A stretch of 64,000 nucleotides of DNA. Source: Isoptericola cucumis (GTDB lineage Bacteria; Actinomycetota; Actinomycetes; Actinomycetales; Cellulomonadaceae). Location: NCBI RefSeq assembly GCF_014635665.1, contig NZ_BMDG01000011.1:1-64000 (forward strand), given 5' to 3'. Shown here piece by piece: positions 1 through 64,000 of this stretch. A program made the position numbers and the translations under genes. Numbering within the stretch: position 1 is the first letter of the stretch; each line of letters begins with the position of its first letter. The notes under the pieces were generated by a model. That model was not told where the DNA came from. It made no database searches and saw only the letters and a list, made by a program, of their open reading frames with translations.

Positions 1-141
1 CCCTACCCCGACGTCATCACCACGCCCGGCGTGTCACCGGGGACCCCCCTCATCCGCGAAGAGCCCGCAACAGGTCGCGCGAGGACGACGCCCGCACGAG
101 CGCCGCAACTTCCAGGCTTCTACTCATCTGCTTCCCTTTAA
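1..141 (+). CDS. Possible C-terminal end of an upstream plus-strand gene (partial)
   Basis: Frame 1 is open from the window edge to a TAA at 139-141, giving at least 46 codons rich in Pro, Thr and Ala. The first twenty or so codons end almost always in G or C, as real genes here do, and the tail does not. I recognise no family and see no start in the window. It could be the end of a flanking chromosomal or cargo gene, or just a chance open frame. Confidence 0.22.
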   Translation, partial: PYPDVITTPGVSPGTPLIREEPATGRARTTPARAPQLPGFYSSASL

Positions 142-239
142 GTAGGACGAGGATCGACCAATCAAGGCTGCAAACTGACAAAAGAAGTGCCGGTCGCCAG
201 AGTAGGTTGCATCCCCTTCGCCGAGCCCATCGACGGTCG

Positions 240-1748
240 CTAAACACCGAGCTGGTCTGACGGCCTGAGGGCTCCGCAATAGCGACGGGCGCGAGTCAAC
301 GCCACGTAGAGCACGCAGTGTTCCTGTTCGAGCGGACGCAGTCCCTGCGAGAGGATTCCCTCTTCCGCTGCAGTGAGCGCGACGCCCACGCGATCCCACT
401 CGCACCCCTTGGCTTGATGAACCGTCAGTCCCGGAATCAAGGCGTCACGTCCCAACCGCGTGCGGAGTCGGTCGATGTCAGCGGCACGTTCGCGTTCGTT
501 CGCTTCGCCCAGCCTGCTCGGGCGTCGGCCGGCGCCAACTTCGAGCGCAACTGTGCGGAGCAACTCCAGCACGTCGTGTGCATCGGCTCCTTCCCTGAGC
601 GTTGACAGCACAGGGAGAAGGAACTCCTGCTTCGTTTGCTCCGCCATCTCGGGGTCGACCCGCAAGACCGTGTACGCCGCCTGCTTCCCGAACGACGGTC
701 GTCCCAAATTGGCTTTGGTGACTTCGTCGAGGAGGAGGTTTAGCATCGCGTCTGTTGCGTTCTGAACGGTCCGAAACGCGAGGGGCAGGACGTTGTCCCC
801 GACGGTCCACAGCCGGGCCCAGTGGCGCCCGATAGCCACGTCGACGAGACCGCTTGTCGTTGTTGGAACCTGGACCCCTTGGCCGTCCCGTAGTGCGGAG
901 GCGAGACCCGGCATCTGGTCGCCCGTGAAGCGGAATGACTCCGGCTGCTCGTATGCCGCGAACGGGAAGGCGTCGAGCACGAGGGCGACCTTCTCGGGTG
1001 TGGCGCCGCGCCACTCGTAGAGCGCCTGCCACGGATCGCCCACCAGGGTGACGTCGAGGCCCTCTTCCGCTGCGAGGCAGGCGACTGATAGGTCGAGCCG
1101 GTCAGCGTCGTAGACCTCGTCGATCACCATTGCCGAGAACGAAGCGGCAAGCCAGGACTTGAGTTCATCTTTCACGCCGTCGAGTGCGAGGGCTTCGAGG
1201 AGGATGTGCCGTACGTCTTCGTGGCTGACCCGTCCAGCCTCGAGTACGGCGCGGTGGTCTGCCGCGGAGCCGATCCCTGACTGTGGCTTCCCAATGCGGG
1301 TCGACTTGCTGGTGACGAGTCCTGACGCGTCCAGTGCAGCGTGTCGCCGGTAGCTTCCTGCGAGCAGCCACCGGTAGCCCTTGACTCCTTGGTAGGTGTC
1401 AAGGACCTCGAGTTCGACCAACCCTCCGGGCCACTTGAGCATGCGCTTCCGTAGCAGGTGGTGAAGGGCTCTGACGTGGAGGTCGTCGAATGTCGTTATG
1501 AGGCTCGGCAGGGCACCCGCGCGCGAACCCCATCGCCCGATGATGCGCTGTCGCAGTTCCCCGACGGCCGATCGCGTGAAGCTCAGGGCTAGTACGCCCC
1601 GTTGCCGATCAACTCGCGCGTGTCGCAGGTACCCGACGCGTTCGGCAGCAATCGTTGTCTTTCCTGACCCTGGGGCAGAAACAATGTTGACGAGGCGATG
1701 TTCAGAGGCGGCAGCGACGATCTGTCGATCGGTCAGGACAGTTCCCAT
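240..1748 (-). CDS. gajB: UvrD/Rep-like superfamily 1 helicase, GajB-like (Gabija)
   Basis: A 502-residue SF1 helicase. Walker A (SAPGSGKTT) lies near residues 24-32. The Walker B equivalent near 208-214 reads VIDEVYD rather than the usual DEAQD. It is followed by VGDPWQALYEWRGA (about 236-249) and, near the C-terminus, LTVHQAKGCEWD and YVALTRARR, which match helicase motifs V and VI. Known GajB proteins are close to 500 residues and sit directly after gajA, as here: only two bases separate the upstream stop from this ATG. In Gabija, GajB binds the GajA nuclease and is thought to sense DNA ends or nucleotide depletion during phage infection. The assignment rests on motifs, length and gene pairing. 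A lone UvrD paralogue is less likely. Confidence 0.82.
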   Translation of the reverse strand: MGTVLTDRQIVAAASEHRLVNIVSAPGSGKTTIAAERVGYLRHARVDRQRGVLALSFTRSAVGELRQRIIGRWGSRAGALPSLITTFDDLHVRALHHLLRKRMLKWPGGLVELEVLDTYQGVKGYRWLLAGSYRRHAALDASGLVTSKSTRIGKPQSGIGSAADHRAVLEAGRVSHEDVRHILLEALALDGVKDELKSWLAASFSAMVIDEVYDADRLDLSVACLAAEEGLDVTLVGDPWQALYEWRGATPEKVALVLDAFPFAAYEQPESFRFTGDQMPGLASALRDGQGVQVPTTTSGLVDVAIGRHWARLWTVGDNVLPLAFRTVQNATDAMLNLLLDEVTKANLGRPSFGKQAAYTVLRVDPEMAEQTKQEFLLPVLSTLREGADAHDVLELLRTVALEVGAGRRPSRLGEANERERAADIDRLRTRLGRDALIPGLTVHQAKGCEWDRVGVALTAAEEGILSQGLRPLEQEHCVLYVALTRARRYCGALRPSDQLGV

Positions 1749-1750
1749 CG

Positions 1751-3658
1751 TCAGGCTGGTGGCTCGTCATCGTCCACAACCTCGGTATCCGCTCCGAGTT
1801 GGCCCCTGAACAGCCAATCGAACATCGCCTTGAGGTGTGTGGGAACGACGAACTGGTCCGGTCGGTCCTGGATCGCGGCGGCAAGCTCGAGCGCGAACTC
1901 CGCCTTGTCACCCTTACCCGGTTGTGTGTGAAATAGTTGATCGACGCTCTCGTCAGTCGTGGTCGGGAGGGGGCGGCCGATCGCAGTTAATGCCTTGTCG
2001 ATGAGTGTTTCGTTGCCGGGCACGAGCGTCGGCTCCAGCGTTGGCTGAGACCAGAAGACCTGGAACGTAGTCGGATCAGCAAAGTCGCTATGCCAGGGCG
2101 GAGGCGTCGCAGCCGGCATGGAGTCACCCGGCTGCGCCGGTCTGAGATCGGTGTCTGAGAGGACAGCCACCTGACTGACCAACTCGTGGCCGGGCGTAGC
2201 CAGCAGCCTTACCGGCCAGTCGCCCACACGGTTTCCCAAGGGGACTATAGACAACGCATCAACGAAGGCGAGACGGCTGGCGCCACGGGTGGCGTCGGCC
2301 ATCGCCCACGCCCTGCCCACCTCACGCAGGAGTGCTGCCTCCGTGATGCCCTCCACGAGGACGACTCGTTCAGCAAAAAGCGCGCTGGACCGGCTGGCAT
2401 CCAGATGTAGGCGTGTCATCCGATGGATCTTCTTCGCCTGGGATGGAGGCCACGGGATGCTTGCGATTGCGCGGCTGACCGGAGTCCCGTCGACGTCGCG
2501 TCGGACGATGACAAGGTCCTCTGGACGGCAGGCAGAAATCAGGTCGCTTGCGTGTGTCGAGACGATCACTTGGAGATCTGGGCGAGTCATCGCGGTCTGT
2601 CGCAGATAGCGGATCAGCCCCTGCTGGAGCTGCGGGTGGAGATGTGCTTCAGGCTCCTCAATGAGGACCGTCGCGTGGAAGGTGTCAGGGAAGAAGGTGT
2701 CCTGCTCGAGCTCGGCATCAAGGTCAGCTTCAGCGATGCGCCGGCGCGCCCCTTCCGCGGATTCTCCGTCCAATGCATCCACGTCATCGGGGTCGAGATC
2801 CCCCGAACTGGCCGCATCTAGCACTTCCGGCGCTGACGGCGATGAGGCAAGGGGTGTCGACGAAGGATCCGGGATGCCCGCAAGTGTCACCGCGATGTGA
2901 AGCAGGTTTACGTATCCGAGGCTTGCCGCTTCGAGCCTGACGGCGTCGCGAGGGTCAGGCATCACCCCGAGCAGAATCTCGAGGACCCTCGCCAGGTATG
3001 CATCGTCGACGCGCTGTGTTCCGATGAACGCGTGATGTTCGCGGACCCCACCGGTGAGCGTGCGCAGGGCCTGGGCGATCCGGCCTTCGACGTCGGCGAT
3101 GAGCTTCTCCTTCGTCAAGGAGCTAAGCAGGGACTCTGCCTGGTTTCGCACGCTCGCGAACCCGCCACCGGAAGGGTCACGGAGCTGCTCCGCGCGCAGC
3201 AGCTCAAGTAGGACACGGGACTCCCGTCGTGATAGATCGTCGACCGGGTTCCGCAGTGCCGGTAGGTAAACGAGTCGAAGTTGGTCGAGTCCTTGCGGGC
3301 GCGAGTCAATGGTGGCGGCGCGGACTCGACCCAGTGATCGCTCCAGCCCACGAGACCACGTGGGGGCACCGAGACCACGGCGCTTGAGCGCTTGCCCGAG
3401 GGCTCCTTCTCCTGCGGGATTCTCCTCCATCGAGTAACTGACGTCGATCGATCGTGGCAGCGTTCCGAGAGCAGCGGCGTCGGGAGCCTGAAGTCGTGGG
3501 AACCGGTGCGTGTGTGCCCAGTAGATCGCGTCATTGATTGTCGTCTTTCCCGCGCCGTTCGGCCCGAGCACCAGGCTGAACCGGCCTGGAAACTCACAGG
3601 TCATGGTCGAGTCAGAAGCGGCTCGAAACCCTCGGACGGTCACTCGCTTCAGGTGCAC
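1751..3658 (-). CDS. gajA: OLD-family ATPase with TOPRIM nuclease domain, GajA-like (Gabija)
   Basis: A 635-residue OLD-family protein starting at GTG. The N-terminal ABC-type ATPase has Walker A GPNGAGKT near 32-39, Walker B LIEEPEAHLHP near 332-342 and the switch histidine in VIVSTHASD near 364-372. The C-terminal half carries a TOPRIM domain, with the glutamate-bearing VEGITE near 435-440 and the metal-binding SDTD near 501-504. This architecture followed at once by a UvrD-like helicase is the signature of Gabija, where GajA is an ATP-regulated DNA nickase restrained by nucleotides until phage replication depletes them. An acidic, low-complexity stretch around 265-320 splits the ATPase domain. 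OLD proteins of other defence systems such as PARIS or retron-linked OLDs lack the helicase partner. The 284 bases upstream (3659-3942) hold no convincing gene and probably contain the promoter. Confidence 0.85.
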   Translation of the reverse strand: MHLKRVTVRGFRAASDSTMTCEFPGRFSLVLGPNGAGKTTINDAIYWAHTHRFPRLQAPDAAALGTLPRSIDVSYSMEENPAGEGALGQALKRRGLGAPTWSRGLERSLGRVRAATIDSRPQGLDQLRLVYLPALRNPVDDLSRRESRVLLELLRAEQLRDPSGGGFASVRNQAESLLSSLTKEKLIADVEGRIAQALRTLTGGVREHHAFIGTQRVDDAYLARVLEILLGVMPDPRDAVRLEAASLGYVNLLHIAVTLAGIPDPSSTPLASSPSAPEVLDAASSGDLDPDDVDALDGESAEGARRRIAEADLDAELEQDTFFPDTFHATVLIEEPEAHLHPQLQQGLIRYLRQTAMTRPDLQVIVSTHASDLISACRPEDLVIVRRDVDGTPVSRAIASIPWPPSQAKKIHRMTRLHLDASRSSALFAERVVLVEGITEAALLREVGRAWAMADATRGASRLAFVDALSIVPLGNRVGDWPVRLLATPGHELVSQVAVLSDTDLRPAQPGDSMPAATPPPWHSDFADPTTFQVFWSQPTLEPTLVPGNETLIDKALTAIGRPLPTTTDESVDQLFHTQPGKGDKAEFALELAAAIQDRPDQFVVPTHLKAMFDWLFRGQLGADTEVVDDDEPPA

Positions 3659-3942
3659 AGGTCCTCACACATCTTCGTTCGGCTCCGACTGTTCCCACGC
3701 CGGGCGGGTCGCCCGCGCAGTTTGTTGACCGACGCGCACGACCCACGGCCTACGGCACGACCTGGACGATATCTGTGTCGATGGTGCACAGCGGCGGGCG
3801 ACGCGGGTGAGATCCGACGTAGGCCAGCTTCTGCGCACCGCTCGGCGTCACCGGGTGAACCCCTGGGTCTGTTTGCCTCTCGTGACCTTGAGAACGAGGA
3901 TAGAGCCATGCCAAATGAGTAGACGCCAGTCGTTCTAGGCGG

Positions 3943-5349
3943 TCATTCGGTCGTCTTGCCGAAGCGCCACCAGGGTCGACGGGACGCCGTGCCCGGTTCG
4001 GCGAACTCCGGAGCGATGGTCGACGTCGTCGGCAGCTCTGACGGGAAGCCGATCAGCGCACGGACCTCGGGCCAGTCCGCCCGCCGCCATGCGTCGAAGA
4101 GTTGGAGCGTCGCTACTACCGGGACCTCGAGGGAGTCGACGAACGCCTCCCTCTCGTAAACAGCAGAGGAACGCTCGGCCGGAGGCCGCTTGTGCTGGTG
4201 ATTGACGATCAGCGCGGCGCCATCGACCGGGACGTCCGGCTTCACCTGAGGCCAGGTCCGCAGGTGCTTGAGCGGTGCGTCAACGAGGCGTTCACTTGCG
4301 TTCCCGCTCGCCGACTTCACCTCGACCAGGATTCGGCGACCGCCGCGCTCTGCGAGGAGGTCAGCACTCACTGTGCCGAACTTCTCGTCGAGCCTCACCA
4401 CTCGAACATCGGCGTCGATCAGTACGCGTGCGACTGCATCCTCGAGTGCCTCGCCCATGCCGAACAGGAGCGGATCACGCACCAGCCGAGCCGCTCGGCG
4501 CGCAGCGTCGAGCTGCTGTTCGAGATCGAGCTTTTCCTTCCCGTACTGCTCCATGATGATCGCGATCCTGGACGTCAGCTCGCGCTCAAGCTCGGTCTGA
4601 AGACAGGGTTTCGCGTCGACGTACTTGCGCAGGCGAGCAGCCGCGGTGGGGACGAGATCTGGGACCGCACGCTCAGTGAGCCACTGCAGGATCGGCAGGT
4701 ACGAAGGAAGCGCCGGCAGCATGTAGTGGTTGATCTGCCCCTCAGGACAAGCGCCAGCGTCTCTCCATACTCCGGCCACGACCTTCGCGTCCGGCGTGAT
4801 CAACAACGGCGTCCAGGTACCGATGAACCCGCCTTCTTGCGGTCTCCTTGGCCTGAAGGCGACCCACTCGACGTCCTCGGAGTGCTCGTTGAGGATCCGT
4901 AGCGCGAGATCGCGATCCGTCGACGTGAGGTCGTCGGCCAACCTCGGTGGGCGCGCCAAGCGGATCGGGTCGCCACAGATGCTGCGCGAGTGCGGGCCGA
5001 GGTACGGCATCTCCACATGCTCGGTTCGCCCGAAGACCGACCGGAACGGGACGTCGTCGGGCGTCGGACCTATCGTAGAGATATACAGGGCACGCTCACC
5101 GCGCGCGTGGGCCCCTGTCTGGAATCGACGCCACTCGTCAGCACCCTTATCCGCGAAGTTGCTGGCCTCGATCGCGGCAATCGCAGTGCTGGTGTCATCG
5201 CCAATCCACCGCGGCCGCAGACCGACACTGGCCCAGTCGAGCCCTTCGGAGACGACGCGCTCCCGCTCCTCGCGATCACCCGGAACCAATGCCGCCTGAA
5301 GGCGCTCACGCTCGTCCCACCAGGAAGGCGGCCGAGCTCCGACATGCAC
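3943..5349 (-). CDS. Unknown protein with C-terminal PD-(D/E)XK-type nuclease domain
   Basis: A large protein of about 468 residues from the GTG at 5349, which has an AGGAG nine bases upstream; the frame stays open to a TTG at 5400. The N-terminal 250 residues match no family I know. A charged, probably coiled-coil stretch follows (about 250-290). Then comes a restriction-endonuclease-like fold: a helix with GMGEALEDAV, a beta-strand with the acid SADLL, and after a hairpin ILVEVKS, giving the E...D...ExK order of Mrr/HJC-type nucleases. The last 45 residues look disordered. It lies between a WhiB-like gene and the Gabija pair on the same strand, so a defence nuclease role is plausible. The nuclease call is from the motif, and the defence role is inference from neighbours. 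Confidence 0.6.
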   Translation of the reverse strand: MHVGARPPSWWDERERLQAALVPGDREERERVVSEGLDWASVGLRPRWIGDDTSTAIAAIEASNFADKGADEWRRFQTGAHARGERALYISTIGPTPDDVPFRSVFGRTEHVEMPYLGPHSRSICGDPIRLARPPRLADDLTSTDRDLALRILNEHSEDVEWVAFRPRRPQEGGFIGTWTPLLITPDAKVVAGVWRDAGACPEGQINHYMLPALPSYLPILQWLTERAVPDLVPTAAARLRKYVDAKPCLQTELERELTSRIAIIMEQYGKEKLDLEQQLDAARRAARLVRDPLLFGMGEALEDAVARVLIDADVRVVRLDEKFGTVSADLLAERGGRRILVEVKSASGNASERLVDAPLKHLRTWPQVKPDVPVDGAALIVNHQHKRPPAERSSAVYEREAFVDSLEVPVVATLQLFDAWRRADWPEVRALIGFPSELPTTSTIAPEFAEPGTASRRPWWRFGKTTE

Positions 5350-5440
5350 ATCAAGCAGCTCCTGCACGGCACGGAGCGTACAGCGAACCACCGACGGCAA
5401 CGACCCGTCGGAGCATCGGACCTTGCGCGGCAGGGCTGCG

Positions 5441-5674
5441 CTACTCGTCGAACCAGTGCGCAGCCGTTGCCAGTTCGAGCAGCGGCCTCGTCCTCTTCGC
5501 CAGGCGCACTGTCAGAAGGTCACTGGCCATCTGCACGATGTCAGGCGGCCATCGGTGCGGCTCTTGCAGGACGCTTCGTGCAAGGGAGAAGGACATGGCC
5601 GCCATGTAGGACTCGTTAACCCACTCGCCGGGCGGCAAGCAACTCCGCGAGTCCTGGAATACCTCAACCTTCAC
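5441..5674 (-). CDS. Small hypothetical protein overlapping the whiB-like gene end
   Basis: A 77-codon frame starting at GTG 5674 that overlaps the end of the WhiB-like gene by 11 bases, the kind of overlap common in this island. The peptide is amphipathic with a predicted helical centre (MAAMSFSLARS) and an acidic, aromatic end (HWFDE). I recognise no domain. A longer frame in the same register runs upstream through the WhiB gene, but its extra part looks like a shadow, so I use the short start. Start and reality are both uncertain because no clear ribosome-binding site can be seen. Confidence 0.35.
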   Translation of the reverse strand: MKVEVFQDSRSCLPPGEWVNESYMAAMSFSLARSVLQEPHRWPPDIVQMASDLLTVRLAKRTRPLLELATAAHWFDE

Positions 5675-6038
5675 CTTCCGCGTACCCGGCGCCCTCCGCA
5701 ACCGCCTGGACGACGGCGTCGATGAAGTCCGTCCTGGTGAACTCGGGTGGGTACAGCGGAGCCGGCGACAGGGCGTGAGTCTTACGGCGGGCGCTGCGGA
5801 AGTCGTCTCGCTGTCGGGCGGTGAGGCCAGCACGCATCTCGACGGCGATGACGTCGCGGAGTTCTTCAGTCCGGAGCGCATCGCGCAGGCAGTCGGTCGT
5901 CACCGGGCACTCGGTACAGAGTGCCCGCTGAGCGTGCCGGTCGTCGGCACCCTTGGCAACGAAGTGTGGGTCGTCCGCACACGCCGCGCGCCGATGCCAA
6001 CGCGTCACTCGCCGGCGCGCCCCTGCCGACTCCAGCAA
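5664..6038 (-). CDS. WhiB-like iron-sulfur transcription factor
   Basis: About 124 residues from a TTG at 6038, or 114 from the GTG at 6008. Four cysteines (residues 20, 41, 44 and 50) are spaced C-x20-C-x2-C-x5-C, the [4Fe-4S] ligand pattern of Wbl proteins, in the usual context ACADDP...LCTECPVTTDCL. Wbl proteins are actinobacteria-specific regulators that usually bind sigma factor region 4 or DNA. The normally conserved GVWGG turn after the cluster is degraded here to EMRAGLT, which is unusual. A Pro-rich C-terminal tail replaces the short basic DNA-binding tail. Wbl genes are common on actinobacterial phages and plasmids, which fits the island. It may control the neighbouring defence genes, but that is inference. 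Confidence 0.8.
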   Translation of the reverse strand: MLESAGARRRVTRWHRRAACADDPHFVAKGADDRHAQRALCTECPVTTDCLRDALRTEELRDVIAVEMRAGLTARQRDDFRSARRKTHALSPAPLYPPEFTRTDFIDAVVQAVAEGAGYAEGEG

Positions 6039-6104
6039 GATGCTCTGTCGCAGGAACGGTGCTCGTCGATCGATCTCGCGGCGATCCTCCCGGCGATGAG
6101 CTGG

Positions 6105-7412
6105 TCATGTCCCAAGGAGGTCCCGAATCGCCTCGCCGAGCTGATGGTGGCGATGGCTATCGAAGATCGCTCGTGCCGGCGCGGTCGTGCGTGCAATGCG
6201 GTTCAGCAGGGCGGACTGCAGGAGCATCGCGCCGGTGTCGGCGAGCAGGGCGACCTCGTAAGCGTCGTACTGGCCGTTGGGCTCGTGCTTGAGCAGGTTG
6301 TTGGTGTTCCAGAACCGGCGGGACCAGGCCATCGAATCCCCGACGAACTCGGAGAACGGAGCGCCCACTCGCGCCGCTAGGTTGGCAGCGAACTTGCCCT
6401 GGCCCAGGGAACTCTGTGCCCACTGAGCGGATCGGCGGTGGGCCGAGACCCAGTACTCGATGGCGGCCGCGATCTCCATCAAGCGGGTCTCGACGTTCTG
6501 GAGTCCGTATCGGTGTCGTGCCACGAGGGGACCTGTGGCTCGCGGGTGAGCGTCGGTGAGTTCGATCCACCGCCGCAGTCCGGCGAGGCCCCCGATGGTT
6601 CTCAGGTTGAAGCTGGGGGTCTCGGTCATGGATCTCGGGGGTCGTGCCCCGTCGGGGCGTCGCATCAGTCGGGCGGTCCACCACGTCGGACTGTCCATTG
6701 GTGGCTTCTTAGAGTCCATCGTGACCCGCCCACCATCGGCGACCACGAGGCCGTCGTAGGCCAAGCTCACAAGCCCCTGGATCGACTGCAGGGGCGGGAT
6801 CAGGTCGGTCCAGTCTGCTGGGCGCGACGCGCTGATCTTGAACTCAACCGGGGCATAGACAGTGCGGCGGTCCGCTGGGCCGTCTACCTGCCAGTGCGTC
6901 GATAGTTCGAGCCGCCGGCCTCTGCTGAGATCCTCGCTCTGCGGTTCTGCCGCCTGCACGGTAATCGCCAGTGAGTTGAGTCGGCCTTTCTCGTCCTTGG
7001 ACGGCGAAGTGCTGGAGCCGGCAACGCCAGCCCAGCCAGCGATGCCAGGGAAGAACGCGGAGACGTCGAGGAAGCCGTCAGACCGCAGATCCCGCAAGGG
7101 AGCGCCGGACACTACGCCATGCGTTCGGTAAGTGCGCGTCGCGACTCGGTAGCCGCCGTGCGTGGTGGCGAGACGCCCGTGATGCACATCAAGGAACAGC
7201 GCGCCGCCCGCTGAGGTCGCAGCTGCCACTGAGCGAGGGAGGGGATTCTCACGAAAGGGGTCGGCGTGCGGGTCAAGGAGGTCGAGCACGAGCTCTCCGT
7301 CGGCGGACAGGTGCACGTGTCCGGGCATCGCCAGATCGAGGGTGTCGAAGTCTTCGACAGCAGTCCAAAAGTAACCAATCGCGCCACTCACTAGATCGGT
7401 TAGATTCGACAT
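6105..7412 (-). CDS. ApeA-like protein with C-terminal HEPN-type domain (probable anti-phage effector)
   Basis: A 435-residue protein. The N-terminal 280 residues resemble the beta-rich sensor region of ApeA-type proteins, opening with a strand pattern around GYFWTAVED and GHVHLSADGELVLDLL. The C-terminal part (about 310-435) is all helical, with a HEPN-like face around EYWVSAHRRS and the segment RRFWNTNNLLKHEP that could supply the R...H active site of HEPN ribonucleases. In ApeA such proteins abort phage infection by RNA cleavage. The fit to ApeA is by overall layout and the NNLLKHEP-type motif, not by full alignment. The gene stands 67 bases upstream of the whiB-like gene on the same strand, among other defence-like genes. 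Confidence 0.55.
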   Translation of the reverse strand: MSNLTDLVSGAIGYFWTAVEDFDTLDLAMPGHVHLSADGELVLDLLDPHADPFRENPLPRSVAAATSAGGALFLDVHHGRLATTHGGYRVATRTYRTHGVVSGAPLRDLRSDGFLDVSAFFPGIAGWAGVAGSSTSPSKDEKGRLNSLAITVQAAEPQSEDLSRGRRLELSTHWQVDGPADRRTVYAPVEFKISASRPADWTDLIPPLQSIQGLVSLAYDGLVVADGGRVTMDSKKPPMDSPTWWTARLMRRPDGARPPRSMTETPSFNLRTIGGLAGLRRWIELTDAHPRATGPLVARHRYGLQNVETRLMEIAAAIEYWVSAHRRSAQWAQSSLGQGKFAANLAARVGAPFSEFVGDSMAWSRRFWNTNNLLKHEPNGQYDAYEVALLADTGAMLLQSALLNRIARTTAPARAIFDSHRHHQLGEAIRDLLGT

Positions 7413-7524
7413 GCATGCAGCCTAGTGGGGCTTCGCGAACCTAGCCTTGAGGCGTCCCCTTGCCTGCCGACATCTATGCGGTCAGCGACGCGTCATGCAT
7501 CGACGGATCGTCCCGCGAAGTCGT

Positions 7525-7827
7525 TCACCGCGCCCCAAGCGCGTTCAGTAGATCCCTCAAGGCGAGCGTGAGCTCGTTGTGGGCGTGGATGTAGAAGATG
7601 TCGGTCATGTCGTCCGGCCTCACGTCGTCGAAGGCGGCGAGCAGCCGCGCTGCCAGCTTCATCGCCTCAGGCAGCGTCACGGGTGCGTCGGGTCGTGCCA
7701 CAGTCAGGTGGGCGCCGGTCGGCTGTCCGAGTCGGGTAACGGGTACTTGTCCGCCGCGAAGCCGGTGCTCGTGGATGGCGTCCTGAGCGACACGGCCGAG
7801 GTTGGCGATCTCGATGTAGTTGATCAT
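7525..7827 (-). CDS. Small conserved-looking hypothetical protein
   Basis: A 100-residue acidic protein with a very good ribosome-binding site (GGAGGAG just upstream of ATG 7827). It has no transmembrane segment and no metal motif. The C-terminal half looks helical (AMKLAARLLAAFDDV, LTLALRDLLNALG). I cannot assign a family. It follows the RepA-like gene by 91 bases on the same strand and precedes the ApeA-like gene by 112, so it could belong to either module. Candidate roles are antitoxin-like or accessory partner, but nothing in the sequence decides. Confidence 0.6.
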   Translation of the reverse strand: MINYIEIANLGRVAQDAIHEHRLRGGQVPVTRLGQPTGAHLTVARPDAPVTLPEAMKLAARLLAAFDDVRPDDMTDIFYIHAHNELTLALRDLLNALGAR

Positions 7828-7918
7828 GGCTCCTCCGATCAGATGTTCTTTGTGAGATATCGGCTTTCTCTGTCGACGGCGAAGATCAGCAAGGGAGCGT
7901 GGCCAGCCTCGTCAGCCG

Positions 7919-8755
7919 TCATCGAAGTCGCCTGAAGTGGAACGTGAGGCCGTCCGCATCCGGGGTGATGGTGACGTCAGGGTGCAGGTGGGAGATGGCG
8001 CGAGCCGCGGCCCGCAGCTGCTCGTGGAAGCGTCGCTCTCGGCTGGAGCGGCTTCCGAAGGTCTCGGTGAACTCGCGGTAGGTGCTGTGCCATCGCAGGT
8101 CGTCGCGTTGTTGACGTTCTCGGCACGACCACAGGTAGAGGTCGGTGCGCAGAGGTGAACTGCCGAGCAGCTTGAGCACGTGCAGGTCCACGGGTACGGG
8201 TGCGCTGGTAATGGAGGTGAAGAAGCCGCTGGACAGCGTGATGGCGATCTCGGTGTCGTCTCCGTTCGCTACCCAGGTGCCGTGCCGTGTCGAGTCGAAG
8301 GTGTAGTGCTCAGCGATGGGGAAGGTCGTCCCCTTGACGGCTGTGCCGTCTGCTCGGGCAGTCGAGTCCTGGATGTGGACGGTCGCGCCAGCGAGACGGG
8401 CGAGCTGGTCAGCGAGTCGGTGCTGGCTGCGGCCGTCGATAGCCTGGCCGATTGCCCGAGCGAACTCGGAACGCGAACTTCCGGCCTTGAGATGACGTGA
8501 TCCGGTCGCGACCGCGGTGGTAGCCATCCAGGCGAGTAGGCGGCGTGGCAGTACTCCGTAGGGAAACAGATCGCCGCCCATGAGGCTGCCCGAAGGCGTG
8601 GGGTCAATGGTGGCGATGCGACCGTCGTGCTGTTGTTGCCATCGGGCGAAAGGGCCGGGGTCTCGGTAGGGGAGCATGAACTCGGCGAATACGGCCGGGT
8701 AGTAGCCCGGGGCGGTGGCCCGTCTGCGGTTGGTCGGGGCGGGTTGAAGGCGCAT
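7919..8755 (-). CDS. RepA-like plasmid replication initiator in the transposition operon
   Basis: A 278-residue protein. The block from LFPYGVLPRRLLAWMATTAV to SRSEFARAIG (about residues 63-100) matches the core motif of RepA proteins of pRO1600-type plasmids, in which initiators bind iterons through winged helices. The following region (NGDDTEIAITLSSGFFTSI) and the C-terminal WHSTYREFTETFGS resemble the second winged helix. Its ATG lies only 12 bases after the stop of the second tniQ gene, so it is almost surely co-transcribed with the Tn7-like genes. It may be a true initiator, meaning the element came from or can exist as a plasmid, or a DNA-binding protein recruited for target choice. I see no obvious iteron array next to it. 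Confidence 0.65.
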   Translation of the reverse strand: MRLQPAPTNRRRATAPGYYPAVFAEFMLPYRDPGPFARWQQQHDGRIATIDPTPSGSLMGGDLFPYGVLPRRLLAWMATTAVATGSRHLKAGSSRSEFARAIGQAIDGRSQHRLADQLARLAGATVHIQDSTARADGTAVKGTTFPIAEHYTFDSTRHGTWVANGDDTEIAITLSSGFFTSITSAPVPVDLHVLKLLGSSPLRTDLYLWSCRERQQRDDLRWHSTYREFTETFGSRSSRERRFHEQLRAAARAISHLHPDVTITPDADGLTFHFRRLR

Positions 8756-8767
8756 GGGGCTCCGGGT

Positions 8768-10426
8768 CTACGTGTTGGTGATCGAGGCGAGGGAAGTCGC
8801 GGCCTGCGGGCTGAGGGCTGCTTCGAACTGTCGATAGGCGGTGCGTGCTGGCCGGTCGGGAGGGTCGGGCCATCCGGGGCTGGTGCTCAGCAGTCCACCT
8901 GCCACGTGGCACCACAGCCAGGTCACTGCGTACGGCAGGGAGGATTTGCGCGTTCCGGGCCGCTGCGCCGAGGACCACGGCAGGAACCAGTCGGGGTGCT
9001 GGGCCTTTTCGTGTACGAGGTCTTCCAGGTGGCAGCGGTCCTCGTGCAAGTCAGAGACGATGCAACGCAGGGCGCGGTCAAGGTCGCGGGCGGCGAGCGG
9101 GTTGCGGGTGCTGATCGCTCGGGCGGTGTTCGTGCCGTGCTGGGGAGGCACGCCGAGGATGTCGGCGGCCGCTGCCCAGGTCAGCGTGGGGTCATGGTGG
9201 CGGACGAGGCACAGTGCGAGGAAGTGTCGGGGCGTTTCGCCTCTGGTGCGGAACAGGTGGGCCGCGTGCCTCTGGTAGACCGGCTCGGGCACTGCTTGTG
9301 GGATCCGGTCGATGTCAACGACGAGGGGGCTCGCTCGTAGGGCGTGGCTGATGCGCTGGTGGGGCGCGAGGGCGGTCATACACAGGCGTGTCAGGGTCGG
9401 TGTCATCCGGGTGCGGTCGGCGAGCCAGCCGAGCCGGGAGTCCGTCGTCGTCGGGGCCGCCATGATCCAGGGATGCAGGGCGGCTGCCGCCTCGTCGAGA
9501 TGCTCGTTGGTGATGATGGCCTCGGCGGTCGCCAGAGCTCGGGATCTTGTCGTCGGCGACGTGGGCGGGTGCACGCTCCATCGCACCGGACCGTGCTGAC
9601 CGATCGGGTGCGACCCTGCGGGACCGCGTTCGGTGGGTGTGGTCTTCCGCCGAGCGCTCTCGGTCAGTAGGTCTTCTCGCCAGCCGGCCAAGCCAGCGCC
9701 ACCTGGGGTTGATGCGAGGGCGAGGAGCAGGACGGTCAGTGCCCACACGTCGAGGAGGTAGCTCGACGGAGTGCACGGAGACCCGAGCACGGCCGGTGCG
9801 GCGCCGCAAAGCGCGATGTCGTGGCGGGTTTGGCGGGTGATGCACGCATCATGGGCACGTTGAGGGTGCAGGGCGCTGAGATCGGCGTCGCAGTGGCCGT
9901 AACCGGGAAGCGGGTTGAGGCAGCGAGTCCCGGGCGCCGGACGCAGAGCGGTGTGGGGGTGGTCGAGAAGGCGGCGCCCGCAAGCTGGGCATTGTTCGAC
10001 CAGATAGCAGCCGTGCCGGGTGCACACGGTCGTGCTGGGCAGCCTCCACTGCAGCTGCCAGAAGCCATCGTCAGCAAGACACTGGGGGCACGCCGCAGAT
10101 CCCGTCGCGCGGATCCATCCGCGAGCCGCGACGCGCCGCCACGTCGACCAATGCTCGGGATCGAGGTCGCGCAGCTCGACAAGTCCGGTGCCGTCGAACC
10201 GCTCGACGGTCGCAGACCGGACAACGGCACCGCTCACGCCAGCGAGCTCGGCAACCCGGGCAACCACGCGGCCGGTGGGCTTGATGCTGAGGAAACGAAG
10301 CGGACCAGCGTCCTGGGTGATCAGGGAGGTCAGCTGGCCCGACGACATCGCATTCAATGCAGCCAAGTGTTCGAGCCAGTCCTGGATGCACTGGCCAGGC
10401 TGCGGGGCCGTGCGTACGGGCAGCAT
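8768..10426 (-). CDS. tniQ: TniQ/TnsD-family target-selection protein (second copy)
   Basis: A 552-residue TniQ-family protein. The N-terminal TniQ domain opens with LPVRTAPQPGQCIQDWLEHLA. It is followed by a zinc-finger array with C113-x2-C116, C135, H138, C140 and C146-x2-C149, the spacing seen in TniQ/TnsD. The long C-terminal part (150-552) is TnsD-like in length and should hold helix-turn-helix DNA-binding segments, for example around LTWAAAADILGVPPQ. In Tn7, TnsD binds the attachment site and recruits TnsC. The start ATG overlaps the upstream tniQ stop by one base. Being the longer TnsD-like copy, it is the better candidate for recognising a fixed chromosomal site. Confidence 0.85.
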   Translation of the reverse strand: MLPVRTAPQPGQCIQDWLEHLAALNAMSSGQLTSLITQDAGPLRFLSIKPTGRVVARVAELAGVSGAVVRSATVERFDGTGLVELRDLDPEHWSTWRRVAARGWIRATGSAACPQCLADDGFWQLQWRLPSTTVCTRHGCYLVEQCPACGRRLLDHPHTALRPAPGTRCLNPLPGYGHCDADLSALHPQRAHDACITRQTRHDIALCGAAPAVLGSPCTPSSYLLDVWALTVLLLALASTPGGAGLAGWREDLLTESARRKTTPTERGPAGSHPIGQHGPVRWSVHPPTSPTTRSRALATAEAIITNEHLDEAAAALHPWIMAAPTTTDSRLGWLADRTRMTPTLTRLCMTALAPHQRISHALRASPLVVDIDRIPQAVPEPVYQRHAAHLFRTRGETPRHFLALCLVRHHDPTLTWAAAADILGVPPQHGTNTARAISTRNPLAARDLDRALRCIVSDLHEDRCHLEDLVHEKAQHPDWFLPWSSAQRPGTRKSSLPYAVTWLWCHVAGGLLSTSPGWPDPPDRPARTAYRQFEAALSPQAATSLASITNT

Positions 10427-11910
10427 CAGGCGCTCCGGTCTTGAGCGGGGACTGCGGGCGACGGAACGTTCACCGCGGGCGGGTCGACGGCGTGAAGGTG
10501 CTCATCGACGGCGTCCAGCAGCTGGAGGCGCTGCTCGGGGTTGAGGGCTTCGTCGAGCACGCGGACGTCGGCCAGCGTGACCTCGTTGGCCGGACCGGGC
10601 GTCAGGTGCAGCCTGCACCAGGCGGCCAGGACGACGTCGCTTGCGGGCGGCAGGTTGGGGACCTTGCGACGCAGACTCGTGAGCAGTCCCGTGGGGGTGG
10701 CGAATCGTTGCCGTAGGTCGTGGTGGTCGACGAGACCCTGTCCGATCAGGTGTTCGGCGGTACGCGCCACGTGCGCTGCCCGCATCGCGTCGATGCCGGC
10801 GTCTTGGAGCGCCCGGTGTCGACGGCTCCGTGTCAGAAGACCGAGGTCGCGCCGCGCGCGAGCCTCGGCGCCGGGGTCGTGCCATCGTCCGGACAGCAGG
10901 ATGTGCAGGATGACGGCGCGGCGCTCCAGCTCTCGGCGATAGTCGCGGGTCGGTACGAGGGCGTCGGCTTCCTCGACGGGCCAGGCTGGGAGGTGTCGAG
11001 CTTGGATGCCGGAGGTGCGTTGCAGGCGCTGGATGGTCTTGATCAGGGACGCAAGTACGGGTTGCGTTCGTGAGCTCGGGACGTTGGGCAAGGCTGGGCG
11101 CGCAGCCCAAGGCACTCCGGCGTTGTGCCGGCGCACGAGTGCTCTGGCTGCGTCGCTGTGGTGTCCGTCGAGTCGCTCGACCGCTTCTCCTTGCAGCTGG
11201 CGTTGGCGCTGTGGATCAGCCAGTGCTCTGGCGCATTCGAGGACGACGATCGCGGCGTCGCTCGGCGTGGCTGGCGGGCGTCGACTCCAGTCAGTGCGAG
11301 GTTGCGGCAGCTGCGTCCGCAGGTCATGCTCCCAGGCGGGAAGTTTCGGCCACTGCGTGTCGGACGACGCGGCGACGATCTCGCACAGCAGGTAGAGGTT
11401 TGCGAAGCGGCGCTGAACGCTGCCAGAGCGGAGGCGGTCGGGTTCGAGGTCCTGGGCGATCAGAGCCTGCGCCTGCCGGGCTGCCGTGTCTGGCGCCCCG
11501 ATCTCCGGCATGCCGTGGGCGTCGGCGCCGCTTGTCGAAAGCAGGGAGGGGCACTGCAGGCACAAAGGGTGTAGTGCGAGGTGCCAGCGTCGTAGCACTG
11601 CTCCACCTCGCCAGGTGCACCGAGGGCATCTCCAGGGATACCGGCCGTGTATCCAGGTGCGCTGCGTCCGCCCCGTTTCTCCGATCAGTACTGGCGGGTA
11701 GGTCGACAGCGTCAGGGCCGTCACCTGCTCGGGAGGTAGGTCCAGTAGTTCGGCCAGGCGAGCGGCGGCTCGGTGTTCGGATCGCAAGCCTCCCGTCGTG
11801 GGTAGACCGAGTTGATGAGGGTGCAGGCCGTTGCTGGCGGCGACCCGGGTCGTCAGGGACGAGATCGTCTCGTCGTGCTCGGGCGCCGGGCGTACGGGTA
11901 GCGCTGTCAT
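10426..11910 (-). CDS. tniQ: TniQ-family target-selection protein (first copy)
   Basis: A 494-residue TniQ-family protein. The N-terminal domain reads ALPVRPAPEHDETISSLTTRVA, the usual TniQ opening of a short PxR motif and then a helix. A shortened zinc finger follows, with C95-x2-C98 and C117-x2-C120 around a histidine-rich loop (RRWHLALHPLC). The rest is helical with many Arg residues (LARRHN, RRELERRAVIL), as expected for a DNA-binding tail. The ATG overlaps the tnsC stop by four bases. Elements with two TniQ proteins usually use them for two target pathways, for instance a fixed chromosomal site and mobile plasmids. Which is which here is inference. Confidence 0.82.
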   Translation of the reverse strand: MTALPVRPAPEHDETISSLTTRVAASNGLHPHQLGLPTTGGLRSEHRAAARLAELLDLPPEQVTALTLSTYPPVLIGETGRTQRTWIHGRYPWRCPRCTWRGGAVLRRWHLALHPLCLQCPSLLSTSGADAHGMPEIGAPDTAARQAQALIAQDLEPDRLRSGSVQRRFANLYLLCEIVAASSDTQWPKLPAWEHDLRTQLPQPRTDWSRRPPATPSDAAIVVLECARALADPQRQRQLQGEAVERLDGHHSDAARALVRRHNAGVPWAARPALPNVPSSRTQPVLASLIKTIQRLQRTSGIQARHLPAWPVEEADALVPTRDYRRELERRAVILHILLSGRWHDPGAEARARRDLGLLTRSRRHRALQDAGIDAMRAAHVARTAEHLIGQGLVDHHDLRQRFATPTGLLTSLRRKVPNLPPASDVVLAAWCRLHLTPGPANEVTLADVRVLDEALNPEQRLQLLDAVDEHLHAVDPPAVNVPSPAVPAQDRSA

Positions 11911-12983
11911 GGGGCGTGCACCTCCACGCTCGCTGCCTGCGCGGCGCGGGTTGTGACAGGTTGGCGCAGGCGGGGTGCGGCGGCCTGTGCCCGTCGGGAC
12001 AGCTGGGAGCGTTCCAGGTCGGCGGTGCGTATGGTCCAGGTGTCTTCTTGCGCGGCGATGTATGCGGCGTCGGCGATGAGCCGGGCGACGTCGCCGAGGT
12101 ATCCCTGGGTGAGTCTCCAGACGCGTGGCGCATGGTGCCCGGCCAGAATCCCTGGCATGGCCGTCGGGAGATAGGGCAGGACGAGTCTCTCGACGCCGGC
12201 GAGGGTGGATTGCCAGGTCGCGACCTCGACGGGAGTGTCGATGGTGCAGGCCTTCAGGCTGATCGTGCGTAGCCGTCCTGCCATCTGGGGGTCGTGGAAG
12301 ATCGCGCCGTCCTCGAGGTTGGCGCCCACCAGGACCATCGTCGCTCCGCGCTGTCCGAGCATGGTGTTGACGTGCTTGAGGTGATCAAGGACGTCGCGGG
12401 CGTCCTGGTGCCGGAGGTTGAGCAGATTGGTGTCGTCGACGACGAGCAGCCGCACCCGGTGGGCGTCGAGAATGCGGTGGATTCGCGCGGTCAGGTCGTG
12501 AATCGCTCCGCTGATCGGGTAGCCGAAGTACTGCAGCAGCTGGATGTTGAAGGCACGCACCTTCGACGCCGCCCCGAGGTCGAGCCAGACCACGGGGATT
12601 TCGTCGGCGACGATGCCGACCTCTCGATGCCAGGTTGGCATCTGGCTGTGGTGGAGACGGTCTCCGATGATCTGGCGGTACTGATCTTGCGCCCAGGTGC
12701 GCACCAGCGTGGACTTGCCGACGGCGAACGGAGCGCTCACGGCGATGACGTCTTTGGCGGCCGGTGTGCTGACGGCGTTGTCCTCGACGAGGTCGGTCAA
12801 GGTCGTACGCGCCTGGACGATGGCCGGTGTCTCGAAGCGGAGGCTGCGCATCCATCGTCGGCGGTGTTGGAGGTACCTCGTGCGGCTGCTGTCGCTCATG
12901 GCGCGCAGCTGCGTGATCGCCTTGACCGGCGGAGCGATGAGCGGTTTCGCTCGGGCCTGGTCGTGCCACAGGCGTGCGGTCAT
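11907..12983 (-). CDS. tnsC: TnsC/TniB-like AAA+ transposition ATPase
   Basis: A 358-residue AAA+ ATPase from the ATG at 12983, which overlaps the tnsB stop by one base; a longer frame runs back into tnsB and is less likely. Walker A is SAPFAVGKST and Walker B is RLLVVDDTNLL. The nearby stretch HQDARDVLDHLKHVN and the sensor VGANLEDGAIF fit the TniB/TnsC family. In Tn7-like systems this protein polymerises on DNA at the site marked by TniQ and activates the TnsAB transposase, giving target immunity. The N-terminal 80 residues are basic (RYLQHRRRWMRSLRFETP), as in TniB proteins. Confidence 0.9.
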   Translation of the reverse strand: MTARLWHDQARAKPLIAPPVKAITQLRAMSDSSRTRYLQHRRRWMRSLRFETPAIVQARTTLTDLVEDNAVSTPAAKDVIAVSAPFAVGKSTLVRTWAQDQYRQIIGDRLHHSQMPTWHREVGIVADEIPVVWLDLGAASKVRAFNIQLLQYFGYPISGAIHDLTARIHRILDAHRVRLLVVDDTNLLNLRHQDARDVLDHLKHVNTMLGQRGATMVLVGANLEDGAIFHDPQMAGRLRTISLKACTIDTPVEVATWQSTLAGVERLVLPYLPTAMPGILAGHHAPRVWRLTQGYLGDVARLIADAAYIAAQEDTWTIRTADLERSQLSRRAQAAAPRLRQPVTTRAAQAASVEVHAP

Positions 12984-15193
12984 CAGTCCTCGCCCTCCCG
13001 TACTTCCGGCGTGTAGGGCCAGGACTCTGCCCACATCGAGTAGGACTCGGTGGCACGGGCGACGGTCGGTGCGTTGACCGCGGCATGCGGTGTCGTGATC
13101 TCGGCGACCGCGCGCGCGATCTCCGCTTCGGCATGGTCACGGCGCGCGGCCTCATGGCGGAGCGTGGCCGCGGAGAGCCGCTTCTTCCAGTCTCGGGGGA
13201 CGGTCGCGAGCAGACTGCCGAGCTCGGTGATGATCTCGTCCTCTACGGAGGCCTGGGACAGGCGTATGCCCGACTTCCGACGCAGGACCGTGCCGCGGAT
13301 GTGCTGGACGAGTGTCGCGGTCATCGGGGCATCGACCAGGTGGGCCTTGCGCCAAGGCACCTCGACGATGCGGTCGGTGTCCGGGTGCCGGAACCACACG
13401 CGACTGACGTCGTGCGGGTCGTAGTGGAAGGGCATGGCACGGTCCTCGGCGCGAAACGTGCCCTTCGGGACCGAGCGCAGCCCTTCCAGCTCTGGGCTGT
13501 CGTAGGTCAGGTTCGACAACTCAACCCCGGACTGGCCCACTGTGGCCCATCGGACCGGCAGGAAGTCGTAGAGCAGGTCTGGCCGTTGGGGAACGTGTAG
13601 TCGTCCGGTGATCTTGAGCAGCGCGTCGAACATGTCGATGGGCCGCATGTCGATGCGTTCAGTCCCGGGCAGTTGCAGGCCCTGGTGCGGGGTGCGGTGG
13701 TAGTCCAGGACGATCCAGCGGCGCAGGAACTTCTCCAGCTCGGGCCCTGTGAGCAAGGCCGTCGCGTCAGAGTCACCCGTTCCCACGGTCCGACCCCGTT
13801 GGGCGACGTTTCGGCCCTTGTAGCCTGGAAGCTGTTGCAGGCCCCGCTGCAGGGTCTCGTGATAGCGCTCGAGGATGCCGTTGTCGAGAGGCCGGCGCGT
13901 GCGCGACAGGGGTAGGTCGATGCCGAAGCGGTCCAACAGGTCTCGGAAGACCTGCGAGACGAAGATCGAACCGTGGTCTGCACGAACTGACATCGGTCGA
14001 ACGCCGGGCACCACGTGCTCGCCCTGCATGCCGGGCGCGGTTCGCAGCGATCGGCAGGTGCGCGGACAGGTCACCTCCACACCCGAGCAGTCCGGATCCG
14101 CCTCCGGGTCGTCCGGGAAGAACTCGATCCGCTCCGGCACTCCCGCCCATGCCCAGTCGGACACCTCGGTACCCGCCACGACTTGGGAGAACGGTCGGAG
14201 CACGTCGTACATCAGCAGTGACGCATCGTGCGAGTCCGCACTCATCGGGACCACGCGCAGCGCCAGGATCATGCGTGTGGCCAGGTCCATCGCGGAGATG
14301 ATCTCGACCGAGCAGGCGCCGCCACGCACCGGGCACCAGACCATGACGTCGGAACGTGTGACGTCGATCGCCACGACCTGCCCGGGAACCATCGCCGCAT
14401 ACGACTGGGTCCCGGATACCCCTCTGAGCTTGTTGGAACGTTGAGCACGGGTCGTGACACCACGAACTCTCATCAGATGCGCGACGAACCGTCCCGAAGC
14501 TCGCTGCGGCGCCGCGATGTCGTGACCCGCCTCGTGCAGGCGCACCTTGATACGCCGGTGCACTTCCCGCAGGTTCACAGTTGACGCGTCACCGTCGAAC
14601 TCACTCACGACCTCCTGCGCCGCCTGGCGCCAGACCAGCGGGATCGTCGAGAACACCTCGGTCGAGCGGGACCGACGTTGATCCACCAGGCCGAGCAATC
14701 CTCCCTCGCGCGCGGCCCTCACCCAGTTCTGCACTGTCCTGATTCCGATGGTGCCGAGGTCCCGGCCCCCGGCACGGTCCGTGGATGACTCGTGTCGCAG
14801 CAGCTTGGCCATCCGCTCGCATCGGGCCGTCAGGCTGACACCCGATGCCGGATCGAAGGTGCTGTTGGGCTCTCCATCGAGGGCCAGGTCGGCATGACCA
14901 CGACGAAACCCGGTGACGATCTCCTGGACGACACCAAGCCGGAAGAGCGCCTCACTGCGCACGTCCTCGCCGAGTCGTACCCACTGCCCAGCGAAGCTCA
15001 GCAACGCCGGCTCCTCGAGTCCCCCGGCGTCCAGCGGTTGCATCATCGTCACGTCAGGCCAGGACACCCATTCGACCCGCCCGTGGATGTCGCGTAGCTC
15101 GATGCCCTGCACGTCGACATGGACCACAAGGGCCGTTCCGTCCTCCGTCAGGACCGTGTCGCCGACTTGGAGAACGATCCTGTTCACCTTCAT
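12983..15193 (-). CDS. tnsB: TnsB/TniA-like DDE transposase
   Basis: A 736-residue DDE transposase of the Mu/Tn7/TniA superfamily, starting at the ATG at 15193 that overlaps the tnsA stop by four bases. An N-terminal helix-turn-helix lies near residues 147-165 (TIGIRTVQNWVRAAREGG). The rve-type catalytic core has D277 (VVAIDVT), D406 (VRADHGSIF) and E442 (NGILERYHETL), all three acids being present. The Mu-type beta-barrel and a basic C-terminal tail that would contact TnsC follow. It binds repeats in the element ends and performs 3-prime strand cleavage and joining. A Cys pair near 369-380 (DCSGVEVTCPRTC) inside the core is not typical and may be a small zinc knuckle. Confidence 0.93.
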   Translation of the reverse strand: MKVNRIVLQVGDTVLTEDGTALVVHVDVQGIELRDIHGRVEWVSWPDVTMMQPLDAGGLEEPALLSFAGQWVRLGEDVRSEALFRLGVVQEIVTGFRRGHADLALDGEPNSTFDPASGVSLTARCERMAKLLRHESSTDRAGGRDLGTIGIRTVQNWVRAAREGGLLGLVDQRRSRSTEVFSTIPLVWRQAAQEVVSEFDGDASTVNLREVHRRIKVRLHEAGHDIAAPQRASGRFVAHLMRVRGVTTRAQRSNKLRGVSGTQSYAAMVPGQVVAIDVTRSDVMVWCPVRGGACSVEIISAMDLATRMILALRVVPMSADSHDASLLMYDVLRPFSQVVAGTEVSDWAWAGVPERIEFFPDDPEADPDCSGVEVTCPRTCRSLRTAPGMQGEHVVPGVRPMSVRADHGSIFVSQVFRDLLDRFGIDLPLSRTRRPLDNGILERYHETLQRGLQQLPGYKGRNVAQRGRTVGTGDSDATALLTGPELEKFLRRWIVLDYHRTPHQGLQLPGTERIDMRPIDMFDALLKITGRLHVPQRPDLLYDFLPVRWATVGQSGVELSNLTYDSPELEGLRSVPKGTFRAEDRAMPFHYDPHDVSRVWFRHPDTDRIVEVPWRKAHLVDAPMTATLVQHIRGTVLRRKSGIRLSQASVEDEIITELGSLLATVPRDWKKRLSAATLRHEAARRDHAEAEIARAVAEITTPHAAVNAPTVARATESYSMWAESWPYTPEVREGED

Positions 15194-15960
15194 CGCCCCG
15201 CTCCAGCGAGCCGCACGACGCTGTCCGCGGTGATGCGGGCATCGAGGTCGACGACAAGCTCTGACGTCCACAGCAGATGCCACATCAGCGCGATCGTGTG
15301 CCCGTCACCGGAATCGAGCTGCAACAGCTCTGCGACTGTCGCGCGCTTCCGACACGCCGCCTCCAACCGCAACCGAGCGCCATGGTGTGGCCAGGACGGC
15401 TCCTGACGGAAGGACGCCAGCCACAGCATGTTCAACCGTCGCGCGTCGTGGGCCGTGTCGTACAAGGAGTACTCCCAGCCGACTTCGGTGCAGGCCTGTT
15501 CGGTCAGGCGGGCCTTGTGCAGGAACTTCTCGTCCCTGCGTTCGGACGGCCTGGCGTCCCAGACCACGATCCGGCCGTCGTCGTGTTCACACGCGACGTC
15601 GGGAACGTGCCGGGCTCCGTCAACGAATGTCATGAGGGCCGGCTGCGCGACGATCCACACCACGCCAGGGTCGCGATCGAGCTCACGCGCCAGCTCGTAC
15701 TCCAACCCGGATTCCAGGATCAGTCGAGTTCCCGTGGTCTGACAGTGTGCCTGGACCGGCGCATGGCGCGACATGGAGTCCGCCACCGGTCGACGGACTG
15801 GTGTCAGATCTCGAAGAATCGGTGCACCAGCCTTCCAGTCCCACTCAAAGTCCTGACCTGCAAGATCTCGTACACGCCAAGAGACACACGTTTCAGGTGC
15901 AGGGCTGCTCCAGTTGACGGACACAGTGTTTGAGGCGCATTCTGGACGTGCTGAAGACAT
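15190..15960 (-). CDS. tnsA: TnsA-like heteromeric transposase endonuclease subunit
   Basis: A 256-residue frame. The core reads LILESGLEYELARELDRDPGV, then AQPALMTF, then HVPDVACEHDDGRIVVWDARP, the E...PD...(D/E/Q)xK-like layout of TnsA endonucleases that cut the 5-prime ends. The usual final lysine is replaced by Arg (VWDAR), so catalysis should be tested. The N-terminal block GQDFEWDWKAGAPILRDLTPVRRP resembles the opening of actinobacterial TnsA-like proteins, so I keep the start near 15960; an internal ATG lies at 15774. It is the first gene of the operon and stands nearest the likely right end. Having TnsA points to cut-and-paste rather than copy-in movement. Confidence 0.78.
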   Translation of the reverse strand: MSSARPECASNTVSVNWSSPAPETCVSWRVRDLAGQDFEWDWKAGAPILRDLTPVRRPVADSMSRHAPVQAHCQTTGTRLILESGLEYELARELDRDPGVVWIVAQPALMTFVDGARHVPDVACEHDDGRIVVWDARPSERRDEKFLHKARLTEQACTEVGWEYSLYDTAHDARRLNMLWLASFRQEPSWPHHGARLRLEAACRKRATVAELLQLDSGDGHTIALMWHLLWTSELVVDLDARITADSVVRLAGAGR

Positions 15961-16032
15961 AGGAGTACCCCCAAGTGAGCGGCGGGTGTTTCTTTCCAGC
16001 GGACCGACAACGTCCGCGGTAGCGAGGCGACC

Positions 16033-16060
16033 GGGTCCGAGAGCTGCAACTCTCGGGCCC
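16033..16060. terminator. Hairpin between the RHH gene and tnsA
   Basis: An 11-bp stem (16033-16043 with 16050-16060, one G-U pair) closes a six-base loop. A T-containing tail follows on the plus side. It lies after the stop of the RHH gene and before tnsA, so it may separate the two transcripts or moderate tns expression. Confidence 0.5.
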
Positions 16061-16094
16061 GTTTCGCGTCCTCGGCGTCCTACGCCGATCGACG

Positions 16095-16331
16095 TCAGAC
16101 CATGCGGTCACCGTCCTCGGCGGCGAATCCCCGCCGGAGCACGTCGGCCATGACGACTCGGACGGGACGGCCCAACTCTCGGGAAGTTCGATAGATCCGC
16201 TCAGCGAGCGAGGCCGGGATCTGCGTATCGATGCGCACCGCATCATCGGGGCAGTGCTCACGCAAGCGCGTTGGGGGACGACCGGTACGCGCGGACGGGA
16301 TCACGATCGGACCCTTCGTCTGCTGAGACAT
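16095..16331 (-). CDS. Small ribbon-helix-helix-like DNA-binding protein
   Basis: A 78-residue protein from ATG 16331, preceded by a purine-rich GGGAGGG region. A disordered basic N-terminus leads to a ribbon-helix-helix-like core: strand VRIDTQIPASLAERI, helix YRTSRELGRPVRV, helix VMADVLRRGFAAE. Such proteins are antitoxins or plasmid and transposon repressors. No toxin-like gene sits beside it. It lies between tnsA and the presumed element end, with three short direct repeats just upstream, so a repressor of itself or of transposition is plausible. Family placement is by pattern only. Confidence 0.6.
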   Translation of the reverse strand: MSQQTKGPIVIPSARTGRPPTRLREHCPDDAVRIDTQIPASLAERIYRTSRELGRPVRVVMADVLRRGFAAEDGDRMV

Positions 16332-16632
16332 CCCTGCTCACCCTCCCCGACTCACCACCAATGGACCCAGCGGGATCGGGTGGTAAGTCCGAGGCCAGTC
16401 TCAGGCGGTCAGTCCGAGACCACGCGGTGCAAGCAGCGCGTAGACACCCGATTGCTGAACCGGGTATCCGAAACCAGTATGGCGGCCACCACCTGGCATC
16501 TCAAGGGGTCACGCGGACCAGTCATCCGGGCGGCGAGGAAATTAAGGAATGCTTCATCGCCCTAGTAGCACCACTTAAGCAACCTACCTGTAAGATTCGG
16601 CAATCTTGGCTGCACGTCGACAATGAGGCGAG
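16332..16632. other. Non-coding right-end region between the RHH gene and dnaB stop
   Basis: About 300 bases without a gene and visibly richer in A and T than the flanks. It holds three direct repeats (see 16382-16475), a 26-bp block at 16571-16596 that recurs in altered form at 15841-15866, and an inverted repeat at 16592-16607 (6-bp arms, 4-base loop) that could end dnaB transcription. Read on the minus strand from 16622 the sequence begins TGTCGAC, matching the TGT...ACA ends of Tn7-like elements, 11 bases from the dnaB stop. I take 16622 as the most likely right end, without proof. Confidence 0.45.
16382..16475. repeat. Three short direct repeats upstream of the RHH gene
   Basis: Copies at 16382-16396 (GGTAAGTCCGAGGCC), 16407-16421 (GGTCAGTCCGAGACC) and 16462-16475 (GGGTATCCGAAACC). 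The first two differ at two of fifteen positions and are 25 bases apart. They lie 50 to 145 bases before the start of the RHH gene, within its promoter region, and suggest operator sites for that protein or transposase-binding sites. Confidence 0.5.
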
Positions 16633-19284
16633 TCAGACCTGCATGTCGACGAACCGCGAGTAGTGGCCCTGGAACGCAACGACGATGGTGTCGGTGGGGC
16701 CGTTACGGTGCTTGGCGACGATCAGGTCGGCCTCGCCGGCGCGTGGGGACTCCTTCTCGTAGGCGTCCTCGCGGTGCAGCAGGATCACCATGTCGGCGTC
16801 CTGTTCGATGCTGTTGTGGACGGCGATTCCATTCGCGATGAAGTTGTGCGTGTCAAGAACGGTGGCGTCGAAGACTTGCTTTTCGCCCACCGACTCGATC
16901 GCGACCACCTCGTCCCACAGCAAGTCGTTGACCGCCATGATCTCGAGCTCTTCGCTCTCGAGCACCTGGGCGATCTTGCCGAGGCGCTGGCGAGACGGGC
17001 TGTGCTTCCACAGGGTGCTGCCGCAGAACTGTGTCCCGAGCGCCGCCGCGAACTGGCGATGGGTCATGTCACGCTCGACGAGCAGTTCACGGACGTCGTC
17101 CCACACCTGGCGGGGAATCGTGTCGACGTTCGTGTTCGCCTGCGTGTCGCGAATGATCTGCAGCAGCTGGTCGGCGTTGCCACCACGGTCCCCGTGCACG
17201 CCGATCTCCTGAAGGAAGCGGCGCTGGTCGTCCACCCCTGAGATGTCCAGCGTGTATCCCTGTCGGTGCGCGCCCTTGAGAGTGGCGCGGCGGATCCGAG
17301 TCGAAATACCGAACCGGAGAAGCAAGCGCGAGAGCCCGTCGACGAGCGCGCGTGATGTTGACGCGTAGTAGATCCGCCCGCCCCGGCCGTTCTTGTGGAC
17401 GGTCACAGAGCCGTCGGTCGCCCAGATGTGCTTGATGAAGAGTGCGATCTGACCCTTCGGCAGGTGGAAGACACTCGTCGGTATGAACTTCTCATGACTC
17501 CTGGCGCCGAAGAGGCCCAGGTCGTCGAGCCATTCCGCGATCGGGTTCCGCTTGCCGTGAGTCAGCTGGAACGGAGCGGGAAGGCGGAGCGTGGTCACAC
17601 GCGCGGCTGCATAGTCGTCACGTACCGGAGTGATGCCGAAGGCTCCTGCCGCGTCGGCCACCGCAGTCAGGTTCCGCTCGTCGACTGACGCGTATCGGAT
17701 CGGCTGGCGCTTCACGAACGACCCGTCACCGATCAGGTGGGCGAGCATCACGACCTTGCGGTCGTCCCACTCAGCGTTCTGCTCCGGTCCGGGCACGTGG
17801 CGGGGTACGCCGAGGCGGGAGCCGACCTCCAACTCTCCGAGCGGTCGCCATCCCTCGTACGTGAGGAACGGGTGGTTGGCGGTGGCTTCGATCTCCTTGC
17901 CCGACGACAGCCGCAGCTTGTAGACGGGCTTCACTCCGGTCGGGAAGACGTGCGTCAGGTGACGGCGCACGTACTGGAGCCGGTCGTTCAGCGCCCACAC
18001 CGGGACGTCCTTGGCGTTGAGCGCGAAGAGCTCGCCCATCGTGGTCTCCGCACCGGTGTCCGCGCGCAGGATGCGGGTGTCCTCCGTGAGGCACCCCGAC
18101 TCACGCAGATCGGACATCGCGGGCTTCTTGTCCTGGCGCTGCTCGGGGCCTCGGTTCAGCTGCGAGAGCGCGATGACCGGGACCTCGATCTCCTTCGCGA
18201 GGAGCTTGAGGGCACGTGAGAACTCGGAGACCTCCTGCTGCCGCGACTCGACCTTCTTGCCGGACGTCATGAGCTGCAGGTAGTCGATGACGACGAGCTT
18301 GAGGTCGTGCTTCTGCTTGAGCCGGCGGCACTTGGCGCGGATCTCGGTGAGCGACATGTTGGGCGAGTCGTCGACGAACATCGGCGCCTCGGAGATCTTG
18401 CCCATCACCTTGGCGAGCTTCTGCCAGTCGTCCTCGCCCATGGAGCCGTTGCGCAGCTTCTGCAGGTGCACGCGCGCCTCGGCGGACAGCAGACGCATGG
18501 TGATCTCGTTGCGGCTCATCTCCAGCGAGAAGACCACCGACGTCTGGCCGTTCTTGATCGACGCCGACCGCGCGATGTCAATGGCAAGCGTCGACTTGCC
18601 CATGGCCGGTCGGGCGGCGATGACGATCATCTGGCCGGGGTGCAGGCCGTTGGTGAGGCGGTCGAGGTCGGCGAAGCCGGTGGGGACGCCGGTCATCCCC
18701 TCGCCGCGGTGCCCGGCGGCCTCGATCTCGTCCATGGTGCCGCCGATGATCTCGGCGAGCGGCAGGTAGTCCTCGCTGGTCTTGCGCTCCGTGACGGCGT
18801 AGATCTCGGACTGGGCGGTGTTGACGATGCCCTCGACGTCGCCGCCGTCGGTGGCGTACCCGAGCTGCACGATCTTGGTGCCGGCCTGCACGAGGCGGCG
18901 CAGCACGGCGCGCTCCTGCACGATGCGGGCGTAGTAGCCGGCGTTGGCGGCGGTGGGGACGCCGGCCATGAGGTCGTGGAGGTAGGGGGCGCCGCCGACG
19001 CGAGTCAGCTCGCCGCGCTTGGTCAGCTCGCCGACGACAGTGATGGCGTCGGCGGGCTCGCCGCGCCCGTACAGGTCGATGATGGCGTCGTAGATGGCCT
19101 CGTGGGCCGGGCGGTAGAAGTCGTTGCCGCGGATCTGCTCGACGACGTCGGCGATGGCGTCCTTGGAGAGCAGCATTCCGCCGAGCACGCTCATCTCGGC
19201 GGCGATGTCCTGAGGAGGAGTGCGGTCGAACCCGGCGCCTGACGACGACCCCGCGTAACCCGCCTCGAGCTCCTCGATCGACAT
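16633..19284 (-). CDS. dnaB: Replicative DNA helicase DnaB, intein-containing precursor
   Basis: An 883-residue precursor from ATG 19284 (a GTG lies at 19290). The extein is about 456 residues: an N-terminal DnaB domain starting at PPQDIAAEMSVLGGML, Walker A ARPAMGKST, Walker B VVIDYLQLM, and the C-terminal DADMVILLHREDAY and QGHYSRFV segments. DnaB is the hexameric fork helicase. A 427-residue intein splits it between DLRESG and SIEQDAD, the conserved site also used by cyanobacterial DnaB inteins, so splicing is needed for function. In most relatives dnaB directly follows rplI. Here about 7 kb of other genes intervene and a Tn7-like element starts just past its stop. A group of DnaA-box-like sites lies upstream. 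Confidence 0.97.
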   Translation of the reverse strand: MSIEELEAGYAGSSSGAGFDRTPPQDIAAEMSVLGGMLLSKDAIADVVEQIRGNDFYRPAHEAIYDAIIDLYGRGEPADAITVVGELTKRGELTRVGGAPYLHDLMAGVPTAANAGYYARIVQERAVLRRLVQAGTKIVQLGYATDGGDVEGIVNTAQSEIYAVTERKTSEDYLPLAEIIGGTMDEIEAAGHRGEGMTGVPTGFADLDRLTNGLHPGQMIVIAARPAMGKSTLAIDIARSASIKNGQTSVVFSLEMSRNEITMRLLSAEARVHLQKLRNGSMGEDDWQKLAKVMGKISEAPMFVDDSPNMSLTEIRAKCRRLKQKHDLKLVVIDYLQLMTSGKKVESRQQEVSEFSRALKLLAKEIEVPVIALSQLNRGPEQRQDKKPAMSDLRESGCLTEDTRILRADTGAETTMGELFALNAKDVPVWALNDRLQYVRRHLTHVFPTGVKPVYKLRLSSGKEIEATANHPFLTYEGWRPLGELEVGSRLGVPRHVPGPEQNAEWDDRKVVMLAHLIGDGSFVKRQPIRYASVDERNLTAVADAAGAFGITPVRDDYAAARVTTLRLPAPFQLTHGKRNPIAEWLDDLGLFGARSHEKFIPTSVFHLPKGQIALFIKHIWATDGSVTVHKNGRGGRIYYASTSRALVDGLSRLLLRFGISTRIRRATLKGAHRQGYTLDISGVDDQRRFLQEIGVHGDRGGNADQLLQIIRDTQANTNVDTIPRQVWDDVRELLVERDMTHRQFAAALGTQFCGSTLWKHSPSRQRLGKIAQVLESEELEIMAVNDLLWDEVVAIESVGEKQVFDATVLDTHNFIANGIAVHNSIEQDADMVILLHREDAYEKESPRAGEADLIVAKHRNGPTDTIVVAFQGHYSRFVDMQV
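16813..18093 (-). other. DnaB intein with LAGLIDADG homing endonuclease
   Basis: The intein runs from Cys (codon at 18091-18093) to the terminal Asn (16813-16815), followed by Ser as the plus-one nucleophile. Block A is CLTEDTRILRADTG, block B has TANHPF with the conserved TxxH, and blocks F and G are HNFIANGIAVHN. The centre keeps two DOD endonuclease motifs, LAHLIGDGSF and IKHIWATDGSV, each with its acidic residue, so the homing nuclease may be active. Codon use is less G/C-rich than the extein, which fits horizontal arrival. Confidence 0.95.
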
Positions 19285-19423
19285 GCCCACCTCGCTCCCC
19301 CGGCGCTGCCGGCACTCGGGCCCGACGTTCGGACCGTCCCCCGCTGTCAGGACCTCGTTCTACTCTGAGGCACCGACACCGGGCCTGACGCTAGGCTCGC
19401 CAGCCACCGTCCGCAACGAGCGT

Positions 19424-19522
19424 TGTGGACAGGCGTGTGGATGATCCTGTGGACATCGCCCCCATGCTGTGCACAGGCGGTGGACGAGCATGTGCACAAC
19501 TGGGGATATCTGCTGTGTACAA
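19424..19522 (-). promoter_or_regulatory. Cluster of five DnaA-box-like nonamers upstream of dnaB
   Basis: On the minus strand these read CTGTCCACA (19424-19432), ATGTCCACA (19448-19456), CTGTGCACA (19468-19476), TTGTGCACA (19491-19499) and TTGTACACA (19514-19522). Each is one or two changes from the actinobacterial box TTGTCCACA, and all face the same way. A sixth, CTATCCACA, lies on the plus strand at 19702-19710 inside the MATE frame. The group fills the dnaB-MATE divergent region and could link dnaB expression to DnaA or act as a DnaA reservoir. Confidence 0.6.
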
Positions 19523-19565
19523 CGCTCTGCAGGCTTGTGACCTGCGACAACGCTAACCCCAGGCT

Positions 19566-21059
19566 GTGGAGGAGAAGAAGTTGGGTGAGGTGCGACGCAC
19601 CCCTCGTGAGGGCGGAAGTCCAGACGACGGACAGCACGACGACACCCCGGCTTCATCGTCGACACCGGACGGCCACCGCCCGGACTCCTCCCCCCGAGGC
19701 ACTATCCACAGGCCTGGGGACGAGCAGGAGGGTCCCCGGCCCGACCGTCGCCGGATCGACCGCGACATCCTCGCGCTCGCGTGGCCGGCGCTCGGCGCCC
19801 TGGTCGCCGAGCCGCTGTTCGTCCTCGTCGACAGCGCCGTCGTCGGTCACCTCGGCACCGCCCAGCTCGCCGGCCTCTCGCTCGCCTCGACCCTCCTGCT
19901 GACGCTCGTCGGCCTGTGCGTCTTCCTCGCCTACGCCACCACGGCCGCCGTCGCGCGCCTGGTCGGCGCCGGCCGGACCCGCGACGCCCTGCAGTCCGGC
20001 GTCGACGGCATGTGGCTCGCGCTCGGGCTCGGCGCCGTGCTCGCCTCCGTGCTCGCGGTGGTCGCCCCCTGGGCGGTCGGCGCGATGGGCGCCACCGACG
20101 ACGTCGCCGTCCACGCCGTGACGTACCTGCGCTGGTCGGTCGTCGGCCTGCCGGGCATGCTCGTGGTCCTCGCGTCCACCGGGGTGCTGCGCGGCCTGCA
20201 GGACACCCGCACCCCCCTGTGGGTGGCGTCCTCCGGCGCCGTCGTCAACGCCGTCCTCAGCGTCGGCCTCGTCTACGGCGCCGGGCTGGGCATCGCCGGC
20301 TCCGCGATCGGCACCGCGGCGACACAGCTCGGCATGGGCGCCGTCCTCACCGTCGTCGTCGTGCGTGGCGCCCGCCGCCACCACGCCTCCCTGCGCCCGC
20401 ACCGGGCGGGGATCTGGGCCAACGCCGTCGCCGGGGCGCCGCTGTTCGTCCGCACCGCCTCGCTGCGCCTCGCGATCCTCCTCACCGTCAGCGTCGCGAC
20501 CGGCCTCGGCGCGACCGCCCTCGCCGGGCACCAGGTCGTCAACAGCCTGTGGGGCCTGGCCGCGTTCGCGCTCGACGCCCTCGCCATCGCCGGCCAGGCG
20601 CTGGTCGGCCACGGGCTCGGCGCCGGCGACACCGTGCGCGTGCGGGCCGTGCTGCGCCGCTCCCTGCAGTGGGGCGTCGGCGCCGGCGCGGCGATCGGCC
20701 TCGTCCTCGCCGTCGCCGGCTGGTGGATCGCCCCGCTGTTCTCCCCCGACCCCGACGTGCGGGTCGCGATCACCGTGGGCCTCGTCGTCTGCGGCGTCCT
20801 CATGCCGATGGCCGGCTGGGTCTTCGTGCTGGACGGCGTCCTCATCGGCGCCGGCGACGGGCGCTACCTCGCGTGGGCCGGGATGGTGACGCTCGCCGTC
20901 TACGCGCCGTTCGCGCTCGCCGTCGGCGCGTGGGCGCCCGACGGCGCGGTCGGGCTCGCCTGGCTGTGGGCGGCATTCGCGGGGGTGTTCATGGCGGCGC
21001 GCGCGCTCACCACCGGGCTGCGCGCCCGCGGCGACCGCTGGATGGTGACGGGCGCGTGA
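19566..21059 (+). CDS. MATE-family multidrug/cation efflux transporter
   Basis: A membrane protein of up to 497 residues with about twelve hydrophobic segments, beginning at DILALAWPALGALVAEPLFVLVD and SAVVGHLGT, the hallmark opening of MATE transporters of the DinF/NorM type. These export drugs and cations by sodium or proton antiport. The first 60 residues are polar and Pro/Asp-rich, and the start is unclear: GTG 19566, TTG 19581 (six bases after a GGAGGAGAAG) or GTG 19590 are all possible. The gene is divergent from dnaB and its 5-prime part carries a DnaA-box-like sequence, which argues for a late start. Confidence 0.92.
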   Translation: MEEKKLGEVRRTPREGGSPDDGQHDDTPASSSTPDGHRPDSSPRGTIHRPGDEQEGPRPDRRRIDRDILALAWPALGALVAEPLFVLVDSAVVGHLGTAQLAGLSLASTLLLTLVGLCVFLAYATTAAVARLVGAGRTRDALQSGVDGMWLALGLGAVLASVLAVVAPWAVGAMGATDDVAVHAVTYLRWSVVGLPGMLVVLASTGVLRGLQDTRTPLWVASSGAVVNAVLSVGLVYGAGLGIAGSAIGTAATQLGMGAVLTVVVVRGARRHHASLRPHRAGIWANAVAGAPLFVRTASLRLAILLTVSVATGLGATALAGHQVVNSLWGLAAFALDALAIAGQALVGHGLGAGDTVRVRAVLRRSLQWGVGAGAAIGLVLAVAGWWIAPLFSPDPDVRVAITVGLVVCGVLMPMAGWVFVLDGVLIGAGDGRYLAWAGMVTLAVYAPFALAVGAWAPDGAVGLAWLWAAFAGVFMAARALTTGLRARGDRWMVTGA

Positions 21060-21068
21060 ACACGACCG

Positions 21069-21644
21069 TCAGCCCGGTGACGCGCCGGTGACGGGCACCC
21101 GTCGCCGCGCACCGACCATGAGCCGGTAGCCGACGCCGCGCACCGACGACAGCCGCAGGTCCGGCACGGCACCCAGGCGCTTGCGCAGCCGCTTCACCGC
21201 CGACACCACCGGGTCCGGGTCGCCCAGGTAGACGGTGCGCCACACCGTCCGCGTGAGGTCCGCGAACGACCACACCCGGTCCGGCTCGGACGCGAGCGTG
21301 GCGAGCAGGTCGAACTCCCGCATCGACAGGTGGATGGGGCTCCCGCCGGCCGTCACCTCCCGCGCGGCGAGGTCCACCTCCAGCACGCCCAGGACCAGGC
21401 GGTCCGGGCCGTCGTCGGCCGGGGCCACCCCCACGAACCGGCCCGGATCGGCGGCGGGCCCCTCCGGCGCCCCGTCGACCTCCTCCGGCGGCGCGAGGAG
21501 CTGGCGGGCACCCTCCGCGTCGGGCGTCGCGATCACCGCCGCACGTCCGCGGAGGAGTCGCGCGACCTCGCCGACCCGGTGCAGCGGCAGCCCCACGCAC
21601 AGCACGTACCCGCCCCCCTGCTCGGCGGAAGGAGCCTGGGACAT
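21069..21644 (-). CDS. Orphan winged-helix (OmpR/PhoB-type) transcriptional regulator
   Basis: A 191-residue protein from ATG 21644 with GGAGG seven bases upstream. The C-terminal 95 residues form an OmpR/PhoB DNA-binding domain (GGSPIHLSMREFDLLATLASEPDR, VSAVKRLRKRLG, SVRGVGYRL). The N-terminal part is too short and lacks the phospho-acceptor Asp of a receiver domain. It begins VLCVGLPLHRVGEVARLLRG and resembles the orphan regulators found in actinobacteria. No histidine kinase is adjacent. It converges with the MATE gene (ends 9 bases apart) and is divergent from the large protease gene, so either could be its target. Confidence 0.85.
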   Translation of the reverse strand: MSQAPSAEQGGGYVLCVGLPLHRVGEVARLLRGRAAVIATPDAEGARQLLAPPEEVDGAPEGPAADPGRFVGVAPADDGPDRLVLGVLEVDLAAREVTAGGSPIHLSMREFDLLATLASEPDRVWSFADLTRTVWRTVYLGDPDPVVSAVKRLRKRLGAVPDLRLSSVRGVGYRLMVGARRRVPVTGASPG

Positions 21645-21880
21645 CGCCGTCCTCCATCGTTCGTGCAACGTTTACTCAGGTACCTATCAGACCCTCGGCG
21701 GTTGTGCGCGGCGACCGACCTTCCGTTGACCCGTCGCAGACCCGGAACTGACCGTGAACTGACCGGCCCCCGCCCTTGTCCCGGCGTCCGGCGCCGGATG
21801 GGCTGGAGCGGGGCACCCGACCGGGCGCCCCGCACCGACGTCGCCGCCGACCGGTGGCGACGCTGCCCACGGGAGGTACC

Positions 21881-24800
21881 GTGCACGCTCTGCACCTCAG
21901 GAGAAGGAGATGGGCCGCGACCGGAACGGCCCTCGCGCTCCTCGCCGCACCCGCAGCAGTCCTGGCCCCGGCATCGGCCGCGGACCTGTCCACCACCACG
22001 TCCACCGACACATCCACCGCCACCTCCACCGACACCGACACCGCCGTCGCGTCCGACCCCGCGCTCGTCCCCGCCGACCCCCTGCCGGCGCCCGAGGACA
22101 AGCTCACCGCGAAGGCGGAGAAGGCGCTCACCGGCGGCCCGGCGGACTTCTGGCTCGAGCTGGCCGACGCGGCCGACCTGTCGGCGGCGAAGGACGTCGC
22201 CGACTGGGCCGATCGCGGCCAGCACGTCTACGACGCGCTCACCGCCGTCGCCGACGCGTCGCAGGCCGACCTGGTCAAGCAGCTCGAGGCCGCCGGCGTC
22301 GCCCACGAGACGTTCTGGATCTCCAACCGGATCCTCGTCACCGACGGCACCCTCGGCCTCGCGACCGACCTGGCGGCCTCGCCCGAGGTCAGCCGCATCA
22401 GCACGCCCGTCGTCCTCGAGCCCGTGGAGCCCGTCGAGCGCGCCAAGTCCGGGGACAAGGGCACCCAGGCCGTCGAGTGGGGCCTGGAGGCCATCAACGC
22501 CGACGACGTGTGGGCGCAGGGCTTCACCGGCCAGGGCATCACGGTCTCCAACATCGACAGCGGGGTCCAGGCGGACCACCCGGCCCTGGCCGCGCAGTAC
22601 CGCGGCCTGCAGGACGACGGGACGGTGTCGAACGACTACGCCTGGTTCGACTCCTCGGACGCGTGCGACGGCGCACCGTGCGACGGCGACGGGCACGGCA
22701 CGCACACGATGGGCACGATGGTCGGCGACGACGGCGCGGCGAACCAGATCGGCGTGGCCCCCGACGCCGAGTGGATCGCGGCCAACGGCTGCGCCACGTG
22801 CTCCGACGCCGACCTGCTGGAGTCGGGCCAGTGGATCCTGGCGCCGACGAGGGCGGACGGCTCCGACCCCGACCCGGCCCAGCGGCCGCACGTCGTCAAC
22901 AACTCGTGGGGCATCGACGCCCCCGGCGTCCTCGACGACTTCATGGCCGAGGAGATCGCCGCGTGGGAGGCCGCGGGCATCTTCGGCAGCTGGTCCGCCG
23001 GCAACATGGGGCCCAGCTGCACCACGACGTCGTCGCCGGGCGCGAACGAGGCGACCTACGCGGTCGGCGCGTTCAACGCCGCGGGCGACATCGCGTCCTT
23101 CTCCTCGCGCGGGCCCGGCGAGAACGGCGTGGTCCAGCCCAACATCGCCGCCCCCGGCCAGAGCGTCCGCTCATCCCTGCCCGGCAGCGGGTACGGCGTC
23201 TACTCCGGCACGTCGATGGCGGCCCCGCACCTCGCCGGCGCGGTCGCGCTGCTGTGGAGCGCGGCACCGAGCCTCGTCGGCCAGATCGAGGAGACCCAGG
23301 CCCTCCTGGACGCCTCCGCCCTCGACGTCGACGAGACCACCTGCGGCGGCACCGCCGACGACAACAACACCTGGGGCGAGGGCAAGCTCGACGTCGCCGC
23401 GCTCCTCGCCGCCGCGCCCGTCGGGGACACCGGCACGGTCGCCGGCAGCATCACGGACGCGGACGGCGCCCCGGTGGCCGGCGCGACCGTGACCTTCGAC
23501 GGGTCGAACGACCGCACCGCCACCACCGACGAGACCGGCGCCTACGAGGCCGTCCTCGCCACCGGCGACTACGCGGTCACCGCGAGCGCCTTCGGCTTCC
23601 TCGACTCCGCCGCGGTCGACGTCACCGTCACCGCGGACGAGACCGTGACGGTGCCGATCGTGCTGACGGCCGCCCCGCGGCACGCGGTCACCGGCACGGT
23701 GGCCGACGCGGGCAGCGGCGACCCCGTGCCCGGCGCGCTCGTCGAGCTGTCCGCCCCGGTCGAGGGCGTCACCTCGGGTGCCGACGGGTCGTTCGCCTTC
23801 GCGGGCGTGCCCGAGGGCACCTACACCCTGACGGTCTCGGCGGGCACCTGCGCCGAGCCCTACCGCACGGAGGTGACCGTCGACGGGGACGAGGTCGTGG
23901 ACGCCGCGCTCCAGCGGTTCGCCGACGACTTCGGCTACTTCTGCGCCACCGGCTCGGCGGGCGCCGCCGCCGGCGACACCCTGCTCGAGCTCACGGGCGA
24001 CGACGCCGCCACCGAGGTCGAGCTGCCGTTCGCGTTCCCGTTCTACGGCGAGTCGTACGACTCGGCGTTCGTCTCGACCAACGGGTTCCTGAACTTCCTG
24101 GGCTCGGTCACGAGCTACTCGAACGGGGCCATCCCGGGTGCGAGCGCGCCGAACGCCGGCGTCTACGCGTTCTGGGACGACCTGCGGGTGGACGAGGAGG
24201 CGGCCGTGTACACGGGTGCCACCACCGTCGACGGCACCGACGCGTTCGTCGTCGAGTGGCGCAACGTCCGCAAGGTCAACCCGACGACCGACCGGCTGAC
24301 GTTCTCCGCGACGCTGCTGGCCGACGGCCGGGTCGTGCTCGGCTACGGCGACCTCACGGACACGCCCACCGCCACCGGCAGCTCGGCGACGGTCGGTATC
24401 GAGGACGCCTCGGGCGCCGTCGCGTCGCAGTTCTCGTACAACGACGCGGCGCTCACCGACGGCCTGTCGGTCACGTACGACCTCGCCGACATGGGCGTCG
24501 TCACGGGCACCGTCCGCGACGGGAACACGCGCGACCCGCTCGAGGGGGCCACCGTGACGCTCACGTCGAAGGACGACGGGGACGTCAAGGTCGCCACCAC
24601 CGGCGCCGACGGCGTGTACTCCGCGATGCTGCCGCTGGAGCGGTACGGCATCGTCATCGAGGCGCCCGGGTACGAGGCAGCGGCCCGGAACGCCTCCCTC
24701 ACCGAGGACGGGCAGGTCGTGACCCGCAACGCCGCCCTCGGCGCCGGCATGCTCGAGGTGAGCAAGGAGTCGTTCTCGGCCTCTCCGGCGATGGGCGGCA

Positions 24801-26062
24801 CCGCCACCCGGGCGTTCCAGGTCACCAACACCGGCACCGTGCCGGTGGCGGTCGACCTCGGGGTGGCCGACGGCGGCTTCGAGGTGCTCGGCGGCACCGA
24901 CGCCGCCGACGACTCGGCCGGCGGCGTGATCTCGCACGTCGACGGCGACGCGACGGTCCCCCGCTCGGGCGGCTCGTCGCTCGGGAAGGCGGACGGCGGC
25001 CGGCCTGCCGGCGACGGCAAGGACGGGCTCTCGACGTCCGGCGCGAAGGCCGGGACGATCAGCCCCGACGCGTCCGCGATGCCGCTGGAGGAGACGACCC
25101 TCACGCACTCCGCGTCGCAGGACATCGTGGCGAACAACTCCGTGGCGTGCAGCAACCAGGTGACCACGCAGGACAACGCGTACCTGCGCACCTTCACGCT
25201 GAGCGACTTCGGCATCGACGGGGCGTTCGACGTCTCGGCGGTGTCGTTCGCGGTCGAGGCCGCGCGCGTCGCCCAGCCGCTCACCGTCAACCTGTACACG
25301 CTCGAGGGTGACCTCGTGTACGACAACCTCACGCTGGTCGGCAGCGCCGAGGCGACGGTGGGCACCGACGCGGGCGGCACGGTCGTCACGGTGCCGGTCG
25401 TGGGCGAGGTGCCCTCGGGCGGCACCCTGGTGGTCGAGGTGGACGTCCCGGCCGGCGGGTGGTTCTTCGTCGGGTCGAACGACGCCGGCCAGACGGCGCC
25501 GTCGTACCTGCGGTCGGAGGGCTGCGACATCCCGGAGCCGACGGACACCGCCGAGATCGGGTACCCGGGCATGCACATCGTCATGAACGTGTCCGGCGAG
25601 GCTGCCGGGGGCTCCGGGGTGGAGTGGCTGGACGTCCAGCCGCCGAGCTTCACCCTGGCACCGGGCGCGACCGTCCGCGCGGCGGCGACGCTCAGCGCCA
25701 TCGTCGACCAGCCGGGCGCCTACGCGGCCACCGTCACCGTCGGGGGCGACACCCCGTACGCGGCACCGACCGTCGAGGCGCTGATGAACGTCAGGGCGCC
25801 GAGCGGGTGGGGCAAGCTCACGGGCACCGTGACCGGCGAGGGGGCGGCGCTCGAGGGCGCGGTCGTGCACCTCGACGGGCTGGCGTCCGACACGACGCTC
25901 GTCACCGGAGCGGACGGCACGTGGGCGCGCTGGATGCCGCGGGCCAACGGCCCGCTGCAGCTGGTCGTCGCGGCGAACGGGTTCGTGCCCACCGTCCGGA
26001 CGGCGCAGGTCGTCGCCGGGCAGACCTCGGTGTACGACGTCGACCTGAAGCCGCTGCCGTGA
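21881..26062 (+). CDS. Very large secreted subtilisin-like (S8) serine protease, multidomain
   Basis: A 1,393-residue secreted protease. I choose GTG 21881 because GGGAGG stands six bases upstream and the product begins with a textbook signal peptide (RRRR, hydrophobic core, ALA-like cut after ASAA). A pro-region leads to the S8 domain with the triad Asp226 (NIDSGV), His272 (GHGTH) and Ser445 (GTSMAAP). Behind it come two carboxypeptidase-regulatory-like beta domains (about 510-680), a nidogen-like domain (FAFPFYGESYDSAFVSTNGF), a third regulatory-like domain, a long Ser/Ala-rich part and a fourth such domain at the end. There is no LPXTG or membrane anchor, so it is likely released. It sits between dnaB and the ribosomal genes, an unusual place. 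Confidence 0.93.
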   Translation: MHALHLRRRRWAATGTALALLAAPAAVLAPASAADLSTTTSTDTSTATSTDTDTAVASDPALVPADPLPAPEDKLTAKAEKALTGGPADFWLELADAADLSAAKDVADWADRGQHVYDALTAVADASQADLVKQLEAAGVAHETFWISNRILVTDGTLGLATDLAASPEVSRISTPVVLEPVEPVERAKSGDKGTQAVEWGLEAINADDVWAQGFTGQGITVSNIDSGVQADHPALAAQYRGLQDDGTVSNDYAWFDSSDACDGAPCDGDGHGTHTMGTMVGDDGAANQIGVAPDAEWIAANGCATCSDADLLESGQWILAPTRADGSDPDPAQRPHVVNNSWGIDAPGVLDDFMAEEIAAWEAAGIFGSWSAGNMGPSCTTTSSPGANEATYAVGAFNAAGDIASFSSRGPGENGVVQPNIAAPGQSVRSSLPGSGYGVYSGTSMAAPHLAGAVALLWSAAPSLVGQIEETQALLDASALDVDETTCGGTADDNNTWGEGKLDVAALLAAAPVGDTGTVAGSITDADGAPVAGATVTFDGSNDRTATTDETGAYEAVLATGDYAVTASAFGFLDSAAVDVTVTADETVTVPIVLTAAPRHAVTGTVADAGSGDPVPGALVELSAPVEGVTSGADGSFAFAGVPEGTYTLTVSAGTCAEPYRTEVTVDGDEVVDAALQRFADDFGYFCATGSAGAAAGDTLLELTGDDAATEVELPFAFPFYGESYDSAFVSTNGFLNFLGSVTSYSNGAIPGASAPNAGVYAFWDDLRVDEEAAVYTGATTVDGTDAFVVEWRNVRKVNPTTDRLTFSATLLADGRVVLGYGDLTDTPTATGSSATVGIEDASGAVASQFSYNDAALTDGLSVTYDLADMGVVTGTVRDGNTRDPLEGATVTLTSKDDGDVKVATTGADGVYSAMLPLERYGIVIEAPGYEAAARNASLTEDGQVVTRNAALGAGMLEVSKESFSASPAMGGTATRAFQVTNTGTVPVAVDLGVADGGFEVLGGTDAADDSAGGVISHVDGDATVPRSGGSSLGKADGGRPAGDGKDGLSTSGAKAGTISPDASAMPLEETTLTHSASQDIVANNSVACSNQVTTQDNAYLRTFTLSDFGIDGAFDVSAVSFAVEAARVAQPLTVNLYTLEGDLVYDNLTLVGSAEATVGTDAGGTVVTVPVVGEVPSGGTLVVEVDVPAGGWFFVGSNDAGQTAPSYLRSEGCDIPEPTDTAEIGYPGMHIVMNVSGEAAGGSGVEWLDVQPPSFTLAPGATVRAAATLSAIVDQPGAYAATVTVGGDTPYAAPTVEALMNVRAPSGWGKLTGTVTGEGAALEGAVVHLDGLASDTTLVTGADGTWARWMPRANGPLQLVVAANGFVPTVRTAQVVAGQTSVYDVDLKPLP

Positions 26063-26127
26063 CCGCCCGAGCAGCGACCACCCGAGCAGTGACCGCCCGC
26101 GCCACGGCGGCCTGAGAAGGAGGGACG

Positions 26128-26168
26128 ACGAAGGCCCCGGCCCCTCGAGAGGGGACCGGGGCCTTCGT
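26128..26168. terminator. Bidirectional terminator between the protease gene and rplI
   Basis: A long hairpin: 13 paired bases (26128-26140 with 26156-26168), then a 6-bp upper stem (CCCCTC/GAGGGG) around a two-base loop, with one bulged A. It lies between convergent genes and can stop transcription from both sides. Confidence 0.85.
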
Positions 26169-26186
26169 ACGTCAGTCGTCAGGCGT

Positions 26187-26636
26187 TCAGCCGGCGACGA
26201 CCGAGACGGCGATCTTGGCCGACACCTCAGGGTGCAGGCGGATCTTCACCGTGTAGTCGCCGACCGTCTTGATCGGCTGACCGATCTCGATCTTGCGCTT
26301 GTCGACCTTGGGGCCGTCGGCCGCCTCGACCGCCGCGGCGATGTCACCGGTGGTGACGGCACCGAACAGGCGGCCGGACTCGCCGGCGTGCGCCGACACG
26401 ACGACCTTCTTCGCCTCGAGCGCCTGGGCCGCGGCCTGGGCGTCGTCGAGCGTGGCGATCTCGCGGGCCTTGCGGGCCTTGCGGATCGCAGAGATCTGCG
26501 ACTCCGCACCCTTGGTCCACGGGGTGGCCAGGCTGCGCGGGATGAGGAAGTTCCGGGCGTACCCGTCCTTCACGTCGACCACGTCGCCGGGCTCACCGAG
26601 ACCGGTGACCTCGTGGGTCAGGATCAGCTTTGCCAT
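26187..26636 (-). CDS. rplI: 50S ribosomal protein L9
   Basis: A 149-residue protein, the standard length. The N-terminal rRNA-binding domain is intact ([34 protein letters not shown]), followed by the long connecting helix and the C-terminal domain ending in [14 protein letters not shown]9 binds 23S rRNA at the base of the L1 stalk. It is the last gene of the rpsF-ssb-rpsR-rplI operon, 18 bases after rpsR, and is not followed by dnaB, because a terminator and the large protease gene intervene. Confidence 0.98.
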
Positions 26637-26654
26637 GATTCAGATCCTCTCCGG

Positions 26655-26891
26655 TCAGCGGGCCGACGACGAGTACGGCAGCAGGGCCATCTCGCGGGCG
26701 TTCTTGACGGCCTTGGCGATCTGGCGCTGCTCCTGCACGGAGACGCCGGTCACGCGACGGGCACGGATCTTGCCGCGGTCGGAGATGAACTTGCGCAGCA
26801 GGGCCGTGTCCTTGTAGTCGACGGACTCGATCTTCGCCGTCTTGAGGGGGTTGGCCTTCTTCTTGGGCTTGCGCACCACAGGCTTCGCCAT
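26655..26891 (-). CDS. rpsR: 30S ribosomal protein S18
   Basis: A 78-residue protein with the conserved core [18 protein letters not shown] and [22 protein letters not shown]. It has no cysteine, so it is the zinc-free form. S18 pairs with S6 on the platform of the small subunit, matching the presence of rpsF in the same operon. Its start follows the ssb stop by about 100 bases, and a GAGAAGGAGC ribosome-binding site is visible. Confidence 0.98.
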
Positions 26892-26994
26892 GGTGTTGCT
26901 CCTTCTCAGGTGCGGTCCTGGCGCCGGTCAGCGGCCGCCGTGAGGCGACCGGCACGGGTGCCGGGACGAGGTGATCTGGGGATGGGGCGTGCGA

Positions 26995-27540
26995 TCAGAA
27001 CGGGGGCTCGTCCGAGAACCCGCCGCCCGAGGACGCCGGACCTGCGGTCGCCCACGGGTCGTTCGCCTGACCGCCGCCGGAGGAACCGAACCCTCCACCG
27101 GAGCCGCCGCCCTGAGGGCCGCCGAAGCCGCCCCCCTGGCCGCCGCCACCGCCGAAGCCGCCACCGCCACCGGAGCGCTGGGCACGGGTGACCTTTGCCG
27201 AGGCGTACCTCAGCGACGGGCCGACCTCGTCCACCTGCAGCTCGAAGACGGTGCGCTTCTCCCCCTCGCGGGTCTCGTACGAGCGCTGCGTCAGACGGCC
27301 CTGCACGACGACGCGCATGCCCTTCGTCAGCGACTCGGCGACGTTCTCCGCGGCGTCGCGCCAGACCGAGCAGGACAGGAACAGCGCTTCGCCGTCCTTC
27401 CACTCGTTGGTCTGCCGGTCGAACGTGCGCGGCGTGGACGCGATGCGGAAGTTGGCGACGGCCGCCCCTGACGGGGTGAAGCGCAGCTCCGGGTCCGCAA
27501 CCAGGTTCCCGACGACCGTGATGACGGTCTCACCAGCCAT
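26995..27540 (-). CDS. ssb: Single-stranded DNA-binding protein
   Basis: A 181-residue SSB. The OB fold covers about residues 1-115 ([48 protein letters not shown]). A Gly-rich linker (about 120-170) and the acidic tip DEPPF follow, the docking site for RecO, PriA, Pol III chi and others. It protects single-stranded DNA at replication forks. It lies between rpsF and rpsR as in nearly all bacteria. Confidence 0.98.
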
Positions 27541-27650
27541 GCCAATGCTCCTTCGTTCGTCCGTTGACGTTCGTTCGCGACTACGTGGGGGATCCCATCA
27601 CGCGGCACCGACAGGCGCCACGTCCGGGAGGGAGAGTCGGTTCTGTTGTC

Positions 27651-27941
27651 TCAGCGGGCGTCGGTGCGCAGGATCTTGGTGCGCAGCACGGCCTCGTTCA
27701 GGCCGAGCTGGCGGTCCAGCTCCTTCGCGGTGGCCGGCGTCGACGTGAAGTCGACGACGGCGTAGATGCCCTCGGAACGCTTGGTGATCTCGTACGCCAT
27801 GCGGCGACGGCCCCAGATGTCCACCTTGTCGACGGATCCGCCCTCGGTCGAGATGACCGACAGGTACTTGTCCAGCGACGGGGCGACGGTGCGCTCCTCG
27901 ACCTCCGGGTCCAGGATCACCATCAGCTCGTACTGACGCAT
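27651..27941 (-). CDS. rpsF: 30S ribosomal protein S6
   Basis: A 96-residue protein starting at ATG 27941 with GAGGAGGTGGG upstream. A longer open frame exists but the S6 fold begins exactly at [19 protein letters not shown]. It has the usual [14 protein letters not shown] and [16 protein letters not shown] segments. S6 dimerises with S18 on 16S rRNA. It is the first gene of its operon. The region between it and the penicillin-binding protein stop (27942-28100) should hold the promoter. Confidence 0.98.
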
Positions 27942-28100
27942 GTTCAACCCACCTCCTCTGGTCTCAGCGGTCACGGTCGTTCCGTGACAGGAGGGTTCTT
28001 GCGTGCGTCGGCCGTGTCGTCGGTCGCCGTGGGGCGACCGTCGGGGCACAGCCAGTCGACCAGGATACCCGCGTCGGGCGGTCACCTGGAAATCGTGCGG

Positions 28101-30617
28101 TCACCCGCCGCCGAGCGGCCAGCCGGGTTCGTCGTCGTTGCCGCCGCCGTTGTTCCCGTCGTCGGTGGGGTCGTCGGTCGGGATCGGCGGCTCCTCCTCC
28201 TCGGGGCCGAGCGAGACGACGAGGGTCACGGTGGAGCCCTGGTCGACGCTGGAACCGCTGCCCGGGTCGGTCGCGATGACCGCGCCCGGCGCCACGTCGT
28301 CGCTGTAGTCCTCCGTGACGGCGACCTCGAGCCCCTGAGCGCGCAGCTGCTGCTCGGCGGCCGTCCGGGGCTGTCCCTCGACCCCCGGGATCACCACCTG
28401 CTCCGGCTGCTCGGGCTCCCCGGTGGACACGACGAGGGTGATGGTCGAGCCGACCGGCACCTCGGTGTTGGCACCCGACGTCTGGAGCACGCGCCCCTTG
28501 GGCTCCTCGCTGTTCTGCGCCTGCGGGGAGGCGACGAGGCCCAGGGACTCGAGCTCGGCCGTGGCCGCCGCGACGTCCTGCCCGGTGAGGTCCGGCACGG
28601 TGACCAGCTCCTCCTCGGTCTCCGTCGGCGTGGGGTCCGGGGTGTAGGTGGGCTGCGGCGGCACGTACTCGGGGAACTCCTCGACGTCCATGCCCTCGGT
28701 CGCGACCGCCATGAAGTCGGTCCACGCGCGCACCGGCCACGAGCCACCGGTGATCCCGAGGCCCTGCGCCTTCCACTCGCCGAACGGGTCGATCGTCTCC
28801 TGGCCCGCCATGAGGCCCTCGTCGAGGTCGAGGGTCTCGTACTGGCGCAGCCCGACGACGGTCGTCAGCTGCGGCACGAAGCCGGCGAACCACGCCGAGC
28901 GGTTCAGCTGCGAGGTGCCGGTCTTGCCGGCGACGGGGCGGTCGAGCTCCAGCGCGGTGTCGCCGGAGCCCTCCTCGACGACCTTGGTCATCGCCTGCGT
29001 CGCCGCGGCCATGTCGTTCGGCTCGAAGACCTTCTCCTGCGCCTTGGGGCCCTCGTAGACGGTGGTGCCATCGAGCGTCTCGACCTTCTCGACCACGTGC
29101 GGGGTGGTCTTGTAGCCCTGCGCGGCGATCGTCGAGTACGCCCGGGCGAGGTCGATCGGGTACACGGACGCGGTGCCGAGCACGTTCGACGGCTCGGCGC
29201 CGATCTCGGTCTTCTTCCGGATGCCCGCCCGGTGGGCGACCTCCTCCGTCGTCTCGGGGCCGATCTCCTCGTTGAGCTCCGCGTACGCCGTGTTCACCGA
29301 GTTCGCGGTCGCCTGCTCGAGGCTGACCTGGCCGTAGTCGTAGTACCCGAAGTTGTCGACCTCCCAGGGCTCGCCATCGTCACCCTTCGCCTCGGGGAAG
29401 AGCTTGGGCGAGTTGCCGTCGTACGTCTCGTCCAGGGTGTGGCCCTGCTCGAGGGCGCCGATGAGCGTGAACGGCTTGAACGTCGAGCCCGCCTGCATGA
29501 CGTCCTGCGTGGCGGTGTTCAGCGACTGCTTGACGTAGTCCGGGCCGCCGTACAGGGCGCGCACGGCGCCCGTCTGCGGGTCGACGGACACCAGCGACAT
29601 CCGCACCTTCTTGCTCGCGTCGTCGGGCAGGGACTTCGCGACGTCGACGGCGGCGTTCTGCAGCTTGGGGTCGATCGTCGTGGTGATCTTCAGCCCGCGG
29701 GTGTCGAGCTCCTCCTCGGTGTACAGGCCGTCGGGGTTCGACTCCGACTTCACCAGCTCCTTGCGCACCGCGCTCAGCAGGTAGCCCGCCTGCCCGCCGC
29801 GCCGGTTGGAGGCTTCCTTCTTCTCCTTGAACTTGGGGAACTCCGCCTTCGCCAGCTCGTCGTCGGTGATGTACCCCTGCTCGTGCATCTTGGTGATGCT
29901 GCGTTCCCAGCGGGCCTTCGCCTGGTCGAGGTTGATCGACGGGTCCCAGTTCACCGGGGAGGGGATGATGCCGGAGAGCATGGCGGCCTCCGACGGCGTG
30001 AGGTCCTTGGCGTCCTTGCCGAAGTACTCCTGCGACGCCGCCTGGATGCCGTAGGTGCCGCGGCCCCAGTAGATGGTGTTGAGGTAGTTGCCCAGCACCT
30101 CCTCCTTGGGCTGAGCCTGCGCCACCTTGAGCGCGATGATCGCCTCGCGGGCCTTGCCCGCGTACGACGTCGTCGTGTCGAGGTAGTAGCGCTCCACGTA
30201 CTGCTGGGTGAGGGTGGAGGCGCCCTGCGTGCCGCCGCCGCCCACGTTGCTCAGCGCCGCGCGGACGATGCCCTTCGGGTCGACGCCCTTGTTCGTCCAG
30301 AACGTCTGGTCCTCGGACGCGACGACGGCGTTGCCCACGTACGGCGGCAGGTCGGCGAGGTCGACGATCTCGCGCTTCTGCTCGGCGAACGTGCCCATCT
30401 CCTTGCCGTCCGCCCAGTAGACGGTCGTCGCCTGGTTGTTCACCTGGTCGAGGCCGTCGGGGATGGTCGTGGTGCTCCACGCGGCCACGAACAGGCCGGC
30501 GCCCAGCGCGGCGCCCGTGAGGCCGGTGCCGACGACGATGCGCCAGGAGGGCAGCCAACGCTGCACCGGACCCTTGTGGGGCCGCGGGTAGTTCCAGAAG
30601 CGGCGTCTCCTCGCCAC
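28101..30617 (-). CDS. ponA: Bifunctional class A penicillin-binding protein with PASTA domains
   Basis: An 838-residue class A PBP from GTG 30617. A short basic tail and one membrane segment (VVGTGLTGAALGAGLFVAAW) lead to the GT51 transglycosylase with Glu102 in ASEDQTFW and the GASTLTQQYVERYY motif. The transpeptidase has S378-T-F-K381, the SVN triad (TANSVNTAY) and KTGTS. Two PASTA domains follow (about 660-800), ending in an acidic then Gly/Asn-rich tail. It polymerises and cross-links peptidoglycan outside the membrane, and the PASTA repeats bind muropeptides or lipid II. It is divergent from padR. This gene commonly lies beside rpsF and ino1 in actinobacteria. Confidence 0.97.
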   Translation of the reverse strand: MARRRRFWNYPRPHKGPVQRWLPSWRIVVGTGLTGAALGAGLFVAAWSTTTIPDGLDQVNNQATTVYWADGKEMGTFAEQKREIVDLADLPPYVGNAVVASEDQTFWTNKGVDPKGIVRAALSNVGGGGTQGASTLTQQYVERYYLDTTTSYAGKAREAIIALKVAQAQPKEEVLGNYLNTIYWGRGTYGIQAASQEYFGKDAKDLTPSEAAMLSGIIPSPVNWDPSINLDQAKARWERSITKMHEQGYITDDELAKAEFPKFKEKKEASNRRGGQAGYLLSAVRKELVKSESNPDGLYTEEELDTRGLKITTTIDPKLQNAAVDVAKSLPDDASKKVRMSLVSVDPQTGAVRALYGGPDYVKQSLNTATQDVMQAGSTFKPFTLIGALEQGHTLDETYDGNSPKLFPEAKGDDGEPWEVDNFGYYDYGQVSLEQATANSVNTAYAELNEEIGPETTEEVAHRAGIRKKTEIGAEPSNVLGTASVYPIDLARAYSTIAAQGYKTTPHVVEKVETLDGTTVYEGPKAQEKVFEPNDMAAATQAMTKVVEEGSGDTALELDRPVAGKTGTSQLNRSAWFAGFVPQLTTVVGLRQYETLDLDEGLMAGQETIDPFGEWKAQGLGITGGSWPVRAWTDFMAVATEGMDVEEFPEYVPPQPTYTPDPTPTETEEELVTVPDLTGQDVAAATAELESLGLVASPQAQNSEEPKGRVLQTSGANTEVPVGSTITLVVSTGEPEQPEQVVIPGVEGQPRTAAEQQLRAQGLEVAVTEDYSDDVAPGAVIATDPGSGSSVDQGSTVTLVVSLGPEEEEPPIPTDDPTDDGNNGGGNDDEPGWPLGGG

Positions 30618-30858
30618 GTGAAGCCTTTCGTCGTGCGGGACCGGGGCGCTCGTCTCGGCGCACGCCAGCCTGCGGACCAAGGGAACACTAGGCGATGCGA
30701 CTGCCCGCGCGGGAGCCTCAGGCGCCTCGGGCGACGGTTCTTGCCGACCATCCCCATGCCCCTGGCGCGGGCTTCGCGGAACCTTCACATCTCGTCGCCC
30801 CGCTGGTGCGCGCGTTCCCGTTGCACCGACATGACGGCACGTCCTATTCTCACGATGT

Positions 30859-30871
30859 ATCGACTCGATAG
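30859..30871. promoter_or_regulatory. Palindromic operator candidate upstream of padR-ino1
   Basis: A perfect inverted repeat TATCGA-C-TCGATA, 57 bases before the padR GTG in the 311-base ponA-padR divergent region. PadR proteins often repress their own operon through short dyads, so this is the best operator candidate. The region is markedly A/T-richer than its surroundings. Confidence 0.5.
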
Positions 30872-30928
30872 GTCGGTACGGAACAGTCGGTCCCACCGGG
30901 CGGGCGAGGGCGAGCAGAGGGGGACGTC

Positions 30929-31597
30929 GTGCGCAGCAGGTCTGCCGTGCTCGAGACCGCCATCCTCGGCCTGCTCAACTCCGCCCCGTTGCACGGGTAC
31001 GAGCTGCGCAAGCGGCTCAACCTGCTGCTCGGCTCGTTCCGTGCGTTCTCCTACGGCACGCTCTACCCGGCGCTCAAGTCGCTCGTCGCTCGCGGCCTCA
31101 TCGAGACCACCGAGCCCGAGCCGGCGGCGCCCGCCACGAGACAGGCCGGCCGGCCCGCGCGGTCGACCGGCACGAAGGCGCCCCTGTCGGGTCGCCGGGG
31201 GCGGATCGTCTACCGCCTCACGGCGGACGGCAAGGAGCACCTGCAGACCGTTCTCGCGACGTCGGGGCCGGCCGCCTGGGAGGACGAGAACTTCGACGTC
31301 CGCTTCGCGTTCTTCGCGCAGACGGACGCCGAGACCCGCATCCGTATCCTCGAGGGCCGGCGCACCCGGCTCACCGAGCGGCTGGAGGCGGTCCGGGAGT
31401 CCGCCGCACGCACCCGCGAGCGGCTCGACGAATACACCCTCGAGCTGCAACGCCACGGGCTCGAACAGGTCGAGCGCGAGGTGCGCTGGCTCGACGGACT
31501 CATCACCACGGAACGCGACCGGGCCCTCGGCCGCGACCGCGACCACAACGCCGGGGCGCCAGGCGCCTCGGCCCAGAGAAGCAAGGAGCGAGGATGA
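30929..31597 (+). CDS. PadR-family transcriptional regulator
   Basis: A 222-residue protein from GTG 30929 after an AGAGGGGG site. The N-terminal winged helix is classic PadR ([40 protein letters not shown]), interrupted by a disordered Ala/Arg-rich loop of about 30 residues before the wing ([15 protein letters not shown]). The C-terminal half is a long coiled-coil dimerisation region. Its stop overlaps the ino1 start (ATGA), so the two are translated together. This pairing recurs in actinobacteria and suggests that the protein controls inositol phosphate synthesis. Confidence 0.93.
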
Positions 31598-32685
31598 CCT
31601 CCGTCCGCGTTGCCATCGTCGGTGTCGGAAACTGCGCGTCCTCCCTGGTCCAGGGAGTGCAGTTCTACCGGGACGCCGACCCGGCAGACACCGTCCCGGG
31701 TCTCATGCACGTGCAGTTCGGCGAGTACCACGTGCGTGACCTGGAGTTCGTGGCGGCGTTCGACGTCGACGCGAAGAAGGTCGGCTTCGACCTGGCCGAG
31801 GCGATCAACGCCTCCGAGAACAACACCATCAAGATCGCGGACGTGCCCCCCACGGGCGTCGTCGTCCAGCGCGGCCACACCCACGACGGCCTCGGCGACT
31901 ACTACTCCGCCACGATCGACGAGTCGGACGCGCAGCCCGTCGACGTCGTGCAGACGCTCAAGGACGCGAAGGTCGACGTCCTCGTGTCCTACCTGCCCGT
32001 GGGCTCCGAGGTGGCCGACAAGTTCTATGCGCAGTGCGCCATCGACGCGGGCGTCGCCTTCGTCAACGCGCTGCCCGTGTTCATCGCGTCCGACCCCGAG
32101 TGGGCCAAGAAGTTCGAGGACGCGGGCGTGCCGATCGTCGGCGACGACATCAAGTCGCAGGTCGGTGCCACCATCACGCACCGCGTGCTGGCCAAGCTGT
32201 TCGAGGACCGCGGCGTCGTGCTCGACCGCACGTACCAGCTGAACGTCGGCGGCAACATGGACTTCAAGAACATGCTGCAGCGCGACCGCCTCGAGTCGAA
32301 GAAGGTCTCCAAGACCCAGGCCGTCACCTCCAACCTCACCGGCGCGCTCGGCGGGAAGACGGAGGACCGCAACGTCCACATCGGGCCGTCGGACTACGTC
32401 GCCTGGCTCGACGACCGCAAGTGGGCGTACGTGCGCCTCGAGGGCCGCGCCTTCGGCGAGGTGCCGCTGAACATGGAGTACAAGCTCGAGGTGTGGGACT
32501 CCCCCAACTCGGCCGGCATCATCATCGACGCCATCCGCGCCGCCAAGATCGCCAAGGACCGCGGCGTCGGCGGCCCGATCCTGTCGGCGTCGACGTACTT
32601 CATGAAGTCCCCGCCCGTGCAGATGGAGGACACCCACGGGCGCGAGCAGCTCGAGGCCTTCATCCGCGGCGACATCGAGCGCTGA
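31594..32685 (+). CDS. ino1: Inositol-3-phosphate synthase
   Basis: A 363-residue enzyme of the bacterial type that converts glucose 6-phosphate to myo-inositol 3-phosphate using NAD, the first step towards phosphatidylinositol and mycothiol. The N-terminal NAD site is [16 protein letters not shown]. The catalytic region contains [15 protein letters not shown] and [12 protein letters not shown] with its essential Lys, Asn and Asp residues. The gene is translationally coupled to padR. Its last three codons and stop are included in a duplicated block that lies downstream. Confidence 0.97.
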
Positions 32686-32829
32686 CCTGGAGCGCAGCGG
32701 AGGGTGAGGGCCGAGGAACGAGGCACTCGCCCGTAGCGGAGTGCAAGGTCGGCGCGACCAACAGGATCGAGCGCTGACCTGGAGCGCAGCGGAGGGTGAG
32801 GGCCGAGGAACGAGGCACTCGCCCGTAGC
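32674..32829 (+). repeat. Direct repeat: two identical 64-bp copies after ino1
   Basis: Copy one is 32674-32737 and copy two is 32766-32829. They are identical over 64 bases and separated by 28. Copy one begins in the last codons of ino1 and includes its stop, so copy two carries a duplicate gene end. Each copy has an internal GGAGCG...GGAACGAG pattern. It looks like a tandem duplication of 92 bases. Confidence 0.9.
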
Positions 32830-32845
32830 CCTGACCGCACGCACG

Positions 32846-32885
32846 ACGACGGAGCCGGGTACCGATCGGTGCCCGGCTCCGTCGT
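32846..32885. terminator. Bidirectional terminator between ino1 and the oxidoreductase gene
   Basis: A 14-bp perfect stem (32846-32859 with 32872-32885) around a 12-base loop, lying between convergent genes. The stop of the minus-strand oxidoreductase is only four bases away. Confidence 0.85.
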
Positions 32886-32889
32886 GCCG

Positions 32890-33984
32890 TCAGGAGGCCA
32901 GGCGGACGACCGCTCCCCCGGTGGCGACGGACTCCTGCGCCGCCGCCACGACCCGCAGCGTGCGCAGCCCGGTCCGTCCGTCGGGCCCGGGGGTGGCCCC
33001 GGTCCGCACGCAGTCCAGGAAGTGCTCGAGCATCAGGGCGTCGAGGTTCGCCCCGAAGCCGAGCCACGCCTGCTGCGTCCCGCCGGCGACGAGGCCGTCG
33101 ACGCGCGCCCCGAACGGGTCGATCTCGACCGTCCCGCCCGTTCCCACGACCTGCAGGGTGAGGCCGCCCCAGGTGGGGGCGCCGTCGGGCACGGACCAGG
33201 AGCAGTCGACGGTCACCTCGGCGCCGCCGGCGTACGTGATGCTGACCAGCCCGCCGGTCTCGGCCCGCACGCGCGGGTCGTCGCCGTGCAGCACCCGGTT
33301 GGTGACGGCCCGCACCGCGACGGCGTCCTCGCCCAGCAGGGCGTCGAGCAGGTCGGCCACGTGCACCACGTGGTCGGCGAGCGCCCCGCCGCCGGCCAGC
33401 TCGGGGTCGGTGAACCAGGCCCGCCCGGCGGGGACCTTGCCGTTGTTGGTGCCGGTGCCGCCGAGGACGGTGCCCAGCGCGCCGGCGTCCACGAGGCCGC
33501 GCAGAGTGGCGAACTCGGGGCTGAACCGCACCGGGTACGCGGTCATGAGCTGCACCCCGGCCGCGTCGCAGGCCGCGATCATCGCCTCGGCGTCGTCGAC
33601 CCGCGTGGCGAGCGGCTTCTCGCACAGGACGTGCGCGCCCGCCTCCGCGGCGGCGAGGACGACGTCGCGGTGCCGGGCGTTCTCCGAGCAGACGATCACC
33701 ACGTCGGGACCCCAGGCGAACGCCTCGGCGTAGGTGTCGACGTACGGGGCCCCGAGCTGCTCGGCGAACGGGCGCCCGCGCACCTCGTCGGCGGGGGACG
33801 TCGCGGCGTCGGGGTCCGCGGTGATCAGCTCGACGTCGGGGCGGTCGCGCAGGAGCCTGACGTACGACGCCGCGTGCACGTGCGCGAACGACAGGACGGC
33901 GACCCGCAGGGGGGCCTCGTCGGGCGTGGCGTCGGGCGTGGCGTCGGCGGACGGGACCACCGCCGGCTGGGTGGTGCTGTTCAT
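32890..33984 (-). CDS. Gfo/Idh/MocA-family oxidoreductase (last gene of sugar operon)
   Basis: A 364-residue NAD(P)-dependent oxidoreductase. After about 20 disordered residues, the Rossmann half runs from RVAVLSFAHVHAASYV to HVLCEKPLATRVDDAE, with the typical EKP catalytic lysine. The substrate-binding half includes GGGALADHVVHVADLL. The dinucleotide motif is unusual: the GxGxxG loop is replaced by SFAHVH, a variant seen in some family members. Enzymes of this family oxidise or isomerise sugars and inositols. Its start overlaps the upstream oxidoreductase stop by four bases, so both belong to one six-gene operon. The substrate is unknown. Confidence 0.9.
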   Translation of the reverse strand: MNSTTQPAVVPSADATPDATPDEAPLRVAVLSFAHVHAASYVRLLRDRPDVELITADPDAATSPADEVRGRPFAEQLGAPYVDTYAEAFAWGPDVVIVCSENARHRDVVLAAAEAGAHVLCEKPLATRVDDAEAMIAACDAAGVQLMTAYPVRFSPEFATLRGLVDAGALGTVLGGTGTNNGKVPAGRAWFTDPELAGGGALADHVVHVADLLDALLGEDAVAVRAVTNRVLHGDDPRVRAETGGLVSITYAGGAEVTVDCSWSVPDGAPTWGGLTLQVVGTGGTVEIDPFGARVDGLVAGGTQQAWLGFGANLDALMLEHFLDCVRTGATPGPDGRTGLRTLRVVAAAQESVATGGAVVRLAS

Positions 33985-35108
33985 GCTCGGCTCCCGGTGG
34001 TCGCGAGGTCGGCGGCGTCTGCGTCGAGGGGTGCTCCCCCGAGCTCGCGCACGCGTGCGGCGGTGTCCAGCGCGACCGGCGCCCCGGACGCGATCGAGGC
34101 GAGGGCCGCCTCGGCGATCTCGACGGCGACCACGCCGTCGACGGCGCTCACGCGCGGGTGGCGCGGGTGGTCCGGGGTGAGCGCCCCCGGCGAGGCCGCG
34201 AACGCGGTCGCGAACTCGCGGATCTCCGTGAGGTACGGGCTCTCCCCCGCCGCCGGGGCCGGCCGGTCCTGCCCGCCCGCGGGCACGGGCGGCAGGTCCG
34301 TGCGCACGCCCCCCGCGCCGGCGGAGTCGAAGCGCAGCACGCCGTCGTCGCCGGCGACGTGGAACGAGGTCCGGAACGTCGTGTGGGGCGCGCCCCACAG
34401 CCCCCGGACGTGGGTGATCGCCCCGCCCGCGTGGGTGAGCACGACGTGGGCGAGCGTGTGCGGCAGGCCGCCGTCCTCGACGTCCCGCCGGGTGGCGTGC
34501 ACGGCCGTGACCTCGCCCGCGACCCACCGGGCGATGTCGAGGTCGTGGATCATGAGGTCCATCACGACGCCGCCGGACTGCCCGTCGTCGGCGAACCACG
34601 GCGACCAGGTGGGGAACATCCCGCCGCGGGCGAAGCGCAGCACGGCGGGCGTGCCGACGTCCCCCGCACGCACGGCGGCGCGCATCAGGGCGTACTCGGG
34701 GAAGAACCGCACCACGTGCCCCGGGTAGAGCTGGCGGTCGGCCGCCCGGGCGGCGTCGAGCAGCGCGGCGCCCTCCGCCCCGGTCCGGGCGATCGGCTTC
34801 TCGCACAGCACGTGCCGGCCGGCCGCGAGCGCCGCGGTCGCGACGTCCAGGTGCGTGGAGGTGGGCGTGACGACGTCCACGACGTCGACCACGTCGAGCA
34901 GCTCCTCCAGGGAGCCGGCCACCCGGGCGCCGTGCGCGGCGGCGAGGTCGGCCGCGCCGTCGTGCGAGTGGACGACGAGGTCGACGCCGAGCGCGCGCCA
35001 CGCAGGGGCGTGCGCCTTCGCGATGCCGCCCGCGCCGACGAGGCCGACCTTCAGTGCCGACGGTGCCGGTGGTGCTGAGCGTGCTGGTGTTGCTGGCCGT
35101 GCAGACAT
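33981..35108 (-). CDS. Gfo/Idh/MocA-family oxidoreductase
   Basis: A 375-residue oxidoreductase from ATG 35108. The Rossmann motif is the standard VGLVGAGGIAKAHAPAW, and the catalytic EKPIAR follows. The second domain has GGVVMDLMIHDLDIARWVAGE with the conserved D...H...D pattern of inositol and sugar dehydrogenases. It stands eight bases after the permease gene stop and overlaps the next oxidoreductase. Two such enzymes in tandem often perform successive redox steps on one imported sugar. Confidence 0.92.
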   Translation of the reverse strand: MSARPATPARSAPPAPSALKVGLVGAGGIAKAHAPAWRALGVDLVVHSHDGAADLAAAHGARVAGSLEELLDVVDVVDVVTPTSTHLDVATAALAAGRHVLCEKPIARTGAEGAALLDAARAADRQLYPGHVVRFFPEYALMRAAVRAGDVGTPAVLRFARGGMFPTWSPWFADDGQSGGVVMDLMIHDLDIARWVAGEVTAVHATRRDVEDGGLPHTLAHVVLTHAGGAITHVRGLWGAPHTTFRTSFHVAGDDGVLRFDSAGAGGVRTDLPPVPAGGQDRPAPAAGESPYLTEIREFATAFAASPGALTPDHPRHPRVSAVDGVVAVEIAEAALASIASGAPVALDTAARVRELGGAPLDADAADLATTGSRA

Positions 35109-35116
35109 GGGGCTCC

Positions 35117-36043
35117 CTACTTGAGTCCGGAGTGGGCGAGGCCTTCGATCACCCGGCGCTGCATGACGACGAACAGCAGCAGGATGGGGGCCATGGCGAG
35201 GGCGCTGGCCGCCATCATCACGGGGTAGTCGGTGGCGGTGCGGCCCGCGAAGGTCGCGATGCCGGCCGCCAGCGGCATGCTCTCGGCGCGGGTCGAGACG
35301 ACGAGCGGCCACAGCAGGTCGTTCCACGACCACAGCACCGTGATGATGGTGAGCGCGCCGAGGCTGGGCCCGGCGAGCGGCAGCATGATGCGCCAGAACA
35401 CCTGGAAGGGGTTGGCGCCGTCGAGCCGCGCCGCCTCCTCCAGCGAGTCGGGCACGCCCTTGAAGAACTGCATCATGAGGAACGTGCCGAAGGCGCTGAA
35501 GACGCCGGGCGCCGCGATGCCGGCGACGGTGTTGAGCCAGCCGAGGCCGTTGATGATCTGGTACTGCGGGATGAGGTAGACCTGCGGCGGCACCATGAGG
35601 ATGGACAGCACCAGGGCGAGCAGCACCCCGCGCAGCGGGAACCGCATGCGCGCGAACGCGTACCCCGCCATCGAGCACAGCACGAGCTGGCCGACGGTGC
35701 GGATGACGGTGATCGACACCGACACCCAGAACTCCTGCAGGAACGGCAGCTTGGAGAAGACCTCCGCGTAGTTGCCCCACTGCAGCTCCCCCGGCCAGAA
35801 GGTGGGGGGCACGCTCATCACCTGGGCGTTCGTGGACAGCGACGTGAGCAGCTGCCACACGAACGGGAAGACCATCACCACGCCGCCGGCGGCCAGGAAC
35901 AGGTGCGCCCAGCCGTTGGGCGCGTGGCGTGCGCTGCGCCGGCGGCGGGCCGGCGGTGCCGGGCGGGCGGACGCGCGGGCGCCGGCGCGCGGCGGGGCGG
36001 TCGGGGCCGCCGCGGTCGCGGCCGCGGACGATGCCTCAGGCAT
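35117..36043 (-). CDS. Carbohydrate ABC transporter permease (MalG-type)
   Basis: A 308-residue inner-membrane permease with six hydrophobic segments. A disordered Ala/Arg-rich N-terminus of about 40 residues precedes the first segment (LFLAAGGVVMVFPFVW). The EAA loop that contacts the ATPase reads SLEEAARLDGANPFQVFWRIMLPL. It overlaps the other permease gene by eight bases. No ATPase gene is in the operon, so a shared MsiK-type ATPase elsewhere probably powers it, as is common for actinobacterial sugar importers. Confidence 0.95.
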   Translation of the reverse strand: MPEASSAAATAAAPTAPPRAGARASARPAPPARRRRSARHAPNGWAHLFLAAGGVVMVFPFVWQLLTSLSTNAQVMSVPPTFWPGELQWGNYAEVFSKLPFLQEFWVSVSITVIRTVGQLVLCSMAGYAFARMRFPLRGVLLALVLSILMVPPQVYLIPQYQIINGLGWLNTVAGIAAPGVFSAFGTFLMMQFFKGVPDSLEEAARLDGANPFQVFWRIMLPLAGPSLGALTIITVLWSWNDLLWPLVVSTRAESMPLAAGIATFAGRTATDYPVMMAASALAMAPILLLFVVMQRRVIEGLAHSGLK

Positions 36044-36938
36044 AGGTGACCCACCTCTTCTGCATGCGGAACTGGAGCAGCGTGACGGCGCCGACGATCA
36101 GCAGGATCACCATCGCGATGGCGGCGGCGAAGCCCTTGTCGTTCCTCAGGAACGCCTCGTTGTAGAAGAGGTAGACGAGGGACTGCGTCTGCTGGATCGC
36201 GGGGTTGCCCTGGCCCATGAGGGCGTACAGCAGGTCGAAGAGCTGGAACCCGTTGATCACCGTGATGACGCTGACGAAGAAGACGCTGGGCGTCAGCAGC
36301 GGCACGGTGACCGACCGGAACTGCCGCCAGGCGGTCGCGCCGTCGAGGGACGACGCCTCGTACAGCTCGGGCGGGATCGTCTTCAGCCCGGCGGACAGGA
36401 TGATGATGGCGAACCCGAGCGACGTCCACAGGCCGACGATCGACACGGCGACCAGTGCGAAGCCGGGCGTCGACGTCCACGCCGGCCCGTCGATCCCCAC
36501 CAGGGCCAGCGCCCAGTTGAGGATGCCGAAGTCGCCGTTGTAGATGAGGCGCCAGACCATCGCGACCGCCGTCGGCATCGCCACGTACGGCATGAAGTAC
36601 AGCACCCGGTAGAACCCGGAGAACCGCAGCCCGGGCCGGCTGAGCAGGCTCGCGACGAACATCGCGATCGGGATGCCGAGCAGCACGATGGCGGTGTAGA
36701 CGAGCGTGTTGACCACCGCCGTCCCGAGGTCCGGCTCGTCGGCCAGGCGCCGGTAGTTCTCCGTGCCCACCCAGGTCTGGCCGCCGAACGCCCCCCACTC
36801 GGTGAAGCTGAAGTAGCCGGTCTGGACGATCGGCCACAGGTAGAACAGCACGACGCCGAACATCGTCGGCAGCACGAACAGCAGCGGCCACCAGCCGTCG
36901 TGCCCGCGCCGGGCGCGCGTCGGTGCGGTGGCGCTCAT
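36036..36938 (-). CDS. Carbohydrate ABC transporter permease (MalF-type)
   Basis: A 300-residue permease from ATG 36938, whose start overlaps the binding-protein stop by four bases. Membrane segments begin at WWPLLFVLPTMFGVVLFYLWP. The EAA loop is IPPELYEASSLDGATAWRQF. It pairs with the MalG-type permease to form the channel of a CUT1-family sugar importer. A longer frame reaches into the binding-protein gene but is a shadow. Confidence 0.95.
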   Translation of the reverse strand: MSATAPTRARRGHDGWWPLLFVLPTMFGVVLFYLWPIVQTGYFSFTEWGAFGGQTWVGTENYRRLADEPDLGTAVVNTLVYTAIVLLGIPIAMFVASLLSRPGLRFSGFYRVLYFMPYVAMPTAVAMVWRLIYNGDFGILNWALALVGIDGPAWTSTPGFALVAVSIVGLWTSLGFAIIILSAGLKTIPPELYEASSLDGATAWRQFRSVTVPLLTPSVFFVSVITVINGFQLFDLLYALMGQGNPAIQQTQSLVYLFYNEAFLRNDKGFAAAIAMVILLIVGAVTLLQFRMQKRWVTYA

Positions 36939-38236
36939 TCCTTCGCCAGCTCCTCGTCCATGGCGGTGGCGAGCTCCTTCGCGACCTCCTCCACGGGCCG
37001 CTCGCCGGAGAACGCCTGCGGCAGCAGCTCGTTCTCGAGGGCGTTCCACGCCGCGGTGTTCTTGGAGATCGGGTACGGGAACGCCATCTCGTCGGCCGAC
37101 TCGAGGAAGACCTCGATGCCGAAGCTCGGCACGGAGTCGACGAACGCCTCCTGCGTGCCGTCGTAGGCGGGGTTCGCCACGCCCATCTCCGCCTGCGTGC
37201 GCTGCGCCTCCTCCGAGCCGAGGTAGGACAGGAACGCGTTGGCGGCCGCCTGGTTCTCGCTGTCCGCGGCGACGACGTTCGCCACGCCGTGGATCACGGT
37301 CGCCCGCTGCTCGGGACCCTTCGGCAGGCGCACGATCCCGAAGTCGTCCTTGTGCTTGGAGTCCTTCATCTCGGCGACCGACCAGTTGCCGGACGTGAAC
37401 ATGGCGGCCTTGCCGGAGTTGAACCAGATGTTCGGCTTCGTGTCGGACAGCTGCTGCAGGCTCGGGGACGCACCGCTCTCGACGAGGTCGGCCCAGAACT
37501 GCAGGCCCTCGATCGACTCCGGCTCGTCGTAGCCCGACGTGGTGCCGTCGTCGGAGATCATGAAGCCGCCGGCCTGCAGGATCGTGTCGTAGTAGCTGCT
37601 CTGCCCGGCGCTGTTCAGCTCGGTCACGACGCCGTAGACGCCCTTGTCGGACAGCTTGTCCGAGATCGTGTTCGCGGCCTCGCTGAAGTCGTCCCACGTC
37701 CACTCGTCGGTGGGCACGTCGACGCCGGCGTCGGCGAAGAGCGCCTTGTTGTACCAGAGCGCGACGGTGTCGAAGTCCTTGGGGACGCCGTACTGCTCTT
37801 CCTCGAACGTGTACAGCTCGTTCAGCGCGTCGGGGTACTTGGACGGGTCGAGGTCACCGCTGTCCACGAGCCCCGTGACCGGCTGGAGCAGGTCGTTCGC
37901 GGCGTACAGCTGCACGTTCGGGCCGTTCATCCAGAACACGTCGGGGAGGGTCTTCGACTCGCCCTGGGTCTGCAGCTTCGTGAAGTACTGCTGGTAGGGC
38001 GTCAGGTCCACCGTGACCTTGATGTTCGGGTACTTCTTGTTGAAGTCCTTGATGTTCTGGTCGATCGCGGGCTTCTGGTTCTCGTCCCAGATGGCGTAGG
38101 TGATCTCGGCCTGGGCGTCGGTGGCCGCGACGGTCGCGCTGTCGCCGGCGTCGTCGCCGCCGCCCGAGCACGCCGTGAGCGCGAGTGCCACTGCGGCGAC
38201 GCCCGCCAGGGACGCGCTGCGCATGAGGTGCTTCAT
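36935..38236 (-). CDS. Sugar-binding lipoprotein of an ABC importer
   Basis: A 433-residue extracellular solute-binding protein (family 1). The signal peptide ends in the lipobox LTAC (Cys near residue 23), so it is anchored to the outer face of the membrane. The mature part opens with AEITYAIWDENQKPAIDQNI and contains DVFWMNGPNVQLYAANDLL, FTSGNWSVAEMKDSKH and other landmarks of oligosaccharide-binding proteins. The sugar is unknown. It is the second gene of the operon, 31 bases after the regulator-oxidoreductase fusion. Confidence 0.95.
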   Translation of the reverse strand: MKHLMRSASLAGVAAVALALTACSGGGDDAGDSATVAATDAQAEITYAIWDENQKPAIDQNIKDFNKKYPNIKVTVDLTPYQQYFTKLQTQGESKTLPDVFWMNGPNVQLYAANDLLQPVTGLVDSGDLDPSKYPDALNELYTFEEEQYGVPKDFDTVALWYNKALFADAGVDVPTDEWTWDDFSEAANTISDKLSDKGVYGVVTELNSAGQSSYYDTILQAGGFMISDDGTTSGYDEPESIEGLQFWADLVESGASPSLQQLSDTKPNIWFNSGKAAMFTSGNWSVAEMKDSKHKDDFGIVRLPKGPEQRATVIHGVANVVAADSENQAAANAFLSYLGSEEAQRTQAEMGVANPAYDGTQEAFVDSVPSFGIEVFLESADEMAFPYPISKNTAAWNALENELLPQAFSGERPVEEVAKELATAMDEELAKE

Positions 38237-38267
38237 CAGTGGTGCTCCTCCGGTAGGGATCGGTACC

Positions 38268-40796
38268 TCAGTCCCCGGGCTTCCGTGCCGCGGGGTCGAC
38301 GACGTCGTCGAAGTGGGCCGCGACCTCGGGGGTCACGGGGTGGACACGCTGCGGCGCCGAGCCGGCCCGCAGCGAGACGGTGGCGGCGATGCCGGTCGCG
38401 ACGGCGTCGCGGGCCATCACCGGCGAGGTGGTGATCGGCGTGCCGTCGGCCACGAACCGCAGGAACTCGTCCACGGTCAGCCGGTCGGCGTCGTGGTGGC
38501 CCGGGCCGCCCGCGGCGATCGGGTACTCGACGTCGCCGCGCTCGGAGAAGCCCGTGCGGCGGTTCCACACCCGCACCGAGCCGCCGTCGCCGTCGCCGAA
38601 GTTCTCCAGCCGGCCGCGCGTGCCGATCACGGTGTAGTTGCGCCAGTAGTCGGGCGTGAAGTGGCACTGCTCGTAGCTGGCGAGCACGCCGTTGCCGAGC
38701 CGCATGAGCATCATCGACGTGTCCTCGACGTCGACGACGGGGTGCAGGCCCCGCTGCTCCAGCGGCGGCCAGTTGTCGTAGGAGAACCAGTCGGTCATGA
38801 GCTGGCCGGTGCGGTCCTCGCGGTCGGTGACGCGGCCGTACACCTGCAGGTCGCCCATGCCGACGACGTCCCGCGTCGTGGAGCCGGCGAGCCAGTGGAT
38901 GACGTCGATGTCGTGCACGGCCTTCTGCAGCAGCAGCCCCGTGCTGCGGGCGCGGTCGGCGTGCCAGTCCTTGAAGTAGTAGTCGCCGCCGTTGCCGACG
39001 AAGTGCCGGACCCACACGGCCTGCACGTCGCCGATCTCGCCGCGCGCGATGACGTCGCGCATGGTGCGCACCACCGCCATGTGTCGCATGTTGTGGCCGA
39101 CGTACAGCTTTGTCCCGGTCGCGGCGGCGGCGTCGAGCACCCGGTCGCAGTCCTCGGTGGTCGTGGCGAGCGGCTTCTCGAGGTAGACGGCGACGCCCGC
39201 GCGCAGCAGGTCCTCGGCGATGTCGGCGTGCGTGTCGTCGGGGGTGCACACGAACGCGGCGTCCAGGGTGCGGCCGTGCGCGTCGGGCACCAGCAGGTCG
39301 CGGTGGTCGGTGGTGAACGCCGCCCCCGGCCCGAAGAGCTCGTGCGCCCGGTCCTTGCCCGCCGGGTCGACGTCGACGGCGCGGACGACGTGCGCGGGCA
39401 CGCCGGTGCGGCCCGCCCACTGCGCCATCCGGGCGCGTGCGCCGACGCCCACCACCGCGACGCGCAGCGGCTCGCGCACCTGGACGGTCTGCACCGGTGC
39501 CGCGGCGGCCTGCTCCTGGGAGACGGCCGTGCCGGCGTCCTCGTCGGGCGCCGCGGCCGTGCCGGACCCCGCCGCGGCGGGGCCCTGGGCCCGCGCGGCG
39601 TCGGCGAGCGCCTGCGCCAACGACGTGGCGGGGTCGGCGGCCCGCAACGAGGGGGCGCCGATCTCCGCGCTGCCGAAGACCGCCTCGGACCCCACCTCGA
39701 GCGCGCGCACGAGCGCGCCGAGCGCTGCGCCGTCGGACGCGAACGCCGAGGTCACGAGAGGTGCCGCGGCGCGCGGGTGCACGATGCGGTCGACCTCGGC
39801 CTGCAGCGGCGCCCGCAGCACGTCGCCGGCGCGGGACAGCCCGCCGCCCAGGACGACGCACTCCGGGTCGACCACCATGGCGAGCGTCGCGACGCCGGGG
39901 GCCACGCGGCGCACGTACTGCTGCAGCAGGGCGAGGGCCGCGCCGTCGCCCTCGCGCGCCCGCAGCGCGACCTGCTCGGCCCCGCCCGCCTGCTCGATCT
40001 CGCCGAGCAGGCTGCCCTCGCACCAGCCGTCCCAGCCGGTCCACGAGAAGTCGCCGACCTCGCCCGCGGCGAACCGGTTGCCGCGGTAGACCCGGCCGCC
40101 GAGCACGAGTGCCGCGCCGATCCGGTAGCCGAGCTGGACCAGGACGACGTCGTCGGCGAGCCGGGCCGCGCCGAGCGCGTGCTCGGCCAGCGCCGCCATG
40201 TTGATGTCGTTCTCGACGACGACCGGGTGGTCGCCGCCGGTGGACAGCCGCGCGGAGAGGTTCACCCCGGTCCAGTCGGCGATGGGCAGCGACAGCCGCA
40301 CCCGCTCGCCGTCGACGATGCCGGGCACCGCCGCGGCGACGGCGGCCAGGCGCGAGCGCGGCGCGTCGACGCGGTCGAGCAGGTCGCGCTGGACGGACCG
40401 CGCGATCTCCAGCCGGTCGACGCCGTCGAGCGGCTCGTCCACCGTGCGCCGGACCACCGACAGGACGCGGCCGGCCAGGTCGGCGATCATCCCCGTCACG
40501 GAGTGGACACCCAGGTCCAGCCCGACGACGTAGCGCGCGTCGGCCGCGAACGCGTAGTGCCGGGCGGGCCGGCCGAGCGTCCCCGCCTCGGCGCCGGGCA
40601 CCTCGCGCGCCAGCCCCTGCTCGACGAGCTCGGAGACGATCGACTCGACGGTCGGGCGGGACAGGCCGGTGTCCTTCGCGAGCGCGGTGAGCGTCGTGGC
40701 GGAGGTCCCGCGCAGCACCTCGACGCAGCTGAGGGTGTTGCGCCGGCGCACGTCCGCGACGTGCCGGTCTGACGCTCCCTGCGCGTGGCGGACCAT
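38268..40796 (-). CDS. ROK-type regulator fused to a Gfo/Idh/MocA oxidoreductase
   Basis: An 842-residue fusion from ATG 40796 with AGGAGG upstream. Residues 1-85 are a MarR-like winged helix (ATTLTALAKDTGLSRPTVESIVSEL). Residues 85-390 are a ROK sugar-kinase-like domain with VGLDLGVHSVTG and the sugar-contact VENDINMAAL. The zinc motif of ROK proteins (ExGH then CxCGxxGC) is gone, replaced by GEVGDFSWTGWDGWC, so this half is probably a sensor without kinase activity. After an Ala-rich linker comes a full oxidoreductase (about 450-830) with VAVVGVGARARMAQW, YLEKPLATT and a DIDVIHWL helix. It starts the sugar operon, so it is likely a repressor that also acts on the sugar. Confidence 0.93.
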   Translation of the reverse strand: MVRHAQGASDRHVADVRRRNTLSCVEVLRGTSATTLTALAKDTGLSRPTVESIVSELVEQGLAREVPGAEAGTLGRPARHYAFAADARYVVGLDLGVHSVTGMIADLAGRVLSVVRRTVDEPLDGVDRLEIARSVQRDLLDRVDAPRSRLAAVAAAVPGIVDGERVRLSLPIADWTGVNLSARLSTGGDHPVVVENDINMAALAEHALGAARLADDVVLVQLGYRIGAALVLGGRVYRGNRFAAGEVGDFSWTGWDGWCEGSLLGEIEQAGGAEQVALRAREGDGAALALLQQYVRRVAPGVATLAMVVDPECVVLGGGLSRAGDVLRAPLQAEVDRIVHPRAAAPLVTSAFASDGAALGALVRALEVGSEAVFGSAEIGAPSLRAADPATSLAQALADAARAQGPAAAGSGTAAAPDEDAGTAVSQEQAAAAPVQTVQVREPLRVAVVGVGARARMAQWAGRTGVPAHVVRAVDVDPAGKDRAHELFGPGAAFTTDHRDLLVPDAHGRTLDAAFVCTPDDTHADIAEDLLRAGVAVYLEKPLATTTEDCDRVLDAAAATGTKLYVGHNMRHMAVVRTMRDVIARGEIGDVQAVWVRHFVGNGGDYYFKDWHADRARSTGLLLQKAVHDIDVIHWLAGSTTRDVVGMGDLQVYGRVTDREDRTGQLMTDWFSYDNWPPLEQRGLHPVVDVEDTSMMLMRLGNGVLASYEQCHFTPDYWRNYTVIGTRGRLENFGDGDGGSVRVWNRRTGFSERGDVEYPIAAGGPGHHDADRLTVDEFLRFVADGTPITTSPVMARDAVATGIAATVSLRAGSAPQRVHPVTPEVAAHFDDVVDPAARKPGD

Positions 40797-40822
40797 GCGT
40801 CCCTCCTGTCGGTGCCGAGACG

Positions 40823-40870
40823 CGATGTGTTCTGGGGCACATCGTCGTGCGACTTCTGGAAGGTACCTTC
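40823..40870. promoter_or_regulatory. Two dyad operator candidates before the ROK-fusion operon
   Basis: CGATGTG (40823-40829) and CACATCG (40838-40844) form an 8-base-spaced inverted repeat, and GAAGGTACCTTC (40859-40870) is a perfect palindrome. Both lie 27 to 74 bases before the ATG of the regulator fusion, where an autorepressor would bind. Confidence 0.55.
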
Positions 40871-40943
40871 ATAAATGGAGCGCCACAAGCCCCGAACCGG
40901 AAAATGATGCGTTCGACGATTAAGCAGGCGGACTTCGGAACCC

Positions 40944-41798
40944 TCAGGTGCGGGCGAAGACCCCCACCGCGTCCCACGCGACCCAGCCGCCGTCGGCCAC
41001 GACGAGCTCGATCTCGTTCGCCCCCTGCCGCAGCCGCGCCGCCGGGACGGCGAGCTCGTGGTACGACCGCACCAGCGCCGTCCCCGGCACGGTGGCGTCG
41101 CCGTCGCGCGAGCCGCGCGTGCCGCCGGGCGGGAGGTCGACGTCGGCCAGCGCCGCGCCGCCGACCGAGACCCGCAGGGTCCCGCCCAGCCGGGTGGTGT
41201 CGACGAGCCAGACGGCGAGGTCGTGGTCCCCGGCGGGCGCCTCGGCGAGGTCGAACCGCCAGCGCGCGGTGTACGCCCGCCGTCCCGCCCACGCGTCGCC
41301 CGGTCCGGGCAGCAGGTACGGCCAGGCGGCCGCGGGCGTGTCGGTGCCCTGGACGTACTCGACGACGGCGTCCGGGTACGCCGCGGGGATCTGCGCGTAC
41401 CCCGACGGGGCGAAGCGGTGCTCGAGGGTGCGGCCGTCGAACTCCCCGATCGTCGCGACGGGGCGGCCGGTCGCCACGACCGACGCGCTCGAGCTCGCGA
41501 CGAGCGGTTCGCTCGCCCGGCCGGTCCGGCCGGCGTCGGACACCGCGAGCACGCGGTACGTCCACGTCTCCCCCCGCGGGTCGACGTGGTGCACGAGCTG
41601 CGGATACACGGTCTTGGCGACGAGGTTCCCGGGGCCGGGCTCGAAGCGGCCCTGCGAGCCGGGCACCGCGTGCACCCGGTAGTGGTCGATGAGCGGGTCG
41701 AAGCCGAGCGAGCGCCACCTCAGCGCGGTGCGGGCGATCGCGGGCTCGGCGGCGAGCCCGGTGACCAGGGCGGGACGGGGCGAGGGGCGGACGGGCAC
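40944..41798 (-). CDS. Fibronectin-III plus rhamnogalacturonan-lyase-like carbohydrate-binding protein
   Basis: A 284-residue protein from GTG 41798 with GAAGGAG upstream. Residues 15-115 form a fibronectin type III-like module (TALRWRSLGFDPLIDHYRVH, WTYRVLAVSDAGRTG). The rest resembles the C-terminal jelly-roll of family 4 rhamnogalacturonan lyases (IGEFDGRTLEHRF, AAWPYLLPGPGDAWAGRR, LRQGANEIELVV, GWVAWDAVGVF). There is no catalytic domain and no signal peptide, so the role is unclear. Its start overlaps the stretch right after phoD (10 bases), so they are co-transcribed. I infer sugar or polymer binding from the fold only. Confidence 0.6.
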   Translation of the reverse strand: MPVRPSPRPALVTGLAAEPAIARTALRWRSLGFDPLIDHYRVHAVPGSQGRFEPGPGNLVAKTVYPQLVHHVDPRGETWTYRVLAVSDAGRTGRASEPLVASSSASVVATGRPVATIGEFDGRTLEHRFAPSGYAQIPAAYPDAVVEYVQGTDTPAAAWPYLLPGPGDAWAGRRAYTARWRFDLAEAPAGDHDLAVWLVDTTRLGGTLRVSVGGAALADVDLPPGGTRGSRDGDATVPGTALVRSYHELAVPAARLRQGANEIELVVADGGWVAWDAVGVFART

Positions 41799-41808
41799 GG
41801 TGACTCCT

Positions 41809-43353
41809 TCAGGCCTGGACGAGGCGGGACCGGCCCGCGGGGGTGACGAAGCGGGCGAGGACCTCGCGGGGGGCCGCGTCGTCGGCCTCCACCCAGTCGA
41901 CGTGGACGAACGTCGAGGTCATCTGCTCGGGGGTCAGGGAGACCGTGAGATACCCACGGCGGCCGTCGTAGAGCTTCACGTAGTCGTGCTGCAGCCAGTC
42001 GGGCGCGTAGTCGTCGAGCGGCGCGCCGTCGCCGTCGGAGGCGACGGACGTGCAGATCAGCTCGACGCCGACGTTCTCCGAGGCGGGGTCCGCGAAGTCC
42101 GCCCGCAGCTCGGTCGCGACGGCGTGGTGGATGTCCCCGGACAGGACCACCACGTTGCGGCTGCGCGCCATCGTCTCCAGCAGCCGGTCGCGGGCCGCCG
42201 GGTAGCCGTCCCACTGGTCGGTGCGGTCGTCGGTCACGGCGGTGAGGACCACCCCGCTCGCGACGACGTTCCACGTCGCGGGGCTCTCGTCGAGGCGCCG
42301 GGTGACCCAGCGCTCCTGCCGGGCGCCGAGCATCGTGCGGGCGGGGTCGAGGCGGTCCTCCTCGGTGGCGGGCACGGGGTCGCGGTGCTGCCGGGTGTCC
42401 AGCAGCGAGAACCGCGCGAGGCGTCCGACGTCGAAGCCCGTGGTGATGTCGGTGTCCGGGCCCGTCGGCAGGGCCTCGACGTCCACCGGCAGGTGCTCGT
42501 AGAACGCCCGGTAGGCGACCGCCACGCGGTGGGCGAAGGTCGCGTCGTCGAGGCCGTACGCCGAGCTGCCGCCCACGTAGTCGTTCTGCACCTCGTGGTC
42601 GTCCCAGATCGCGACGGCCGGCACGCGGGCGTGCAGCGCCTGCAGGTGCGCGTCGCTCTTGGTCAGGGCGTACCGCAGCCGGTACTGCTCCAGCGTCTGC
42701 ACCTCGACGGCGTGCTCCGGGTCCACGGCGACCCCCTGCCGCCAGAGGTTCGCGGCCGTGATCCCGTACTCGTAGACGTAGTCGCCCGCGAAGACCACCA
42801 GGTCCAGGTCCTGCTCCGCCGCGAGGTGCCGGTGGGCGGTGAAGTGCCCGTGGTACCAGGCCTGGCAGGACACGACGCCGACCGTGAACCGGTCCGGCGT
42901 CGCGCGGGCCGAGGGCAGCGTGCGGAACCGTCCGACGGCGCTCGTCGAGCCGCCCGCCCGGAAGCGGTAGAAGTAGTCGGTCGCGGGCCGCAGCCCGGTG
43001 ACCTTCGGGTGCACGGCGTGCGCCAGCTCCGGCTGGGCCAGGGCGTGCCCGCGGCGCACCACGTGCCCGAAGGCCTCGTCGGTGGCGACCTCCCAGTGCA
43101 CGCCGAACCGCTCGGTCGGCATCCCGCCGTGCCCGTCCGGGGCCAGCGGCTCGGGGGCGAGCCGCGTCCACAGCACCATCGAGTCCGGCCGCGGCGTGCC
43201 GCTCGCCACGCCGAGCCGGAAGAGCTCGCCGGACGGCGGCGGCGCGGCGCCGGCCGTCTCGGGCGCGCTGATGCCGAGCGCCAGCGTGGCGGCGCCGAGG
43301 CCGCCGAGCTGGAGCACGTGCCGGCGGCTGAGGGCGGGGGACGTCGAGGTCAT
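41809..43353 (-). CDS. phoD: PhoD-type alkaline phosphatase/phosphodiesterase
   Basis: A 514-residue enzyme exported by the Tat pathway: SRRHVLQLGGLGAATLALG is a twin-arginine signal. Landmarks of PhoD follow, including GVASGTPRPDSMVLWTRL, VVSCQAWYHGHFTA, VFAGDYVYEYG, IWDDHEVQNDYVG and VVLSGDIHHAVA, which carry the iron and calcium ligands. It releases phosphate from phosphodiesters and monoesters, such as teichoic acids, outside the cell. It heads a two-gene transcript with the carbohydrate-binding-like protein and is divergent from an MFS gene. Confidence 0.96.
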   Translation of the reverse strand: MTSTSPALSRRHVLQLGGLGAATLALGISAPETAGAAPPPSGELFRLGVASGTPRPDSMVLWTRLAPEPLAPDGHGGMPTERFGVHWEVATDEAFGHVVRRGHALAQPELAHAVHPKVTGLRPATDYFYRFRAGGSTSAVGRFRTLPSARATPDRFTVGVVSCQAWYHGHFTAHRHLAAEQDLDLVVFAGDYVYEYGITAANLWRQGVAVDPEHAVEVQTLEQYRLRYALTKSDAHLQALHARVPAVAIWDDHEVQNDYVGGSSAYGLDDATFAHRVAVAYRAFYEHLPVDVEALPTGPDTDITTGFDVGRLARFSLLDTRQHRDPVPATEEDRLDPARTMLGARQERWVTRRLDESPATWNVVASGVVLTAVTDDRTDQWDGYPAARDRLLETMARSRNVVVLSGDIHHAVATELRADFADPASENVGVELICTSVASDGDGAPLDDYAPDWLQHDYVKLYDGRRGYLTVSLTPEQMTSTFVHVDWVEADDAAPREVLARFVTPAGRSRLVQA

Positions 43354-43598
43354 ACGGCTCCTTCGAGACGCGGTCGTCCACGGTGCCGGGCGTCGTCGCC
43401 CGTCGTCGCGGACCTGCGGGGCACGGGGACAGCCGTGCCGGTACGGCTATGCGCGGATCGTCCCGGAAGGATATGAATGATCGGACAATCCGTCCTGTCC
43501 AGGAGGCGAACCCCCGTCGCCGGCACCGTGACGTCCGCCTCCCCGTGCGGGGGCCGACCCCAGGGCACCGCACGCCGCCGACGCCATAGGCTGTCGCG

Positions 43599-45032
43599 GT
43601 GAGTGCGAACGCGGGTGTCATCCCGGAGCTCCGGGCGCTGCTGCGACTCGAGGGGTTCCGCAAGCTGTTCGCCGTCCGCCTCGTCTCGCAGGCCGGCGAC
43701 GGCATGTTCCAGGTCGGTCTGGCGTCGCTGCTGTTCTTCTCCCCCGAGTCGCAGGGCACCGCCGCGGCCATCGCGGGCGCGTTCGCGGTCATGCTCGCGC
43801 CGTTCACGATCGTCGGCCCGTTCGCGGGCGTCTTCCTCGACCGGTGGCAACGCCGGCAGGTCCTCGCGTGGGGCAACGCGGTGCGCGTCGTCATCACCCT
43901 CGGGATGGCGGCGCTCATGCTGTCCGGCGGGGTGACCGGTTGGATCTACGCGCTCGGGCTGGCGGCGCTGTCCGTCAACCGCTTCCTGCTCGCCGGGCTG
44001 TCGGCCGGGCTGCCGCGCGTCGTCGAAGGGCCCCTGCTCCTCACCGCCAACTCGTTGACCCCCACGCTGGGCGCCGGCGCGGCGTTCGTCGGCGGCGGCA
44101 TCGGCTTCCTGCTCAGCCTGATGTTCGAGCCCGGTCGCGTGAAGGACTCGTCCGCCCTCGTGTGCGCGGCCCTCGTCTTCGGCGTCGCGTCGCTGCTCGC
44201 GCTGCGGCTCGGGCGCACCCGCCTCGGGCCCGACCGGCCCGCCGAGGGCGCCATCTCGGGCGAGATCGTCAAGGTCGCCCGCGGCCTCGCCGACGGCGCG
44301 CGCTACCTGGTCGCCCGGCGCACCCCCGGGCAGGCGCTGCTGGTCATGGCGACGCACCGCTTCCTGTACGGCGTCGTCTTCATCGCCTCGATCCTCATCT
44401 CGCGCAACCTGCTCTCCCCCGGCGACCAGGCCACCGGCATGGCGACCTTCGGCGTGGTCGTCGCCCTCACGGGCGTCGGCGGCGCGGGCGCCATGGTGCT
44501 GACGCCGACGATCTCGCGCCGCACGGGCCCGCAGGGCTGGATCGCGATCATGCTGCTGCTCGCGGCGGCCAGCCAGCTCCTCATGGTCACGACGCCGGCC
44601 CGGGGCGTCGTGTACGCCGGCGCCGCGCTGCTGGGCCTGGCCGCCCAGGGCACCAAGATCGCCGTCGACACGATCGTGCAGCGCGACACCGAGGACGCGT
44701 ACCGCGGGCGCGCGTTCGCCTTCTACGACGTGCTGTACAACGCGGCGTTCGTCGGCGCGGCGGCGCTGGCCGCGTTCACGCTGCCCGACACCGGCTGGTC
44801 GCGCGCGGTCTTCGTCGGCCTCGCCGTCGCGTACGCGTTGGCCGCCCTCGTGCTGTGGACGCGCGGTGCACGCACGCCTCCGGGGACCGATGCGGAGGCC
44901 GGTGCGGGGGCCGAGCCGGGGACCGATGAGTCCGGCGGAGAAAAAGAGTCGTCCCCGTCGCGGGAATATCGCACGATGGCGAATGGTCGTACAGGGTACG
45001 GTCCCGCCTCCGGGCGACCGCACCGAGGGTGA
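43599..45032 (+). CDS. MFS transporter (multidrug-efflux-like)
   Basis: A 477-residue transporter from GTG 43599. It has about twelve hydrophobic segments and starts with EGFRKLFAVRLVSQAGDGMFQVGLASL, the opening seen in MFS proteins of the MdfA/bacitracin-export-like group. The loop FLDRWQRRQVLAWGNAVRV is the cytoplasmic motif A region. The 45-residue C-terminal tail is rich in Ala, Gly and Glu and probably disordered. Its stop overlaps the next transporter start (GTGA), so both are made together. The substrate is not predictable. Confidence 0.93.
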   Translation: MSANAGVIPELRALLRLEGFRKLFAVRLVSQAGDGMFQVGLASLLFFSPESQGTAAAIAGAFAVMLAPFTIVGPFAGVFLDRWQRRQVLAWGNAVRVVITLGMAALMLSGGVTGWIYALGLAALSVNRFLLAGLSAGLPRVVEGPLLLTANSLTPTLGAGAAFVGGGIGFLLSLMFEPGRVKDSSALVCAALVFGVASLLALRLGRTRLGPDRPAEGAISGEIVKVARGLADGARYLVARRTPGQALLVMATHRFLYGVVFIASILISRNLLSPGDQATGMATFGVVVALTGVGGAGAMVLTPTISRRTGPQGWIAIMLLLAAASQLLMVTTPARGVVYAGAALLGLAAQGTKIAVDTIVQRDTEDAYRGRAFAFYDVLYNAAFVGAAALAAFTLPDTGWSRAVFVGLAVAYALAALVLWTRGARTPPGTDAEAGAGAEPGTDESGGEKESSPSREYRTMANGRTGYGPASGRPHRG

Positions 45033-46645
45033 CCGACCCCTCTGCCCTCGACCGACACGACGACGTCCGCGCCTCGGCGCCCGGACCGCCCTTGCCTGAG
45101 ACAGGGTCACCAGCCCTGGCACCCCGAGCGGAGACCACCGTGCCACCCACCCGACCGACCACGACGAGACCTCAGGCGCCGACCACCACCGCCGCGGGCT
45201 CCGCTCCCGCCGCGGACAAGCTCTCGCGCGAGAACTTCATCATCATCGCCCTGCTGCTCGGCTCGGCGTTCGTCGTCATCCTCAACGAGACGACGATGAG
45301 CGTCGCCCTCGCCCCGCTCATGACCGACCTGGGCATCACGGCCAGCACGGGGCAGTGGCTCACCACCGCGTTCATGCTCACGATGTCGGTGATCATCCCG
45401 GCGACGGGGTTCCTGCTGCAGCGCCTGGGCACCCGCGGCGCCTACCTCCTGGCGATGTCGCTGTTCAGCGCGGGCACGCTGCTCGCCGCGCTCTCCCCCG
45501 GCTTCGGGTGGCTGCTCGTCGGGCGGATCGTCCAGGCCTCGGGCACGGCCATCATGATGCCGCTGCTCATGACGACGATCATGACGATCGTCCCGCCGGC
45601 CATCCGCGGCAAGGTCATGGGCAACATCTCGATCGTCATGGCCGCCGCCCCGGCGCTCGGCCCGACCGTCTCCGGCGTCATCCTCAGCTCGCTGAGCTGG
45701 CGCTGGGTGTTCGGCATCGTCCTGCCCATCGCCCTGGCCGCCCTGGCCCTCGGCTTCCTGTACATCAAGGACGTGGCGGACCGTACACACACGCGCCTCG
45801 ACCCGCTCTCGCTGTTCCTGGCGGCGATCGCGTTCGGCGGCCTGGTCTACGGCCTGTCCAGCCTGGGTGAGGCCGCCCGCCACGCCCCGCCGGTCTCGCC
45901 GTGGGTGCCGATCGGCGTCGGCGTCGTCGTGCTGGGCCTGTTCGTCTGGCGGCAGCTGCTGCTGGCCCGCTCCGACCGGGCGCTGCTCGACCTGCGCGTC
46001 TTCTCGTCCCGCGGGTTCACCGTGTCGCTGTCGATCATGGGCGTGGGCATGCTCGCCATGTTCGGGTCGCTCATCCTGCTGCCGCTCTTCCTGCAGCAGG
46101 CGATGGGCCTCGAGCCCCTGGCGACCGGCCTCATCGTCCTGCCTGGCGGCCTGCTCATGGGCCTCCTCGGCCCGACGGTGGGGCGCCTGTACGACCGCGT
46201 CGGCCCGCGGCCGCTGGTCACGCCGGGCGTGAGCGCCGTCGCGATCGCGCTCGCGATGTTCACCCAGGTGCACGCGGACACGTCGCCCTGGATGATCCTC
46301 GGGCTGCACATGGTGCTGAGCCTGGGCCTCGCGTTCATGTTCACGCCGCTGTTCACCTCGGCGCTGTCCTCGCTGACGCCCCGGCTGTATTCGCACGGGT
46401 CGGCCGCCATCGGCACCGCCCAGCAGCTCGCGGGGGCGGCCGGCACCGCGATGTTCGTCGCGGTCATGACCAGCCGCTCGGTCGCGCTGGCCGCCGAAGG
46501 CGCGACGCCGCAGGTCGCGCTGGCGGAGGGCGTGGGCGACGCGTTCGTCTGGGGCACGGCCATCATGCTCGTCGCGGTGGGGCTGTCGTTCCTGGTGCGC
46601 CGGGTGCCGGCCCTCGACGGTGAGCAGGCGCCCGTCGCGCACTGA
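45029..46645 (+). CDS. DHA2-family MFS drug transporter (EmrB/QacA-like)
   Basis: A 538-residue transporter with a 65-residue Pro/Thr-rich N-terminal extension and then fourteen likely membrane segments. LNETTMSVALAPLMTDLGI is the classic first-segment motif of DHA2 drug:proton antiporters, and GRIVQASGTAIMMPLLM and SWRWVFGIVLPIAL follow the family pattern. It exports lipophilic drugs or dyes. It is coupled to the previous MFS gene. A strong hairpin just beyond its stop (46688-46725) ends the pair. Confidence 0.94.
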   Translation: MTDPSALDRHDDVRASAPGPPLPETGSPALAPRAETTVPPTRPTTTRPQAPTTTAAGSAPAADKLSRENFIIIALLLGSAFVVILNETTMSVALAPLMTDLGITASTGQWLTTAFMLTMSVIIPATGFLLQRLGTRGAYLLAMSLFSAGTLLAALSPGFGWLLVGRIVQASGTAIMMPLLMTTIMTIVPPAIRGKVMGNISIVMAAAPALGPTVSGVILSSLSWRWVFGIVLPIALAALALGFLYIKDVADRTHTRLDPLSLFLAAIAFGGLVYGLSSLGEAARHAPPVSPWVPIGVGVVVLGLFVWRQLLLARSDRALLDLRVFSSRGFTVSLSIMGVGMLAMFGSLILLPLFLQQAMGLEPLATGLIVLPGGLLMGLLGPTVGRLYDRVGPRPLVTPGVSAVAIALAMFTQVHADTSPWMILGLHMVLSLGLAFMFTPLFTSALSSLTPRLYSHGSAAIGTAQQLAGAAGTAMFVAVMTSRSVALAAEGATPQVALAEGVGDAFVWGTAIMLVAVGLSFLVRRVPALDGEQAPVAH

Positions 46646-46669
46646 CGGGCGTGCTGCGCCCGGCCGCCG

Positions 46670-47950
46670 TCACCTCCGGCCGGGCACGTCAGGGGCCGTC
46701 GACCGCTCGGTCGGCGGCCCCTGACGCATCCCGGCGACCCGGAAGGCCGGCGCCAGGGCGGCCACCACCAGCGCGAGGACGGCCGGCACCGCGAAGGCCC
46801 AGCGCAGGCTCGCCACCTCGGCCACGGCTCCGATCAGCCCCGCGCCCAGCACGAACCCGACGTAGTTGAACAGGTTGACGCGCGCCACGGCTGCCCCCGA
46901 CCCGTCCGGGTCGAGCCGGCCCGCCACCGAGAACGCGAGCGGCACGACCACGCTCAGCCCGAGCCCGGTCGCGGCGAAGCCCACGACGGCGGCCCACGGC
47001 GCCGGCGCCACCGCGACCAGCGTCAGCCCGGCGGCGCCGAGCAGCCCGCCCGCCAGCACCGGGAGCACGGGCCCGAACCTGGTCACCGGGCGGTCGGCGG
47101 CCAGCCGGCCCACCATCTGGCTGCCCAGGTAGGCCGCGAGGCCGAGGGGTGCGACGTCGGCCGCGCCGTCCAGCGCGTCCTCGATGTACTTGGTGGACCA
47201 GTTCGACGCCGCCGAGTCGGCGAGGTAGACGATCGTCACCGCGATCCCCACCAGCAGCAGGGGGCGCCAGGGCACCCCGCCCGCGGCGCCGCCGGCCACG
47301 GCGACAGGTTCTCCGGCCTCCGCCGCGCGCGGCAGGAGCAGCGGACCCGCCGCCACGTCGACGACGACGGCGACCGCCGCCACCAGCCCCAGCCCGGCGA
47401 CGAGCGACCAGCCGAGCGAGTGCGCGAGCACCGCCGCCAGCGCCCCGAGGATGCCGCCCACGCTCCACGCGCCGTGGAACGAGCTCAGCAGGCTGCGGCC
47501 GTAGCGCCGCTCGACGGCGACACCCTGGAGGTTCATCGTCGCGTCCACGACGCCCAGCAGCAGGCCCACCACCGCGACCACCGGGTAGAGCATGGCGACC
47601 GACGGCGCCAGCCCGGTGGCGAGGATCGCGACGGCGACCAGCGGCCCGCCCAGCCGCAGCAGGACGGCGCTGCCCGTGCGGGGTGCGAGCGCGCCCGCCA
47701 GCACGCTGCCTGCCCCCGCGACGACGGGTACCGCGAGCAGCACCAGCGTGAGGGTCCCGTCGGACATCCCCAGCCCGCGCTGCAGCGTCGGCACCTGGGC
47801 GAGCAGCCCGGCGAAGCACATGCCCTGGACGAGGTAGAACGCCGTCGCCCCGGCGCGAGCCCTGCGGTCGGTCGCTCGGTCGGTCGCTCGGTCGATCCCC
47901 ACGGGCGCACCCTCCGGCGTCGGCGGCCGCACCGTCGCGGCCGCGCCCAC
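46670..47950 (-). CDS. MFS transporter
   Basis: A 426-residue transporter starting at GTG 47950 with a disordered first 35 residues. It has twelve hydrophobic segments with landmarks FYLVQGMCFAGLLAQVPTLQR, VVGLLLGVVDATMNLQGVAVERRYG and SSFHGAWSVGGILGALAAV, which resemble the YbjJ/FucP-like sugar and unknown-function MFS group. It converges with the DHA2 gene, and its 3-prime end contains that gene's terminator hairpin. The substrate is unknown. Confidence 0.9.
   Translation of the reverse strand: MGAAATVRPPTPEGAPVGIDRATDRATDRRARAGATAFYLVQGMCFAGLLAQVPTLQRGLGMSDGTLTLVLLAVPVVAGAGSVLAGALAPRTGSAVLLRLGGPLVAVAILATGLAPSVAMLYPVVAVVGLLLGVVDATMNLQGVAVERRYGRSLLSSFHGAWSVGGILGALAAVLAHSLGWSLVAGLGLVAAVAVVVDVAAGPLLLPRAAEAGEPVAVAGGAAGGVPWRPLLLVGIAVTIVYLADSAASNWSTKYIEDALDGAADVAPLGLAAYLGSQMVGRLAADRPVTRFGPVLPVLAGGLLGAAGLTLVAVAPAPWAAVVGFAATGLGLSVVVPLAFSVAGRLDPDGSGAAVARVNLFNYVGFVLGAGLIGAVAEVASLRWAFAVPAVLALVVAALAPAFRVAGMRQGPPTERSTAPDVPGRR
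46688..46725 (+). terminator. Terminator hairpin embedded in the convergent MFS gene end
   Basis: A 17-bp stem (46688-46704 with 46709-46725, one G-U pair) around a four-base loop, 43 bases after the DHA2 stop. It lies inside the last codons of the minus-strand MFS gene, so one sequence serves as protein code and as terminator. Confidence 0.75.
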
Positions 47951-48037
47951 CCTACTCAGCGAGCGGCCCGGCGCCAGGGGGCAGGGGCCAGGAAGGAGGC
48001 CAAGGAGAAGGGGGCGAAGGAGAAGGCGAGGACCCGC

Positions 48038-49531
48038 TCAGGCCTGGCGGGCGGCCCACCAGGCCCGGAGCTCCGCGGTCGCGGCGTCCTCGCCGAGGGG
48101 TCCGCGCTCCATCCGCAGCGCGAGCAGGTGCTGGTAGGCCGCGCCGACGTCCCGCCCTGGCGGGATGCCGAGGATCGTCATGATCTGCGTGCCGTCGAGG
48201 TCGGGCCGGATGGCGTCGATCTCCTCCTGCTCGCGCAGCGCGGCGATGCGGTTCTCCAGGTCCGTGTACGCGTCGGACAGGCGCTGCGCCTTGCGCCTGT
48301 TGCGCGTCGTCGAGTCGGCGCGGGTGAGGCGGTGCAGGCGTTCCAGCAGCGGCCCGGCGTCGGTGACGTACCGGCGCACGGCGGAGTCCGTCCACGCGCC
48401 GTCGCCGTAACCGTGGAAGCGCAGGTGCAGCTCGACGAGGCGCGCCACGTCCTTGACCACCTGCTTCTCGTACTTCAGGGCGCGGAGGCGCTTGGCGACC
48501 AGCTTCGCCCCCACCACCTCGTGGTGGTGGAAGCTCACGCCGCCGCCGGGCTCGAAGCGGCGCGTCGCGGGCTTGCCGACGTCGTGCAGCAGGGAGGCGA
48601 GGCGCAGCACCAGGTCGGGGGCGGGCACCGGGCCGTCGGGGCCGGTCTCCTGCGCGATCGCCTGCTCCAGCACGGTGAGGGAGTGCTGGTAGACGTCCTT
48701 GTGCCGGTGGTGCTCGTCGATCTCCAGCCGCAGGGCGGGCAGCTCGGGCAGCACGTGGTCGGCGAGGCCGGTGTCCACGAGCACCTCCAGCCCCGGGCGC
48801 GGCCGGGGCGCCAGGAGCAGCTTGCTGATCTCGGCCTGCACCCGCTCGGCGGAGACGATCTCGATCCGGGCCGCCATGTCGACGACCGCCTGCCGCGTCG
48901 CGGCCTCCACCGTGAAACCGAGCTGGGCGGCGAACCGCGCCGCGCGCATCATCCGCAGCGGGTCGTCGTCGAACGACCGCTCCGGCGCGATCGGCGTGCG
49001 CAGCACGCCGCGGGACAGGTCGGTCAGCCCGTCGAACGGGTCGACGAACGTGAGGTCGGGCAGGCGCACCGCCATCGCGTTGACCGTGAAGTCGCGTCGC
49101 GACAGGTCGCCGTCCAGCGTGTCGCCGAACGCGACGACGGGCTTGCGCGACGCCGGGTCGTACTCGTCGCTGCGGTAGGTCGTGACCTCGACGACGACGT
49201 CGTCGGTGCCGCTCCCGCCACCGGCCCCGCCGCCGCGCGCGAACCGCCGCGCGCCGATGGTGCCGAACTCCTTGCCGATGTCCCAGTGCGCGTCGCCCCA
49301 GCGCGCCAGCAGCGCCTGCGTCTCGTCGGGGGAGGCCGACGTCGCGAAGTCGAGGTCGTTGCTCGCCCGGCCCAGGAAGGCGTCGCGGACGGGTCCGCCG
49401 ACGAGGGACAGCTCGTGCCCCGCGGCACGGAACACCTCGCCCAGCTCCACGGCGGCCGGGGCCATCTCGGTCAGCACGGTGAGGGCGCGGCGCAGCAGGG
49501 CTGCGGGGGCGGGAGGCTCTGTGGTCGGCAC
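48038..49531 (-). CDS. cca: CCA-adding tRNA nucleotidyltransferase
   Basis: A 497-residue enzyme from GTG 49531 with GGGAGG ten bases upstream; a longer frame exists but overlaps the nudix promoter. The nucleotidyltransferase core has LVGGPVRDAFLGR and DLDFAT, the two catalytic Asp. The ERxxDDPLRMMRAARF box and the basic RNA-binding region follow, then an HD domain (HHHEVVGAKLV, SLLHDVGKPATRR) that could act as a phosphohydrolase. It adds CCA to tRNA 3-prime ends. It is divergent from the nudix gene, matching the order around mycobacterial pcnA and mutT4. Confidence 0.96.
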   Translation of the reverse strand: MPTTEPPAPAALLRRALTVLTEMAPAAVELGEVFRAAGHELSLVGGPVRDAFLGRASNDLDFATSASPDETQALLARWGDAHWDIGKEFGTIGARRFARGGGAGGGSGTDDVVVEVTTYRSDEYDPASRKPVVAFGDTLDGDLSRRDFTVNAMAVRLPDLTFVDPFDGLTDLSRGVLRTPIAPERSFDDDPLRMMRAARFAAQLGFTVEAATRQAVVDMAARIEIVSAERVQAEISKLLLAPRPRPGLEVLVDTGLADHVLPELPALRLEIDEHHRHKDVYQHSLTVLEQAIAQETGPDGPVPAPDLVLRLASLLHDVGKPATRRFEPGGGVSFHHHEVVGAKLVAKRLRALKYEKQVVKDVARLVELHLRFHGYGDGAWTDSAVRRYVTDAGPLLERLHRLTRADSTTRNRRKAQRLSDAYTDLENRIAALREQEEIDAIRPDLDGTQIMTILGIPPGRDVGAAYQHLLALRMERGPLGEDAATAELRAWWAARQA

Positions 49532-49659
49532 GGCGTCCCATCCTCCCAGATGCGCCCCGCTGCCGCCGCGCGACCCCCCGCCCTGTGGCTCCCGGCGCGG
49601 GGCGCGGCGCACTGTGACCGGGCGTACGAGGGTTCCCGCGCACTCGGTAGGGTGGGCGC

Positions 49660-50346
49660 ATGTCTTCCCCGGCACCGGTCCCCGGCCCCCGCAGGGGGCG
49701 CCCGGCCGCGCCGGTCCCCGTCCCTCCCGGCGGGCACCCCCTGCGGGTCGACCCCGCCCGGCTGGCGGGACAGCCCGGCGCTGCGCACCCGGGCGTCGTG
49801 GGTGCCACGCCGTCCGGGACGACGGCGCACCTGCCGGTCGTGGAGGAGACCTCCGCCGGCGGGCTCGTCATCGACACCACCCCCGACGGCCCGCAGGCCG
49901 CGGTGATCGTGCGGCGCAACCGCGGCGGACGGCTCGAGTGGTGCCTCCCCAAGGGCCACCTCGAGGGCGCCGAGACACCGGAGCAGGCCGCCGTCCGCGA
50001 GATCCGCGAGGAGACAGGCATCCTCGGCACGGTCCGCACCGAGCTGGGCGTCATCGACTACTGGTTCAGCGGGGAGGACCGGCGCGTGCACAAGATGGTG
50101 CACCACTTCCTCCTGCGCGCCGAGGGCGGCACCATCTCCGCCGAGGGCGACCCCGACGGGGAGGCGGAGGACGCCCTGTGGATCCCGGTCGCGGACCTGC
50201 CCGCCCGGCTGTCGTACCCGAACGAGCAACGGCTCGCCGCGATCGCCGGGCAGCTGCTGCGCCGTCGACCGGACATCGTCGCACCGGGCACCAGCGCACC
50301 GGGCGGCGAGGCCGCCGGTTCCGTCGACCCCGGCCCCGTCGAGTGA
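49660..50346 (+). CDS. Nudix hydrolase (MutT4-like)
   Basis: A 228-residue Nudix enzyme. The Nudix box occupies residues 99-121 (GHLEGAETPEQAAVREIREE and then TGI) with all the metal-binding glutamates. The first 65 residues are Pro/Gly/Arg-rich and probably disordered, which is longer than most Nudix proteins. By position between cca and the DUF6049 gene it is the counterpart of mycobacterial MutT4. The substrate may be a damaged nucleotide or a cell-wall-linked nucleoside diphosphate, but the sequence does not decide. Confidence 0.93.
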   Translation: MSSPAPVPGPRRGRPAAPVPVPPGGHPLRVDPARLAGQPGAAHPGVVGATPSGTTAHLPVVEETSAGGLVIDTTPDGPQAAVIVRRNRGGRLEWCLPKGHLEGAETPEQAAVREIREETGILGTVRTELGVIDYWFSGEDRRVHKMVHHFLLRAEGGTISAEGDPDGEAEDALWIPVADLPARLSYPNEQRLAAIAGQLLRRRPDIVAPGTSAPGGEAAGSVDPGPVE

Positions 50347-50356
50347 GGCCCGCCGC

Positions 50357-52648
50357 GTGACCCTGTCCAGGACCGCGGGCGCCGTCGCTGCGCTCGTGAC
50401 CTTCCTTGCCGCCCTGCTCGTGACCGCGCTCGTCACCGGCGGGATCGCGCTGCCGTCCGCCGACGCTCCCGCCGGCTCCGGCGGGAGCGTGGCGACCGAC
50501 GACCCCGGGGCCACCGGGGTCCCGGCCAGCGCGCAGGACCTCCCCGCCACCCCGCCCGCGGCGCCGAAGGACGGCGAGGTGACGGTCGACCTCGTCGACG
50601 ACGTGCCGTCGGTGGCCCGGCCGGGCGACACCGTGACCCTCACCGCCCGGGTGACGAACGGCCGCGACACCGCGCTCACCGGCGCCGAGCTGGAGCTCGG
50701 CGTCCACTGGCGGCCCGTCACGTCCCGCGACGAGCTCGCCGCCTGGGCCGAGGACGCCGACACCAGCACGGTCGCTCGCCAGCTCTCCGAACCGGTCGAC
50801 CGGATCGCCCCCGGCGAGTCCGCCCGGGTCGAGCTCGAGCTCGACGTCGACGTCCTCGACCTGGGCTCCGACGCCGCCTGGGGGCCGCGGCAGATGTCCG
50901 TGCGGCTGAGCGACGACGGCGTCCCCGTCGACGTGCTGCACTCCTTCCTCGTCTTCGCGCCCGACACCGAGGCGGCGCCCGACCCGGTCGGTGTGAGCGT
51001 CGTCGCCCCCGTCACCGGGCCGGCCGTCGACCCGCTGGAGCCCGACGCCTACGCCGCCGAGCTCGCGGGGCTCACCGCCGACGGCGGCCGGCTCTCCGCC
51101 CTGGCCGACGCCGGCACCCCGGCCGGCTCGTCCCCCGGGATCACCCTGGCCGCCGACCCCGCGCTCGTCGCCGCGGCGAGCGCCGGCGACGCCACCGCGG
51201 CCTGGGCCACGCGGCTCACCGACGGCAGCGTCACCGAGGTGACCTCGTTGCCGGCCTTCGACCCCGACCTCGCCGCCGTCGCGCACGCGGACCTGTCGCC
51301 CGGCGAGACCGCGGCGGCCACGGACGCCGCCCTGCCCGAGGGCTGGCAGACGCCCGAGACGTGGTCCGGCACGCTCGCGTGGCCGCAGGGACGGCCCGAC
51401 GTCGCCACGATGGCCGCGGCACGGGACACGTCCGCCGACCACGTGCTGGTGGGCGAAGGCCTGGCACCCGAGGGCGCCGCCCCCGCGTCCGCGCGGACGG
51501 CGGTCACCACGCCGGGGGGCAAGGTCTCGGCCCTCGTCGCCGACCGCCACCTGTCCGACGTCGTCGGCGGCATCACCGACGACGCGGCCGCCCCCACCGC
51601 GACCGAGGCAGCGCAGCGCCTCCTCGCCGACACCGCGCTGCTCGCTTCCCAGGCCCAGGAGGTGCGCGACGACGACGCGGCCGCGCTGCACGTGCTCGCG
51701 GCGCTCCCGCGCGAGTGGTCGCCCGACGCGACGACGCTGCACCGTGTCCTGGAGATGCTCGACTCCTCCGGCTGGTCCGACGTCGTCCCGCTGGCAGAGA
51801 CCATCGACACCCCCGCGTCCCGGACCCCGCGCACGGGCCTGCCCGGCAAGGACGTCGCCCCCGGCGAGCTGGCGCCCTCCGCGGTGCGCGAGCTCTCCGC
51901 CGCCCAGCGCGCCGTGGCCGACTTCGCCACCGTCGCGACCGACCCGGCGGAGCTCGCCGGCGACGTCCGACGGTCCCTCACGGCCCCGCTCGCGGTCGCG
52001 TTCCGGTCGGCCCCGGACACGCGCGACGACGCCGTCCGGTCGGCGGTGACGCAGGCCGACGAGCTGCGCCAGGGGATCACCGTCGCCGAACGGTCCACCG
52101 TGACCCTCATCAGCGACACGGGCGAGCTGCCCGTCCTGGTCCGCAACGACCTGCCCACCGACGCCTCCGTCACCGTCGTGCTGCGCCCCGACGACCCGCG
52201 CCTCAAGGTCGAGTCGCGCCCCACCGTCGTCGTGCCGGCCGGGCAGTCCACCAACGTGCCCGTGCAGGTGCGCGCCATCGGCTCCGGCAACGTCGACATC
52301 CAGGTCGAGGTGCTGGCCCCGAGCGGGACGGCCGTGGCGGAGCCCGCGGACTTCTCGGTGCGGGTGCGGGCCGGATGGGAGACGGTGGGGACCGCGGTGG
52401 TCGCCGCGGCCATCGGGGTGCTCTTCCTCGCAGGGATCTGGCGTACGGTGCGACGGGGCCGCTCGCCGCGGCGCACCACCGGCGAGGAGGTCGAGCCGGC
52501 TGCGGCCCTGCCGGACGCCACGCCGCCCGGCGGTGTCCCGTCGTCCGCTCGCGGACTGTCGCCCGGCGCGACGCCGGTCTCCCCGTCCCCGTCCACCGAG
52601 CCCGGCCCGACCGACCGGTCCGTCCCCCCGGAGAACCATCACGCATGA
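50357..52648 (+). CDS. DUF6049-family membrane-anchored extracellular protein
   Basis: A 763-residue protein from GTG 50357. A signal peptide (AAVALVTFLAALLVTALVTGG-like core) is followed by a large extracytoplasmic part with Ig-like strands (VARPGDTVTLTARVTNGRD; LKVESRPTVVVPAGQSTNVPVQV) and one C-terminal membrane helix (VGTAVVAAAIGVLFLAGIW) before a disordered cytosolic tail. It belongs to a family found beside murJ in actinobacteria, whose function is unknown, and probably assists cell-wall assembly. The stop overlaps the murJ start by four bases. Confidence 0.9.
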   Translation: MTLSRTAGAVAALVTFLAALLVTALVTGGIALPSADAPAGSGGSVATDDPGATGVPASAQDLPATPPAAPKDGEVTVDLVDDVPSVARPGDTVTLTARVTNGRDTALTGAELELGVHWRPVTSRDELAAWAEDADTSTVARQLSEPVDRIAPGESARVELELDVDVLDLGSDAAWGPRQMSVRLSDDGVPVDVLHSFLVFAPDTEAAPDPVGVSVVAPVTGPAVDPLEPDAYAAELAGLTADGGRLSALADAGTPAGSSPGITLAADPALVAAASAGDATAAWATRLTDGSVTEVTSLPAFDPDLAAVAHADLSPGETAAATDAALPEGWQTPETWSGTLAWPQGRPDVATMAAARDTSADHVLVGEGLAPEGAAPASARTAVTTPGGKVSALVADRHLSDVVGGITDDAAAPTATEAAQRLLADTALLASQAQEVRDDDAAALHVLAALPREWSPDATTLHRVLEMLDSSGWSDVVPLAETIDTPASRTPRTGLPGKDVAPGELAPSAVRELSAAQRAVADFATVATDPAELAGDVRRSLTAPLAVAFRSAPDTRDDAVRSAVTQADELRQGITVAERSTVTLISDTGELPVLVRNDLPTDASVTVVLRPDDPRLKVESRPTVVVPAGQSTNVPVQVRAIGSGNVDIQVEVLAPSGTAVAEPADFSVRVRAGWETVGTAVVAAAIGVLFLAGIWRTVRRGRSPRRTTGEEVEPAAALPDATPPGGVPSSARGLSPGATPVSPSPSTEPGPTDRSVPPENHHA

Positions 52649-54537
52649 CGCCCGCCCGCAACGCCGACCACGGCAAGCGTCCGCCCCGGCACGCCCGCGC
52701 CGGGCGTCGGCGCGGGGCCGGTGCGTCGTCGTCCGTGAGGCCGGGCGCGGAGTCGGGCATGGCGGCCGCGGGCGCCGTGCCGGGCGCCGACGAGTCGGCG
52801 GCTCCCGCACCACCGGGACCTGACGACCCGGGCCACGAGGCGCCGGACGGCACGGAGCCTGGCGGCGAGACGGCGGGGTCGGCGGCGTCGGCCACCGACG
52901 GCGTGCGACGTGCCCGGCTGGGGCGCAGCTCGCTCGTCATGTCCCTGGGCACGGCCGCGTCGCGGGCGTCCGGGCTGGTCCGGTCGATGCTGCTCGTCGC
53001 GTGCGTGGGCGCCACCGGCACCGTCGCCGACGCCTTCGACATCGGCAACAAGCTCCCGAACATGCTGTTCGCGCTCATCTCGGCCGGGCTGCTGCAGGCG
53101 GTGCTCATGCCGCAGATCCTGCGCGCCATGAACGCCCCGAACTCCCGGGTGCGGCTCGACAAGCTCATCAGCCTCTCCGGGCTGGGGCTGCTGCTGCTCA
53201 CGGCGCTGCTGGTCGTCGCCGCGCCGCTCATCGTCCTCGGCTTCACGCTCGGCGACGACTGGACCGCCGAGGGCCGGCACCTCGCCGTCGTCTTCGCGTA
53301 CTGGTGCATCCCGCAGCTCTTCTTCTACGGCCTGTACATGCTGCTCGGCCAGGTGCTCAACGCGCGCGGGAAGTTCGGGGCCTACGGCATCGCCCCCGTC
53401 GCGAACAACGTGGTGTCGCTGCTCGGTTTCGGCGCGTTCCTCCTGGTCTGGGGCCGCGCCCCGGACCGGGGGATCTCGGACCTGTCCGCGTGGAGCACGT
53501 CGGAGACGACGGTCATGGGCGCGACGGCGACGCTCGGCATCGCCGCCCAGGCCCTGGTGCTCGTGTTCGCGCTGCGCAGCTCGGGCTTCGGCTGGCGGTT
53601 CCGGCTCGGCTTCCGCGGGATCGGGCTGCGCTCCGCCAGCAAGATCGTGGGCTGGACCCTCGGCGCCGTCGTCCTGGAGCAGGTGGGCGTCCTGTACCTC
53701 ACGAACATCCTCGGGCAGGGCGCCCAGGCGGCGGTCCGCGCCGGGGAGGTCACCGCCGGCCCGGCCGCGTACACCCAGGCGATGACGATCTACCTGCTGC
53801 CGCACTCGCTCGTCGTGGTCTCCATCATCACCGTGCTGTTCCCGCGCATGACGGCTGCCGTGCACGCCGGCGACCTCGACGCCGTCCGCTCCGACATGTC
53901 CCTCGGCCTGCGCTCGGCCGGCATCTTCTCCGTCTTCTCCGCCGCCGTGCTCGTGGTCCTCGCCGTCCCGCTCACCGCCGCCCTGCTCCCCACCCTGGGC
54001 ACCGACGGGGTCGGTGCCATCGCGCCCGTCCTGCGCGCCATGGCGGTCGGCATCATCGCGCTCGGCGCGACGGTCATGGTGCGCCGCATGTACTTCGCGT
54101 TCGAGGACGGGCGCAGCATCTTCGTCATCCAGGTCATCGCCACGGTCTCCCTCGTCGTGGCGCTCTGGGCGGCCGTCAGCGTGCTGCCCGTGGAGCTGTG
54201 GGCCGTCGCCGCGGGCGGGTCGTTCGCCCTGTCCACCTGGGTCTCGGTGCTGCTGCGCATCCGCGGCATGCGGCGCAAGCTGCACGGCATCGACGGCCCC
54301 CGGGTGATGCGCCTCTACGTGCGCGCCACGATCGGTGCCGTCGTCGCGGGTGGGCTCGGCTGGCTCGTGGTCCGCCTCATGGACGGCACGGACCTCACAT
54401 CCTGGGGCCACGCACTGCTGGTCACGGCCGCCGGGGGCCTCGTCATGCTCGCGGCCTACGTCGGCGTGCTCAAGCTCCTGCGGGTCCGGGAGCTGGACGA
54501 CGCCCTCGCCCCCGTCCTGCGCCGGCTGCGCCGATGA
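52645..54537 (+). CDS. murJ: Lipid II flippase MurJ
   Basis: A 630-residue protein from ATG 52645. A 90-residue disordered Arg/Gly/Pro-rich N-terminus leads to the MVF-family core with about fourteen membrane segments, including MSLGTAASRASGLVRSMLLV, FDIGNKLPNMLFALISAGLLQAVLMPQ and EVTAGPAAYTQAMTIYLLPHSL. It carries lipid II across the membrane for peptidoglycan synthesis. In mycobacteria the MurJ-like protein MviN is fused to a pseudokinase. Here the membrane part ends normally and the kinase-like part is the next gene. Confidence 0.96.
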   Translation: MTPARNADHGKRPPRHARAGRRRGAGASSSVRPGAESGMAAAGAVPGADESAAPAPPGPDDPGHEAPDGTEPGGETAGSAASATDGVRRARLGRSSLVMSLGTAASRASGLVRSMLLVACVGATGTVADAFDIGNKLPNMLFALISAGLLQAVLMPQILRAMNAPNSRVRLDKLISLSGLGLLLLTALLVVAAPLIVLGFTLGDDWTAEGRHLAVVFAYWCIPQLFFYGLYMLLGQVLNARGKFGAYGIAPVANNVVSLLGFGAFLLVWGRAPDRGISDLSAWSTSETTVMGATATLGIAAQALVLVFALRSSGFGWRFRLGFRGIGLRSASKIVGWTLGAVVLEQVGVLYLTNILGQGAQAAVRAGEVTAGPAAYTQAMTIYLLPHSLVVVSIITVLFPRMTAAVHAGDLDAVRSDMSLGLRSAGIFSVFSAAVLVVLAVPLTAALLPTLGTDGVGAIAPVLRAMAVGIIALGATVMVRRMYFAFEDGRSIFVIQVIATVSLVVALWAAVSVLPVELWAVAAGGSFALSTWVSVLLRIRGMRRKLHGIDGPRVMRLYVRATIGAVVAGGLGWLVVRLMDGTDLTSWGHALLVTAAGGLVMLAAYVGVLKLLRVRELDDALAPVLRRLRR

Positions 54538-54679
54538 CCCCACGGGTCCGGCGTCACCCTCTCGGCACCGCAGCGGTGACACCCCGTCGCGGTGCTGCCT
54601 CCCGAGCCGTCCCGCGCCCGTACCATGGTCCGATGGACCGGAGGACACCCTCCCCCCGAAACCCCACCGAGGAGACCAG

Positions 54680-56614
54680 GTGAGCACCGCCCTGCCCGGC
54701 ACCGTCATGGTCGATCGTTACCGACTGTCGCAGATGGCCGCGTCCGACCTCGCCGCAGCCGAAGCCTGGGAAGCGCACGACCAGATCCTCGACCGCGCCG
54801 TCCGGGTCACCTTCATCGACGGCCCGCAGGCGTCCGCGGCGCTCGACGCCGCGCGCCGCGCCGCGCTCGTGTCCGACCCCCGGCTGAACCGGGTGCTCGA
54901 CGTCGGCAGCACCGACCTGGGGTCGGGGCCGCGTCACTACATCATCAGCGAGCCCTTCCGCGGCCAGACCCTCACCGAGATCGTCTCCCACGGGCTGGTG
55001 GACGACCAGCAGGCCCGCGCCATCGTCGGCGAGGCCGCGGCCGCGCTCGAGTCGGCCGCCCAGCGCGGGGTGCACCACCAGGCCCTGCGCCCGGACACCG
55101 TGCGGGTCGACGGGCATCGCGTCGTCGTCACCGGGCTCGGGATCGACGCCGCCCTCGCCGGGCGCGACCACGGCCACGGCACCGCGGCCGCCGGTGACGC
55201 CGCGGCCGCCTCTGACGCCCGCAACCTCGTGGCCCTCGCCTACTACGCCCTGACCGCCCGGTGGGCCGGCGACTCCCTCGAGGAGCCCTGGGTCGCGCCG
55301 GACACCGTGCGGCCCCTCCCCGCCCAGACGGACGCCTCGGGGGTCGTGCCCGTGTCCACCCTGGTTCCCCACGTGGACCAGGGCCTCGACCAGCTCGTGC
55401 GCCGCACCTTCGGCGCAGGGTCCCCGGACGTGCCCACCGCGCCGAGCGACGTCGTGGCCGCGCTGGCGCCGTGGGGCGAGGTGTCAGTGGTCGCCGCGCT
55501 GCCGCAGTTCGTCCAGCCGTCCACCGAGCCGCCCGTGCGCTCGTCGGTGCTCGGCACGGTCCCGCCCGGCTCCGGCCGACCTGGCACCCCTCCCCCAGCG
55601 GCGCCCGTACGTCGTCCCGCGAGCGGCCGCATCGCCCGCGGCACCGCGGCGGGCGCAGCCGGCGCGGCGGCCGGTGCCGCCCTGGGCGGCGCGACGCAGT
55701 CGATGCCCCCTGCCGGTGACCCGACAGCGGCACAGCCCTCGTTCGGCGATCCTCAGGCGACCAGTGCGCTGCCCCCGCAGCCCCCCACGCCCGCAGAGCC
55801 CGGCTACGGGACCGCGGGATACGGAGCGGCACCCGGCGGCGCCACGCAGGTGCAGCAGCCCGTGCAGCCCGCCCAGCCCGCCCAGAACGGCCACGCACCG
55901 GTGCCGCCCCCGCCGCCGCCCAGCGGCCCCGAGGGCCGTCCCAGCACCGGGAGCTTCGCGTCCACCCCCGCCCCGCGTCGCCGCGGCGTCAACCCCACGC
56001 CGATCGTCCTCGGGCTCGTGATCGTGCTCGTCGTCGCCGGTGCGCTCTGGGCCTTCACCCGGGCGACGGACCCCTTCGAGCCCCCTATCGCCGAGAGCCC
56101 GTCCCCGACCGCCCCGGCACAGCAGGGCGGGTCCGACGGCGGCGAGACCACGACCGAGCCCGCACCGGAGGAGCCCACCGAGGTGCGGCCCGTCATCGAG
56201 TCGGGCGACCAGCTCGACCCCGAGGGCGGCGACCAGGCCGGGGAGCACCCCGAGGCGGTCGACCTCGCCTACGACGCCGACCCGTCGACGTTCTGGTACA
56301 CGCGGCAGTACGCGTCGCCCCAGTTCGGCGGCCTGAAGACCGGCATCGGGTACGTCATCGAGCTCGAGGAGCCGGCACCGGTCTCGACCATCGAGCTGCG
56401 CACCAACTCCGAGGGCGGCAACGTCGAGGTGCGTGCCACGACCAGCGGCGAACCCACCAACGGAGACGTCCTCGCCTCCGGTTCCTTCAGCGGGACGACG
56501 AAGCTCGAGCTCTCCGAGGAGACCGTCGCCGACTCGTTCGTGCTGTGGGTCACGGAGCTCCCAGTGACGAACGGCAAGAACTACCTCGAGCTCAACGAGA
56601 TCGTCATCTCGTGA
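54680..56614 (+). CDS. Membrane pseudokinase with discoidin-like extracellular domain
   Basis: A 644-residue protein from GTG 54680. The N-terminal third keeps the fold but not the chemistry of a Ser/Thr protein kinase: there is no Gly-rich loop, the HRD loop reads HHQALRPDTVRV, and the DFG motif is replaced by VTGLGIDA. A long Pro/Ala/Gly-rich linker (about 290-430) leads to one membrane helix (TPIVLGLVIVLVVAGALWAF). The outside part ends in a discoidin/F5/8C-like domain (HPEAVDLAYDADPSTFWYTR). The layout matches the C-terminal half of mycobacterial MviN, which binds FhaA when phosphorylated, so I infer a regulator of MurJ. It sits 142 bases after murJ. Confidence 0.85.
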   Translation: MSTALPGTVMVDRYRLSQMAASDLAAAEAWEAHDQILDRAVRVTFIDGPQASAALDAARRAALVSDPRLNRVLDVGSTDLGSGPRHYIISEPFRGQTLTEIVSHGLVDDQQARAIVGEAAAALESAAQRGVHHQALRPDTVRVDGHRVVVTGLGIDAALAGRDHGHGTAAAGDAAAASDARNLVALAYYALTARWAGDSLEEPWVAPDTVRPLPAQTDASGVVPVSTLVPHVDQGLDQLVRRTFGAGSPDVPTAPSDVVAALAPWGEVSVVAALPQFVQPSTEPPVRSSVLGTVPPGSGRPGTPPPAAPVRRPASGRIARGTAAGAAGAAAGAALGGATQSMPPAGDPTAAQPSFGDPQATSALPPQPPTPAEPGYGTAGYGAAPGGATQVQQPVQPAQPAQNGHAPVPPPPPPSGPEGRPSTGSFASTPAPRRRGVNPTPIVLGLVIVLVVAGALWAFTRATDPFEPPIAESPSPTAPAQQGGSDGGETTTEPAPEEPTEVRPVIESGDQLDPEGGDQAGEHPEAVDLAYDADPSTFWYTRQYASPQFGGLKTGIGYVIELEEPAPVSTIELRTNSEGGNVEVRATTSGEPTNGDVLASGSFSGTTKLELSEETVADSFVLWVTELPVTNGKNYLELNEIVIS

Positions 56615-56728
56615 CCTGCTTCCCGTGCCGGCGGCGCGGGGCAGGCCCTTTCATGGCAGGGGAACATCGGCACCGCCCGAGGTGTTGAGCACGGTGCATC
56701 AGGGATCAGCAGACGAGCAGGAGACAGC

Positions 56729-57790
56729 GTGAGCGACAAGGTGACCGCAACGGCGGGCGAGACGACCATCCACGACATCGTCATCGTCGGCTCGGGCCCA
56801 GCGGGATACACCGCCGCCGTCTACGCCGCGCGAGCAGGTCTGGCGCCGGTGGTGGTGGCCGGGTCGGTCACCGCCGGCGGCGCACTCATGAACACCACCG
56901 AGGTCGAGAACTTCCCCGGGTTCCCCACCGGGATCCAGGGCCCCGACCTCATGGAGGCCATGCGCGAGCAGGCCGAGAAGTTCGGCGCCCAGGTCCTGTG
57001 GGACGACGTCGAGACGGTCGAGCTCGACGGGCCCGTCAAGACGATCGTCACCGGCGGCGGCGAGACCTTCCGCGCGCGTGCCGTGATCCTCGCGACCGGT
57101 TCGGCGTACCGCGAGCTCGGCCTGCCCGCCGAGAAGAAGCTCTCCGGTCGTGGCGTCTCGTGGTGCGCCACCTGTGACGGCTTCTTCTTCCGCGACCAGC
57201 ACATCGCGGTCGTCGGCGGCGGCGACTCTGCGATGGAGGAGGCCACCTTCCTGACCCGGTTCGCGTCGAAGGTCACCGTCGTGCACCGCCGCGACTCGCT
57301 GCGCGCCTCGAAGATCATGGCCGACCGCGCCGCGGCCGACCCGAAGATCGAGTTCGCGTGGAACAGCGAGGTCGCCGGGATCACCGGCGACGACAAGGTC
57401 TCCGGCATCACGCTGCGCGACACCGTGACCGGCGAGGAGCGCGAGCTGGACGTCACCGGCCTCTTCGTCGCCATCGGGCACGACCCGCGCACCGAGCTGG
57501 TCAAGGGGCAGATCGAGCTCGACGACGAGGGGTACATCCTCGCCGAGGGCCGCTCCACCCGTACCAACCTGGCCGGCGTCTTCGCCTGCGGCGACGTCGT
57601 CGACCACACCTATCGTCAGGCCATCACGGCCGCCGGATCCGGGTGCTCGGCCGCGCTCGACGCCCAGGCCTACCTCACCACCGTGGCCGACGCCGCGGGT
57701 GAGCAGGACCTGGCCGGCACCGTCGACGTCCCGAACCCTGACGGGCTTCCCGCGGCGCTGGACGGCGCCCTGGACCCCGTCGCCCGCTGA
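56729..57790 (+). CDS. trxB: Thioredoxin reductase
   Basis: A 353-residue flavoprotein from GTG 56729. The FAD site is [19 protein letters not shown], and the redox-active pair is C146-A-T-C149 (VSWCATCDG). The NADPH site is [15 protein letters not shown] and the GCGDV-like [15 protein letters not shown] closes the FAD domain. It reduces thioredoxin with NADPH and is made with trxA, 30 bases downstream. A 30-residue C-terminal extension after TVADA is longer than in most TrxB proteins. Confidence 0.97.
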
Positions 57791-57820
57791 ACTTTCCGAC
57801 ACCGACCGAAGGAGCGAGTC

Positions 57821-58153
57821 ATGGCAACCGTCGCCGTCACCGACGACACCTTCAAGGCCGAGGTTCTCGAGTCCGAGATCCCCGTCCTCGTGGACTTCTG
57901 GGCCACCTGGTGCGGCCCCTGCCGCATGGTGGCGCCCATCCTCGAGGAGCTGTCGGACGAGTACGAGGGCAAGGTCAAGATCGTCAAGCTCGACACCGAC
58001 GCCAACCAGGCCACCACGATGGCCTACGGCATCACCTCGATCCCGACCCTCAACGTCTACTCCGGCGGCCAGGTCGTGAAGTCCGTCATCGGCGCCCGCC
58101 CCAAGCGCGCCCTGAAGGAAGAGATCGACGCGGTGCTCGCACCCAGCGCCTGA
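57821..58153 (+). CDS. trxA: Thioredoxin
   Basis: A 110-residue thioredoxin with the active site C31-G-P-C34 in [14 protein letters not shown] and the cis-Pro region [11 protein letters not shown]. It reduces cytosolic disulfides, including those of ribonucleotide reductase. It is the second gene of the trxB-trxA unit, ended by a hairpin that carries a parS site. In mycobacteria a cell-wall amidase gene (cwlM) follows trxC; here no such gene is present. Confidence 0.98.
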
Positions 58154-58175
58154 TCCTCGGACCAGCCGTCGAGTC

Positions 58176-58209
58176 GGCCGGGTCTGTTTCACGTGAAACA
58201 GGCCCGGCC
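58176..58209 (+). terminator. trxA terminator hairpin carrying a parS site at its tip
   Basis: A 34-base near-perfect palindrome starting 23 bases after the trxA stop. Its outer stem is GGCCGGGTC with GGCCCGGCC and its inner part is the 16-base parS. A T-containing tail (TTCGTCGTTC) follows. In RNA the whole would fold into a 17-bp stem with one G-U pair, though with little loop. Confidence 0.75.
58185..58200. promoter_or_regulatory. parS: parS site, perfect 16-mer
   Basis: TGTTTCACGTGAAACA, the full consensus bound by ParB, on both strands. It is about 2.5 kb from parB and inside the trxA terminator. Confidence 0.97.
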
Positions 58210-60018
58210 TTCGTCGTTCTCAGGACCAGGGGACCATCGCCCTGGGTCATGGGTGCCCGGGCCGGAGTCATGAGGGCCCGACCGGTATCGGCCGCGCTTC
58301 CGGCGCACCGTCTGCAGCGTGGCTGGTGAAGCCTCACGCATTTCTCACGGAGGCGCCTCGCTACTCCTCCCGGCTGTTCCTCCCGACCTCTCCTCCCCCG
58401 GCCACTCCTTCCCCGGCCCCTTTTTCCCCCAGCCGCGCCTCCCCTTTTTTCCTCGTTCTTTCGGCCGACGGCCCGCGCGGGCCGCGCTCCCATCGAGGGC
58501 GCCACCCTCCTCCAAGTCCCCCGCCCGGCGCTCCAGCCGATGGGCTGACCTGGACACGACGACCAGCGCCACCCCGAGGATGAAATCGGGGACGCGGGAC
58601 ATGCTGCCGCCCGTCGGGCCCTGCTCGAGGTTTGCCCGCACGCGAGGCGCATGGGACTGCGCCGGTTCCAGCTGGATATATGCGGATATTCCCCCACGAC
58701 TGTGTCGCGGGACTGAACGACGCCCGATCGAGCAAACCTCGGCGGCTTCGACCGAGCCCTCCAGGAAGACCGGAACGCACTAGATCGCACCGCATCGCAC
58801 CGGAAATGTTCCCCGGTGGCTCGACTACTCCCCCGGACACGGGAACCGAGAGCAGTCAGCGCCCCGGCACCCGGCACCCGGCCCAACGATGCACACCCGC
58901 GGACATCGCGCCCGGACATCCCGCCGACCTTGTCCCACGGTTCCGGTTTCACTGCCGCCGCGCGGTGCTGCCCATGCGTTGTGCCCACACCTGGTCGCCG
59001 AGCGACTTCGCCGCGTGCCAGTACTGGAGCATGTGCGCCGCCATCCGTTGAGCCCCGGGCCCTTCTCCCATGCCCCTCCCCTCTCTCTCCCCACGCCTCG
59101 CGCCACGTCCCGCCCGACGCTCTCGACAAGAGCTCCGCAACCTGGTGTGTGAGACCGGCCCACATCCCGCCATCCCCTTCGGACGGGACTCTGCGACCTG
59201 GTGTCGGAGCGGATCACATCCCCGTCCAGACGACCTCCCGGCGAGATCCACTCATATAGGCCTCGGCTCCCCCGCGCCCGGGCCCCGCCGCTGGCGTGCC
59301 GCGAGGTCCGGGTCGCCTGGTGCCGCCTGTGGCCCGGCACAGTTCTCGGCGTCGCCCGAGCACGTGGCTCCCCCGTCTGGAGCTGCGGTTGACCCTGCGC
59401 TCCACCTAGCAGCCGAATCGCCACCTCCCTGCGCGCGCCGGTAGAGAGCGGGTCGACGACCCGTGCTGCTGCCGGGGTTCGCGGGCGTGGCGCGCACTCT
59501 CGCCTGCGCCACCGACCAGGGCGCATCGATCTGCACGCCCCAGTCCGCACGGCACGAGTATCCGGTCGTTCTCGGAGGTCACGGCCCCGTGTGCCGGACG
59601 CCGTGCCGCGCTCACCGCCGACCGGATGCACCCACGCTCAAGGGGCCACCAGGTGCGGCGTGGCGTACGTACGAGGAGGCGGACCCCACTCCGCTCGTCA
59701 GGCCATGCGACTCCCGGAGGTCTTCTCGTTCGGATCGCCGTCCGGCAACATCGACCCCCTTCCCGGTCGTGCTGTCGAGGCCACGCCCCGCGGGCACCAC
59801 AGACACGATGTCCCGTCGGCATACCGCGCCATTTCCGCTCGTCGCGAGCACGAGCACAGTGCAGCCCTGGAACGTTCCCGGCTGCCGACTGATGCATCTG
59901 AAGCTCTCACCCACCGTCGGAGGCCGGCACAGCAAGTGTCATGCGTGGCGCCGGATGATCGACTCCAGATCTCGCTCTGTCGTGCACCGAGGGCCCACCA
60001 TCGGTGGAGCGCCCCTGC

Positions 60019-60034
60019 GGTTTCACGTGAAACG
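60019..60034. promoter_or_regulatory. parS: parS-like site, 14-base perfect core
   Basis: The 14-base GTTTCACGTGAAAC core (60020-60033) is exact, while the outer pair of bases deviates from consensus. It lies in the long gap between trxA and parB. Confidence 0.9.
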
Positions 60035-60543
60035 GCGCGCTCGCTTCTCCCGTGGTGGTGACGGCAGACCACGGTCATCTCGCGGCTGACTGGCGCCTTC
60101 GGCGGGACATCGCCGCCTGCTGGAGCCCCCGCCCTCAAGGTGCACGACGAGAACGACGCCGGGCGACCCGCTCGACTCCGAGGCCTCACCCGACGGGTGC
60201 CCCGCCAGTCCAGGACAGTCAGGCACCGCCTGGGTGGCTGTGCCGCCAAGGCCTGGTGGGACCGAGCGTGACGCCCCGGGCGACCGGGGCGGGAGACAAC
60301 CACGATTGCCCAGGGGCACGGGCGTTGCAGGGCCTCCCATCCCCCACCTGACCAGCAACGTTGGCGACTGACCACAAGAAATGACCGCCTAGCTCTCCCT
60401 CCGCTGACAAGGAACGAGGGCGTACGAGCGCCGTACGGGCTGCCATCGTGAGCTCCTCGATGTTCAGCCCCGCCAGGCACTGCCCAAAGTGCGCCGAACG
60501 TGTATGGCGACCCGGCCCCCGCCATGTCCCGAAGCCCTCGTTC

Positions 60544-60591
60544 GGAGCGTCGGTCGAGGAGTTGAGCGGAGCGTCGGTCGAGGAGTTGAGC
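60544..60591. repeat. Tandem 24-bp repeat, two copies
   Basis: Identical units at 60544-60567 and 60568-60591 (GGAGCGTCGGTCGAGGAGTT and four more bases). They lie in the gap beside parB, between the parS-like sites at 60019 and 60681. Confidence 0.9.
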
Positions 60592-60667
60592 GGACCGGCG
60601 CGTGGGCGTCCGGGTTCGTTGAGCACCTCCAGGTGAGCGTTTGCGACGACCCACGCGACAAACCACA

Positions 60668-60707
60668 GGGGCCGCCGGACGTTTCACGTGGAACGTCCGG
60701 CGGCCCC
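60668..60707. terminator. parB terminator hairpin with a degenerate parS at its loop
   Basis: Perfect 16-bp arms (60668-60683 with 60692-60707) around an eight-base loop, 11 bases after the parB stop on the minus strand. The tip reads GTTTCACGTGGAAC (60681-60694), one base away from the 14-base parS core. Confidence 0.85.
60681..60694. promoter_or_regulatory. parS: Degenerate parS-like site in the parB terminator
   Basis: GTTTCACGTGGAAC differs from the ParB-binding core at one position. The right half fits the terminator stem. It may bind ParB weakly or be a decayed site. Confidence 0.55.
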
Positions 60708-60718
60708 TTGGCCTCGTG

Positions 60719-62152
60719 TCAGCGGCGCAGCAGCCCGGGGTCCTCCGGCGCGATGACCTCCAGGATGCGATTGAGGTCGTCGACCGAGGCGAATTCCACC
60801 GTGAGTCGTCCCTTCGACTTGCCGAGATTGACCTTCACACGTGTCTCGAACCGATCGGAGAGACGCGACGCCAACTCGTCCATCGCCTCGCTGCGCTGAC
60901 CGGCGCGCGGTGCCCGCCGCGCCGCCTTCTCGGCGTCACCGCTGGTCAGGAGGGTGACCACCTCTTCGGTCGCCCGCACCGAGAGCCCTTCGGAGACGAT
61001 CCGCTGCGCCAACCGTTCGATCTCGGCACCGTCGGACAGCCCGAGCAGTGCACGCGCATGGCCCGCTGAGAGCACCCCGGCCGCCACCCGGCGCTGGACC
61101 AACGGGGGCAGCTTCAACAGCCGCAGGGTGTTGGAGATCTGCGGCCGCGACCGTGCGATCCGACCCGCCAGCTCCTCGTGCGTGCATCCGAAGTCGTCGA
61201 GAAGCTGACGGTACGCCGCTGCCTCCTCAAGCGGGTTCAGCGCGGCCCGGTGCAGATTCTCCAGGAGCGCGTCGCGGAGCATGTCCGAGTCCTCGGTGGA
61301 CCGGACGATCGCAGGGATCGCATCCAGCCCTGCCGCCTGCGCGGCGCGCCACCGACGCTCCCCCATGATGAGCTCGTAGCCGTCGGGCCGGTCCTTGTCG
61401 GGGCGGACCACGATGGGCTGCAGGACGCCGATCTCCGAGATCGAGGCCACCAGCTCGTCGAGCTCACCGTCATCGAAGACGGTTCGTGGCTGCCAGGTGT
61501 TCGGACGAATGGAGTCGACCAGGACCTCGGCGAAATGCGCCCCAGGGACCGGGACAAGCTCTGTTTCACGTGAAACAGAATCGTCAGTACCCGCATCGAC
61601 CTGCGTGGTCGGCTCATCGTCCTGTCCAGAACCGGACTCAGGCTCGGACGGCGCTTCCGGCACGTCCGTTGCGGCGGCGGATCCATCGGTCTCCGACACG
61701 GTGATGCGCGTGATCACACCGAACGGGGAGTCGGTCCCCCTGTTCCCCGACGGCGTAGAGGCTCCGTCGTCTTCGTTGACGTCCGCGCCCACGCTCGAGT
61801 CGAGGATGGCATCTACGCTGGTCAGGCCGCCGGTCGGCGCTGCGGTCTCCGCCGGTGCCAGGTCCGTCGGGTCGAGTCGTGAGCCGTCCGCGCCCGTGCG
61901 GATGCTCAGGCGTCCGCCGGCGATCGCGGAGTCCCAGGACGCGGTGCGTGCCTTCGTGCGCGGCTGGCCGTCACCGTTCTCGCGGTCCTCGGAGCCTTCG
62001 TCGGGGCGGTCCGCCACCGCGGTCGCCGACGTCTTACCGCTCCCGGACTTCTCCGACGCCGGGAAGAACACGTCGACAGGGCGGTCAGTCTCCGGACCAG
62101 AGGGGATCAACGCACCCAGCCCGCGGCCGAGACCGCGCTTCTTCTGACTCAT
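60719..62152 (-). CDS. parB: Chromosome-partitioning protein ParB
   Basis: A 477-residue ParB from ATG 62152, where the conserved [11 protein letters not shown] start appears; an upstream extension in frame is not likely. That N-terminal motif touches ParA. A very long acidic, Ser/Asp-rich stretch (about 15-210) separates it from the CTP-binding domain ([25 protein letters not shown]). The helix-turn-helix region follows ([21 protein letters not shown]) and the C-terminal dimer domain ends the protein. ParB loads on parS and forms sliding CTP clamps. The linker is unusual, since most ParB proteins are about 300-350 residues. A parS site is inside the linker code. Confidence 0.97.
61562..61577. 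promoter_or_regulatory. parS: parS site, perfect 16-mer inside parB
   Basis: The full palindrome TGTTTCACGTGAAACA lies within parB and encodes the peptide SVSRET in its disordered linker. Confidence 0.97.
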
Positions 62153-62252
62153 GCTCGTGCCTCCTGCACCGTGGGGTGCTGCGACCCCGTCGTCGTCTGT
62201 CCAAGCTTCCGGGCATGCGAGCGGCGATGCCGGTCCCCGCCGCTGGAGCGCA

Positions 62253-63320
62253 TCACTGCAGGTGAGCGCGCTTTGGTGCGCGCTCCGCCAGCTCTCGAGC
62301 CGCTTCCAGGTACGCCAGTGCACCCGTCGAGCTCGGATCGTAGGTCATGACGGTCTGCGCATGGCTCGGAGCCTCCGAGATCCGCACGGACCGTGGGACC
62401 GTCGTTCGGAGGGTCTGTTCCGGGAAGTGCTCACGCACCTCCGCCGCAACTTGCTGAGCGAGGTTGGTCCTGCCGTCGTACATCGTGAGGAGGATCGTCG
62501 ACACGCGCAGCTCAGGGTTGAGATGTGCCTTGATGAGCTCGATCGTCTTCAGCAGCTGGCTCAGCCCTTCCAGCGCGTAGTACTCGCACTGGATCGGAAT
62601 CAGCACCTCGCGGCCGACCACGAAGGCGTTGAGGGTCAGCAGTCCGAGACTCGGGGGGCAGTCCACGAGGACGTAGTCGATCTGCGGCTCACCCTGCGCG
62701 ACGCGCTTCTCCAGGTACGAGTCCAGCGCCCGGCGAAGCCTCGTTTCACGTGAAACCAGCGAGACCAGCTCGACCTCGGCGCCAGACAGGTCGATGGTGG
62801 CCGGCACTCCGTAGAGTCCGGGAACCTCAGGGCACTCCTGGATCGTGTTCTCCAGCGGCTCGCCCTCGATCAGCACTTCATAGATCGATGGAGTCCCCGC
62901 GCGGTGCTCGATCCCCAGCGCGGTCGAGGCGTTCCCCTGTGGGTCGTTGTCGATGACGAGGACGTTCAGCCCTGACTGGGCGAGGCCGGCGGCGAGGTTC
63001 ACCGTGGTGGTCGTCTTGCCGACGCCACCCTTCTGGTTCGCCACCGTGATGACGCGAGTCTGATCAGGCTTGGGGAACTGGCGACCCTGGAGGTCGATGC
63101 GTCGGCGCGCGTCGATCGCCAGCTGTGCCGCCAACGGCGTCGAGTCGTCCGCGACCGGAACGGACGCCACGAGGGCTGCGCGGTGGGCGTCGATACCCGG
63201 GGGCAGCCCGCCGTCGGCCCACTCGAGGTGCGGCCGTGTTTCACGTGAAACAGCACGATCTGCCGACGGGAACTCGCCGCCCCGAGGGGCGTCGTCGACG
63301 TGTTCCGTGCTGGTGCTCAC
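62253..63320 (-). CDS. parA: Chromosome-partitioning ATPase ParA
   Basis: A 355-residue ParA from 63320. A 90-residue extension comes first, then the deviant Walker [23 protein letters not shown], switch [14 protein letters not shown], Walker [18 protein letters not shown], and a typical end. It binds DNA without sequence specificity and moves ParB-parS complexes. Two parS sites are inside the gene. The stop leaves 100 bases before parB, and both are read in the same direction, with rsmG upstream by 291 bases. Confidence 0.97.
62742..62757. promoter_or_regulatory. parS: parS-like site inside parA, 14-base perfect core
   Basis: The GTTTCACGTGAAAC core is exact at 62743-62756. It encodes VSRET in ParA ([11 protein letters not shown]). 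Confidence 0.92.
63237..63252. promoter_or_regulatory. parS: parS site, perfect 16-mer at the parA start
   Basis: The full consensus palindrome lies about 70 bases into parA and encodes AVSRET in the N-terminal extension. It is the site nearest the right edge and so nearest oriC. Confidence 0.97.
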
Positions 63321-63611
63321 GTGCCACTCCTCCGGTTCGTCACCTACTGCCGCCAGGATCCGGCGTCTCGAAGAGACGAGTCGCCTCCAGGCTCCGCGCT
63401 CACTCTACGGTGTGGCACCGACCCGGTCTGCCCGAAACTCCGTCCTGTCGGCAACCCGCCCGATCCGGGATCAGGCAGGCGTCCGAGTCGGCCGACCGAA
63501 GTGGACCTCAACGGGCCCGACGCCCTTGTCCGGCTCGCACCGCTGCAGGTCACGCCCGGCGCGCGGCGGAAACCGTCCACTCCTGGCCGTCCCTGGGAAA
63601 GCGGGCCAGGG

Positions 63612-64000
63612 TCAGCCCCGGCGAACCCGCAGGATGGTGGTGGGCTCGACCCCGTCGACCGTCACCCCGTCGAGCAGCTCTGGCTCCGAACACCGGAAGG
63701 AGCGCAGGACCTTGCGGGCCGGCTCGATCTCCTGGGCGACATTTCGTCCCTTGAGCACCACCATCTCGCCGCCGGGCCGCGCGAGGGGAAGGCTCATCCG
63801 GGCCAGCTTCGACAGCGCTGCGACTGCTCTCGACGTGACGACGTCCACCTCGAACGCGCCGTGGAACTCTTCCGCCCGGCCACGCTTGACCTGGACGTTG
63901 TCCAGCCCGAGGTCGCCGCTGACCTCGGTGAGCCACGCGGTGCGGCGCTCCATCGGCTCGATGAGATAGACCTCGGCCTCGGGACGCATGGCGGCGATGA
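63612..64000 (-). CDS. rsmG: 16S rRNA m7G527 methyltransferase RsmG (5-prime end beyond window)
   Basis: The C-terminal 129 residues of RsmG, open to the window edge. Reading in from the edge gives AAMRPEAEVYLIEPMERRTAWL, which is the SAM-binding strand and its acidic end. Next come VDVVTSRAVAALSKLARMSLPL, with the SRA motif, and MVVLKGRN. It methylates G527 of 16S rRNA. Its place next to parA is typical of origin regions, and jag, yidC, rnpA and rpmH would be expected beyond. Confidence 0.95.
   Translation of the reverse strand, partial: IAAMRPEAEVYLIEPMERRTAWLTEVSGDLGLDNVQVKRGRAEEFHGAFEVDVVTSRAVAALSKLARMSLPLARPGGEMVVLKGRNVAQEIEPARKVLRSFRCSEPELLDGVTVDGVEPTTILRVRRG

Follow-up and report, generated by a model that had tools for sequence, protein, structure and literature searches.

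A RepA-like replication initiator gene beside the transposition genes of a Tn7-like element at dnaB in Isoptericola cucumis

A Tn7-like element at the 3' end of dnaB

According to Faure et al. 2023 (PMC10293859), Tn7-like elements borrow DNA-binding systems for targeting, among them CRISPR effectors, TnsE and TnsF, and those that rely on a further selector of targets are marked by a small TniQ. The dual TniQ/TnsD Tn7-like transposons surveyed in that paper combine tnsA-tnsB-tnsC and two tniQ genes with TGT ends, a 5-bp duplication and a fixed chromosomal site. The element analyzed here shares all of these features but differs in its site at the 3' end of dnaB, in a RepA-like gene that follows the second tniQ, and in that both of its TniQ proteins are long; the words RepA and DnaB are absent from the main text of PMC10293859. 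Among the closest relatives compared is an element of Promicromonospora soli, which shares the dnaB site, TnsB (65% identity), TniQ2 (49%), a small gene that we call h100, and both ends with a 5-bp duplication, but which carries whiB instead of repA in a genome without any RepA match. TnsB of our element was 64-65% identical to the TnsB proteins of P. soli and Paraoerskovia marina. An element on the Gordonia plasmid pGKT2 has related TnsABC proteins and two TniQ proteins (TnsB up to 49%, TniQ2 33%), but it differs in its plasmid location, in an IS3 element that interrupts the tnsB region and in helicase cargo after tniQ2, and no RepA match was found within the 29.6 kb examined.

The window, a 64,000-nucleotide stretch of I. 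cucumis DNA (contig NZ_BMDG01000011.1, positions 1 to 64,000), carries all six operon genes on its minus strand: tnsA, an endonuclease gene (15190-15960; NCBIfam TnsA_like_Actin, 5.1e-34, above cut-off); tnsB, encoding a DDE transposase (about 12983-15193; Pfam Mu-transpos_C, 8.5e-6); tnsC, encoding a TniB-type AAA+ ATPase (about 11907-12983; TniB, 4.8e-13); tniQ1 (10426-11910, 494 aa; TniQ, 4.6e-10); tniQ2 (8768-10426, 552 aa, long and of TnsD-like size; TniQ, 1.1e-17); and, as the sixth gene, the repA-like gene (7919-8755, 278 aa; RepA_C, 5.8e-12; RPA, 8.4e-8). The tnsA/tnsB junction is an ATGA with a 4-base overlap and the tnsB/tnsC junction a TGATG with a 1-base overlap, and the starts of tnsB and tnsC were set from these two junctions; tnsC and tniQ1 overlap in an ATGA, and tniQ1 and tniQ2 in a TGATG. 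The stop of tniQ2 is followed by 12 bases that contain a Shine-Dalgarno-like GGAG and then by the ATG of repA. The gene order, the overlaps of one to four bases and the 12-base spacing given in the original prediction were all correct in coordinates and junctions, and we infer that repA is co-expressed with the transposition genes. The GTG listed for tnsB at 15283 is an upstream extension of the open reading frame.

The right end of the transposon, TGTCGACGTGCAGCCAAGATTG (16601-16622, minus strand), is followed by the 5-bp target duplication ATGAG (16623-16627) and by dnaB with an intein (16633-19290, minus strand; Pfam DnaB_C, 9.2e-103; Intein_splicing, 2.4e-23). The inverted TGT ends lie at window position 16622 and, on a second contig (C12), at C12:168664, where the other copy of ATGAG precedes the left end. 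The element spans two contigs, which would meet at an insertion sequence whose end breaks the contig (1-65) and which we take to be of the ISL3 type; the 8-bp CGCAACAG at 66-73 recurs at the tail of C12. A motif at window positions 180-159 was rejected as the left end, its orientation being wrong and the true left end lying on C12. The operon genes, TGT ends, 5-bp duplication and fixed dnaB site show that the operon belongs to a true Tn7-like element that is attached at the 3' end of dnaB. In P. soli, in the genome G390 (with 5 mismatches) and, in a by-eye reading, in P. marina, a right end likewise lies directly after dnaB; the left end and duplication were located for the window element and the P. 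soli element only. We met no prior description of a dnaB attachment site in the literature searched, most of which consisted of entries at listing level.

Between the right end and tnsA lies a 78-aa open reading frame (16095-16331, minus strand) with similar DNA in P. soli and no Pfam match. On the other side of the operon, the minus strand carries h100 (7525-7827, 100 aa), which follows repA and has 70% identity in P. soli with no Pfam or plasmid match; a gene for a protein with an ApeA N-terminal domain (6105-7412; Pfam ApeA_NTD1, 6.6e-21; no PADLOC match); a gene for a WhiB-type regulator (5664-6038; Pfam Whib, 1.6e-8); and a Gabija pair (240-3658), composed of gajB (240-1748; PADLOC, 2.1e-36) and gajA (1751-3658; 1.1e-53). 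The ApeA-domain, WhiB-type and Gabija genes are cargo, and the element carries anti-phage genes. Scans for tRNAs and Rfam families across the window gave no matches.

A strongly diverged RepA with a predicted initiator fold

The repA frame is intact over its 278 codons, and the RepA_C match reached 46.7 bits against a curated Pfam cut-off of 26, which bears out the identity proposed for the protein. Its AF2 model had a pTM of 0.81 and a mean pLDDT of 79.6, and when this model was compared with the PDB by Foldseek, the first 42 of the 50 matches listed were co-crystal entries for RctB, Rep or RepE54 (a number of titles break off before the protein name), whereas the rest were weak matches (E 0.29 and above) to unrelated proteins. 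RepA is thus predicted to have the double winged-helix fold of initiators; the initiator fold on which the original prediction depended was upheld by the match of the model to replication initiators, and the opposite outcome, a fold of another kind, did not occur. NCBIfam and PHROGs assigned RepA to no family, and a search of solved structures by sequence returned no match. Single-sequence queries of viral contigs found no close relatives of RepA or TniQ2, and 50,697 phage records gave a single weak match.

In a phylogenetic tree, RepA clustered with seven RepA sequences of Micrococcales, six from plasmids and one from a genome (support 100/99), and had the longest terminal branch (2.58 compared to a median of 0.69). 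It is related as a family member to the RepA proteins of R388 (IncW) and of Micrococcales plasmids, with up to 36% identity and the predicted double winged-helix fold, but its tails are shorter than most, no iterons accompany it and many conserved residues are changed: only 42 of 63 conserved columns (67%) are retained, compared to 82-97% in each of 12 relatives. When random drift to 36% identity was simulated from three plasmid or genome repA genes, the frame stayed free of stops in 1 of 200 runs for each, so an open repA frame after such divergence is an outcome that neutral drift rarely allows. An intact yet strongly diverged gene is what a changed role would predict; rapid divergence fits loosened constraint equally well, and it may predate capture. 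The GC3 of repA (0.777) lies inside the ranges of both the tns genes (0.73-0.83) and the cargo (0.70-0.82), and is therefore undecisive.

The initiator family and predicted fold are what would be expected if the transposon had a plasmid stage started by RepA, as the original prediction had allowed. The evidence went against this reading. The element, as far as it is sequenced, showed no iterons, and 12-mers near repA occurred in at most 2 copies, compared to 4-9 copies at 11 of 12 other RepA loci. Furthermore, no ParA match was found among the element's open reading frames scanned with Pfam, whereas a ParA gene lay close to repA in 7 of 11 plasmid loci, conserved residues of RepA are lost, and the element is inserted site-specifically in the chromosome at dnaB with a 5-bp duplication. 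We rejected a plasmid stage for the lack of iterons in the DNA sequenced, and consider a self-replicating element very improbable.

repA in related elements and at other RepA loci

The original prediction proposed, as a check, a search for the adjacency of tniQ and repA in other genomes. It did not recur: repA was carried by none of the eight related elements with a visible tniQ2 (in one of these, G143, the tniQ2-like gene lies on the strand opposite to tnsC), and tniQ was nearby at none of 31 other RepA loci; none was seen near the nine plasmid loci tested, and the genome loci scanned numbered nine. The unlinked state that had been named as counting against the prediction is thus what the relatives show. 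Among the elements examined, repA after tniQ2 is unique to the window element, and since a single element has the arrangement, retention of repA with tniQ2 over time is unsupported.

Downstream of tniQ2 the relatives vary, with whiB, a SnoaL-like gene, NOV_C/helicase genes or uncharacterized ORFs in this place. In P. soli the order is tniQ2-whiB-h100 with 4-base overlaps, while in the window it is tniQ2-repA-h100 with gaps of 12 and 91 bases, so that whiB and repA in the slot between tniQ2 and h100 look like a swap. This variability, together with the absence of repA from the eight elements, its branch, the longest, its conserved columns, the most depleted, and the length of both TniQ proteins, is what would be expected if repA were a passenger, a chance capture standing at the head of the cargo that takes no part in transposition and may either act otherwise in the cell or be on its way out. 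Against such a passenger stand the position of repA only 12 bases from tniQ2 with a ribosome-site-like GGAG of its own, its placement ahead of h100, a gene common to P. soli, and a frame and predicted fold that are intact despite heavy divergence. We regard it as a real but minority possibility.

A probably captured initiator and its possible uses

Since no origin was found and the related transposons examined lack repA, RepA is probably captured and re-used rather than the sign of a plasmid stage. We favor, at a probability of about 0.5, that it is a captured plasmid initiator, uncoupled from replication and kept as an accessory DNA-binding protein whose role we infer. The dnaB-site transposon would have acquired repA directly after tniQ2, most likely from a Micrococcales plasmid; the iteron origin would not have come along, as far as the element is sequenced; and RepA would have kept its double winged-helix DNA-binding fold while altering many residues preserved in plasmid RepA proteins. 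Produced alongside the transposition proteins, it would then most likely act as an accessory protein that binds specific DNA sequences. The long TniQ1 and TniQ2 count against a captured accessory protein. The positions of the genes, the family, predicted fold and nearest relatives of RepA, the lack of iterons and the absence of repA from the relatives examined are observed; its capture, co-expression and function are our reading of them. Recruitment of RepA to transposition is possible.

In Tn7, tnsE follows tnsD in the operon, and repA would occupy the slot of tnsE there and that of whiB in P. soli. Our first guess for its use is engagement of plasmid DNA for target choice: RepA would bind the iterons or replicating origins of plasmids and steer insertion to them via a TniQ, the job of TnsE done by a different protein. 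Consistent with this, repA is encoded beside tniQ, as selector genes are, proteins of its fold class bind iteron DNA in the listed PDB entries, and the related pGKT2 element resides on a plasmid. However, the pGKT2 element has no RepA, neither TniQ is short, and the pairing of repA and tniQ is not conserved. TnsE and TnsF are the precedent for recruited selectors in PMC10293859, and by analogy RepA is likewise a non-TniQ protein encoded with tniQ; their folds, as described there, differ from that of RepA, and TnsF is common across its family, whereas RepA was found in one element. We therefore consider a target selector unlikely, though clearly above a plasmid stage, and its more specific form, in which an origin-less RepA, as a stand-in for TnsE, recognizes iteron-type origins on plasmids that enter the cell and passes these on to TniQ2-TnsC, so that the dnaB-site transposon and its anti-phage genes would gain a second route onto plasmids, somewhat less likely still.

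Our second guess, regulation of the tns operon, is about as doubtful as target selection: RepA would repress or activate the operon in place of WhiB. The sixth gene of P. soli encodes WhiB, a member of a transcription factor family, and plasmid initiators often regulate their own genes. An inverted repeat upstream of tnsA (16032-16061) was considered as a RepA operator and rejected; its counterpart in P. soli, a genome without a RepA match, argues that it is not a RepA-specific operator and weighs against a regulator.

If true, a borrowed replication initiator would be a new class of Tn7-like targeting system, one that ties the spread of transposons to the replication of plasmids. Should repA prove to be a passenger, the locus would still document an exchange of genes between plasmids and transposons, as well as a dnaB attachment site.

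Operon and identity of RepA

The original prediction of a RepA-like gene as the sixth gene of a Tn7-like operon held for position, with all six genes lying where it placed them, on the minus strand from tnsA (from 15960) to repA (8755-7919, 278 aa). Read from the sequence, the junctions from tnsA through tnsB, tnsC and tniQ1 to tniQ2 are, in order, ATGA, TGATG, ATGA and TGATG, and the repA ATG follows tniQ2 after 12 bases, with GGAG within them. The families matched in the operon were TnsA, Mu-transpos_C, TniB, TniQ (twice) and RepA_C. A RepA structure model built from a 14-row alignment (mean pLDDT 79.6, pTM 0.81) gave 41 PDB matches at E <= 0.001, to RctB, Rep or RepE54 by the visible titles, the best being RctB domains 2-3 (TM 0.60). 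Thus, the pairing is real, and so is the identity of the gene adjoining tniQ2 as an initiator gene. Among the titles and abstract openings listed, none describes Rep initiators encoded within Tn7-like operons, nor Tn7-like elements that use dnaB as their attachment site. The word DnaB is absent from the main text of PMC10293859 and PMC8649781, where 'RepA' turns up solely inside words like 'repair'; their supplementary tables may hold such cases.

Ends, attachment site and cargo of the element

The right end of the element (TGTCGACGTGCAGCCAAGATTG, minus strand) starts at 16622, 10 bases past the dnaB stop. A pattern search of the host genome placed the left end on a second contig, at C12:168664, with one mismatch to the left end of the related Promicromonospora soli element; apart from the right end, nothing else in the genome matched, and ATGAG flanks both ends. 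The window's contig (C11) and C12 each terminate in insertion-sequence-like ends flanked on both contigs by CGCAACAG. We take this insertion sequence to be ISL3-type, and a single copy presumably joins the two contigs, in which case the element would span from C12:168664 to window position 16622, with the insertion sequence, its length unread, in between. The cargo includes a Gabija pair (PADLOC), a PD-T7-1 anti-phage gene just inside the left end (L111:8842-10224; PADLOC, 2.9e-162), an ApeA-domain protein matched by Pfam only and not by PADLOC, and a WhiB gene.

The P. soli element occupies the same dnaB site, has CCGAC at both ends and measures about 27.3 kb, and right-end-like sequences also follow dnaB in G390 and, by eye, in Paraoerskovia marina. 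A second left-end-like motif (L107:19148-19169, four mismatches), 2 kb beyond the left end of the P. soli element, suggests repeated insertions at dnaB. In three same-genus genomes, G009 (L104:231), G003 (L105:19867) and G007 (L106:209), a right-end motif directly follows dnaB and TnsB matches were absent at E <= 1e-10; these sites are probably decayed or tns-less elements. In G003, a left-end-like motif also lies at L105:17228, with a flank that does not match. Inside the element, a right-end-like motif (window 159-180, minus, and about 190-216) points left and may be left over from an earlier insertion at this site. The pattern used gave two exact matches, with 0.18 matches expected at one mismatch, a flattering figure as the pattern was composed after both places had been seen. 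A 78-aa ORF (16095-16331) and a 15+15 nt inverted repeat (16032-16061) separate tnsA from the right end; P. soli has a similar region there, part of it present twice. The dnaB gene (16633-19290) carries a LAGLIDADG intein, and by our reading of ten same-genus stretches (L056-L065) dnaB is interrupted in seven, at differing places. A second, distant TniQ/TnsB pair lies on another host contig, C8 (L027:8411-10793).

Distribution of repA and the slot after tniQ2

Besides the host, TnsB matches were found in 3 of 394 genomes of the class (E <= 1e-90), 5 of 396 of the order (E <= 1e-60) and two further named loci. With the Gordonia plasmid pGKT2 included, the related set comprised nine distinct elements, P. 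marina and G040 (same contig, of 97,428 bases) being counted once. tniQ2 was visible in eight; in P. marina the contig end cuts the element soon after tnsB. The tniQ-repA adjacency that the original prediction proposed to seek in other actinobacteria was seen in none of these eight fetched stretches, all of them free of RepA matches (tblastn, E <= 1e-4 or <= 1e-3 by set): pGKT2 (L003), P. soli (L008/L107), G390 (L010/L113), G143 (L011; tniQ2-like gene on the strand opposite to tnsC), G388 (L012), G683 (L114), G780 (L115) and G675 (L116). RepA matches were also absent at E <= 0.01 when P. soli, P. marina, G390, G143 and G388 were searched genome-wide, alongside the RepA-positive genome G039; for G683, G780 and G675 the absence rests on the fetched stretch. 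Nor was TniQ found (E <= 0.01) near any of 31 other RepA loci, comprising 9 in genomes (some of these matches being weak or broken), 13 in viral contigs and 9 on plasmids with flanks of just 1.5-2.5 kb; the profile, made from seven sequences, recovered the tniQ genes of five related elements. In the relatives examined, repA is not part of the family core. Among plasmid records, 126 had a TnsB match (E <= 1e-20) and 100 a TniQ2 match, pGKT2 being the one opened, so the comparison covers few of the more distant elements.

The content of the slot after tniQ2 is variable. In P. soli, tniQ2 is followed by whiB (4-base overlap) and then by a gene 70% identical to the 100-aa gene after repA in the window (7525-7827, minus). 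A SnoaL-like gene in G390 and a 101-aa ORF without assigned family in G388 each overlap tniQ2 by 4 bases, NOV_C or helicase genes lie 162 bases past it in G675 and pGKT2, ORFs without assigned family lie 179-196 bases past it in G683 and G780, and no gene was found near it in G143. The gaps on either side of repA in the window are consistent with a later swap.

Divergence, plasmid stage and proposed role of RepA

RepA matches were rare around the host (host included, 2 of 98 relatives at E <= 1e-3, 7 of 396 order genomes at 1e-6 and 2 of 394 class genomes at 1e-8) and common on plasmids (802 of 72,556 records, each below 60% identity, 11 of them fetched). In a 26-row tree, the window RepA grouped with six RepA proteins of Micrococcales plasmids and with G039 (support 100/99) on the longest end branch (2.58; next 1.33, median 0.69), a length that makes its exact placement unsure. 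Of 63 conserved columns it retains 42, compared with 82-97% for the other 12 rows (leave-one-out, 13-row alignment), the rows being among its best matches, a choice that if anything favours it; it is also shorter at both ends than most relatives. This divergence could predate capture, on a plasmid. GC3 of repA was indistinguishable from that of the tns genes and the cargo. Random mutation of three repA genes to 36% identity left 1 of 200 runs stop-free for each gene, and at 65% identity 3 to 5 of the 200 runs were stop-free; because simulated drift rarely leaves the frame free of stops, a long-drifting pseudogene is unlikely.

We scored iteron-like repeats as the most copies of one 12-mer within 1 kb, one mismatch allowed. 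On the C11 side of the element the maximum was 2 copies, and on the C12 side 3, the insertion-sequence joint being unread. Of the 12 other RepA loci compared, one in a genome and 11 on fetched plasmids, all reached 4-9 copies except Cnuibacter, which had 2. In Micrococcus the run, about 1.6 kb away from repA and phased by 9 bases, is possibly not an iteron array. An exact 9-mer scan agreed. The plasmid stage originally entertained is therefore disfavoured, because the sequenced part holds no origin-like repeats and the element is inserted in the chromosome.

We give roughly even odds (about 0.5) to a captured initiator that would have been uncoupled from replication and retained as a DNA-binding accessory. 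The main rival, that repA is a chance passenger, we consider less likely but plausible. Target choice on plasmids and operon control are refinements of this accessory reading, about equally open and sharing in its probability. Against target choice, the pGKT2 element, the only relative seen to reside on a plasmid, lacks RepA, and Faure et al. (PMC10293859) link extra selectors to a small TniQ, whereas both TniQ proteins of the window element are long.
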